38,664 nt of DNA from Archaeoglobi archaeon (lineage in GTDB: Archaea > Halobacteriota > Archaeoglobi > Archaeoglobales > Archaeoglobaceae). Where the stretch lies: contig JAPDIY010000077.1 of NCBI GenBank assembly GCA_029259335.1, positions 1-38,664 of the forward strand, read 5' to 3'. Positions 1-38,664 of this stretch are shown here, in pieces; the stretch's first letter is position 1; the number at the start of each line of letters is the position of its first letter. The notes under the pieces were generated by a model. It did no database searches, was not told where the DNA came from, and saw only the letters and a program-made list of their open reading frames with translations. The position numbers and the translations under genes are program-made.

Positions 1-173
1 TTTGGTCTTCCCGGTTTTCTCAGTTTAGGAATTTCTCCTGTTTCCTTGTATTGTCTGTAGATCTGATTTACTCTTCTTGTTGAGATTCCTTCAATCTCTG
101 CTATTATTCTGGTTGGTGTTCCCTTCTCTTTTTCTCTGATTATCCATTTTATCGCTTTTTCATCGAGTTTCAC
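1..173 (-). CDS. IS481-like transposase, N-terminal part (cut by window edge)
   Basis: The reading frame starts at a GTG at 173 and runs without a stop to the window edge, giving about 57 residues. The sequence has a helix-turn-helix character: a stretch reading KAIKWIIREKEKGTPTR is followed by RRVNQIYRQYKETGEIP and a basic KLRKPGRP tail. This is how IS481/IS3-like transposases begin, with HTH DNA binding ahead of the DDE integrase core. The catalytic core would lie beyond base 1. A second, C-terminal piece of what is probably the same element lies at the right end of the window in the same orientation, and the two share a terminal inverted repeat. Family assignment is from motif style. The choice of GTG start is uncertain because no ribosome-binding site is visible. 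Confidence 0.75.
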   Translation of the reverse strand, partial: MKLDEKAIKWIIREKEKGTPTRIIAEIEGISTRRVNQIYRQYKETGEIPKLRKPGRP

Positions 174-191
174 ACAGGGGTTTGTTGGAGT

Positions 192-210
192 GGGAAATAA
201 TTTCGGGAAA
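192..210. repeat. Terminal inverted repeat of the left IS copy
   Basis: The sequence GGGAAATAATTTCGGGAAA reads outward from the 5' end of the left transposase. Read outward from the right IS copy (reverse complement of 38389-38407) the sequence is GGGAAATAATTTTAGGAAA, 17 of 19 identical. That is what the two opposite ends of one IS should look like. The element therefore ends near 210, and unique DNA starts there. Confidence 0.75.
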
Positions 211-277
211 AGACACTCCGAACTGGGTACTTCTGAAGTCTTTAAATTACCGGTGAAATCTTAATGGCTGGAAAAGC

Positions 278-287
278 CTTAAATACT
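278..287 (+). promoter_or_regulatory. TATA box for the Nudix gene
   Basis: The AT-rich element CTTAAATACT lies about 20-28 nt upstream of the GTG at 306, with no Shine-Dalgarno sequence between them. The spacing predicts transcription starting at or within a few bases of the start codon, so the message is probably leaderless. The promoter begins only about 70 bp from the IS end, so the insertion left it intact. Confidence 0.5.
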
Positions 288-305
288 TTTTAATGAATCT
301 TCACA

Positions 306-845
306 GTGTTGGTCAAGAAACTTGAAGGGCTGCTTGACAAAAAAGTCACAAAAAAAGCGGATGCGGCGGTAGTTGTTCCGGTTTTTGACGAAAAATGTCC
401 AAAGCTGGTAATGATAAAGCGCTCAAAGGGATTGATCAGGAGTGCTGGCCATATTGCCTTTCCAGGCGGGATGATTGAGAATGGTGAGAGCGAAGTTGAA
501 GCTGCATTGAGAGAGTTTGAGGAAGAACTTGGAATAAATCCTGACTGTGTGGATGTCCTCGGATTCCTGAAGCCAAGAGAGGTGCATCAGTACAGGATAA
601 TGATTTGCCCTGTGGTGGGGATGATAAGAACACTTGAGTTCGAGCCCGACAGTAGAGAAGTAAGCAAGGTTCTGGTTGATGAACTGAGAAAGGTCTTAAA
701 ATCGAGAAGGATTACGGACTGGGGGCCAAATTTTGAGTGTGCCAGGCACCTTGTCTGGGGAGCATCAAGCAGAGTGCTGGACGACCTTTACCTGAGGATA
801 GTGAGAAAGTACGGGTCGGTGGATGCTTTTTTTGATGCTGTGTAA
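306..845 (+). CDS. Nudix hydrolase, CoA-pyrophosphatase-like
   Basis: This 179-residue Nudix protein is expected to hydrolyse nucleoside diphosphates linked to another group. The full Nudix box is visible around residues 54-77: GMIENGE, seven residues, then REFEEELGI, including the metal-binding REXXEE core. Just before it, KRSKGLIRSAGHIAFPGG resembles the extra motif of CoA diphosphatases (LLTxR(S/A)...G...FPGG), which would point to coenzyme A or an acyl-CoA as substrate. The match is not perfect because spacing before the Gly is one residue short. The gene stands alone, starts with GTG and is probably leaderless. It is convergent with pncB, and the T-rich stretch at 857-870 between them may end both transcripts. 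Nudix family is near certain; the substrate is an inference. Confidence 0.85.
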   Translation: MLVKKLEGLLDKKVTKKADAAVVVPVFDEKCPKLVMIKRSKGLIRSAGHIAFPGGMIENGESEVEAALREFEEELGINPDCVDVLGFLKPREVHQYRIMICPVVGMIRTLEFEPDSREVSKVLVDELRKVLKSRRITDWGPNFECARHLVWGASSRVLDDLYLRIVRKYGSVDAFFDAV

Positions 846-888
846 TTCGGTTTAGAAAACTTTTTTAAAATTAAAGAGAAAAACAAGA

Positions 889-2034
889 TTACAAAAACTC
901 CTCTTCCCTGCCAAGCTTTCTTATAATCTCCATCTGCCTTAAAACCAGCTCCCTTGCCTTCTCCATATCCGGTCTTTCAGTGATCTTTCCACCATCAATC
1001 ACTTTCCTCAGCATCGCTTCTCCACCACCGGTGTACTCTTCCTTGAAAAGCTTAACTTCGTCTCTAAGCTCATCCCAGTGCCTGTAGACCTGCTTCATTC
1101 CTCCTCTCTTGCCCCTCTTTGCCGCAAACCTGCCTTCCCTTTCCACTATGTCCAGCGCAAAGTCAATCGGACTTGCACCGCTGATTGCAGTCCCAACGCC
1201 AAACGCATCCACAATGTCTCTGAGCTCAAGCACATCTTTTAAACTCAACCCCCCACTGACAAAAATCCTCACGTTCTGCTTCCCTCTGATGTCAAGCTCC
1301 CATCTCACCTCTTCCACGATCTTCCTGAACTTGCCCCTCCTAGATGAAGGGGTGTCGAGCCTGACACCGCTAACGTTTTCAACGTTCTCAACAGCCATCA
1401 CAGCCTCGGTTTTCTCATCGTAGTATGTATCTACAAGCATCGTTCTCGGCACCTCTTTGTCAACAACCTCGTCAAAGCTCCTCCACGCCTTAATCTGATC
1501 GCCGAAGCAGATGATCAATGCGTGCGGCATCGTTCCCATGCTCTTCAAACCAAGGTACTTCTCGGCAGAGAAGTTGCTCACCCCATCCACCCCTCCGATG
1601 TAGGCAGCCCTTTCAATGTATGGAGCTAAAGCGGGATGCATTCTCCTCGTTCCGAAGGAGTAAACTTTCTTCTCACCCGCAGCAAGCTTGAACCTGAAGG
1701 CCTGCGTGGCAACGGCACTTGCGTGACAGAGGAAACCGAGCAAAGAGGTTTCATACCTTGCAAAATCCAGATATTTTCCAACAATGGTCATTACGGGCTC
1801 ATGGGGGAAGAAGATACTCCCTTCAGGCATCGCGTAAACATCAATCGGCAATCCCTCAAGAAGGTTAAGGACGTCATCAAGTCCCGCAAAAACTCCCCAT
1901 CCTGAGGTTGTAACTTCCGCCACCACACTGGGGTTGATGTTTTTGGCCTTCAGAACCTTCTCCGTCCAGATGAAGTACTTATCCGTCACTAAGCCATTTT
2001 TTATATCATCTTCGCTTACAATCTTGAACCTCAT
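889..2034 (-). CDS. pncB: Nicotinate phosphoribosyltransferase
   Basis: At 381 residues this matches the short archaeal type of nicotinate phosphoribosyltransferase, which makes nicotinate mononucleotide from nicotinate and PRPP in the Preiss-Handler NAD salvage route. Typical segments are the N-terminal LVTDKYF, the SFGTRRMHP loop near the catalytic His, GVDGVSNF, the mid-region DTYYDEK, the FVSGGLS phosphate-binding strand and GVGTAISGASP. It is the last gene of a four-gene minus-strand operon, and its ATG overlaps the mazG stop by 4 bp (ATGA), so the two are probably translationally coupled. A nicotinamidase-like gene about 10 kb away could supply its substrate. No damage is visible. Function is assigned from family resemblance. 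Confidence 0.9.
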   Translation of the reverse strand: MRFKIVSEDDIKNGLVTDKYFIWTEKVLKAKNINPSVVAEVTTSGWGVFAGLDDVLNLLEGLPIDVYAMPEGSIFFPHEPVMTIVGKYLDFARYETSLLGFLCHASAVATQAFRFKLAAGEKKVYSFGTRRMHPALAPYIERAAYIGGVDGVSNFSAEKYLGLKSMGTMPHALIICFGDQIKAWRSFDEVVDKEVPRTMLVDTYYDEKTEAVMAVENVENVSGVRLDTPSSRRGKFRKIVEEVRWELDIRGKQNVRIFVSGGLSLKDVLELRDIVDAFGVGTAISGASPIDFALDIVEREGRFAAKRGKRGGMKQVYRHWDELRDEVKLFKEEYTGGGEAMLRKVIDGGKITERPDMEKARELVLRQMEIIRKLGREEEFL

Positions 2035-2315
2035 TTCGAATCACACTCACACGGCTTTTTTCCACATCTGATGCAGTAACCAGGGTACTTTTTAATAATC
2101 TCACTTTCAACATCAACGTCAAGCAAATTGGCGAGGCTGACAAGCCAAGCCATAACATCTGCGATTTCCTCACCGACGTTGGTTCCCTTTCTCACAGCTT
2201 CAGCAAGCTCGCCAACCTCCTCCACAACCCACAGCATGGTTTTCTCCACGCCCCTCTTTCTATCCCGATTTATGTAAATTTCCGAAATCATCTTCTGGAA
2301 TTCTGAAATCTTCAC
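2031..2315 (-). CDS. MazG-like nucleotide pyrophosphohydrolase with C-terminal Cys motif
   Basis: This is a 94-residue single-domain MazG-type protein. The signature [13 protein letters not shown] followed by EEIADVMAW gives the two acidic clusters (EExxE and ExxD) that bind Mg2+ in all-alpha NTP pyrophosphatases. The usual role is hydrolysis of canonical or damaged nucleoside triphosphates to the monophosphate and PPi. After the catalytic bundle comes [11 protein letters not shown], a compact cysteine cluster that could bind zinc and is an added feature relative to minimal MazG domains. The gene overlaps both neighbours by 4 bp (ATGA at 2312-2315 and 2031-2034), so it is embedded between hisF and pncB. 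A role near histidine or PRPP metabolism is possible from context only. Confidence 0.8.
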
Positions 2316-3127
2316 AGTCTCACCTGAACTCCCCTCTCAGCCAGATACTCCTTTATCTCCCTGATTCCGATTTCCCGGTAGTGGAAGATGCTCGCAGCGA
2401 GGCATGCATCTGCCTTACCGTCAACAAACCCCTCGTAGAAGTGCTCCTTCGTCCCCGCTCCTCCTGAAGCTATTACCGGAATGTTAACCTCCTCGCTGAT
2501 TTTTCTGGTAATGGGAATGTCAAAGCCATCCTTGGTGCCATCCCTGTTCATCGAAGTAAGCAGAATCTCCCCCGCTCCAAGCTCCTCAACTCTCTTCGCC
2601 CACCATACGGCATCTATCCCGACGGGCTTCCTTCCCCCGTATATCACAACCTCATACCACGCTTTCGTACCATCTTCAAGCTCCACGATGTATTTGCCCT
2701 TGCTCAGGTCAAAGTTTCTCCTGCAGTCTATGGCAACCACGATGCACTGACTGCCGAAAACGTCTGCAGCTTCTCTCACAAATTCGGGATTCTTTACTGC
2801 AGCGGTGTTGATAGAAACTTTGTCAGCCCCTGCAGACAGAATGCTGTTGATATCCTCAATCGTCTTTATCCCTCCACCAACGGTAAACGGAATAAAAACC
2901 TGCTCCGCGGTTCTTTCAATAACGTCTATCATCGTCCTCCTGCCCTCTGGTGAGGCGGTGATGTCAAGAAAAACGAGCTCATCCGCCCCCTCTTCATCGT
3001 ATCTCCTCGCCAGCTCCACTGGGTCGCCAGCGTCTCTCAGGTTAACGAACTCCACTCCCTTTACAACTCTCGCCCCCTTCTCATCAAGGGTGACGTCGAG
3101 GCACGGGATAATTCTCTTGGCAAGCAT
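2312..3127 (-). CDS. hisF: Imidazole glycerol phosphate synthase cyclase subunit
   Basis: HisF (271 residues) is the (beta/alpha)8 cyclase half of imidazole glycerol phosphate synthase. It uses ammonia from HisH to convert PRFAR to IGP and AICAR in histidine biosynthesis. The start [10 protein letters not shown] contains catalytic Asp11, and VAIDCRR contains the second catalytic Asp at 134. Phosphate-binding loops are seen as TVGGGIKT and IASGGAGT. The partner hisH is not in the window. The start codon overlaps the acylphosphatase stop by one base (TGATG) and the stop overlaps mazG by 4 bp, consistent with one polycistronic message. Confidence 0.95.
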
Positions 3128-3396
3128 CAGTAAGCCACCTCAAAGCTGTCGTAGTCCTTAATCTCAGCTTTTTTGACCTCTATACCCCTAACAGTCGCAA
3201 GCGGAGGTCCGGATTTTACTGCTGAGAGGAATTTATCGAGAGTGGGACTGTCTCCGATGGCGTAAATGTAAACCCTTCCATCCGAGAGGTTTTTAACGTA
3301 CCCTTTAATGCCGAGTTCCTTGGCAACTCTGCGGGTAAAGTACCTGAAACCCACACCCTGCACGTTGCCGCTGACGTAAATTTCAAGGGCAATCAT
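3127..3396 (-). CDS. acyP: Acylphosphatase
   Basis: This is a standard 89-residue acylphosphatase, a small cytosolic enzyme that hydrolyses carboxyl-phosphate bonds. The phosphate cradle [10 protein letters not shown] contains catalytic Arg18, and [11 protein letters not shown] contains catalytic Asn36, both at the usual positions. It is the first gene of the operon acyP-hisF-mazG-pncB. A GGGAGGG ribosome-binding site sits just before the ATG (3402-3408). Since the other products act on histidine or NAD precursors, linkage to acyl-phosphate hydrolysis is probably organisational rather than a pathway step. Confidence 0.95.
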
Positions 3397-3418
3397 ATAA
3401 CCCTCCCTTTCGGCTGCG

Positions 3419-3434
3419 GTATATAAGTTTAAAT
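3419..3434 (-). promoter_or_regulatory. TATA region for the acyP-hisF-mazG-pncB operon
   Basis: On the minus strand the stretch ATTTAAACTTATATAC contains a strong archaeal TATA element about 25-35 nt before the acyP ATG. A purine-rich ribosome-binding site (GGGAGGG) follows, so this transcript has a short leader, unlike many others in the window. Confidence 0.5.
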
Positions 3435-3471
3435 ATTTTATTACGGTTTCAGGCTTAATTTTCAGCCTAAC

Positions 3472-3912
3472 TCAAACGGAAATGGAGAGTTCTGCATCTT
3501 CTTCCTTTACGCTCTCCTTATGCGGCAAAGACAAGGGTGTGACGAAGATGAGAGAACTGTTCTTGGCATAGGCATGGAGGACGGAAACGTCAAAAAAAAT
3601 CTGTTCGACATATCGGATTTGACGAATCCGGTTGAGAAGGACAGATACATCCTCCAAGAGTACTGGAGTGAGGTCATGAGGAATCATCACATGTTTCTGC
3701 TTGACAAAGAACACGGAATCTTCTTCCTGCTGGCAGGACAAAACGGCTACATCTTCTCCTACGAGGATGGTCTGAAGATAGTTAAAGCGGTAAAGGGCAA
3801 CGCTGTGAGGGCCATCTACATTGACGACTACCTGTACGTTATAGGGCCGGAGGAGATCAAGGTTTACGATGAAGACAGCTGGAAGAAGGTAGCGGAACTC
3901 AAGCTCGATTGA
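3472..3912 (+). pseudogene. C-terminal remnant of a secreted beta-propeller protein
   Basis: The 130-residue reading frame from 3520 resembles only the C-terminal end of the archaeal/bacterial secreted beta-propeller domain family (PF09826, from memory). It has LGIGMEDGNVKKNLFDISD, then a HHMFLLDKEHGIFFL-like blade, DDYLYVIGPEEIKVYDED and a terminal KVAELKLD. The family normally runs to several hundred residues and starts with a signal peptide. Here the upstream in-frame sequence does not continue the fold, no start with a promoter is seen, and the acyP promoter lies at about 3430. I read it as a truncated leftover. Its 3' end overlaps the 3' end of convergent trm1 by 14 bp. It could be an expressed orphan protein, but I favour decay. 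Confidence 0.6.
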
Positions 3913-4945
3913 CTTCCAATATTTTTACAATTTCATCTCTATCAGCATCAGTTTTAATGCAGAATCCGCAGTAGTGGGTTCTAGAAGCCTCATAGCCGAG
4001 CTTCTTAAGCTCCCCGACAACACTTTCGGCAGGTGGAAGGGTTAGAGTGTGAATTTTCGCTAATGCCGGAAGGCTGTAGGCTGTAGAGATGTCAGCCTCA
4101 ATAAGAATTTTATTCAGAAATTTCTTAAGCTTCCCCTCTGCCATCTCAGCAACTCTTTCAACAAAACCTCTGTCCTTCAGCTCCCCTAGCCAGATCGGCC
4201 CTATTACTCTAAATTTCTCACCACATTTACACCTCTCTGCCCCCTCGCCAACGCCAATAACTTTTTTCCTCAAACATGCACCGCAGTAAGCGAGGTGGCC
4301 CATTTTCTCGTATATCTTTGCAGAGATCGAGGTTGATCTTCGCACTTTAAAGTGAACCCTGTAGTAGTGCTCCCTAGCCCACGATATGAGGGGAAAAAGA
4401 GCTTTCTCGTACTTCGTAGCTTCTCTCACTGCAAAACCAATCAGCATCCTCAGACCAACTTCATGATAAACGTCCGTTTTAACGGCAAACGCACCGTACT
4501 TCTTCAGCCCTGAGTTCGTGGCGCTACCGCATAAAGCCGCAGTATCTGTGGCAGTAATGCTCAGATACTTTCTTGCAGAGAAACATGCTGAATCCATGAA
4601 TTGTGCGGGAGAGCCGAACGGGTCTATGTCAATGTGTTCGAAGCTCCTCTGCCTCATTACTGCTGCAGCGTCACCGTTAATAATCTCAGCACTCAAACCA
4701 TTCCTCCTCAGGTTTTCCTCAATAACTTTCACAGCCTTGGGGCTGATATCGTTAAAAATGGCAACTTTCCCGGCTTCAAGAGCCGCCCTTATCCCCCTGA
4801 CTCCGCTTGCAGCCAAAGCATCGAAGTACTCCTTCGAGTCCATTGCGGCAAAGACGAGCATGTCGAGGTCTCTGCAAAACCTCATCATCGGGTTGTAAAA
4901 TACGCCGTCAACGCTTATCCTTGCACCCCCCTCCCGAATCTCCAT
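3899..4945 (-). CDS. trm1: tRNA (guanine(26)-N2)-dimethyltransferase
   Basis: Trm1 methylates G26 of tRNA to m2,2G using S-adenosylmethionine. From the ATG at 4945 the protein is 348 residues. The motif IDIDPFGSPAQFMDSA around residues 105-120 is the Trm1 version of the amino-methyltransferase catalytic motif. A zinc-type cluster is formed by Cys221, Cys224, Cys239 and Cys241. A frame extends a further 32 codons upstream, but this would overlap the previous gene. The ATG at 4945 lies one base after the NTPase stop and is preceded by GAGGGG, which decides the start. The pair is co-transcribed. Confidence 0.93.
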   Translation of the reverse strand: MEIREGGARISVDGVFYNPMMRFCRDLDMLVFAAMDSKEYFDALAASGVRGIRAALEAGKVAIFNDISPKAVKVIEENLRRNGLSAEIINGDAAAVMRQRSFEHIDIDPFGSPAQFMDSACFSARKYLSITATDTAALCGSATNSGLKKYGAFAVKTDVYHEVGLRMLIGFAVREATKYEKALFPLISWAREHYYRVHFKVRRSTSISAKIYEKMGHLAYCGACLRKKVIGVGEGAERCKCGEKFRVIGPIWLGELKDRGFVERVAEMAEGKLKKFLNKILIEADISTAYSLPALAKIHTLTLPPAESVVGELKKLGYEASRTHYCGFCIKTDADRDEIVKILEVNRA

Positions 4946-4946
4946 T

Positions 4947-5444
4947 TTACCCCTCAAAAACTTCAGTAATTTCTTCAGCCACCTTATCTCTGTTCGTCTC
5001 GTCAATAACGTAAACCCTGAACTCCTTCCTGATTCTTTCAAGAAGCCAGTGCTTCGATCTGAGGTGGATTGTGAACAGCAACTTTTCCTTGTCCATCAGC
5101 CCCTCCACAAGCCTGACAAACTTCTCGCTCTTCAGCTCCATCGGACCAACCTCGTCAATAATGATCAGGTCCGCATCCGTATTTACAGAATCCAGAAATC
5201 TCTCGAAGCCCTCAATGTTTACAGCATACTTGCCAACCTTAACCCTCCCTTCCCCTACTCTAGCAAGCCACTCTTCTCTGCCGGAACTCAGGTCAATGAG
5301 CCTGAAACCTACTCTCCTTCCATCTTTTCGCAATTCTTTAGTAACAAACCCGGCAATAGTCATTTTGTCTTTAAGTGACTCGTATACCTTCAGACAAAGC
5401 GTTGTCTTCCCCACCCCAGGTCTTCCAGTCACGGCAATTCTCAC
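4947..5444 (-). CDS. THEP1-family nucleoside-triphosphatase
   Basis: This 165-residue P-loop protein has Walker A GRPGVGKTT (residues 7-15) and Walker B LIIIDEVGPMEL (Asp97, Glu98). Its length and the DEVGPME motif match the THEP1 family of archaeal and bacterial NTPases, which hydrolyse ATP, GTP and other NTPs. The biological role is unknown. The stop is one base before the trm1 ATG, so the two form an operon. It is divergent from serA, with about 70 bp between the two start codons. Confidence 0.88.
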   Translation of the reverse strand: MRIAVTGRPGVGKTTLCLKVYESLKDKMTIAGFVTKELRKDGRRVGFRLIDLSSGREEWLARVGEGRVKVGKYAVNIEGFERFLDSVNTDADLIIIDEVGPMELKSEKFVRLVEGLMDKEKLLFTIHLRSKHWLLERIRKEFRVYVIDETNRDKVAEEITEVFEG

Positions 5445-5516
5445 AGCTTGAAATTGACGGATGAGTAAAAGTCTTTATCGTAAATGTTTTTAGCTCAGCC
5501 ACAGAGCGTAGGGGGT

Positions 5517-7100
5517 ATGAAAGTGCTTGTTGCAGAGCCGATCAGTGAAGAGGCTATAGAGTACATGCGGAATAACGGACTAGAGGTTGACGTAAAAACC
5601 GGAATGACGAGGGAGCAACTTCTCCAAGAAATTCCAGAATATGACGCCATCGTAGTCAGAAGTCAGACCAAAGTAGACGCGGAAGTTATCAACGCTGGTA
5701 AGAAGCTCAAAATTATCGGCAGAGCTGGAGTGGGTGTGGACAACATAGACATCAACGCAGCCACTCAGAGAGGAATTGTTGTTGCAAATGCTCCCGGAGG
5801 AAACACGATTTCCACTGCAGAACATACAATAGCCTTAATACTTGCGGCTGCCAGAAAGATCCCGCAGGCAGACAGGAGTGTAAAGGAGGGGAAATGGGAG
5901 AGGAAGAAGTTCGTTGGAGTTGAGCTGAGGGGGAAGACTGCTGGCGTAATCGGACTTGGACGAGTTGGTTTTGAGGTGGCAAAGCGTTGCAAGGCTCTTG
6001 AGATGAACGTAATTGCCTACGACCCCTTCGTATCCAAGGAGAGAGCGGAGCAGATTGGTGTTAAGCTTGTTGATCTTGACACCCTCCTTGCATCATCTGA
6101 TGTTATCACGGTCCACGTTCCCAGAACGAAGGAGACGATGGGATTAATTGGAAAAGAGCAGTTTGAGAAAATGAAAGACGGTGTAATAGTTGTAAATGCA
6201 GCCAGAGGTGGAATTGTCGATGAAAGAGCACTTTATGAAGCGATAAAGTCTGGAAAAGTTGCGGCTGCAGCCCTTGATGTTTACGAGAAGGAGCCACCCT
6301 CTCCCGACAATCCGCTCCTCAAGCTTGAAAATGTGGTCACCACTCCACACATCGCCGCATCAACAAGAGAAGCGCAGCTCAATGTGGGAATGATAATTGC
6401 AGAGGATATCGTGAACATGTCAAAAGGTTTGCCTGTGAGAAATGCAGTAAATCTGCCATCAATCGAGCCGGCTGAGTTCGAGTTCATGATGCCATTCCTG
6501 ACTTTGGCAGAGAAGATGGGCAAAATTGCGAGTGTCAGGCTGGGTGGAGTTATAAAAAAGGTTAAAATAACATGTAGTGGCAAGATAGCCACCAAGAACA
6601 CCGAGTTCATTACAAGAGCACTTCTTAAAGGTCTGTTCGAGCCAATTCTTGGGAACGAAATTAACCTTGTCTCAGCAAAGCCCGTAGCGGTTGAGAGGGG
6701 GATTATGATTGAGGAGAGCAAGGTTGAGAGCAGTGAGCACTACGAGAGCTTGGTTGAAGTTTGGGTGGAGAGCAACGGCAAGGAGATGTACCTCGCAGGA
6801 ACCTGCTTCGGCAGTGAATACAGAATTCTGAAAATTGACGTTTACAATGTCAACTTTGTTCCAAAGGGGCACTACGTCATATCTCTCCATGAGGATAAAC
6901 CTGGTGTTATAGGCAGAGTTGGAATGCTCTTCGGGAAAAACAACATCAACATCGCGGGGATGATCGTCGGAAGGAGCGGAGATAAGCCCGGAGGAATACA
7001 GCTAATGCTGCTGCTTGTCGATGATCCGCCAACGCCTGAAGTGCTTGAAGAAATGACGAAGCTTGACGGAATTATTGACGCTACTTACGTCGAGCTTTGA
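5517..7100 (+). CDS. serA: D-3-phosphoglycerate dehydrogenase
   Basis: SerA catalyses the first step of serine synthesis, oxidising 3-phosphoglycerate to 3-phosphohydroxypyruvate with NAD+. From the ATG at 5517 it is 527 residues, the length of the long SerA type: substrate/NAD domains (1 to about 305), an intervening domain (about 310-450) and a C-terminal ACT domain starting near HYVISLHEDKPGVIGRVG. The NAD-binding GLGRVG is at 146-151 with Asp169 at the strand end. Catalytic Arg230 (NAARGGIVDE), Glu259 and His278 (TTPHIAAST) are all present. An upstream ATG at 5484 would add 11 residues, but GGGGG at 5511-5515 supports 5517. The ACT domain suggests serine feedback. serB, with two ACT domains, lies 11 kb away. 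Confidence 0.95.
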   Translation: MKVLVAEPISEEAIEYMRNNGLEVDVKTGMTREQLLQEIPEYDAIVVRSQTKVDAEVINAGKKLKIIGRAGVGVDNIDINAATQRGIVVANAPGGNTISTAEHTIALILAAARKIPQADRSVKEGKWERKKFVGVELRGKTAGVIGLGRVGFEVAKRCKALEMNVIAYDPFVSKERAEQIGVKLVDLDTLLASSDVITVHVPRTKETMGLIGKEQFEKMKDGVIVVNAARGGIVDERALYEAIKSGKVAAAALDVYEKEPPSPDNPLLKLENVVTTPHIAASTREAQLNVGMIIAEDIVNMSKGLPVRNAVNLPSIEPAEFEFMMPFLTLAEKMGKIASVRLGGVIKKVKITCSGKIATKNTEFITRALLKGLFEPILGNEINLVSAKPVAVERGIMIEESKVESSEHYESLVEVWVESNGKEMYLAGTCFGSEYRILKIDVYNVNFVPKGHYVISLHEDKPGVIGRVGMLFGKNNINIAGMIVGRSGDKPGGIQLMLLLVDDPPTPEVLEEMTKLDGIIDATYVEL

Positions 7101-7104
7101 TTTT

Positions 7105-7131
7105 CCATTTTGTTTTTGCGTAACAAAATGG
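7105..7131. terminator. Perfect hairpin between convergent serA and the MBL pseudogene
   Basis: CCATTTTGTT (7105-7114) and AACAAAATGG (7122-7131) form a perfect 10-bp stem with a 7-nt loop, 4 nt after the serA stop and 5 nt before the end of the facing gene. The position suggests a bidirectional transcript end or 3' stabiliser. Archaeal termination usually depends on T-tracts, so the hairpin itself may act after transcription. Confidence 0.5.
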
Positions 7132-7136
7132 ACAGT

Positions 7137-8011
7137 TTATACCAGCAATCTCTTAGCAGCATCGAGCATTCCTGTGGCAGAGGTGTATATGAAGCTCAGA
7201 GCAACGGGCTTGTTTCTGAAGGCTTTGAACAGCTTCTCGACATCTTCGTCATAACTTCTAAGCTTGCTCACGAACTCCTCAACGCCCCCATCAGCTTCTG
7301 CAACCTCCTTTGCAATCTCCATCCAGCTCTTTATCTTCTCGTAGGACCTCTTTATTGTCCAATCACCCTCCACAACGCCGTAGTGTGTGAAGGCAACGTA
7401 ATCGACCTTCAGAGACATCAACATCTCAAGCGTTTTCAATGCAGCATCAGCGTAGAAGGGTGGAGGTGTGAGCGGGAAAACGACACCCTCAAAGTACATC
7501 CCACGGCATCTGCGGGAAACAGTACTCTCGAATTGGCAAAGTAATAAACCAGCATGTGTGGAGCATGTCCCGGAGCGTGAAAAAAACCTTCAGTATCTCT
7601 TCACCGAGCTCAAACTCCTCCCCATCCTCCACGGCAACAACCCCATCCTCCTCCACACTCTCGGGTTTGCCGTAAATATCCGCCACCTCACCCAGAACCG
7701 CCTTTGAAGCTTCCCAGAGCCTTTCAGGGTTGACAACATGCTTAACACCCTTCGGATGCACGAAGATTTTTGCATCGAGTGTCTTTGCCAGCTTAGCTGC
7801 CCCACCACCGTGGTCGAGGTGCACATGCGTGGGGCAGATGTATTCAACGTTCCAGTCTCTGTCAATCCCCTCAAGGATTATCTCAGCTCCCTTAGCCATC
7901 CCAGGGTCGATGATTGCTGCTTTTGCGTCAACCACAACGTAGGAAGATGACTCCCTCTTCCACGTATTTCAGAGTGTCGATGAGGTAAATATTTGGAAGC
8001 ACTTCTTCCAT
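7137..8011 (-). pseudogene. Metallo-beta-lactamase-fold hydrolase, broken by three frameshifts
   Basis: Reading across frames gives one glyoxalase-II-like MBL protein. It starts at ATG 8011 with MEEVLPNIYLIDTLKYVEE, shifts frame near 7960 to ESSSYVVVDAKAAIIDPG, and carries the metal motif THVHLDHGGG. It shifts again at a run of seven T (7580-7586) into HAPGHAPHMLVYYFANSR, then again near 7500 after FPADAVG into MYFEGVVFPLT and the C-terminal FTHYGVVEGDW. Metal-binding residues survive in the pieces, so damage is recent. Two of the three indels are in homopolymers, so sequencing error is a possible alternative for those. The fact that every neighbouring core gene is intact argues for real decay. 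A different, intact MBL protein is encoded at 13604-14482. Confidence 0.75.
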
Positions 8012-8051
8012 AAGAAGGGAAAAAATTAGTAATTAAAAAAGTTTTCTTTTT

Positions 8052-8083
8052 TAGATTCCCAGAGCCTTAGATTCCTAGAGCCT
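8052..8083. repeat. 16-bp tandem duplication at the 3' end of cooS
   Basis: TAGATTCCCAGAGCCT is followed directly by TAGATTCCTAGAGCCT, one mismatch in 16. On the minus strand the cooS stop codon lies at the junction, so the last five codons plus stop were duplicated. The extra copy is untranslated. This looks like a simple replication-slippage event. Confidence 0.7.
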
Positions 8084-9935
8084 TTCTCTTCTCAACGATT
8101 ACTTTCTCCAGCAGCTCAGCAGCCTTTACCGGGTCGTCTTCAACCAGAACTTTCCCGCCAGTAAGTTTCTCCACATCCTCGGTGTAGAGCTTCACAGCAT
8201 CTTCACTACCGGTTATTGGTGGAGCTGGAGAGACGTGGGTTGTAAGACCGTAGGCAACTGCAAACACGGCATCTATTGTTGCCTTCTGCTCCATGTATTC
8301 CGGAGCCGTAACCGCTATCGGAAGCTGCGGAATGTCCACTCCTAATGCATCAGCAATCAGCCTGACGAGATAGGCAGCCCTTCCCGTGTCTGTGCAAGTA
8401 CCGAAACTCAGCACCGGCGGGATGTTCAGTGCCCTGCAAACACCCTTCAGCTTCTCTCCTGCAAGCTCTACAGCATCCATTGACGTCAGCCCTGCAACCT
8501 GCAAGGCAGCATTACCGCAACCCATCGAAAGGACGAGTATGTCCCTCTTTATCAGCTCCTTCGCAATCGTAACCGTGCTGGTGTCGTGAGGGCCGTTCTT
8601 CAGCGTTGTGCAGCTAACAAGGGCTGCTACGCCTTTAATGTCGCCTTTCTTGATTGCGTCAAGCAGAACGTTCAGGTCTCCGTTCAGAGCTTTGAGAATC
8701 GCCTCTGGAGAGAAACCGACAACTATTTTCTTCTTCTGCTCCACCTTCACAGCCTTGCCCTTGTCTCTCTGCTTGAAGTTCTCTATTGCCATTTCGATCA
8801 GCTTTTCAGCGATCTCTTCAGCCTTCTCAGGCTCGTAGTCAAGTCCCTCATCTATCCCCCTGAACCTCACGAGTTCGCTCACAGGTACAATTTTGACGCC
8901 GTAGCGCTGGTATTCTGGCAGGGACGGAAGAGCGCAGTTCATATCGGCTGCGAAAACGTCAACGCATCCTGTTGCAAGTGCATACTCCTGCACAATCCAG
9001 TTCCCGACAATTCCGGCAAAAACAGGACTGTCAACGCGCTGGATTATTTCCTGACCAGTCTCTATGAATCCGATTATCCTCAGCCCCTTGGCTCCCGCAG
9101 CCCTCGCTTTCTCCTGAACCTCTTCCTTCTCAGCGAGCTTGATTAAAGCGATTCCGATGAAGGGCTCGTGACCATCAACAGCAATGTTCACATACTCCGG
9201 GTCGAGAATCCCCAAATCAGCGTAGCTCTCGTGCGGCATTGGTGTGCCAAAAAGAATGTCCTGAATTGTCTCAAGTGCTATCTGCGCAGCCATGCACGTG
9301 GCAATACCCATCGCCATACTTTTCTTGGCTAAAGAAACGTAGTTCGTGTCCACATTTGTCATCGCAGATGCTCCCATGGTCAAAATCTCCTGAAACACAC
9401 CTGCCGGGAATATTCCAAGCTTCTCCCACAATTCCTTTCTCTGCTTGGGTGCAAATATTTCCACGAGCTTGCTTCTTTCGACCGAGCTCAGGTCGGAAAT
9501 GACGAAATCTGCAACCTTCTTCGCAAGGTCGTTGACGTCTTCTCCTTCAATTCCGAGCTGCTCTGCAAACCACTTCAGCTTCTCAACATCCTTAATCTCG
9601 TAAATCGTCTTTCCTTCTGCCGTCGCCTTGAGTGTTTTAGCAGCTTCAATTGCGTGGTAGGTGTAGGCTTCAGTTCCAAGCATGTTTTTGTGGGTGAAGT
9701 TCCTCACAACCATGCCGGCGGCATCAATACCACAAGCTCCAGTAGGCTTGTCCTTTCCAATTCTGCATGGACCCATGCTGCAGAGCTGGCAGCTCAGACC
9801 AGCACTGCAGAATGGACACCTACCTTTTTCCTGCGCGTTGAATCTATCTACAATGTTCGTTACGCCTTCTTTGCTGACTTTCTCGTACATCTTATTTATG
9901 CTCTCATGCTCACTAACCTTTCCCTCAATCTTCAT
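8067..9935 (-). CDS. cooS: Anaerobic Ni-Fe carbon monoxide dehydrogenase catalytic subunit (CooS type)
   Basis: CooS (622 residues) is the homodimeric Ni,Fe-CODH that interconverts CO and CO2. The N-terminal cluster region has Cys40, Cys43, Cys49, Cys52, Cys57 and Cys68. Cys49/52/57/68 fit the B-cluster [4Fe-4S], while Cys40-x2-Cys43 would hold the dimer-interface D-cluster. C-cluster ligands by alignment from memory to the bacterial enzyme are His256 (DGHEPF), Cys334 (DMNCALPSL), Cys442, Cys473 (MGCGNA) and Cys514 (GTCTDTGRA), with acid-base Lys551. Where classical enzymes have GICCTGNE, this one reads GFIETGQE at 289-296, so one C-cluster cysteine ligand is missing. No cooF, cooC or acetyl-CoA synthase gene is adjacent. 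An HTH_10 regulator is divergent. Family certain; CO activity less so. Confidence 0.92.
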   Translation of the reverse strand: MKIEGKVSEHESINKMYEKVSKEGVTNIVDRFNAQEKGRCPFCSAGLSCQLCSMGPCRIGKDKPTGACGIDAAGMVVRNFTHKNMLGTEAYTYHAIEAAKTLKATAEGKTIYEIKDVEKLKWFAEQLGIEGEDVNDLAKKVADFVISDLSSVERSKLVEIFAPKQRKELWEKLGIFPAGVFQEILTMGASAMTNVDTNYVSLAKKSMAMGIATCMAAQIALETIQDILFGTPMPHESYADLGILDPEYVNIAVDGHEPFIGIALIKLAEKEEVQEKARAAGAKGLRIIGFIETGQEIIQRVDSPVFAGIVGNWIVQEYALATGCVDVFAADMNCALPSLPEYQRYGVKIVPVSELVRFRGIDEGLDYEPEKAEEIAEKLIEMAIENFKQRDKGKAVKVEQKKKIVVGFSPEAILKALNGDLNVLLDAIKKGDIKGVAALVSCTTLKNGPHDTSTVTIAKELIKRDILVLSMGCGNAALQVAGLTSMDAVELAGEKLKGVCRALNIPPVLSFGTCTDTGRAAYLVRLIADALGVDIPQLPIAVTAPEYMEQKATIDAVFAVAYGLTTHVSPAPPITGSEDAVKLYTEDVEKLTGGKVLVEDDPVKAAELLEKVIVEKRKALGI

Positions 9936-9950
9936 GAATTTAAATTGACT

Positions 9951-9968
9951 TAAGGTTGTATAACCTTA
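9951..9968. promoter_or_regulatory. Dyad operator candidate over the cooS TATA box
   Basis: TAAGGTT-GTAT-AACCTTA is a perfect 7-bp inverted repeat around a 4-bp centre. On the minus strand it contains TTATACA, about 16-33 nt upstream of the cooS ATG, where the TATA box of a leaderless transcript should be. A protein bound here would block TBP. The divergently encoded HTH_10 regulator is the obvious candidate. Confidence 0.5.
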
Positions 9969-10014
9969 TCCCCTAATATTTTCGTCAGGTTTATTTTCCC
10001 GCAGTGAACTAAAA

Positions 10015-10614
10015 ATGATGCTCGAAGTGCAGATAAAAACCAAGCTTCCCGAAAACTGCGCCCTCGCAACGTTGAACGGAATCATGGAGAGCTGTGTTGT
10101 TAGAGTTGAGGGTTTTGCGAGGAAGGAGGAGGTGGTAAAAGGGCTGCTAAAGGTCAAGGGGAAAAATACTGAGGAGATACTCGAAAACTTACCCTCTCAA
10201 TGCGAGGGTGTGCCTGTTTCATCCAAGGAAGCAAAGGTTCTGATAAAAGAGCATACCTGCCTGTTTGCGATTCCCATTCTCGAATCTGGATGCGTTATCA
10301 CAAATGTTGATGTTGACGATTCTGAGCTAGTCTGGAACATAATATGCGATGATGAAGGCTTTCTCTCCCTGCTCAAAAACCTTGAAGGTGTTGACTTTGA
10401 GTTGATTTACAAGGGCAAACCAACCGGAAAAGATGAGATTACATACAGAGAGGAGGAAATTCTCAAAATTGCTCTTGAAAAAGGATACTTTGATTTTCCG
10501 AAGAGGATCAAGCTTGAAGAGCTTGCGAAGTTTTTCGGCATAGCCCCCTCAACACTCTCTGAAATTCTGAGAAGGGGGCAGAAAAAGGTGCTGGAAAAGT
10601 ACTTTAAGAGTTAA
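10015..10614 (+). CDS. HTH_10 (bacterio-opsin activator-type) transcriptional regulator
   Basis: This 199-residue regulator has a C-terminal HTH_10 domain: YREEEILKIALEKGYFDFPK, then IKLEELAKFFGIAPSTLSEI and LRRGQKKVLEKYF to the end. The N-terminal 140 residues resemble the ligand- or partner-sensing part of the Bat-like family (MMLEVQIKTKLPENCALATL). A second family member lies at 31827-32477 and starts the same way (MYLLRVKV). The gene is divergent from cooS, with 79 bp between the start codons. A TATA-like GGTTTATTTT at about 9988-9997 would give a leaderless transcript. Control of cooS is inferred from this arrangement and the dyad between them. Confidence 0.85.
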   Translation: MMLEVQIKTKLPENCALATLNGIMESCVVRVEGFARKEEVVKGLLKVKGKNTEEILENLPSQCEGVPVSSKEAKVLIKEHTCLFAIPILESGCVITNVDVDDSELVWNIICDDEGFLSLLKNLEGVDFELIYKGKPTGKDEITYREEEILKIALEKGYFDFPKRIKLEELAKFFGIAPSTLSEILRRGQKKVLEKYFKS

Positions 10615-10678
10615 GCGTGGAGATTTCATGCAGCCCTAATTTGAAGTGTGTCCTTAAGCGCTCTCGATGCATCAAAAA

Positions 10679-11305
10679 TTAGAAAAGGGGTTTTAGAATA
10701 ACCGCCCCTCTAACATTTCTTTTAAACTCTTCAGGGTCTGCTTGGGTTTGTGGAATCGCCCCAAAGTGCATGGGTATGTAGTGCTTGGCCTTTATGTCAT
10801 TTGCAGCCTCTATCGCTTCTTTCAGATCCATCGTATACGTTCCACCAGCTGGTAGAAGAGCAACATCCACTTCAATCTCCTTCATCTCGGGAATTCTGTC
10901 CGTATCGCCCGCATGGTAAATTCTGACACCATCAATTTCGATAACATATCCAACGCAGTTCTCCTTGTGGAACGGTTTGTCAACGTTGTAAGCGGGGACG
11001 GGCTTTACCTTAACACCCTTTATCTCAATCTCCTCTCCAACTTTTACCTCGCAACTTTCAAACCCCTCTACTATGCAGCCCGATGGATGTACAACAACAG
11101 TGTCATCTTTTGAGAGTTTCTTTATACTCTTCATATCCATGTGGTCGAAGTGGTCGTGGGTAACAAGGATCAAATCTGCCTTTTCAAGCTCCTCTGGGAT
11201 CTCGTAGGGGTCAATGTAAACAACCTTAGAGCCTTTGATTCTGAAACCAGCATGCTTCAGCCATGTTATCTCCACACCGTTGTAAACAAAACTGCTTTCA
11301 GCCAT
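10679..11305 (-). CDS. Metallo-beta-lactamase-fold metal-dependent hydrolase (UlaG/UPF0173-like)
   Basis: This 208-residue protein has the dinuclear metal motif THDHFDHMD at about residues 49-57 and later ligands in IYHAGDTDRIPE and YIPMHFGAIPQT. The N-terminal EITWLKHAGFRIKG and the compact size fit the UlaG-like/UPF0173 branch rather than glyoxalase II. These enzymes hydrolyse phosphodiesters or lactones, but this subgroup's substrate is unknown. It stands alone, divergent from the S8e gene. The 64 bp on its 3' side, toward the HTH_10 gene, show nothing recognisable. Confidence 0.85.
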   Translation of the reverse strand: MAESSFVYNGVEITWLKHAGFRIKGSKVVYIDPYEIPEELEKADLILVTHDHFDHMDMKSIKKLSKDDTVVVHPSGCIVEGFESCEVKVGEEIEIKGVKVKPVPAYNVDKPFHKENCVGYVIEIDGVRIYHAGDTDRIPEMKEIEVDVALLPAGGTYTMDLKEAIEAANDIKAKHYIPMHFGAIPQTQADPEEFKRNVRGAVILKPLF

Positions 11306-11396
11306 AAAAAAAGTGGTTTTAATTGTTATAAAATTTTACGCACTGCTAAACTTTTTAAGGCGGAAGGGTTTTATTCTGTATCAGATGTGATGCACT

Positions 11397-11774
11397 ATGA
11401 TTTGGCAGGGGAGAAGCAGAAGAAAACCGACTGGAGGATTCTACAAACGTGCAAGGAAAAAGAGAAAGTACGAGCTTGGTAGAGAGCAGGTTGAAACGCT
11501 CGTAGGAGAGAGGAAGATAAAGAAAGTTAGAGTTAGGGGTGGAAACTACAAGATAAAGCTTTTCGCGGATAAATATGCTAACGTTTACGATCCTAAGCAG
11601 AAAAAGGTTGTAAAAGCTGAGATAGAGGGTGTTGCTGAGAATCCCGCCCATGTCCACTATTCAAGGAGGAATGTTGTGACAAAGGGAGCGATAATTGCCA
11701 CAGAGATTGGGAAAGCAAAAGTCACCAACAGACCAAGCCAAGAGGGTGTGATAAACGCAGTACTAATAGAATAA
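11397..11774 (+). CDS. rps8e: Small ribosomal subunit protein S8e
   Basis: This 125-residue archaeal/eukaryotic-type ribosomal protein starts WQGRSRRKPTGGFYKRARKK, the conserved basic N-terminus of S8e. It carries the TKGAIIATEIGKAKVTNRP C-terminal signature. An AT-rich promoter (ACTTTTTAAGG at about 11348-11358) precedes it. A highly structured sequence starts at the base after its TAA stop. The gene confirms an archaeal source. Confidence 0.97.
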   Translation: MIWQGRSRRKPTGGFYKRARKKRKYELGREQVETLVGERKIKKVRVRGGNYKIKLFADKYANVYDPKQKKVVKAEIEGVAENPAHVHYSRRNVVTKGAIIATEIGKAKVTNRPSQEGVINAVLIE

Positions 11775-11841
11775 GGGGTGCCGATAAAAACAGTATACAG
11801 CGGTGACGGCGGGATAGCTGAGACCGATGCACCGGCACCCC
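11775..11841 (+). ncRNA. Structured RNA candidate directly after S8e (guide-RNA-like)
   Basis: GGGGTGCCG (11775-11783) pairs perfectly with CGGCACCCC (11833-11841), closing a 67-nt element. Inside, CGGT (11801-11804) pairs with ACCG (11823-11826), and the bases flanking the inner loop read TGA and TGAG. These can form the tandem G-A pairs of a kink-turn, as in L7Ae-bound archaeal guide RNAs. The internal loop is asymmetric (17 and 6 nt), and I see no clear ACA immediately 3', so assignment as an H/ACA RNA is not secure. It could instead be an S8e mRNA 3' structure. GC content is far higher than the surrounding intergenic DNA. Confidence 0.55.
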
Positions 11842-11920
11842 GTCTATAGTTGGGTAGAAAGTTAATAAACTTTTCGCAAATAAATTTGCTTTATGTAAAA
11901 TTATAGTTTATTATTATTTG

Positions 11921-12460
11921 TTACTGCAACATTGCTTTGAATTCTGCTGAAGTTATCGTCTTTGCCTGAAACACGTTCTCCATATGCTTTATGCCGTATT
12001 CATATTCATACTCGCTCAGAGCTTTCGTGCAGTCCTTTAATACTACTACATCGTAGCCTCTCAAGACTGCATCACCTGCGGTGTGCAGAACACAGATGTT
12101 TGTTGCAACACCGCAGATGTAGAGCTTTATAATCCCAAGCTCTCTGAGCAGCAGATCCAGATCAGTAGCAAAGAAGGCTGAATATCTTCTTTTTTTGATG
12201 TAATAGTCACTTTTCTGCGGTTCAAGCTCGTCTATAACCTCAGCTCCGGTTGTGTTCATAACGCAGTGCTTCGGCCAGATTTTGAACTCCACGTCATCCT
12301 CCCTGTGCCAGTCTTGAGTGAATATCACGGGCATCCTCTCTCTTGCAGCTTTCACGACCTTCGATGTGGCATCGAAAATGTCTTCGGCATTTGGGATGTA
12401 GAGGGCGCCATCCTTGTAGCAGAAATCCTTCTGCATGTCCACAACAACGAGTGCCTCCAT
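11921..12460 (-). CDS. Nicotinamidase-like cysteine hydrolase (isochorismatase fold)
   Basis: From the ATG at 12460 the protein is 179 residues. The fold's triad is visible as Asp8 (VVVDMQKDF), a Lys at 89-90 (YIKKRRYSAF) and nucleophile Cys123 (GVATNICVLHTA). A metal site typical of nicotinamidases is suggested by Asp50 and His52 (TQDWH) and His65 (WPKHC). Nicotinamidase would deaminate nicotinamide to nicotinate, the substrate of PncB encoded at 889-2034. The longer frame begins with a TTG 4 codons upstream, but a TATA-like AAAAATATATC about 30 nt before 12460 supports a leaderless ATG start. Other isochorismatase-like activities remain possible. Confidence 0.8.
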   Translation of the reverse strand: MEALVVVDMQKDFCYKDGALYIPNAEDIFDATSKVVKAARERMPVIFTQDWHREDDVEFKIWPKHCVMNTTGAEVIDELEPQKSDYYIKKRRYSAFFATDLDLLLRELGIIKLYICGVATNICVLHTAGDAVLRGYDVVVLKDCTKALSEYEYEYGIKHMENVFQAKTITSAEFKAMLQ

Positions 12461-12479
12461 ATAATTAGTCAAAGTAGAA

Positions 12480-12510
12480 GAGAAGATATATTTTTACCTG
12501 AGAAGATATA
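12480..12510. promoter_or_regulatory. Shared divergent promoter with 20-bp-phased direct repeats
   Basis: GAGAAGATATA occurs exactly twice, at 12480-12490 and 12500-12510, a 20-bp period of about two helical turns. The stretch between contains the TATA-like sequences for both divergent genes (nicotinamidase-like at 12460, moaC at 12515), each about 25-30 nt from its ATG. This could be a regulator site or two core-promoter copies. Confidence 0.4.
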
Positions 12511-12514
12511 GATT

Positions 12515-12985
12515 ATGGAGTTCACTCACATAGAGGATGGCAAGGTTAGAATGGTTGATATTTCCGAGAAGAAAGACGTAACTCGCGTTGCGGTTGCCGA
12601 AGGATTCATCAAGCTCAGAAGCTCCACTATTGATGCCATTTTAAATGAAAAGGTAGCAAAAGGGAACGTTATAGCAGCTGCCAATATTGCCGGTGTTCTT
12701 GCAGTTAAAAAAACCCCTGAACTTATTCCGATGTGCCACACCATTCCAATAACTTCCGTTAAATTCGACTTCGATATTGAGAGTGTGGGTATCAGAGTAA
12801 GGTGCACTGTGAAGTCAAAGGGAAAGACTGGGGTTGAAATGGAGGCTTTAACGGGTGTTAGCGTTGCTCTTCTGACAATATGGGATATGGTTAAAAGTTT
12901 GGAGAAAGACGAATACGGGAATTATCCCAAAACCTTGATAGAGGTTATAAAGGTGGTCGAGAAGGTTAAGGGTGAAGAGCTATGA
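12515..12985 (+). CDS. moaC: Cyclic pyranopterin monophosphate synthase
   Basis: MoaC (156 residues) makes cyclic pyranopterin monophosphate in molybdopterin (Mo/W cofactor) synthesis. Diagnostic segments are [12 protein letters not shown] and [23 protein letters not shown], followed by the DEYGNYP region. Length is normal. The ATG lies about 25 nt downstream of a TATA-like element with no leader ribosome-binding site. Its stop overlaps the start of the PhoU-like gene by 4 bp (ATGA). Archaeoglobus-type organisms use tungsten/molybdenum enzymes, which fits, but other moa genes are not in the window. Confidence 0.95.
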
Positions 12986-13617
12986 TTGACAGGATCAAGA
13001 AATTCGTCTTGGGTGGTGAAAAGGAAAGAGAAGTCGTGAACATGATAAGGGATCAGATAGGACTTATCATTGACACATGCGAACTTATGAAAACGATAAT
13101 GGAGCGGAACGACAAAGCTGTGGTCGGAGATGTTTGCGAGGCTGAGAAGATGGGTGATGCGATAAGAAGGGACATAATGGTAAAAATACATTCAGGAGCA
13201 TTTATCCCCGCGCTCAGGTCGAATTTCTGCAGCCTTGCAGAACACCTTGACGAAATCCTTGACGAGCTTGAGGATATCGCGATGCTCTTCCTTTCTTTAA
13301 AGCACATTCCCGATGATTTGTGTGGTGATTTTGTAAGGGTGGCTGAAATAAACTCCAGAATGAGCTACGACCTTTTAAAGGCGTTCAATGCTCTTGAAGA
13401 GGGAGATTTAAGTGACGTTCTCTTGAAAATTAAAATTTCAGAGGAGGAAGTTGACAGCATAAAAGGCAGAATATACCAAAAGCTCCCAAACACAAAATTT
13501 GAGAGTTACGCGGAGTGGTATTTTTTCATAAAGTTCGTAGAGAGGCTTTTAAATATCAGTGATCTGATAGAGGACGCAGCAGACACAATACAGATTCTCA
13601 GCGTCAGCATAAGGTGA
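12982..13617 (+). CDS. DUF47 family PhoU-like protein
   Basis: This 211-residue all-alpha protein resembles the DUF47/TIGR00153 PhoU-related family. It begins with a short basic segment ([17 protein letters not shown]) and continues with amphipathic helices such as [21 protein letters not shown] and [21 protein letters not shown], with acidic metal-binding-like positions. Family members are often next to PiT phosphate transporters, but here the gene is translationally coupled to moaC and no transporter is adjacent. A link between phosphate or oxyanion control and cofactor synthesis is speculative. Its end overlaps the convergent MBL gene by 14 bp. Confidence 0.8.
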
Positions 13618-14482
13618 AGATCACCACACCATCAACTATTTTCCTCCTGATTTTACCTTGTTCTTCAAGATAGTGCAGGAAGGCAAGAGTTTCACAAATT
13701 GCCATGAATCGGTTGAAATCATCAAAATCCCAGTAGTTTCCGACACTCCAGCTAATCTTATCCACTATATCTTCAAGCTTGGTGGGTTTATCCCTAACAG
13801 CATCGTAAACCTCCTTTGCCCTGTTGGTGCAGTGCTCTATCAACTCATACGCCCTCTTCTCTGGGTTTTTTATGATTCTCTCATGGGCAGGATATACCGT
13901 ATCAACATCGAGTTCCAGTATCTTGTAGAGTGATTGCAGATAATCAGCCACGCCACTTGTGTAGTCAGGGTAGAAGCCTATGTTCGGGGTTGTGTTGCTG
14001 AGCATGAAATCTCCCGAGAACAGACAGCCGTCTTTAAACACACTTAAGTGCCCTGCTGTATGACCGGGAGTTTCAACAACTCTGAAACCTTTAACTTCTC
14101 TCAGTTCAGAAATTTTCGCTCTTGGCTTCAGGTTCAGCGCGGTGAGAATTTTCAGGGTTTCAACATATCTTTCGTTTACCCCAAAGGCGCGAAAGAGCTT
14201 TGAGTAAACTTCAACGAACTTCTCTGGGTTGGAGTAGACCTCAAGATATCTTAGCTCTGACGGATGGAGCATCACTCCTCTATCAGAGAAGAAAATCAGG
14301 CCAACATGGTCTATGTGATGATGGGTGATAACTCTAAATTTTACATCGTATCCTTCGAGCTCGGCTACATGCTCAGCACTGCAGAAACCCCCATCAATCA
14401 TCAGTTCAGAGTTGACAACGTAAACATAAACGTAGTCGGGATTTTCAAATGGTGTTCTCAACTTTATTCTCTCAATCTCCAT
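13604..14482 (-). CDS. Metallo-beta-lactamase-fold hydrolase with C-terminal helical/winged domain
   Basis: This 292-residue protein has the metal motif THHHIDHVG at about residue 53, then [19 protein letters not shown] and PAHERI for the remaining ligands. After the MBL core come about 80 residues ([18 protein letters not shown], later [20 protein letters not shown] and [11 protein letters not shown]) that look like the winged-helix tail of LACTB2-like and related hydrolases. The substrate is unknown; LACTB2 relatives are endoribonucleases, and others are thioesterases. The gene is intact, unlike the MBL gene at 7137-8011. A TATA-like TTTTTTATACC precedes the ATG by about 25-35 nt. Confidence 0.85.
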
Positions 14483-14591
14483 GCCACAGCAAGTGAAGTC
14501 GGGTATAAAAAAATAATTACTTATCTGTATTTACGTTGAATAAGTTTTATTTCAACCGAAAATCTTATTTTTATCTACTCAAATATCAGTT

Positions 14592-15176
14592 ATGGATGTG
14601 ATAACGAACATATTTAATTCAGCAGATGACGGTGACCGAATCCTGATTTGCTTTCCCGATATTTACAGCTTTCACGGTATAACAAGACGGATTTCAGAAC
14701 TTTTCGGCGATCCCCTCTGGATACTCTGGACTGACGCTGCGGTGGAGAGAGTTAACCATATTGGAAAAAAATATGGTTTTCCGACACATGGAGAGGCAAT
14801 AGTAATTGGGGCTAAGAAAGAATGTAGTTTTCTCGATGTTATCGGGAGATATGAGGTTTTTGAAGATTTGGGTGGAATTCTAAAGCCCTTATTCACAAAC
14901 AGGGTGATAATTTCCTTTGGTGTGGATTTTCTCGAACTTTTCGGTTATGAAATCTCCAAGGCTGTTGAGCTTATTATAGAACATGATAGGGGCATAATGT
15001 GCACTTGCACCGTTGGGAAGATGCCAGAGAGGCTTCTGCCCTTTCACGATGTTGTCATAGAAATAACGAAGAGCGAAGATTCCTTCCTGTCCTATCACTC
15101 CTACGTAGCGAAGCTCAAGTTTTCAATGGAGGGAGGGATAGCGGAGGTTAGTGATGTTTTTTTCCTGAAAGGATAA
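14592..15176 (+). CDS. Hypothetical protein (194 residues)
   Basis: I do not recognise a family with confidence. The protein is mixed alpha/beta and cytosolic in appearance: DGDRILICFPDIYSFHGITR looks like a first beta strand and helix, and later strands are EAIVIGAKK, NRVIISFGVDFLELF and HDVVIEITK. There is no Walker A motif and no signal peptide. The pattern recalls degenerate RecA/KaiC-like or DUF257-type archaeal proteins without the P-loop. Codon use and promoter look normal: CTTATTTTTATC at about 14563-14574 lies 18-29 nt before the ATG, suggesting a leaderless transcript. It is followed by the DRG GTPase gene 36 bp downstream, which has its own TATA-like element. Confidence 0.7.
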   Translation: MDVITNIFNSADDGDRILICFPDIYSFHGITRRISELFGDPLWILWTDAAVERVNHIGKKYGFPTHGEAIVIGAKKECSFLDVIGRYEVFEDLGGILKPLFTNRVIISFGVDFLELFGYEISKAVELIIEHDRGIMCTCTVGKMPERLLPFHDVVIEITKSEDSFLSYHSYVAKLKFSMEGGIAEVSDVFFLKG

Positions 15177-15212
15177 AGACTTTTATTTAGAATTTCTTGT
15201 CATGAAACTAGG

Positions 15213-16271
15213 ATGAGTATAGAGCAGCAAATAAAGGAGCTTGAGGAGGAAATAAAGAAGACACCTTACAACAAAGCAACTGAGCATCACATAGGCAGGT
15301 TAAAGGCAAAACTCGCAAGATTGAGGGAGGAGGCGGAGAAGCAGAAAGCAAAGGCTGCAAGACAGGTTTTCTCGCTCAAAAAGGAGGGAGATGCAACCGC
15401 AGTTCTTATTGGTTATCCATCAGTGGGTAAATCAACGATACTCAACAAGCTTACCGGAGCTAAGAGCGAGGTTGCAGATTACGACTTCACAACTCTAAAA
15501 CCTGTTCCGGGCATTCTGAATTACAAGGGAGCAGCTATACAGATAATAGATGTTCCGGGAGTAATTGAGGGAGCTTCGAAAGGAAGAGGGAGGGGCAAGG
15601 AAGTAATATCTGCTGTAAGAGTGGCTAATCTCATAATCATTGTAGCTGATGTGTTTACCCTTCACACAATTGACATTGTGAAGAGGGAACTCTACGAGGG
15701 CGGGATTAGGCTTGACCAGAAACCACCCGACATCGTGATAAGGAAAAAGGAAAGAGGAGGGGTCAGAATAAGTTCAACTGTCAACCAAAAAATTGACGAG
15801 AGGACAATTGTTGAAATTTTAAAGGAATACAAGATTCACAGCGCGGATGTTATCATACGTGAGGAGTTAAGCATCGAAAGACTCATTGATGCACTTGCAG
15901 GTAACCGGGTTTACATCCCATCCCTTACCGTTGTGAACAAAATTGATTTGATGGATGTTGAGGTTGACGGTGCAATAAAAATTTCTGCCGAGAAGGAAAT
16001 CAATCTCGACCTTCTGAAGGAGCAGATTTACAAAAAGCTCGATTTTATAAGAGTTTACCTCAAACCTCCTGGTGGGAAGGCAGATATGAACAATCCGATG
16101 ATTTTGAGAAGAGGTGCGAGGGTTGAGGACATTTGCAGGAAACTCCATCGGGATTTCCTTGAGAACTTCAGGTACGCAAAGGTTTGGGGTAGCTCTGTCA
16201 AGTTCGATGGTCAGAGAGTTGGTTTAGACCATGTGGTTGAGGATGGAGATATTTTAACGATTTATGCATAG
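15213..16271 (+). CDS. DRG-family GTP-binding protein (OBG superfamily, TGS domain)
   Basis: This 352-residue GTPase of the DRG/Rbg type is thought to act on ribosomes or translating complexes. A basic coiled-coil N-terminus (about 1-55) precedes G1 GYPSVGKST. DYDFTTLKPVPG is the G2 region, DVPGVIEGASKGRGRGKEV is the G3 loop, and VVNKID is G4. The C-terminal TGS domain (about 285-352) ends GLDHVVEDGDILTIYA. The spacing and the KGRGRGKE loop are diagnostic of DRG proteins. An AT-rich box at 15178-15190 places the ATG close to the predicted transcript start. Confidence 0.95.
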   Translation: MSIEQQIKELEEEIKKTPYNKATEHHIGRLKAKLARLREEAEKQKAKAARQVFSLKKEGDATAVLIGYPSVGKSTILNKLTGAKSEVADYDFTTLKPVPGILNYKGAAIQIIDVPGVIEGASKGRGRGKEVISAVRVANLIIIVADVFTLHTIDIVKRELYEGGIRLDQKPPDIVIRKKERGGVRISSTVNQKIDERTIVEILKEYKIHSADVIIREELSIERLIDALAGNRVYIPSLTVVNKIDLMDVEVDGAIKISAEKEINLDLLKEQIYKKLDFIRVYLKPPGGKADMNNPMILRRGARVEDICRKLHRDFLENFRYAKVWGSSVKFDGQRVGLDHVVEDGDILTIYA

Positions 16272-16303
16272 TTTTTATCGTTTTTGTCAAAACCGGTAAA
16301 ACC

Positions 16304-16312
16304 ATTTATATA
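16304..16312 (+). promoter_or_regulatory. Strong TATA box for the redox operon
   Basis: TTTATATAG is a near-consensus archaeal TATA element. It predicts transcription from about 16335, just upstream of the GAGGTGAT ribosome-binding site (16332-16339) and the GTG of the broken glutaredoxin-like gene. It is the only obvious promoter before the thioredoxin-to-unknown gene string. Confidence 0.55.
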
Positions 16313-16347
16313 GTGCCGTTAAGTATCAATTGAGGTGATGAAAAATA

Positions 16348-16626
16348 GTGGTGATTGAAGTTGTTTACATCCCAACATCCCCAACATGTCCCTACTGTCC
16401 GAAAGCTGAAAAAGTGGTGAGTAAGGTTGCGGAAGAAGAGGGTGTTAACTCTTCAACTGCATGCCAACACAGATGAGGGCATGAGGGAAGCCCTTAAGTA
16501 TGGTTTAGGGGAGTTCCTGCATTGGTGGTAGATGAAAGATACCTCATCCTGGGAGTGCCGGATGAGGATGAGCTTAGAAGATTGGTAAGAGAGCTGAAAG
16601 GAGGTGATTTGGGTGAAGCATCTTAA
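16348..16626 (+). pseudogene. Glutaredoxin/thioredoxin-fold small redox protein, two frameshifts
   Basis: The first frame reads VVIEVVYIPTSPTCPYCPKA with an intact CPYC active site, then runs out near 16444. A second frame supplies LQLHANTDEGMREALKYG. After another shift near 16511 the third frame gives VPALVVDERYLILGVPDEDE and LRRLVRELKGG, ending at TAA 16624-16626. Joined, these make one about 90-residue glutaredoxin-like protein with the VPA cis-proline loop. The strong promoter and ribosome-binding site are still present, so the loss is recent or is an error in the sequence. Its end overlaps the thioredoxin start, so its reading probably once helped translate thioredoxin. Confidence 0.7.
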
Positions 16627-16930
16627 CAGTGAGGAGTTTAAGAAGGCGGTAGAGAGCGAAAAGCTCGTGGTGGTGGACTTCTACGCAGACTGGTGCATGC
16701 CCTGCCGCTATATATCTCCGGTGCTTGAGAAACTTGAGAAGGAGTATGATGGGCGGGCAGAGTTCTACAAATTGAATGTGGACGAGAATCAGGATGTGGC
16801 TGTTGAGTTTGGAATTGCGAGCATCCCAACGGTGTTGTTCTTCAGAAACGGGAAGGTAGTTGGCGGTTTCATAGGAGCGATGCCCGAAAGTGCCGTGAGA
16901 TCAGAGATAGAGAAGGCATTGCAAGCATGA
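16613..16930 (+). CDS. trx: Thioredoxin with WCMPC active site
   Basis: This 105-residue thioredoxin starts at GTG 16613, placed 5 nt after a strong AGGAGGTGAT ribosome-binding site. An in-frame GTG at 16604 lies inside that site and is rejected. The active site is Trp27-Cys28-Met29-Pro30-Cys31 (VDFYADWCMPCR) rather than the common WCGPC, and the cis-proline is in ASIPTVLFF. A Met in the dipeptide should alter redox potential or partner choice. The stop overlaps the ATG of the next gene by 4 bp (ATGA), and the broken glutaredoxin-like gene precedes it. The whole string looks like a disulfide/iron-sulfur unit. Confidence 0.93.
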   Translation: MKHLNSEEFKKAVESEKLVVVDFYADWCMPCRYISPVLEKLEKEYDGRAEFYKLNVDENQDVAVEFGIASIPTVLFFRNGKVVGGFIGAMPESAVRSEIEKALQA

Positions 16931-17313
16931 AATCCATAAAAGAGATGGTTTCAACGCTCAACTGCGGAAACATGCTTGAGTGCGTATTCGGATTAGCTCC
17001 GGTAGACGTCAGAGTCTATGAAGCATTGCTGCAGGGAATGGAGAGAATTGAGGAGATCAGCAAGGCGGTTGGAAAGGGTGAGAGTGCGGTTTACAAATCA
17101 CTGCAAAGACTGTTGATTGCAGGTATGGCTTACAGGATAAAAATGCCGCTTGAGGGTGGCGGCTACTACTTCATTTACAAACCCGCTCCGAAGGAGAGGG
17201 TTGCTGAAGAGGTGGACAGGGTTATACAGGAGCTTTGTTTGAGAGTAAAGAAAACACTGGAGGAGTTTCTGAATGATAGCAGTCCTTGGATGCCAGGGAT
17301 GCGGAACGTGTAG
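16927..17313 (+). CDS. Winged-helix transcriptional regulator (TrmB-like)
   Basis: This 128-residue protein contains a winged helix over residues about 22-80: [40 protein letters not shown] and [11 protein letters not shown], followed by a [16 protein letters not shown] wing and a C-terminal helix. This arrangement is that of TrmB/MarR-like archaeal regulators. Two cysteines near the N-terminus ([11 protein letters not shown]) could sense redox state, which is an inference from the operon. It is coupled to thioredoxin by ATGA, and its 3' end overlaps the ferredoxin gene by 41 bp in another frame. It probably regulates its own operon. Confidence 0.8.
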
Positions 17314-17443
17314 CAGAGTCTGTCCTACAGATGCGATAATCAGGGAAGGGGGGAAGGTTGTAAGGATTGACCTTGAAAAATGCAAGGGGTGTTACGACTG
17401 CGTGAAAGCATGCCCTTACGGGGCGCTTATAGTTATGGACTGA
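17273..17443 (+). CDS. 2[4Fe-4S] ferredoxin (56 residues)
   Basis: This short gene carries two complete cluster motifs: Cys7, Cys10, Cys13, Cys17-Pro ([13 protein letters not shown]) and Cys37, Cys40, Cys43, Cys47-Pro ([13 protein letters not shown]). It is therefore a classical clostridial-type ferredoxin carrying low-potential electrons. The ATG at 17273 overlaps the end of the regulator gene by 41 bp, giving tight coupling. The larger ORF starting at 17380 in another frame overlaps it, and that extra N-terminus is spurious. The likely partner is thioredoxin or an unseen reductase. The eight cysteines make the call secure. Confidence 0.93.
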
Positions 17444-17460
17444 AGGATATTCTGGATATT

Positions 17461-18003
17461 GTGGGTAAAGACAGTGATACCGAGAAGGCTTTGGAAATCA
17501 TTTTAAGACACTGTAAGAAAGGGGTTATTCCAGCAGAGGAGCTTGACGAAGAGGTTGCACTAATCCTTGACTACTACAGACTCGCTCTGCCAGTAAATTC
17601 TGTGTACGGATCGCTTTCATGGAAAATGCGTCTGTTTTCGGTAGCAGACATGGAGATTCCCTACATAATCAGATACTTTTTCGAGGAATTGCAGAGGGGA
17701 AGAGGGGAGTGGAGAAGGGCTGTGGTGAGGTATTTCAGTGATATTGGCGAGTCCAGGCCAGAAGAGTTCGTTGAGATTTTTGAAGAAATGATAAAGAGGA
17801 GCAGGAATTTTATCGTATGTGGGGAGGACATCATGGACATTTCAATGAAGTATGGCAGGGATGGCGGTGTTGTCATAGCCGAAATGAAGGGTGCCGGATT
17901 GATAAGCCCAACAGTTGGTTGTGGTGGGTTTAGTAAGGCAAGAGCTCCGCTTTACGAGATAAACAGGTTTCTCGCTTTGCTCGTTGAGCGTGAAAGTCTT
18001 TAA
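17461..18003 (+). CDS. Hypothetical helical protein in the thioredoxin-ferredoxin operon
   Basis: The family is not recognised. From a GTG at 17461 the protein is 180 residues, mostly helical. An N-terminal segment ([19 protein letters not shown]) is followed by an [19 protein letters not shown] helix. The C-terminus, with [20 protein letters not shown] and [18 protein letters not shown], resembles a winged helix. The frame is open up to 17380, but that part lies over the ferredoxin coding sequence and has no start signal. GAAGGA at 17442-17447 may be the ribosome-binding site. It is the last gene before serB, which has its own ribosome-binding site 24 nt later. Confidence 0.65.
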
Positions 18004-18027
18004 ATTTGGAGAGGTGTTACTTCTTTT

Positions 18028-19185
18028 GTGAAGTTGATTGCAATTTCAGCCTACGGTGAGGACAAGCCGGGAATCGTTCATGAGATATCGAAGGCTTTGG
18101 CTGACTGCAATGCCAACATAGTGGATATTGAGCAGTCGGTTCTGCAGGGAATGTTCGTAATGTTCATCGTTGCAGAGGTTGAGGATGAGGAATGTGTGAA
18201 GGTTAGAGTGGAGGAAGCTGCGAGTAGGAAGCGGGTTCACGTCAGCCTGACACCTTTCGTTAGAAAAGCTGAGGGGGAAAAGAACCTACAGGTTGTAACG
18301 GTTCTCGGAAAGGATAGGGTTGGAATTGTGAAGGATGTAACGCGAGTTTTTCTCGATTTTGGGATAAATATTGAGAGAACAAATCTTACGGCAAGAGAAG
18401 AACTGATATCAATAGAGTTCCTTGTTGATATCGGAGATAGAGATGAGAATGCGATAAAGAGGAGACTGAGGGAGGAGGCGGAGAGATTGGGTTTGGATAT
18501 AGTTATGCAACCCTACTCGACCTTCAGAAGGGAAAAAAGGCTGATAGTATTCGATATGGATTCAACTCTTGTTGATGCCGAGATAATAAATGAGCTTGCG
18601 AAAGAGGCGGGGGTTGACAGGGAGGTTGCTCAGCTTACTGATAGGGCAATGAGGGGCGAGATAAGCTTCAAGGAGGCTCTTGAGGAGAGAGTAAGGCTGC
18701 TGAAAGGGCTTCCCGTTGAAGTTCTTGAGAAAATCTACGCGAGGATTAAGCTTACTGAGGGGGCTAAGGAGCTTGTTAGGAGTTTGAAAGACTCGGGATA
18801 TAAGGTAGCAGTTGTGAGCGGGGGATTCAGCTACTTCACCGAAAGGCTCAAAAAAGAACTCGACCTCGATTATGCTTTTGGTAACGAACTTGAGATCGAG
18901 AATGGGAGGCTTACGGGAAGAATCAAAGGCAGAATAATAGATGCTGAAGAGAAGGCGAGAATTGTGGAGGAAATAGCGAGAAAGGAAGGAATAAATCCTG
19001 AAAACGTTGTTGCCGTCGGAGATGGTGCAAATGACAGGCTTATGATTGAAAAGGCAGGACTGGGTATAGCTTTCAACGCAAAGGAAATTCTCAAGGATGT
19101 TGCGGACGGTAGCATATCAAAGGAGAACTTCGTTGGACTGGCAAGCGTGCTTAAACTGCCTGCTGAATTTGTTAAGAGAATATGA
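18028..19185 (+). CDS. serB: Phosphoserine phosphatase with two N-terminal ACT domains
   Basis: SerB dephosphorylates O-phosphoserine, the last step of serine synthesis. The 385-residue protein has ACT domain 1 (about 1-75; AYGEDKPGIVHEISKALAD), ACT domain 2 (about 86-160; VLGKDRVGIVKDVTRVFLD) and a HAD phosphatase domain (about 170-385). Catalytic residues are Asp176 and Asp178 (FDMDST), the SGG motif at 264-266 and the acidic GDGANDRLM at 331-339. Tandem ACT domains suggest serine binding and feedback control. It starts with GTG after GGAGAGGTG at 18008-18016. serA in the same window also ends in an ACT domain. Confidence 0.95.
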   Translation: MKLIAISAYGEDKPGIVHEISKALADCNANIVDIEQSVLQGMFVMFIVAEVEDEECVKVRVEEAASRKRVHVSLTPFVRKAEGEKNLQVVTVLGKDRVGIVKDVTRVFLDFGINIERTNLTAREELISIEFLVDIGDRDENAIKRRLREEAERLGLDIVMQPYSTFRREKRLIVFDMDSTLVDAEIINELAKEAGVDREVAQLTDRAMRGEISFKEALEERVRLLKGLPVEVLEKIYARIKLTEGAKELVRSLKDSGYKVAVVSGGFSYFTERLKKELDLDYAFGNELEIENGRLTGRIKGRIIDAEEKARIVEEIARKEGINPENVVAVGDGANDRLMIEKAGLGIAFNAKEILKDVADGSISKENFVGLASVLKLPAEFVKRI

Positions 19186-19986
19186 TAGACATCCTTGTTA
19201 TCTACATCCTTTCTTTAGGAATTAAGCTGGTCGCCTATTACCTGTCGGGGCTTTACGGCAATTTTTGCAGATGCGATGCACTCTGTTGTTGACATAACAA
19301 TGATTCTGCTTCTTTTAATGTCGGAGAGGGTTGCGAGAAAATCACCCTGGGTGTGGGCTTTATCACCTTTTTATCTTTTGAGCTTGCAAAGGAGGGGGTG
19401 AGTAAGGTTCTCAACCCAGCATCCCTCTACCAGAACATCGGCGTTGCAGTATCATCCGAAATCCTCGTTCTAAGCTTGCTTTTTCTTGCAGCCTTTCTTT
19501 CAGCAAGGAGAGCAGGCATACTGAACAGAACGCTTTTGATCGAGAGCATCAACGACGCTCTGTCAACCTTCGCTGCAATCTTGGGTATAGGTCTTGTTTG
19601 GATCGGTTATCCAGTTTTTGATGGTGTTGCCACCTTGATAATAGCCTCTATAATCTTCTACAACTCCTTCAAGCTTGTAAGAGATAATGCAAAGATTCTT
19701 CTTGGATTATCGCCTTCCGACGAGTTCTACGAGAGTGTGGAAAAGGTGTGTAGTGATATTGACGGGGTTGAGGGTGTGCACGATATGGTCGGAATTTATA
19801 CCGGAGAGAATTCGATACATCTCGACCTGCACGTTACGGTTGATGAGGGATGACTGTAAAGGATGCCGACAAACTGTCTGAGGAGAGATAGCAGAAGCAA
19901 TAAGGTCAAAGCATCCAGAGGTAAAGCATATCTCAGTCCATTTCTGCCCGCACGGTGGGGAGAGGAGAAAGATATACGAAGCTTAG
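19183..19986 (+). pseudogene. Cation diffusion facilitator (CDF) transporter, multiply frameshifted
   Basis: Starting just at the end of serB (ATG at 19183), successive frames give MIDILVIYILSLGIKLVAYY, then after a shift near 19257 IFADAMHSVVDITMILLLLM. The metal-binding H/D pair of a CDF first zinc site (ADAMHSVVD) is visible there. A third frame from about 19353 gives FITFLSFELAKEGVSKVLNP, LIESINDALSTFAAILGIG and the cytosolic GVEGVHDMVGIYTGENSIHL. Two further shifts near 19850 and 19890 lead to SVHFCPHGG and a stop at 19984-19986. The HPxGH region usually found after the second helix is missing, implying a deletion. With at least four lesions the gene is dead. Its end overlaps the aminotransferase gene end. 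Confidence 0.8.
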
Positions 19987-21125
19987 GTGCTCAAAAATCT
20001 CTCAAGCCTCTTGAGGAATTCGGATATCCTCTCCCTCGAAGTTGCGTAGCTCAGCCTTACCCAGCTTTTGTATGCAACTCCAAAAGCCGAGCCGGGGGTT
20101 AATGCGACATGCTCTTTCTTCAGAAACTCCTCACAGAACTCTGAACTGTCCCTGTTTACATTCATGAATATGTAAAACGCTCCCTTGGGAGGGGCGTATT
20201 CAATGCCCAAGTCTTCCAGTTTCTCCATTATCATGTCTCTCCTCACTCTGAACTCCTCCACAACTTCCCTGATGAAGCTCTGGTCACCCTTAAGCGCTGC
20301 AACGCCGGCATACTGCACGAAGGATGTCGGATGACTTACAGAGTGACTCTGCATGCGATTCATTAGCTTTACAATCCATTCCGGAGCGGCAGCATAGCCC
20401 AATCTCCAGCCGGTCATTGAGTATGTTTTTGAGAAGCCGTTGATTGTTATCGTCCTTTCAAGCATCCCGTCCATCGCTGCAAGGCTGTAATGCTTACCCT
20501 CGAAGATTATTTTCTCGTAAATCTCGTCTGACATGACAAGCAAATCCTTCTCGACGGCAATATCCCTTACCTTCTTCAAAAAATCCTTCGGATAAACAAC
20601 TCCGAGAGGGTTGCTTGGGGTGTTTACGACAATCATCTTCGTGTTTGAGGTTATGTAATCTTCTATGGGAGCATCTTCAAAACCCTCCTCGTGAGGCACC
20701 CAGACTGGCTTTGCTCCGGCCATCAGAATACAAGCTTCGTAGCTAACCCAAGAGGGGTCGAGCAGAATAACTTCATCACCCTCCTGCAGCAGACACATCA
20801 TTGCCTCGTATATGGCATACTTCGCTCCCGGAGTCACAATGACGTCCTCCGCATTGACATCTATACCGTTCTCCTCCCTCAGCTTCTCGATAATAGCCTC
20901 AATGAGTTCCGGGATTCCCTTCGTTGGGGTGTAAAAGACTTTTCCCTCCTTCATCGCCCTGTATGCTGCCTCTATAATAAATTCGGGAGTCGTGAAGTCT
21001 GGCTCCCCAACACTCATATCCACTACATCTTTGCCCTCTCTTGCCAGCTCTTTTGCCATCGTTGAAACTCTTAGCGTTGCGGAAGGCTGAACTACTTCAA
21101 TCCTGTTAGCTCCCCTCTGAATCAT
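19983..21125 (-). CDS. Class I/II pyridoxal-phosphate aminotransferase (aspartate-type)
   Basis: This 380-residue fold-type I aminotransferase has the PLP lysine at 233 in INGFSKTYSMTGWRLGY, the VNTPSNPLG segment (Asn172), Asp200 and Tyr203 (MSDEIYEKI), and the substrate-carboxylate Arg in the C-terminal third. The pattern fits the archaeal AspC-like group, which handles aspartate, alanine or aromatic acids. It could supply phosphoserine aminotransferase activity near serA/serB, but that is speculation. It overlaps the 3' end of ribH by 20 bp and is probably translated from the same message (GGAG just before the ATG). Confidence 0.9.
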   Translation of the reverse strand: MIQRGANRIEVVQPSATLRVSTMAKELAREGKDVVDMSVGEPDFTTPEFIIEAAYRAMKEGKVFYTPTKGIPELIEAIIEKLREENGIDVNAEDVIVTPGAKYAIYEAMMCLLQEGDEVILLDPSWVSYEACILMAGAKPVWVPHEEGFEDAPIEDYITSNTKMIVVNTPSNPLGVVYPKDFLKKVRDIAVEKDLLVMSDEIYEKIIFEGKHYSLAAMDGMLERTITINGFSKTYSMTGWRLGYAAAPEWIVKLMNRMQSHSVSHPTSFVQYAGVAALKGDQSFIREVVEEFRVRRDMIMEKLEDLGIEYAPPKGAFYIFMNVNRDSSEFCEEFLKKEHVALTPGSAFGVAYKSWVRLSYATSRERISEFLKRLERFLST

Positions 21126-21537
21126 ACTCCTTCAGCCTCTTTACCAGCTTAACCGCTGCCTCAACTGCCCTCTTGGCGTAGTCAACCCTCTCAGTTGCTG
21201 CAATCCTGCCCATTCCCGGACCGCTTATGCCGAGCGTGACGGGTTTACCATAATCAAGGCTCAGGTCAAGTATTTTCCTGGCAGCATGCTGGGCAACAAT
21301 CTCATCATGCTCCGTCTCGCCCTCAATAACACAACCTATGGCAACAACAGCATCAACATTGCCTTTTTCAAGCATCTTCTTTACGCCAATCGGAATATCA
21401 AAGGTTCCGGGAACTCTGATAACCTCGCTAACCTCAGCCCCCAAAAACTCAGCATGCTCTTTACCGAGAATCTCCATCATGTAGGTGATGTCTCTGTTGA
21501 ACTCGGCCACGACCATCCCGAGCTTGACTTTATTCAT
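21106..21537 (-). CDS. ribH: 6,7-dimethyl-8-ribityllumazine synthase
   Basis: RibH condenses 3,4-dihydroxy-2-butanone 4-phosphate with the ribitylamino-uracil to make lumazine, the riboflavin precursor. From the ATG at 21537 the protein is 143 residues. Characteristic segments are VVAEFNRDIT, the substrate-binding VPGTFDIPIGV and GCVIEGETEHDEIVAQHAARK with catalytic His77. A GTG nine bases upstream is less likely because GGTGGTT precedes the ATG as ribosome-binding site. A TATA-like ATTAAAT near 21570 serves as promoter. It is divergent from the LysR gene, with about 90 bp between the start codons. Confidence 0.94.
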   Translation of the reverse strand: MNKVKLGMVVAEFNRDITYMMEILGKEHAEFLGAEVSEVIRVPGTFDIPIGVKKMLEKGNVDAVVAIGCVIEGETEHDEIVAQHAARKILDLSLDYGKPVTLGISGPGMGRIAATERVDYAKRAVEAAVKLVKRLKEYDSEGS

Positions 21538-21594
21538 AACAACCACCCTTCAAAAATCTCCGTTAGTATTTAATAGTTTGCCAAATCGGGTATG

Positions 21595-21626
21595 CAAAAA
21601 TTTAAAAACTTATTGCTAAATTTTTG
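21595..21626 (+). promoter_or_regulatory. Perfect 10-bp inverted repeat over the LysR-gene promoter
   Basis: CAAAAATTTA (21595-21604) and TAAATTTTTG (21617-21626) are exact inverted repeats with a 12-bp spacer, 22 bp between half-site centres. They cover the TATA region (TTTAAAAACTTA) and end 4 bp before the ATG at 21631. The position suits autorepression by the LysR-type protein, since family members bind dyads beside their own genes. Confidence 0.55.
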
Positions 21627-21630
21627 AATC

Positions 21631-22569
21631 ATGGTCAGGCTCGATTTCATGAAAACCTTCATGGAGGTTGTTGAGTCGGGAAGTTTGAAGAAGGCTGCCA
21701 AGATCATGGGAATGTCCGTTAGCTCTGTAAGCTTTCAGATTAACTCCGTAGAGTCGTTCTATGGCGCCAAGCTGCTTGAAAGAGGGACTAATGGTGTAAA
21801 GCTGACCGATGAAGGGAAGATTGCAATTAGGAACATGAAATCCATTCTAAGCAGTGTTGAGGAAACAAAGAAGCTTATTCTAAACCTAAAAGGAGATAAG
21901 ATAACAATCGCATCCGGAATGGTTGGATTGAACATAGTCCATGCAATTCAAACTCTACTAAAATCCAGCTATCCGCAGCTTGAAGTTAATGTCGCTCTCA
22001 TAGGAGCGCACGAATGTGTCAGAGGTATTTTAGGTGGTGAATACGATTTTGCCATAGCAGGAGACATTCTCGACGAATACTTGGAGTTCGACAGGCTTAA
22101 CTGCGACATTCTCGGTGAAGACCACCTCATTTTGATCACCCCTCCCGACCATGAGCTTGCTGAGAAACCTGTTGTCACACTGGAAGACATTACGAAATAT
22201 CCGATAGTTATGCTCGATGACAACTACGGGATTACAACAAGCACAAAAAAAGCTCTTATAGCGAGCGGTTTGAAGCTCAGTGAGCTGAATGTTGCTTATA
22301 CGGTCAGCGATTTCTACTCAAAGATAAATGCAGTTAGCAGCGGTATTGGAATAGCCATAACTTCCCTCATCGCAGCTTGCAAAGCGTGTGAGGTTGGTTT
22401 GGTCAAGATAAGGAAAATTGAAGGCTTTAAATCAGAGAGAAATATTTACTTCGTCTCCTCCAAGCTTTCTCTCGAGAGCAAAAAGATGAGAGAGTACTAC
22501 GAATTCATTCTGGCCAAGGGAAGGCAGCTTTTCGAGGATTTTGCAACGCAGTGCAGATGTTTTGAATAA
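21631..22569 (+). CDS. LysR-type transcriptional regulator
   Basis: This 312-residue LysR-family protein has an N-terminal winged HTH: DFMKTFMEVVESGSLKKAAK, IMGMSVSSVSFQINSVESFY and LLERGTNGVKLTDEGK. The effector domain (about 90-300) has the periplasmic-binding-protein-like fold, with EDHLILITPPDHELAEKP and SSGIGIAITSLIAA. The co-inducer is unknown. The next three genes encode a DUF169 protein, a TauE/SafE-type exporter and a membrane protein, so a sulfur compound or organic anion is a plausible ligand, by context only. The gene probably starts leaderless and is probably autoregulated through the inverted repeat at its promoter. Confidence 0.92.
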   Translation: MVRLDFMKTFMEVVESGSLKKAAKIMGMSVSSVSFQINSVESFYGAKLLERGTNGVKLTDEGKIAIRNMKSILSSVEETKKLILNLKGDKITIASGMVGLNIVHAIQTLLKSSYPQLEVNVALIGAHECVRGILGGEYDFAIAGDILDEYLEFDRLNCDILGEDHLILITPPDHELAEKPVVTLEDITKYPIVMLDDNYGITTSTKKALIASGLKLSELNVAYTVSDFYSKINAVSSGIGIAITSLIAACKACEVGLVKIRKIEGFKSERNIYFVSSKLSLESKKMREYYEFILAKGRQLFEDFATQCRCFE

Positions 22570-22573
22570 TTCT

Positions 22574-22747
22574 AAAATTTCGAATATTTTGAAAAAGATT
22601 TCACTATCTTTTCTTTATTGATTCAAATACTTTCTTCCAGTTAACAAATTTTTAAGAAAATTTAGTCTTTTAATTAAAAGCCGATTTTCGGTAAGCAAAA
22701 ACTTCGTAATTTCAAAAAATTTCGAAACATATTTAGAAAATTTCGAA
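22574..22747 (+). promoter_or_regulatory. Three AAAATTTCGAA boxes between the LysR gene and the DUF169 operon
   Basis: The 11-mer AAAATTTCGAA occurs exactly at 22574-22584, 22716-22726 and 22737-22747. The last two are spaced 21 bp, two helical turns, and the third directly abuts the TATA-like AATTTTAAAAA (22748-22758) about 25 nt before the DUF169 ATG. The TTTCGAA core is nearly palindromic. The rest of this 210-bp AT-rich gap has no gene. These are good candidates for binding sites of the upstream LysR protein. Confidence 0.5.
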
Positions 22748-22779
22748 AATTTTAAAAAGTGGCTGTGTGAGCGAGTTTT

Positions 22780-23649
22780 ATGATGCAAGAAGTGGTGCTG
22801 GATACGGAGACTCTTCTGGATGACAGGAAGTTTGCAGAAACAATGCTGCTGAAGAGGGACAAGCAGGGATTGAGCAAGGCAGATATGGTCTTCATTCTAA
22901 GAAATCTGCTGAAACTGAAGTACTACCCGGTGGCAGTGAAATTCTTCTACGATGAGAATGAGGTGGAGAAGTTCAAGGCGGAGCATGAATACTTGGTAGC
23001 ATGCAATCCGTTCACATTCTGCCATTTCTCCGCAGCTTCAAGGCAGCGCGGCGATGTCTTGCTTGGGGACAAAAAAACTTTAGGATGCAGCAACGCTCGA
23101 TATCTGTTTGGCTGGAAGGACTTGGATGAGCAGGAGATTAAGAGCCACGTTAAGTATGTGAGGGACAGAGAACAGGCGGAGAAATTTGTGAAGACAAAGC
23201 CAAGACTTCCTGAAGGGCTGGTAGCCTTTGCCACAGCACCTCTACACAAGGCGAAGTTCGAGCCGGACTTGATTCAGATAATCTGCGATGTTCTGCAGAG
23301 CTACCACATCTACAACGACTGGGCTTCGGCAATGGATGTGCATCCTGTCCAGCCCAACATGATGATGAATTCAGCGGTTTGCGGGGGGGCTGTTTGGACA
23401 TACAACAACAGGAAGATTAACATTGTGCCGATGTGCAGCAGCAGCTACACCTCCGGCAAGACCGAGCAGGGGGAGATCAACGTTTACGTCCCGTGGGAGC
23501 AGTTCGAGCCCTACATAGTTAGATTGCTTGAGAGAACAGCCAAATACGGTGGGGCAAGCTTCCCGAGAACTGGTGAGACGTATCCGGGCTTCAATGTATG
23601 CAAGCTATGCAACTTCCTGCTCTTCAGAAAGCCGAAGGAGGATGAGTAA
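22780..23649 (+). CDS. DUF169 family protein
   Basis: This 289-residue protein resembles the DUF169 family (PF02596, from memory), which is of unknown function and common in anaerobic archaea and bacteria. Features are KLKYYPVAVKFFYDENEV near the N-terminus, a cysteine-containing FTFCHFSAASRQRG segment, GCSNARYLFGW, later AVCGGAVWTYNNRKINIVPM, and a C-terminal CKLCNF motif. Several conserved cysteines suggest metal or thiol chemistry. It is soluble, with no signal peptide. It begins the operon DUF169-TSUP exporter-small membrane protein downstream of a LysR regulator. Function is not known; context suggests handling of a compound that the exporter removes. Confidence 0.85.
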   Translation: MMQEVVLDTETLLDDRKFAETMLLKRDKQGLSKADMVFILRNLLKLKYYPVAVKFFYDENEVEKFKAEHEYLVACNPFTFCHFSAASRQRGDVLLGDKKTLGCSNARYLFGWKDLDEQEIKSHVKYVRDREQAEKFVKTKPRLPEGLVAFATAPLHKAKFEPDLIQIICDVLQSYHIYNDWASAMDVHPVQPNMMMNSAVCGGAVWTYNNRKINIVPMCSSSYTSGKTEQGEINVYVPWEQFEPYIVRLLERTAKYGGASFPRTGETYPGFNVCKLCNFLLFRKPKEDE

Positions 23650-23663
23650 GGGGGTGATGCTGT

Positions 23664-24683
23664 TTGATAGACGTAACGTGGATGGTAATAGGGGAAGAGA
23701 CGATTAAAATTAACGCGATTGTTTATCTGCTCTGGTGTATTTGGGTCGGGTGGATTTTCTCAACAGTTGGAGCATTTGGAGGCATTATGGCCGGTGTTGG
23801 ACATATTTCAATTCTTGGCATCGGTAACTGGGCGAGCAAGCTGAAAGGTAAGAGCATCAGCATTGGAATGTACAACGATGCTGGCAAGTACCTCACAGAC
23901 CACATAAGATTCTCGAACACCGCAATAACCTGGCTCAACTCCCTCTCAAGCACAATAAACTGGTATACACAGAAGAGGCTCGTCTGGCCTGCTGCTATTG
24001 CAATGGGTCTCGGCATGGTCATTGGTGCGCAGGTCGCAGTTTGGGGAACTGGCGGGAAGCTTGGAGTTGCCCTCTACAAAGGTCTCTTCGGCCTCTGTAC
24101 ATGGGCCGTTTCTATATACATGTTCTACCAGATAACGCCAAGGGCAAAGGCCTCAAAGTCAAAGGGCAGAGAGGCTGCAAAGAGGTTTCAGGAGAGAGTT
24201 GAAGAGCTCAGAAAGAGTGGAAGGCTGCAGGAGCTTGAAGGTATTACTAACGTAAAATACTCGCTCAGCCAGGTCGAGTTTGATTTCTTCGGCGAGCACT
24301 TCGTGGCTAAAAACTACCTGCCGTTCTTCTACGGACTCCTCATCGGATTCATAGCCGCACTGATCGGTGTTGGCGGAGGGTTCCTGATCGTTCCGTTCTT
24401 CACCGCTCTTGGCTGGCCAATGTACATCACCCCAGCAGTCTCAGCTCTGACAGTCTTCCTCAACCAGTGCTCAGCACTTGCAGGATGGTTTGCAAGGGGT
24501 ATTGAGTTCGTGTGGCCAATAGTGATCGGTTGGGCTGGTATTCTGATAGGCAGTTACATCGGACCAAGGACGCAGAAGTACCTGCCGATGGATGTGCTGT
24601 TCGCAATGTTCGGTGCTCTGGCATTCTACGTCGGAACGAGATACATCGCAGCCGGTTTCTTCGGAATACACCTTCCGCCATAA
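23664..24683 (+). CDS. TauE/SafE (TSUP) family membrane transporter
   Basis: This 339-residue polytopic membrane protein of the sulfite/sulfonate/acetate exporter superfamily has two glycine-rich half-repeats typical of TSUP: STVGAFGGIMAGVGHISILG near the N-terminus and IGVGGGFLIVPFFTALGWPM in the second half. They are separated by a charged cytosolic loop (about 165-220, rich in Lys/Arg/Glu). The start is TTG 23664, chosen because GGGGGTGATG ends 5 nt upstream; an ATG at 23682 would cut the first segment. The substrate is unknown. For a sulfur-metabolising archaeon sulfite or a sulfonate is plausible. Confidence 0.87.
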   Translation: MIDVTWMVIGEETIKINAIVYLLWCIWVGWIFSTVGAFGGIMAGVGHISILGIGNWASKLKGKSISIGMYNDAGKYLTDHIRFSNTAITWLNSLSSTINWYTQKRLVWPAAIAMGLGMVIGAQVAVWGTGGKLGVALYKGLFGLCTWAVSIYMFYQITPRAKASKSKGREAAKRFQERVEELRKSGRLQELEGITNVKYSLSQVEFDFFGEHFVAKNYLPFFYGLLIGFIAALIGVGGGFLIVPFFTALGWPMYITPAVSALTVFLNQCSALAGWFARGIEFVWPIVIGWAGILIGSYIGPRTQKYLPMDVLFAMFGALAFYVGTRYIAAGFFGIHLPP

Positions 24684-24685
24684 AC

Positions 24686-25129
24686 ATGAACCCACTTTAC
24701 TTTTTTATTGTCGCAACCGTAGCGGTTGTGATTTTGACAGAACGAGTAGAATCTTTAGTACTCAGTAGGTTCTTTAGAGGCTTTTTAGAGGAAATTAAGA
24801 GAACGGAAGCCGAGCTGAATGAGTATCATGCTTTATCAATTCTTGCAATAGCCATGAACGACAGAGAGGCCTATGAGGGTTTTCAGAGAATGGCGAATGA
24901 GAAATACTGGCCTCTGTTTTTCAGAAAGATGATGTTCACCACATCCCTCTTCTTTTTGCTTTTGACTCCTTACATGCTCCTCACAACCTTTTTCATCGAC
25001 CCTCAGGCTTTTTCTTACACCATGTTCATCGCCATTGCCTATTTCACCGCAAGGCTTGGATTGAGTTTCGTCATTGATAGCCTAAATGCGTGGAAAGGGG
25101 CTAAGGAGGCACGAAAGAATTTCGATTGA
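24686..25129 (+). CDS. Small membrane protein of the DUF169/TSUP operon
   Basis: This unrecognised 147-residue protein has three likely membrane segments: residues about 3-18 (PLYFFIVATVAVVILT), about 81-103 (TTSLFFLLLTPYMLLTTFFI) and about 110-130. A charged amphipathic middle (EEIKRTEAELNEYHALSIL, NDREAYEGFQRMANEKYWP) lies between the first two. The layout recalls DUF106/EMC3-like proteins but is too uncertain to name. It starts two bases after the TSUP stop, so it is co-translated and may be an accessory subunit of that transporter. The frame is open further upstream, but that part overlies TSUP coding sequence. Confidence 0.7.
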   Translation: MNPLYFFIVATVAVVILTERVESLVLSRFFRGFLEEIKRTEAELNEYHALSILAIAMNDREAYEGFQRMANEKYWPLFFRKMMFTTSLFFLLLTPYMLLTTFFIDPQAFSYTMFIAIAYFTARLGLSFVIDSLNAWKGAKEARKNFD

Positions 25130-25160
25130 TGGGGTTGAAGTGAGTAAACACATCGAAAAG

Positions 25161-25170
25161 CTTTTTATTC
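25161..25170 (+). promoter_or_regulatory. TATA box for the paralogue cluster
   Basis: AAAGCTTTTTATTC with core CTTTTTATTC lies 23-32 nt before the ATG at 25193, and there is no ribosome-binding site, so the first gene is probably leaderless. No comparable promoter is evident before the next four genes, whose gaps are 4-16 bp, so one transcript may cover 25193-29543. Confidence 0.45.
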
Positions 25171-25192
25171 GGTAATGATAATTTAGTGTTGA

Positions 25193-25630
25193 ATGGCTAC
25201 TGTAACCCCTGCCGAGTTTGGTAATGTAATATTTCAGTTAATTCTGGCAAATCTTGAGTTACTGAGTAATACTTTCAGGCTGCTTATAGATAATTCAATT
25301 TCCGCTGTAGAGGTATGGAATGTTACATATCACGCTGCAAGTTTTGGGTATTGGGTTGCCAACTCCTTTGTGGGGGAGGGTGGTGCTTTAGATGTTATGA
25401 GAGAAAACATTTCAGCTATGGAAAATTTTGCCAATATGGTTAGTTATTTGGGTGGGAATACGGAGGTGATATTCGGTAACGAGAGTGGCGAGGAGGGAGT
25501 TTCGGCTGTAATGAAGAATGTTGTGGCATTGATAGATGAGAACTTTACAGTCAAGTTTTGGAGTACATTAAAGCTTGGCATAATTGCTGTGGTAAAATTG
25601 ATGGGACAAATTTCTGCAGCTTTCAGGTGA
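25193..25630 (+). CDS. Paralogue 1 of an undescribed helical sequon-bearing family
   Basis: This 145-residue protein matches no family I recognise. It has a hydrophobic N-terminal helix (FGNVIFQLILANLELLSNTF), a Trp/Tyr-rich second helix (AASFGYWVANSFVG), the shared core and a C-terminal hydrophobic helix (LKLGIIAVVKLMGQIS). The core reads NISAMENF, 14 residues, then FGNESGEEG, aligning without gaps with the four following gene products. N-x-S/T sequons (NVT, NIS, NES, NFT) are frequent, suggesting an extracytoplasmic, glycosylated protein, yet no cleavable signal peptide is seen. It is the first gene of a five-gene unit. Confidence 0.8.
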   Translation: MATVTPAEFGNVIFQLILANLELLSNTFRLLIDNSISAVEVWNVTYHAASFGYWVANSFVGEGGALDVMRENISAMENFANMVSYLGGNTEVIFGNESGEEGVSAVMKNVVALIDENFTVKFWSTLKLGIIAVVKLMGQISAAFR

Positions 25631-25634
25631 GAAG

Positions 25635-26063
25635 ATGCCAATAGCAACGATAAGCGAGTTTGTCGGAGATGGAATTCTAACGCCGCTATCTAACATATTC
25701 ATTCTGGTGTATGGTCTAACTGAACCAATTGTCTCACAATTAACACAAGATCATCCTAACTGGATATATTCTCATCTTGCAGTGCTCTTATGGATTACAA
25801 AGTTTCTAAGCGCAGTTGTTGGACTTACGGCGACCAACGGAACCTTAACTGCAGCATTCAACGATACTCTTCATACTCTTTCCACAAACTCCAACGATTT
25901 CTTTGGAAATTTCACTGGTAAAAGTGGTATGAGCTACATAGCGAAGTATTCTTATCTTGAACTGGTAAACAACAAAACTCTTGCCAATGATTTGGCTGTA
26001 AAATTTGCCAGAGCCCTAAATAGTGTGGTGACTTTTATAATGAAAGCATTCGAATTTTTGTGA
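25635..26063 (+). CDS. Paralogue 2 of the sequon-bearing family
   Basis: This 142-residue protein starts 4 bp after paralogue 1 (AGAAGATG context). The N-terminal helix is LSNIFILVYGLTEPIVSQL and the second hydrophobic helix LAVLLWITKFLSAVVGL. The core reads NGTLTAAF, 14 residues, then FGNFTGKSG, with Phe and FG at exactly the same spacing as in paralogue 1. Sequons NGT, NDT, NFT and NKT are present. The C-terminal helix is ALNSVVTFIMKAFEFL. Although the core aligns, overall identity to paralogue 1 is low by eye, implying old duplication or strong diversification. Function unknown. Confidence 0.8.
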   Translation: MPIATISEFVGDGILTPLSNIFILVYGLTEPIVSQLTQDHPNWIYSHLAVLLWITKFLSAVVGLTATNGTLTAAFNDTLHTLSTNSNDFFGNFTGKSGMSYIAKYSYLELVNNKTLANDLAVKFARALNSVVTFIMKAFEFL

Positions 26064-26068
26064 TATTT

Positions 26069-26548
26069 ATGACGACGGCTGCTGAGCTTGGAGATGTAAT
26101 GCTTAAGGCGTTGACTGGGATTTTAAAATTCTTAAAAGCTTTATCTATTCAGCTTCAGATGACAGGAAATAATGAAACAGCCGTTAATGCCTCTCGCGGA
26201 GCTTATCAGAGTTTTTGGGAGATATGGTACTATGCTGGGGCCATGATACACTGGGCCACAAATATGCTTGTCGGTAGTTGGGGCTATGTGGATTTAATAA
26301 ACAAAAATGCGACACTCCAAGCTGAATTTGCACAGGTTGTGGGAATTGCAGCTAAGAATGCAACTCGGATGTTGGGCGATGTAGAGGGCACAAATTCAAC
26401 AACATTCCTCCTGAGGGTGATGGTGGAAAGATTATATAATCAAAGTAACCACGTTTTCGTTGCCAACCTTTGGACTGCTACTTCGGAACTGATAAGGCTA
26501 GTGGCGGACGCTCTTAAGTATTTCCCAACATATTTCCCTTCAACTTGA
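26069..26548 (+). CDS. Paralogue 3 of the sequon-bearing family
   Basis: From the ATG at 26069 the protein is 159 residues and begins MTTAAELGDVMLKALTGIL, which lines up with MATVTPAEFGNVIFQLIL of paralogue 1. This supports that start over the GTG at 26060, which overlaps the previous stop. Core: NATLQAEF, 14 residues, then LGDVEGTNS. An extra sequon-rich insertion (GNNETAVNAS) sits before an aromatic helix (SFWEIWYYAGAMIHWATNML). Further sequons include NAT, NST and NQS. The C-terminus is Leu/Ala-rich with ALKYFPTYFPS. NATLQAEF is close to NQTLRAEF in the large secreted protein. Confidence 0.8.
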   Translation: MTTAAELGDVMLKALTGILKFLKALSIQLQMTGNNETAVNASRGAYQSFWEIWYYAGAMIHWATNMLVGSWGYVDLINKNATLQAEFAQVVGIAAKNATRMLGDVEGTNSTTFLLRVMVERLYNQSNHVFVANLWTATSELIRLVADALKYFPTYFPST

Positions 26549-26557
26549 GGTGATGTC

Positions 26558-27031
26558 ATGCCTCTCAATTTAGACTTAGCAACGCTTTACATAATAGATG
26601 CTTTTCGAGCGAACTTTATACTACTGGCAGAACTCTTCAGAGCGATAGCGATAAACTCGACAATAGCAGATTATGTTACCCAAGACATCTACTACATCTT
26701 TGGCTCTGTTTATTGGCTCTCCTATGCTCTAAGTGATATGGCGGAGGTTGTAAACAGTGAATTGGCAGCGGGTAATGCAACTTGGATAAACTGGGTGGTT
26801 GGATACTGGCAGAAAACTGCTATCAATTCAAAATGGGTTTTTGGAGACTGGGAAGGTAATTGGGGAATAGCTTACGTATGGAAACGTGGTTGGGAGTGCA
26901 TTCAGCCGGGGCAATACTGCTTCAACGTAGGATATGGCAACGAAACAGTTCGCGATGCTTTGGAGATGATAAAATGGCTGTTCAATGCAACAAGCCAGAT
27001 TGGAGGGAGAATGTCAAATGTTTATTCGTAA
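26558..27031 (+). CDS. Paralogue 4 of the sequon-bearing family
   Basis: This 157-residue protein starts 9 bp after paralogue 3 with GAGGTGATGTC as ribosome-binding context. The core is more divergent: NATWINWV (aromatic Trp one position earlier, Val at the Phe position), 14 residues, then FGDWEGNWG. The whole protein is unusually rich in Trp and Tyr (SVYWLSYAL, WVVGYWQKT, AYVWKRGWE). A pair of cysteines (CIQPGQYC), absent in the other small paralogues, may form a disulfide, again consistent with an outside location. Sequons NST, NAT and NET are present. The stop is 16 bp before the large secreted gene. Confidence 0.78.
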   Translation: MPLNLDLATLYIIDAFRANFILLAELFRAIAINSTIADYVTQDIYYIFGSVYWLSYALSDMAEVVNSELAAGNATWINWVVGYWQKTAINSKWVFGDWEGNWGIAYVWKRGWECIQPGQYCFNVGYGNETVRDALEMIKWLFNATSQIGGRMSNVYS

Positions 27032-27047
27032 TAAGAGGTGTTTAAAA

Positions 27048-29543
27048 ATGAAGAGAGCATTACTTCTTGTGCTTATTCTTCTTGTCTTGGTAAATGTGGC
27101 CGAAGCTAAAACGTTTACTGTGAACTTTATGCACGTCACGACGGAGTTCCCCTCTCCAAAAGCCTACTGGGGTCATAAATACGATAGTGCTCCATCTAAT
27201 CCCAGCAGTGAGTCTACTCCATCAAGCGACTACACGGAATTCTCCCAAAACGCTAGCTACCAGGAAATTGCCTCTAGGGATGGAATCTACATTTACTATG
27301 AGGATGCTGAAACATACTACTTCGTGTTCAGGATTCCCACCTCCGCAACAAGCATCAGCGTGAACTGGTACGGATGTGCTAATGACGGTAACGATTACGT
27401 TTACCTTTACGCTTTCAACTGGACCAGCAACAGTTGGGACTATTTGGACGATTATTACGGCGATTCATGGGGTTGGTTGAATAAAAGCCTTGGCAGCCAG
27501 CATATTTCCCAGAACGGATATGTCCACGTTGCTTTTGTGGCTTATCGCAACAATGGGTGGGACAGTTACGCAGAATTCCCCACAGACTACGTCGAGCTCG
27601 TCGTTGATGTTCCAGATTATGATATCATACCGGCCTGTGTGGATTACGATGATTCAACTGCCCCACGTCCCTGGGATGGATTTTTAGAGTATGATACAAT
27701 AAGCGTGCAGGCAAGAGCAACAAACACCACAGGCGAAACAATTCCTTACTACTACTCATTTTATCTAAAAGCAGAATGGGATAGCAACAGTGGAATATTC
27801 GGAAGCGGTGTTGCGGATTCTACTGGCTGGGCTACTGTTAGCGGGAGGCCGATTGATGGTGGGGTGACGGACGAGTGGCGTGTAACACTCAAGGTTGGTG
27901 TTGGTGACGCCATCGTTAATGGGGTAGCGTATGAAGCCAGTCCAACATGCGGGGAAAAGGCATTTGCCAGCAATGTAGCCATAACACCCAAAAGCTACAA
28001 CCTGACCCTCGTCGGGCGCTACTACGATGCAAACGGCATAGACTGGGCCTACATAAACTGGAAAACGAGACCTTCCAATGTAGCCCCAGTGAACATAGGG
28101 GGATACAATCTGCCGGTTTCTGTGAAGTTCAACCAGTACTCTTGGGAACTCTACGTGTGGAAGATAGGGGCGAATAACGTCCCAGGAAATCTTAACAACG
28201 ATCCAGATGGCGATGTGGAAGGTGTCAATGGTAACGTGAATGAAGTGACCAGCGAACACGACATGTATCCTGCCTACTATGCCCCGGATGATGTGCCTTT
28301 CGCAGATCCCGACGGTAATGGGGGATGTAGAAATGCAAGAACACCGATTACAGAGGGAGATAGGTATCCCGCTGGTTGCTGTATGAGGGAGAACTGGGAT
28401 AACTACGTTCCGGGAGAGAGTCCACCGATAGAAACTGGCGACTGCGGGCAGTGGATGAGTGGCTACAGAATAGGTCCTTTAATGGAGTTCAATTCTCCAG
28501 CACACAATCTTGGAGAACCGGGAAAGGCTTCAATATTTCTTTGCTCAGAGTTCAGACTCCAAGATGAAGATTGGGGCTCGCTTTCTGGAATGCTGAATTC
28601 AACACCATACAGCGGACACGAAGGCGATGGAACGAATAAGGGTAGGTTGAGGTGTACAGGATGCGGGTTGTGGAGTCTAATAGAACAGACAACATCGCCA
28701 GGTGCTACAGAGTATATATTTGCAAATGATATTTGGGTCTGCTCCATATTTTCACTTGCAAACTATCTCGTTGTCCACAGACATCCCTACGGTGGACTCG
28801 GCACGATAAACTTCGTAGGCCTAATCCCCGACAGCGACCATGTCGTCGGAATCATGATGGGGCATCGCTTCGGCATTCACCCGTTTGTAGCAGTTGTGAC
28901 ATCAATGCCCCCACCCGGCACATCTCCAACACCCCCGCTCAGCCCCGCTTCGAACTGGGATATAAACTTCCTGCAGGTCTGGCTTTACTACCTGCTGAGG
29001 AACCTTGCCTATGGTATAGTTGTTACGGCAGACGAGTGGATGCACATGAGTGACCGCTTTCCAGAGAGTGGAGAAGATAATGTAGAGCTTCTGGCTAAAG
29101 CCTTTGTTCTTATGGCAGAAGATTTGCTTCCAACACTCGAAGAGACTCTCTGGATTCTGCAGGCCAGTGGCAACAATACGCTGAATCCGTTCTGGGTTTC
29201 AATGGTATCTCAGTTCAACGACACGAAAAGGATAGCAACACTCATTACAGTTAATCAAACGTTAAGGGCAGAATTCATGAACACTGTCGGAACCCTTTTC
29301 TACCGACTTCCAGACATTCTCGGCCCACCAAACGCAAGCACCGGATTAAACTATTTCCTAAATGGAACTGTGAATGGGCTTACATATGAGGAAAAGCGCA
29401 GTATAGTCAGTACAATTTACAGCCTTCTGGATGAAACACTATCGCTGATAATTACGACTCTGCATCGCCTTCCTTACTTGGAATATGTCAACGATCCATA
29501 CAGCCCAGGATGGAACTTTAACTGGATAGAGAACTCAGGGTGA
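27048..29543 (+). CDS. Large secreted protein carrying the paralogue domain at its C-terminus (831 residues)
   Basis: The start at ATG 27048 is chosen because it gives a clear signal peptide: MKR, then LLLVLILLVLVNV, then AEA before KTFT. The frame extends upstream over paralogue 4 and is spurious there. Residues about 25-220 look like an aromatic-rich beta-sandwich (YEDAETYYFVFRIP, WNSWDY-like turns). Residues about 220-350 form a second beta region. Residues about 390-560 are rich in Asp, Gly and Cys, with calcium-loop-like DPDGDVEG and DPDGNGG. A Pro-rich linker (MPPPGTSPTPPLSP) precedes a helical domain from about 636 whose core reads NQTLRAEF, 14 residues, then LGPPNASTG, matching paralogues 1-4. 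There is no obvious C-terminal anchor. Function unknown; a cell-surface or secreted glycoprotein is likely. Confidence 0.85.
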   Translation: MKRALLLVLILLVLVNVAEAKTFTVNFMHVTTEFPSPKAYWGHKYDSAPSNPSSESTPSSDYTEFSQNASYQEIASRDGIYIYYEDAETYYFVFRIPTSATSISVNWYGCANDGNDYVYLYAFNWTSNSWDYLDDYYGDSWGWLNKSLGSQHISQNGYVHVAFVAYRNNGWDSYAEFPTDYVELVVDVPDYDIIPACVDYDDSTAPRPWDGFLEYDTISVQARATNTTGETIPYYYSFYLKAEWDSNSGIFGSGVADSTGWATVSGRPIDGGVTDEWRVTLKVGVGDAIVNGVAYEASPTCGEKAFASNVAITPKSYNLTLVGRYYDANGIDWAYINWKTRPSNVAPVNIGGYNLPVSVKFNQYSWELYVWKIGANNVPGNLNNDPDGDVEGVNGNVNEVTSEHDMYPAYYAPDDVPFADPDGNGGCRNARTPITEGDRYPAGCCMRENWDNYVPGESPPIETGDCGQWMSGYRIGPLMEFNSPAHNLGEPGKASIFLCSEFRLQDEDWGSLSGMLNSTPYSGHEGDGTNKGRLRCTGCGLWSLIEQTTSPGATEYIFANDIWVCSIFSLANYLVVHRHPYGGLGTINFVGLIPDSDHVVGIMMGHRFGIHPFVAVVTSMPPPGTSPTPPLSPASNWDINFLQVWLYYLLRNLAYGIVVTADEWMHMSDRFPESGEDNVELLAKAFVLMAEDLLPTLEETLWILQASGNNTLNPFWVSMVSQFNDTKRIATLITVNQTLRAEFMNTVGTLFYRLPDILGPPNASTGLNYFLNGTVNGLTYEEKRSIVSTIYSLLDETLSLIITTLHRLPYLEYVNDPYSPGWNFNWIENSG

Positions 29544-29557
29544 TGCTCGTCCCATTT

Positions 29558-30859
29558 TTATCTTCTTCTGTAGTATCTCAATACTACAAAAAAGGCCAAC
29601 ACTAAAAGAGTTGCTATCAGTATATATAGGGGGTTAAGTGGTGTTACATCCTTTGAACTCTCTACAGTAAAACTCTCTACAGTAATATAGTAAGTTTTCT
29701 TCCACAAAATATTTCCGCCTTCATCAACTCTCAAGAGCCAGATACATTCGCCATTGCATGCATTGCTCATCAGAAGATACCCTTCCTGCAATTTTAGAAT
29801 TTTGGCAATTCCGAGAGCATAAGTCTCAAAGCGAAAATCATCAATATATTTGTGATATGTATACTCCTCATTCTTAATTTTCGCAAACCATACGAACCTT
29901 TCAGGATGTTTATTTAGAAGATTCCCTCCAGTTCCAGCCACCACCAACTCATCGGAGGCTTCAACAATTGACCAGCCTGAAGTAATCTGTCCAACTCTTA
30001 TTTCTGTCTGCCAGATCAGATTTCCATTTTTGTCAAGCTCCATAACAAAAGCATGAGATCTGACCTGCTGTGGAGTAACATTTGTGTGAAGATTGACATC
30101 CCAAGAAGTTCCAATTAAAAAGTAGTTGCCTTGAATCTCCTTTATTTCGAAAGAGTAACTTTCATTTTTGAAAGTAAATATTTTCCTCCAAACTATCTCT
30201 CCATTTTCGTCTAACTTGTAAACTACTATGTCTGAGTAGTTGTATCCTATGGAGGCGTTGAAATCGCCAGAAAGAGTAACCATAATGTATCCGTCCGAAA
30301 CTTTCCTTATTTTCTTAGGGCTATCATAATCTTTGTAGTCAATAGTTTTTCTCCAGATCTCATTACCGTTTTCGTCAAGTTTTATAAGCCATATGTCTTC
30401 ATTTATGCATTTCCTCTCGCCCTTCTCATCGCATGGTGCTATCGTTAATGCCGCCACCACATTTTTTCCTTCCATAGTTATGGTTGTAGCACTGTCTCCC
30501 CAACCCTCAAACCCGTAAACTTTCTCCCAAAGAATACTACCGTTTTTACTCACTTTTGCAATCCAGCCATCCTTATTTTCACAAAGAATTACTCCACCCA
30601 GAATGTAGCTATCACCAGCATCTAATATATTCCAAATATGTGTCGTGCAATCTTTCTTCTTATCAACCCACTCCCAGATCTTATTCCCTTGCGAATCTAC
30701 CTTGAGAATATAAGCGGAACTAATCCACATATGATTACCTCTTGCTCCCCCTATTATGAAGCTACCATCCTCTTGCAAGATGTCAAAACCAAAGATCCAA
30801 GCATTAACCGGGAATATCACGAAGACAACGGCTAAAAGTCTTATCATTGTCCTTTTCAT
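29558..30859 (-). CDS. Membrane-anchored extracellular beta-propeller-like protein
   Basis: This 433-residue protein has a signal peptide (MKRTMIRLLAVVFVIFPVNA), a repeat domain and a C-terminal anchor (PLYILIATLLVLAFFVVL, then RYYRRR). Repeats of about 60 residues end in K(L/V)DxxGNxIWxK: VDSQGNKIWEW, VSKNGSILWEK, LDENGNEIWRK, LDENGEIVWRK, LDKNGNLIWQT and VDEGGNILWKK. Six such strands suggest a PQQ-like or related beta-propeller facing outward. It is convergent with the large secreted gene, 14 bp apart, and looks more AT-rich than the chromosomal housekeeping genes. Its own TATA-like CTTAAAATA lies 25-35 nt before the ATG. A surface partner role for the paralogue cluster is inferred from position only. 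Confidence 0.85.
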   Translation of the reverse strand: MKRTMIRLLAVVFVIFPVNAWIFGFDILQEDGSFIIGGARGNHMWISSAYILKVDSQGNKIWEWVDKKKDCTTHIWNILDAGDSYILGGVILCENKDGWIAKVSKNGSILWEKVYGFEGWGDSATTITMEGKNVVAALTIAPCDEKGERKCINEDIWLIKLDENGNEIWRKTIDYKDYDSPKKIRKVSDGYIMVTLSGDFNASIGYNYSDIVVYKLDENGEIVWRKIFTFKNESYSFEIKEIQGNYFLIGTSWDVNLHTNVTPQQVRSHAFVMELDKNGNLIWQTEIRVGQITSGWSIVEASDELVVAGTGGNLLNKHPERFVWFAKIKNEEYTYHKYIDDFRFETYALGIAKILKLQEGYLLMSNACNGECIWLLRVDEGGNILWKKTYYITVESFTVESSKDVTPLNPLYILIATLLVLAFFVVLRYYRRR

Positions 30860-30922
30860 ATTATCTGAGCGATACTGAAACTATTTTAAGTTTTTCGTTA
30901 AGTTTATTATTATATATAAAAA

Positions 30923-31057
30923 TTAAAGGGTAAAACTTATTCCGAGGGAAACCAAAAACTTTGCAAGTGGCGCTATTATAAATGCTAGTACATTTTCCAA
31001 CCAATCTGGTACGGGGATTTGCAATCCAAATAGGTTCAAATACATGTCCACTGCCAT
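30923..31057 (-). CDS. Possible 44-residue hydrophobic microprotein
   Basis: The frame reads MAVDMYLNLFGLQIPVPDWL, ENVLAFIIAPLAKFLVSLGI and ends SFTL: one amphipathic/hydrophobic helix after a Pro-containing turn. A TTTTAAATA element about 25 nt before the ATG is placed for a leaderless transcript. It lies 63 bp upstream of the beta-propeller gene on the same strand. The remainder of this roughly 350-bp AT-rich gap (30860-31215) shows no gene. A frame this short could arise by chance, so confidence is moderate to low. Confidence 0.4.
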   Translation of the reverse strand: MAVDMYLNLFGLQIPVPDWLENVLAFIIAPLAKFLVSLGISFTL

Positions 31058-31215
31058 GTATGTTATATTTTTTCTCCGTATTTAAAATTTTCGTTCAAAA
31101 ATATTATTATCAGTATTATTATGAACCTCATAATTATTAGTTAATCAAAAACCAAATAATTTTTTAAATTTTTTCCTTATGGTGAAACAATCAGCTCGAA
31201 TACAGCAGCGATGAC

Positions 31216-31542
31216 ATGAACTTTGCAACGATCCTCGGGAGAATCCTTGAGGAAAAGCTGAGAGACAGAAGGAGAGCGGAAATTGCGAGGAAAATTAACG
31301 GCAGTGTGACTGTGGAATGCAGAGATCTGGGCATGAGTGCTACCGTAACTTTCAATGGAGACAGGATTGTGGTGGAGAACGGTTATGGGGGTAAATACCT
31401 CACCTCTGCCGACCTGCAAACACTGAACGGGCTTACCTTCGGGAAAATAGGGCTTCTTGACACTTTAAAACTGATTATGAAGGGAAGGTTGAAGATAAAA
31501 GGCATGATGTTTGCCATGAAGTTCAGGAAACTGCTTGGCTGA
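31216..31542 (+). CDS. SCP2-like sterol-carrier-domain protein
   Basis: This 108-residue soluble protein resembles small archaeal SCP2-like proteins. A beta strand pair (GSVTVECRDLGMSATVTFNG, DRIVVENGYGG) is followed by LTSADLQTLNGLTFGKIG and a C-terminal LKLIMKGRLKIKGMMFAMKF. The last part is the G-x-(L/I)-K-I-x-G element and hydrophobic helix typical of the fold. Such domains bind lipids or acyl groups. It stands alone and is convergent with the L40e gene. Family assignment is from pattern and is not certain. Confidence 0.65.
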   Translation: MNFATILGRILEEKLRDRRRAEIARKINGSVTVECRDLGMSATVTFNGDRIVVENGYGGKYLTSADLQTLNGLTFGKIGLLDTLKLIMKGRLKIKGMMFAMKFRKLLG

Positions 31543-31551
31543 TTTTTAAAA

Positions 31552-31701
31552 TCATCTACCCTTCCTTTCCTTGGACTTCGGCCTCAAGCCCTTGTACCCA
31601 CATTTTCTGCACACTTTTGCCTTTATCGGATTTCTTGCGTTGCACCTCATGCATATTTTGACGTTGAACAGCCTTGCCTCAGCCTCTGGAAATCTTGCCA
31701 T
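31552..31701 (-). CDS. rpl40e: Large ribosomal subunit protein L40e (49 residues)
   Basis: This is a complete very short archaeal ribosomal protein: [20 protein letters not shown], then [20 protein letters not shown] and PKSKERKGR. The zinc ribbon is Cys17, Cys20, Cys31, Cys34. The N-terminal extension, CxxCxARNP and [12 protein letters not shown] are diagnostic of L40e. It has a normal length for Archaea, which lack the ubiquitin fusion seen in eukaryotes. The palindromic GATTTTTAAAATC at its 3' end lies between it and the convergent SCP2-like gene and may mark the transcript ends. Confidence 0.93.
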
Positions 31702-31795
31702 GCTTCAACCCAATTTATGCGTTATTTAAACCTTACTTGAAGTTAAAATTCTGGGTGTATATAATGTACTCAGAAATTATTATTTTTCTTGGAAA

Positions 31796-31804
31796 AGTAT
31801 ATCA
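31796..31804 (+). promoter_or_regulatory. TATA box that decides the second HTH_10 start
   Basis: GGAAAAGTATATC, a purine-rich BRE-like stretch followed by AAGTATATC, lies 23-31 nt upstream of the ATG at 31827. The start of the homologous regulator at 10015 aligns with MYLLRVKV here, so translation from 31827 on a leaderless message is preferred over the longer frame that opens at 31674. Confidence 0.5.
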
Positions 31805-31826
31805 AGATGCGGAGATAAAATCCATT

Positions 31827-32477
31827 ATGTATCTCCTCCGCGTTAAAGTCAATCAGTCACATTGCTCTCTGGCAGCAGTTACGAGAAAAAAGCCGGTTAA
31901 AGTAGAGATAATATCCTATATTTTGCTCAACGACGAGGATGCCCTTTTTCTCGTCCGCACATCGGAGGGTGAAGACGCTACAGAGTATATCAAAGAAGTT
32001 GAAAGGCATCCGAACACCAAGTTTATCCAGATCCTCGAAAAAACCCCTATTGGAGCAAGCTTTATAGCTGTGGTGAGTGACACTACGGGAATTAAGGCTT
32101 TCGAGAACTCATACTGCTTCATCAAACCCCCCATCCACATAGAGAATGGACACAAAATCTACGAGATAATAGTTCCCAGCACAGCCTATCTCCCGCAGGC
32201 ATACTCCAATTTAAACTCTGTCGGAGACTGGACCTTGCTGGAGATCAAAAACATTGGTAAGAAAAAGCCCACCCTCACTGACGCGCAGAGAAGGGCGTTA
32301 AAGGTTGCTTGGGAAATGGGATACTTTTCGGATAGGAAAGATGTTACGATTCGTGACATTGCCATGGCTCTTGGGGTCGCAAAAAGCACCGCACACAAAC
32401 ATCTTAAGTTGGCGGTGGCAAAGCTCGTTGGGAGATATATGAAAGAGAAGGAAATCGAAAATACCATCCCGGTGTGA
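31827..32477 (+). CDS. HTH_10 (bacterio-opsin activator-type) transcriptional regulator
   Basis: From the ATG at 31827 the protein is 216 residues. The N-terminal part (MYLLRVKVNQSHCSLAAVTR) matches the start style of the HTH_10 regulator at 10015. The C-terminal HTH_10 domain reads LTDAQRRALKVAWEMGYFSD, RKDVTIRDIAMALGVAKSTA and HKHLKLAVAKLVGRY. The longer frame would begin inside the divergent L40e gene and has no promoter of its own. It sits 116 bp upstream of the DUF2193 gene on the same strand, so it is the natural candidate regulator of DUF2193-DUF2180-aqpM. Confidence 0.85.
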   Translation: MYLLRVKVNQSHCSLAAVTRKKPVKVEIISYILLNDEDALFLVRTSEGEDATEYIKEVERHPNTKFIQILEKTPIGASFIAVVSDTTGIKAFENSYCFIKPPIHIENGHKIYEIIVPSTAYLPQAYSNLNSVGDWTLLEIKNIGKKKPTLTDAQRRALKVAWEMGYFSDRKDVTIRDIAMALGVAKSTAHKHLKLAVAKLVGRYMKEKEIENTIPV

Positions 32478-32500
32478 TGATACAATTACAACCATCTGTC

Positions 32501-32510
32501 GGACATGTCC
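32501..32510. promoter_or_regulatory. GGACATGTCC palindrome upstream of DUF2193
   Basis: A perfect 10-bp palindrome lies 84 bp before the DUF2193 ATG and 24 bp after the HTH_10 stop. TATA-like ACATATCC follows at about 32547-32554. It may be a regulator site; a 10-bp palindrome can also occur by chance. Confidence 0.3.
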
Positions 32511-32593
32511 ACCAATATTTGAGCCTATATCCTATTTTTTGACTCATACATATCCGCCAAAATTGTAATGGTTGGTTGTGACTAATTCAAAGT

Positions 32594-34096
32594 ATGCCAG
32601 AGGAAGTAGTAGAAAAAATGGTTAGAGAAGCTATGGCTGCCCAGTGGGCGGATGTGAACGTGATTAAGGAGAAGAGAGGGCAGGAGTTTGTTATTGACGA
32701 TGTAAAGCCTTATGTGGATGCTGTAAACCAGATGAAGGCTGTTGAAAATCAAAGTAAAGCTGTGGTACGACTCCACGTTGATTCGGTAAACGCGCATTAC
32801 GAGATTTTGAGAAGTCTCACAAAGACTGTAAGACCTGAAGATGACCCGTTTGTGGAGCACTACCAGACACCAGCAATAATGGAGATTCTGTATGAGGAGG
32901 ACGAGAGCTTCAGGAAGAGTGTGGATAAGTTTATAGAGGGAATTGAGAAAGCTGAGGCTCTGATTGGCCTTGAGGTTGTCAGGAGGTATGGTGGTTTTTA
33001 CGGGCCAACATGCGTTGTTGACTTCGCCCTAATACCGGGAAGCACGAGCAATATCGTAAACAGAATACTCAAAACAGTGGACATTCCAAAAGAGCACGCT
33101 CAGGCAATTCTTGCTTCAAAATCATGGGGTATGAACACATCCTATGGTTTCGGCGAGGTATTTGCCAATGAGGTGGAGAAAGGAGCTACGCTCAGTGATG
33201 CGATAAAGAAAGAAATTGAGATGATCAAACTCGTTTACGACCAGCCGACCGAGGCACAGGCTAAGCTGATGGATGAGCATGGCCATCAGAGCTTTGATGT
33301 GAGGAAATACATGTCAGAATACAAGAACAGGATGAAGGCGGCAGTTAAGGAGGCAATGGATGATGGAGTCCACTACGGAAACATTGTAACTGTCCCAGCA
33401 TACTGTGTTGGAGATGTCGCTCACCACATAGCTCAGTCAACTTTCAACATGTGCAAGGATGACGTTGTGATGGCAGTAATAGAGACAACAAGTAAGGTTA
33501 TGGATACAACACTGAATGCAAATCTGGACAAGTTCAAGAACGAGTATCAGCCCTTAACAGTAGCTACAGGAGCGGGAGCGGTTGCTGTTGAATACATCCT
33601 TGAGCTTGATGGCTTTAACGCTCCGATGATTGTTGACCTGCTTACGAAGAGGTTCCACAACTATGTCCAGCTCTACCCAACGAGGGGTGGAGCAGCAGAA
33701 CTGCATAACCACGATTTCATGGACATGATATACAGGGGATGGAAATACATTGACAAGGCGAGGAGAGACAGGAATGGTGCTGAAACAAAACTCGTTCCAA
33801 AGGTTGCCGGGTTTGAGGTAAATCTTGATCCAGTACATGAAAATGAGGTGCTGATGAATCCGCAGCGCTACGCATATCCCGGATGTGCGATCAGCGTCAG
33901 ATTCTCTGCTCTGATGAGGCTCGCAGATTATCCGTGTCTGCTGACAAGCGAGCCAGTAACGGCAACAATGATGACAAACATAATCGCATTGCACAAGGAG
34001 AATCCAGCCTCGCCGGCAAGGGTGTGTAAGGACTGCGCTACTGCTGCGCTTGTTGACTTCAGGCATGCATACTGCCAGTGGAGAGAGGCAGTTTAA
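32594..34096 (+). CDS. DUF2193 family protein (about 500 residues)
   Basis: This 500-residue soluble protein resembles DUF2193 (PF09959, from memory), a family of unknown function found in methanogens and Archaeoglobales. Visible features are the N-terminal EEVVEKMVREAMAAQWADVN, a central YGNIVTVPAYCVGDVAHHIA, LYPTRGGAAELHNHDFMDMI with several His/Asp/Glu, and a C-terminal cysteine region (PGCAISVRF, YPCLL, VCKDCATAA). The His/Cys content suggests a metal or cofactor site. It heads an apparent operon with the zinc-ribbon DUF2180 protein and AqpM. That conserved association suggests a common process involving a small neutral molecule, but the function is not known. Confidence 0.85.
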   Translation: MPEEVVEKMVREAMAAQWADVNVIKEKRGQEFVIDDVKPYVDAVNQMKAVENQSKAVVRLHVDSVNAHYEILRSLTKTVRPEDDPFVEHYQTPAIMEILYEEDESFRKSVDKFIEGIEKAEALIGLEVVRRYGGFYGPTCVVDFALIPGSTSNIVNRILKTVDIPKEHAQAILASKSWGMNTSYGFGEVFANEVEKGATLSDAIKKEIEMIKLVYDQPTEAQAKLMDEHGHQSFDVRKYMSEYKNRMKAAVKEAMDDGVHYGNIVTVPAYCVGDVAHHIAQSTFNMCKDDVVMAVIETTSKVMDTTLNANLDKFKNEYQPLTVATGAGAVAVEYILELDGFNAPMIVDLLTKRFHNYVQLYPTRGGAAELHNHDFMDMIYRGWKYIDKARRDRNGAETKLVPKVAGFEVNLDPVHENEVLMNPQRYAYPGCAISVRFSALMRLADYPCLLTSEPVTATMMTNIIALHKENPASPARVCKDCATAALVDFRHAYCQWREAV

Positions 34097-34129
34097 CTTC
34101 CATTTTTAATTTTTTGAGAGGTGATTACT

Positions 34130-34339
34130 GTGAAGTGTTATATCTGCAAAGAGCAGGGGAAGGACACAGATGCTGTTGCCATCTGCATTGTTTGCGGTAT
34201 GGGAGTTTGCATGGAGCACCTTGTCAGAGAAGAAGTTCCGCTTTGGAAGGGAGACTATCCATTCCCGGCAAGGAAGATGAAAAAGACGGTGCCGAGAATT
34301 CTCTGTGTCATCTGTCATGAAGCCTATCAGGAGGAGTGA
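34130..34339 (+). CDS. DUF2180 family zinc-binding protein
   Basis: This small 69-residue protein has a cysteine pattern of a zinc-ribbon/B-box kind: KCYICKEQGKDTDAVAICIV, CGMGVCMEHLVREEVP and a later ILCVICHEAYQEE. This matches DUF2180 (PF09947, from memory). GTG 34130 is chosen because GAGAGGTGAT lies just upstream. An in-frame GTG at 34121 lies inside that ribosome-binding site. It sits between DUF2193 and aqpM, with 33 bp and 2 bp gaps, and is probably an adaptor or regulator for one of them. Confidence 0.85.
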   Translation: MKCYICKEQGKDTDAVAICIVCGMGVCMEHLVREEVPLWKGDYPFPARKMKKTVPRILCVICHEAYQEE

Positions 34340-34341
34340 AA

Positions 34342-35076
34342 ATGACTCTTGCAAAGCGCTTTACTGCTGAGGTTTTGGGAACCTTCATCTTGGTCTTCTT
34401 TGGTCCTGGTGCTGCTGTTATAACGCTGATGATTGCCAACGGTGCTGAGAAGCCGAATGAATTTAACATAGGCATCGGAGCACTGGGGGGACTTGGAGAC
34501 TGGTTGGCTGTGGGGATGGCTTTTGCTCTGGCAATTGCCGCAGTAATTTACTCCCTTGGTAGAATAAGCGGTGCACACATAAATCCGGCAGTCACAATCG
34601 CTCTTTGGAGCGTAGGGAAGTTTCCGGGAAGAGAGGTTGCACCTTACATCGTCGCACAGCTTATTGGGGCATCACTTGGCAGCTTGCTGTTCCTTGCCTG
34701 CGTTGGTCCCGCTGCTGCAACCATTGGTGGTCTGGGAGCTACAGCACCATTTCCGGGAATAAGCTATGGTCAGGCAATATTGACTGAAGCGATAGGAACC
34801 TTCCTGCTGATGCTGGTCATAATGGGCGTTGCCGTTGATGAGCGCGCCCCTCCGGGATTTGCGGGACTGGTAATTGGTCTGACGGTTGGAGGAATCATCG
34901 TAACAATCGGCAACATAACCGGCTCTTCACTCAACCCCGCAAGAACCTTTGGACCGTATTTGGGCGACTCGCTGATGGGAATAAACCTCTGGCAGTACTT
35001 CCCGATTTACGTTATCGGCCCGATAGTTGGAGCAGTGGTTGCTGCGTGGTTGTACAGGTCTCTGGCTGAGGAATGA
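34342..35076 (+). CDS. aqpM: Archaeal aquaporin AqpM-type channel
   Basis: This 244-residue MIP-family channel has six membrane helices and both half-helix NPA motifs (GAHINPAVT, Asn81; GSSLNPART, Asn198). The predicted selectivity filter, shifted by one from what I recall for methanogen AqpM (F62, I187, S196, R202), is Phe61, Ile186, Ser195 and Arg201. This is a wider, less polar pore than water-only aquaporins, able to pass water, glycerol and perhaps H2S or CO2. The ATG at 34342 is preferred over the GTG at 34336 because GGAGGAG ends 6 nt upstream. It overlaps nothing and ends 6 bp before convergent apgM. Confidence 0.93.
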   Translation: MTLAKRFTAEVLGTFILVFFGPGAAVITLMIANGAEKPNEFNIGIGALGGLGDWLAVGMAFALAIAAVIYSLGRISGAHINPAVTIALWSVGKFPGREVAPYIVAQLIGASLGSLLFLACVGPAAATIGGLGATAPFPGISYGQAILTEAIGTFLLMLVIMGVAVDERAPPGFAGLVIGLTVGGIIVTIGNITGSSLNPARTFGPYLGDSLMGINLWQYFPIYVIGPIVGAVVAAWLYRSLAEE

Positions 35077-35082
35077 ATTTTT

Positions 35083-36231
35083 TTAATTTTTAATCAGAAG
35101 ATTCATCAGTTCGAGTCCGTTAACCCTTCCAAATCTTCCTTTTGCACAGCTTCTCTCGTTGTAAACTTTAACATCGTCTTTTTTCGCTCCGTAGATGGCG
35201 AAAGGCACAGGTTCAGCGACGTGAGTTCTCACCTTTACCGGTGTTGGGTGGTCGGGGAGCAGGAGGATTCTCACTTCATCAAGTTCGATTCTGTCGAGAA
35301 TCCTGCCCACGATCTTTTCATCATACATTTCTATGGCCTCAACTTTAAGCTCCGCATCCCCTTCGTGGCTGACCTCATCAATACCCTCCGTGTGGAGAAT
35401 AGCAAGATCATACTTCTGCAGAGCTTTAAGACATTCTCTAACCAATCCCCTATAGTTTGTATCCACGTATCCAGTGACTTCTTCAACCTCAACGACATCA
35501 ATGCCCATACCCCTTGCTATACCTTCAAGCAGGTCAACCTCGGTAATCATTGCCGCCCTAAGGCCATACTTTCGCCTGAAATTGGGGAACTGTGGCATCT
35601 TGCCCCCTCCCCACGGCCAAATCATATTCGCCCTCTCTGTAACTCCCGGCACAACCTCTGCTGACCAGCTCATAAGTTCTCTCAGGATATCCGCCAGCTC
35701 TCCATCAGAGGGCATGTAAGACTCAATCTTCCTGCCCTGTATGTCGTGGGGGGGGTAGGTTTTTACCTCTATCTCACCTTCAAACCGCTTGTTAAAAATA
35801 AGGAGGTTTCTGTAGCTTTTTCCTGCTTGGAATTCGATGAAATCATAGGGTTTTTCCGTGTTAAGTGCCTCTATAACCTTCTTTGCCTCCTCATCGCTAA
35901 TCCTTCCTCCAGAGTAGTCCACCATCACACCATCATCAACCCTAACGAGGTTGCAGCGAAATACAATCTCCCCTCTAACCCCTCTCGCCAAAGCCTCTAT
36001 TGGCCCTCTGCCCGTGTAGTGCTTTCTAACATCAACACCGAGAATTGTCAGGTTTGCAACATCGCTACCAGGCTCAAAACCATTCGGAATCGTCTCAGCA
36101 ACGCCACACGCACCCTCCTTAGCTATAAAATCCATATTTTCGGTCTCGGCAACCTCAAGAGGGGTTTTGTTTCCAAGCCTTTCAACCCTCCAGTCAGCCA
36201 TCCCGTCTGGGATTAAAACCAGATACTTCAT
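35083..36231 (-). CDS. apgM: 2,3-bisphosphoglycerate-independent phosphoglycerate mutase, archaeal type
   Basis: This 382-residue alkaline-phosphatase-superfamily enzyme interconverts 3- and 2-phosphoglycerate in glycolysis/gluconeogenesis. The N-terminal [11 protein letters not shown] carries metal ligand Asp9. The phosphorylated serine is Ser56 in [10 protein letters not shown], and [14 protein letters not shown] follows. Late metal ligands are in [13 protein letters not shown] and LLPDHPTPV. Length and motifs fit the archaeal ApgM clade rather than bacterial GpmI. Its start overlaps the pheT stop by 4 bp (ATGA), an unusual but clear coupling of glycolysis and tRNA charging genes. Confidence 0.94.
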
Positions 36232-37871
36232 AGCAGATAACCCGTGTCGAAGATTTCGCTGAGGTCAACCTCAAACGCCACAACTGGCATGGTGAGTTCG
36301 AAGTTTTCGAGAACCTCGGGATGAATTTCTCCAAAACCCCCAACTCTTTTGCCATCCACAACTATTGCTCCCCTTCTCCCATCAATGAACGCATCGTCTT
36401 CAGACCCTTCAACATCCCATGAGAGATCGAACTCCCTCATCACCGCCTGAACGTAACTCCTTATTTCGGAGAAATTGGCTTTTGAGTGCGTCACGCAGGC
36501 AGCTAAATGTAACCTGTTCTTTGAGTTCACGACGACATCTCCAACCTCAAAAACCTTCTGGGGCATCTCGTGGTGTTTGTTGTAGGACAGAAGCTCCAGA
36601 AGCTTTGGTAAGAGGTGCGTTCTCAGGATCGTGTGTTCCGTCGTTAAAGGATGCATGACCGGAACGTAGTCTTCCCATGCTCTGCCTTCTCTCCTCCTCT
36701 TTCTGTACATCACATCCTCGTTAGTGAGCGTGAAGGTTATCACTTCGAGGAAGCCAAGGCCAGTCATTACCTCTTTCACAATACTCCTAACCTCATTCCA
36801 CGGATGGGTCTGGCCAAAGGTCAGTGTTTTCGGTATTTCAGGCACTATATTGTCGTACCCATAACCGATTGCAACATCCTCGATTACATCCCACTCGTGC
36901 ATTATGTCCGCTCTGTAGGGTGGAATTCTTACTCTAACTCTTGAATCGAGAATATCACATGAAAATCGCATCCTCTCAAGTGCATCCTTTATCTCCTCTT
37001 GTGTTAGATTGAATCCAAGGAGGGAGCTTATCTCCTCAACCTCTATTTCCATAGTTCTAATATCGAGATTGGGCGTCAATTCGACATGGTCAGGATACAC
37101 AACCTCAACTCTCTCAATTCTTCCACCTCTATCAGCGAGCATGCACGCAAGGATGGCAATCGCCCTATCAACGTTCTCATCAAAGCCTGTGACGTCTATG
37201 AACAGATCAGTCGTCTTCTCGGTCACTCTCGTTTTCTCGGCGTTTATTATTGGGGGAAAAGAGATTACTTCATTCTTTGAATCAACAATCAGCGGATATC
37301 TATCTTTCCCCTCCAGAATGAAGGAATATGCCTTGCCCTTGGGATGCTCACTCAAAATTTCCGCAACCGTCATCTCCCTGTCAAAGTCGAGAGGGATGAA
37401 GGAAAAGCTGGCATCCACAGCTTTATACCGGAGAGGGAAGTAAACCTTGCTCAGATCGTGAACACCGATAGCCATCTTCCTTCTGTTCCTTCCTATCGTC
37501 CAGTGCAAGTCCTCTTGAACCTCCATGAGGCTTCTTATAACCTCGTCGCTCATCTCAATGCCCTTAACAACACACCCAACGATCCTTGGCCTTACAGCAA
37601 GCACACTCTCCTCAACCGTTATTTTCCATTCTCCTTTATCAGCAAAGTAGGTTTTGATCCCTTTCTCAATTCCCAGAAATCCTCTCAAAGCTCTCGCAAC
37701 CCCTTCAACACTGTATAAATCAGGACGATTTGGGAAAAATTCGACGTCAATATGGTCGTCCTCAACCCTCTCGATATCGCATCCGAGCATCGGTAGACGG
37801 GAGATTATTGTGTTTCGGTCAGCACCAACAAGTCTTTCCAGTTCATCCCAGTATAGCGTGACAACTGGCAT
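36228..37871 (-). CDS. pheT: Phenylalanyl-tRNA synthetase beta subunit
   Basis: PheT (547 residues) is the archaeal/eukaryotic-type beta chain of the alpha2-beta2 enzyme that charges tRNA-Phe. Its N-terminal region starts [19 protein letters not shown]. The [20 protein letters not shown] segment is the B1-type signature, and the C-terminal half has the class II-like fold ([20 protein letters not shown]). pheS is not in the window. There is no ribosome-binding site; an AAAAATTTTAACC element about 25-35 nt upstream suggests a leaderless transcript. Confidence 0.95.
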
Positions 37872-37951
37872 TGGTTCTTGCTTGGAGTTGAGGTTAAAAT
37901 TTTTTAGGTTAAGTGAGTGCTTAGTATGGTGACAATGTTTTGCATTACAAT

Positions 37952-38320
37952 CTATGGAGTTCCCATGTGTGCCCCGTAGTAATCATCTTTATACTTGAAG
38001 CAATAAGTGTAGCTGCAGCTTCCGGTTTCAGACTGCTTCTTTGTCAGGTAACTGTGAAGTTCATTTCCCGTTTTAAGATCAAGCTCGTAGCTCTTCCTCT
38101 CACTGGGAGAGAGATTCTCAAGCTCTTCCATTATGCCTTTCAGAATCGGAAATTTTTGAAAATCTTCTTCGGTAATTTCGAAGTAGTTCTTCGGAGGTGA
38201 TGAGAGCTTCTTAACCTGAAAGCTCATAGCTAAGTCCCAAGTTGCCAGACTCAGCAGTAAGAAAGACACTGGTGCGAGTATCAAGATTAAAAGTATTAGG
38301 ATTATGTGTTTTTTCTTCAT
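37952..38320 (-). CDS. Hypothetical membrane-anchored protein (122 residues)
   Basis: The family is not recognised. An N-terminal MKKK is followed by a long hydrophobic stretch (HIILILLILILAPVSFLLLS), a signal anchor. The rest is polar: ITEEDFQKFPILKGIMEELE, NLSPSERKSYELDLK and a C-terminal GSCSYTYCFKYKDDYYG with two cysteines that could form a disulfide outside the membrane. It lies about 70 bp from the right IS copy and 80 bp upstream of pheT. AT-rich and probably accessory. Confidence 0.65.
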   Translation of the reverse strand: MKKKHIILILLILILAPVSFLLLSLATWDLAMSFQVKKLSSPPKNYFEITEEDFQKFPILKGIMEELENLSPSERKSYELDLKTGNELHSYLTKKQSETGSCSYTYCFKYKDDYYGAHMGTP

Positions 38321-38388
38321 TTTATCGCCCTAGTTGTGCATGCTATGTCTTATCTTATAAATTTTTCGAGATGTCAGAATATGTGTAG

Positions 38389-38407
38389 TTTCCTAAAATT
38401 ATTTCCC
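38389..38407. repeat. Terminal inverted repeat of the right IS copy
   Basis: TTTCCTAAAATTATTTCCC is the inverted counterpart of 192-210 (17 of 19 matches). The transposase stop codon TAA (38399-38401) lies inside this repeat, showing how compact the element is. Unique DNA ends near 38388. Confidence 0.75.
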
Positions 38408-38664
38408 GCCATCGAACCACCTCCAGCAGTAACCCAAAACTCTTTCAGGTGGGAGCTTTCTAAGAAAAGCCTGACAGGGAGTCTCCAGCTCATCTAAATT
38501 GAGACTCATGTGAGGTCTTTTGCAGTTATACCACTCCACAAACTCATCCAAGGTTTCAAAGTATCTCATCTTGGCCTCCAGTGTGCCATAGAACCTCTCT
38601 ATCTTTCCATTCGTCTGAGGATGGTTTACTCTGCCTACAATATGCTTAATACCATTCTCAGCGA
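38399..38664 (-). CDS. IS481-like transposase, C-terminal part (cut by window edge)
   Basis: About 88 residues of the end of a DDE integrase-type transposase are visible. GRVNHPQTNGKIERFYGTLE contains the catalytic Glu (NGKIERF), followed by WYNCKRPHMSLNLDELETP, the standard post-catalytic segment, and the C-terminal CWRWFDGGK. The N-terminal half lies beyond 38664. Orientation is the same as the fragment at 1-173, and the ends share an inverted repeat, so both are likely copies of one element. Joining the two fragments directly would give only about 145 residues against about 300 expected for the family, so they are not simply one element cut by a circular contig. Confidence 0.85.
   Translation of the reverse strand, partial: AENGIKHIVGRVNHPQTNGKIERFYGTLEAKMRYFETLDEFVEWYNCKRPHMSLNLDELETPCQAFLRKLPPERVLGYCWRWFDGGK

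Follow-up and report, generated by a model that had tools for sequence, protein, structure and literature searches.

Gene content of the locus

The window analyzed here is a stretch of 38,664 nucleotides from an Archaeoglobi archaeon. Five adjacent open reading frames, referred to as genes A to E, were found at the positions that an initial annotation had assigned to them. The features of the locus are as follows:

21631-24683: genes for a LysR regulator, a DUF169 protein and a TauE/SafE exporter, directly upstream; kept across the genus
24686-25129: protein F, a three-TM protein, just upstream of gene A
25155..25168, + strand: BRE/TATA-like promoter GAAAAGCTTTTTAT, read by eye, 24 nt upstream of the gene A ATG
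25193..25630, + strand: gene A, 145 aa; free-standing domain without signal peptide; sequons N43, N72, N96 and N117
25635..26063, + strand: gene B, 142 aa; free-standing domain without signal peptide
26069..26548, + strand: gene C, free-standing domain (open reading frame 26060-26548, 162 aa, opening at GTG 26060)
26558..27031, + strand: gene D, 157 aa; free-standing domain
27048..29543, + strand: gene E, 831-aa secreted protein with signal peptide
E residues ~90-312: MAM/galactose-binding-like and Ig-like beta domains, from AF2 and Foldseek
27978-28937 (E residues 311-630): middle part, with many invariant residues including Cys and His
29079..29486, + strand: shared helical domain within E, from profile comparisons
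29558..30859, - strand: beta-propeller-type protein with signal peptide, C-terminal hydrophobic anchor and a weak SBBP-repeat match

For gene C, the family alignment favoured ATG 26069 over GTG 26060 as the start, and B and C either overlap or lie 5 nt apart depending on this choice. As the other gaps are also short (4 nt between A and B, 9 nt between C and D, 16 nt between D and E), A-E look like one operon. The BRE/TATA-like stretch before gene A suggests, as read from the sequence, that the five genes have their own leaderless transcript. Gene D encodes two conserved Cys, both in the C-terminal part of the protein. Further downstream, window 32594-34096 encodes a DUF2193 protein (PF09959, E = 1.5e-277), an archaeal family of uncharacterised kind.

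A predicted helical domain shared by A-D and the C-terminus of E

The initial annotation had proposed that all five proteins share a gapless core with fixed spacing. Indeed, all five carry N-x-S/T-x4-[F/V], a spacer of exactly 14 residues and [F/L]G. The full pattern, slightly loosened, was matched by A-D, with a shuffle rate of <=0.001 for each, and had no hit among 327 background proteins (80,999 residues). It did not hold for E, whose second motif, LGPPNASTG, is without N/D and has no G at +3, even though both conserved glycines are kept. The homology of E therefore rests on profiles. With a profile built from the small family members, C-termini of E scored E = 2.5e-6 and 1.8e-5; a profile of E and its remote relatives reached small members with values from 1.8e-12 to about 1e-5, among them window C (7.3e-9) and window B (5e-7). 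Profile similarity among A, B, C, D and the E C-terminus was thus significant both ways. By hhalign, pairs within A-D scored 77-97% probability; A and D alone against the E C-terminus reached 0.9% and 3.2%, which is not significant. Judged from these sequence comparisons, A-D and the C-terminus of E share one homologous helical domain.

Family members were collected as orthologues from relatives and then subjected to profile-profile comparison, which linked A-D with each other and with two further groups, S and T. S is a single-copy gene that lacks a signal peptide and adjoins AdoMet synthetase. T proteins carry Sec signal peptides and are encoded elsewhere, as lone genes or in tandem arrays, including a position beside sucCD. 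S/T matched the profile of E and its remote relatives at 98% by hhalign. From the alignments, the domain is ~140 residues long and predicted to be helical. It comprises helix 1 and a helix 2 that often bears a W..Y motif; a sequon then opens helix 3, followed by a [FLI]G-x6-G turn and a long last helix, often terminated by [IL]PxxF. Beyond the sequon noticed initially, at a distance of 17 residues, comes a second conserved one, N-x-[ST]xx[F/L]G, which was carried by 8/8 C, 7/8 D, 6/6 S and 15/15 T sequences, with no conservation in A, B or E. AF2 gave all-helical models for A (pLDDT 52, low confidence) and for the E C-terminus (pLDDT below 50); given the low confidence of the A model, the bundle fold is to be read as a helix prediction only.

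In keeping with the view that no described family was recognisable, the domain had no match in Pfam or NCBIfam at curated cut-offs, in PHROG or among PDB sequences. Isolated Pfam matches of one to three members to RP-C_C (1.2e-4) and DUF7809 (9.6e-5), under the curated cut-off where shown, were put down to chance. Foldseek with the low-confidence A model against the PDB and viral models returned nothing below E = 0.9, and a literature search on presumed A. fulgidus locus tags for the cluster found nothing relevant.

The domain was found in 8/8 genomes of the genus, most Archaeoglobus genomes having several loci. Its carriers include one closed genome of 2,178,400 bp, one genome of genus g4, and three genomes of the family-mate genus g10, where one match is weak and interrupted by a stop. 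A phylum-level search added three further genomes (G189, G252 and G306), all from one other class, in which 3/58 genomes have the domain. Free-standing tandem copies occur there on G189 C35 and G306 C173; a protein on G306 C167 repeats the domain (three copies in 462 aa), and in proteins of 928, 1232 and 5700 aa it is joined to other extracellular beta domains. The 5700-aa open frame (G252:C59, L120 2-17104) is giant and extracellular-looking, with one clear and one weak C-terminal domain copy. MCR alpha genes were matched twice in G189 and five times in G306, and were also found in G026 and G072. The domain defined here, hitherto unannotated, thus extends to MCR-bearing archaea of another class. 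At G026:C6 (L043) 6986-10263, five tandem T members with signal peptides form one run, adjoining a gene with an isopropylmalate/citramalate synthase-like start. In another genome the family is almost lost, and an E gene remnant with many in-frame stops was seen at G076:C10:135676-136872.

Each of the seven groups, A-D, S, T and E, forms a single branch in the tree. A sequence from G026 falls inside each of A, B, C and D, so that the quartet predates the split of two genera. Group A has S, and none of B-D, as its closest neighbour, and the domain of E clusters with proteins from a different archaeal class. The lineages present in the window thus differ in age and are not five recent copies: of the initial proposal that a common fold diversified after duplication, the common domain is borne out by the profiles, but duplication followed by diversification is too simple an account of these five.

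Sequons and the question of export

All subfamilies are enriched in sequons. Observed versus expected numbers were 47/12 for A, 30/11 for B, 43/12 for C, 38/7 for D, 41/16 for S and 92/39 for T, i.e., 2.4-5-fold over composition and above all 2000 shuffles; cytosolic window proteins used as controls had 0-2 sequons. At the conserved sites, N and S/T are held while the middle residue is free and S and T replace each other (NVS/NAS/NIS/NLT at a site in A, NAT/NST/NTT in C, and NST/NSS/NTT/NTS/NAT in T). Sequon conservation thus goes beyond composition and has the form expected from selection for N-glycosylation. An oligosaccharyltransferase gene is present in the same genome. Together, the enrichment and this mode of conservation make it very probable that the domain is N-glycosylated outside the cell, attachment itself being deduced from sequence. 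Conserved sites are found beyond helix 1, in between the later helices and close to the C-terminal end, positions that argue for everything beyond helix 1 being outside the cell.

No cleavable signal peptide was detected in A-D and S, and in all but two an in-frame stop lies 0-19 codons upstream. A-D and S thus have no room for a signal peptide, a point against the surface reading favoured below. In T, a signal peptide directly precedes the homologous helix 1, and E also has one; our guess is that helix 1 serves as an uncleaved signal in A-D and S. Alternatively, A-D and S might be cytoplasmic or membrane-embedded helical proteins whose sequons are incidental helix caps. This would agree with the missing signal peptides, with an N-terminus that mostly lacks positive charge, and with a hydrophobic stretch in B near TM strength (KD 1.6-2.05). 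We nevertheless regard it as improbable: sequons are kept at many sites while the middle residue varies and S and T interchange, nothing similar was seen in the cytosolic controls, the later helices have sequon sites on both sides, and the T paralogues carry signal peptides. While the domain family is new, the kind of system is known; the puzzle is the presence of conserved sequons without a signal peptide, which raises the question of the route by which such proteins reach the oligosaccharyltransferase.

Linkage and neighbour genes

Across the genus, the cluster lies beside the same LysR, DUF169 and TauE genes and, where the contig reaches, also beside the genes for lumazine synthase and an aminotransferase. 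The initial annotation had named a surface assembly and virion-like proteins of an integrated element as options. Small tandem helical paralogues are organised like capsid clusters, and the family is restricted to its lineage. However, the chromosomal neighbours are constant, relatives were not found in IMG/VR viral contigs, phage records or PHROGs, and between the conserved flanks there are no recognisable integrase or replication genes. We therefore rejected a virion or mobile-element origin, which we consider scarcely credible. The surface option gained support from the sequons, from the signal peptides of T and E, and from the cluster L029, in which a relative of the propeller protein ends in a PGF-CTERM sorting signal.

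In G026 the cluster is rearranged, in the order A(+), E(-), propeller, propeller, D, C, B(-), with LysR, DUF169, TauE and F absent beside it. That A-E and the propeller gene still remain together there is the strongest indication that they function jointly. In G005, E has no propeller gene next to it. A different reading is that the exported glycoproteins act singly, as decoration, decoys or envelope spacers, with no complex with E. Many members do stand alone at unrelated loci (S by AdoMet synthetase, T by sucCD), but the clustering of A-D with E has been kept through the G026 rearrangement and the A-D domain is also present in E, so that we hold single action to be unlikely, though the foremost of the rivals.

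The genus-linked LysR, DUF169, TauE and F genes were considered as core partners and set aside. TauE and F are truncated, F N-terminally, at L040/L048 1195-1676 (G004), and both are frameshifted at L022 8151-9545 (the C31 copy), with A-D intact in either case. Given these broken copies and the absence at G026, the four are probably not core. Another proposal was that F inserts or exports A-D in the manner of an archaeal YidC/EMC3 insertase. F lies just upstream, and its plan of TM, helical loop, TM and TM recalls the three-TM EMC3/TMCO1/DUF106 insertases; the sequence relation is, however, not detectable (hhalign 1.6% against EMC3_TMCO1/DUF106, within the range of the shuffled control). Moreover, F is damaged in G004 and the C31 copy, and neither the region of the G026 cluster nor the surroundings of the lone S genes showed a counterpart. 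We therefore rejected F as an EMC3/DUF106-type insertase and regard such a role as very improbable.

Mosaic variation and a proposed surface assembly

Identity between relatives changes abruptly along the locus. Compared with L035, the window showed 92% identity in LysR, 97% in DUF169 and 96% in TauE, and 50, 50, 51 and 41% in A, B, C and D. Compared with L029, identity was 90% in A and 88% in B, then 57, 46 and 42% in C, D and E, and the DNA match ends at window 26109; dS in this pair was 0.23 for A, 0.37 for B and 0.63 for the flanking aminotransferase. Between L036 and L040, the first beta domain of E is 28% identical, the Ig domain 49%, the middle 86% and the C-terminus 99%, with neighbours of E at 97-98%. 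A-E thus evolve as a mosaic, and within E the N-terminal beta domain is swapped and the C-terminus kept. Positive selection as the source of this variability was rejected on the basis of dN/dS values of roughly 0.08-0.2 in close pairs, which indicate purifying selection; E in L036/L040, at 0.34, is raised by its swapped N-terminus. The low values point to exchange of alleles and domains, not adaptive point change. A second version of part of window 15181-26109, at 77-83% DNA identity, was seen in G000 on contigs C31, C78 and C73 (L022, L023 and L024). It spans the aminotransferase-lumazine synthase-LysR-DUF169-TauE-ABCD region together with 15181-17477, and reflects either a bin of mixed strains or a genuine duplication of large size.

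The AF2 model of E, built with four sequences, was confident only for residues ~90-312, which form two beta domains. Foldseek placed these close to modules of the MAM-Ig, GH2 sugar-binding and similar kinds; the beta-sandwich plus Ig arrangement resembles adhesion modules of RPTPmu (2c9a), meprin alpha and a GH2 sugar-binding domain, at an identity of about 9-14%, over the N-terminal third of E only and with low whole-model TM-scores. The middle of E has invariant GYR.GP, D..H and GHR.G.HPF motifs and conserved Cys, belongs to no known family, and may be a metal site or an enzyme. The E N-terminal beta domain also occurs within a secreted C45-type acyltransferase/hydrolase (G005:C1:244653-245009; L129 5540-7333).

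Taken together, we favour, at a probability of about 0.55, the reading that the operon encodes a cell-surface glycoprotein complex of a scaffold, E, with A-D, exchangeable between strains. What the data show directly is the homology, the conservation of sequons, the linkage of the genes and their mosaicism. A-D and the E C-terminus would be copies of an all-helical, probably N-glycosylated extracellular domain. E would be exported via Sec and serve as the scaffold: its N-terminal beta-sandwich and Ig domains may bind a ligand (a glycan, the S-layer or a partner cell), and its C-terminal helical domain would pack, on the cell surface, against its free-standing homologues A-D, the surface-anchored beta-propeller protein being the usual companion. 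The occurrence of the domain, repeated in or fused to large secreted proteins elsewhere, was counted in favour. Exchange of A-E alleles and E binding domains among strains would yield different surface types, possibly with a role in recognition or virus evasion. A more specific version is tentative: this may be a new archaeal domain for surface assembly, whose free-standing subunits would pass the membrane and receive N-glycans although they have no cleavable signal peptide, and would build exchangeable surface types together with a domain-swapped scaffold that differs between strains. A locus with such mosaicism and domain swapping would serve for surface typing in hyperthermophiles, with a bearing on virus adsorption and cell recognition.

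Known archaeal systems offer two comparisons. CanA, a protein of the cannulae of Pyrodictium, has 182 residues, a jellyroll beta fold and a 25-residue signal sequence (PMC12326000). A-D are likewise small paralogous proteins, presumably surface glycoproteins, comparable in size to CanA/CanB/CanC, but are predicted, at low confidence, to be all-helical and lack the signal. Archaeal S-layer glycoproteins, studied in Haloferax, vary and recombine between strains and have been discussed as serotype-like surface types with a possible effect on virus sensitivity (PMC5867893). Although no S-layer Pfam domain was found here and the small subunits are predicted to be all-helical, several without signal peptide, A-E resemble the Haloferax surface glycoproteins in being sequon-rich, variable among close relatives and recombining, with a PGF-CTERM companion.
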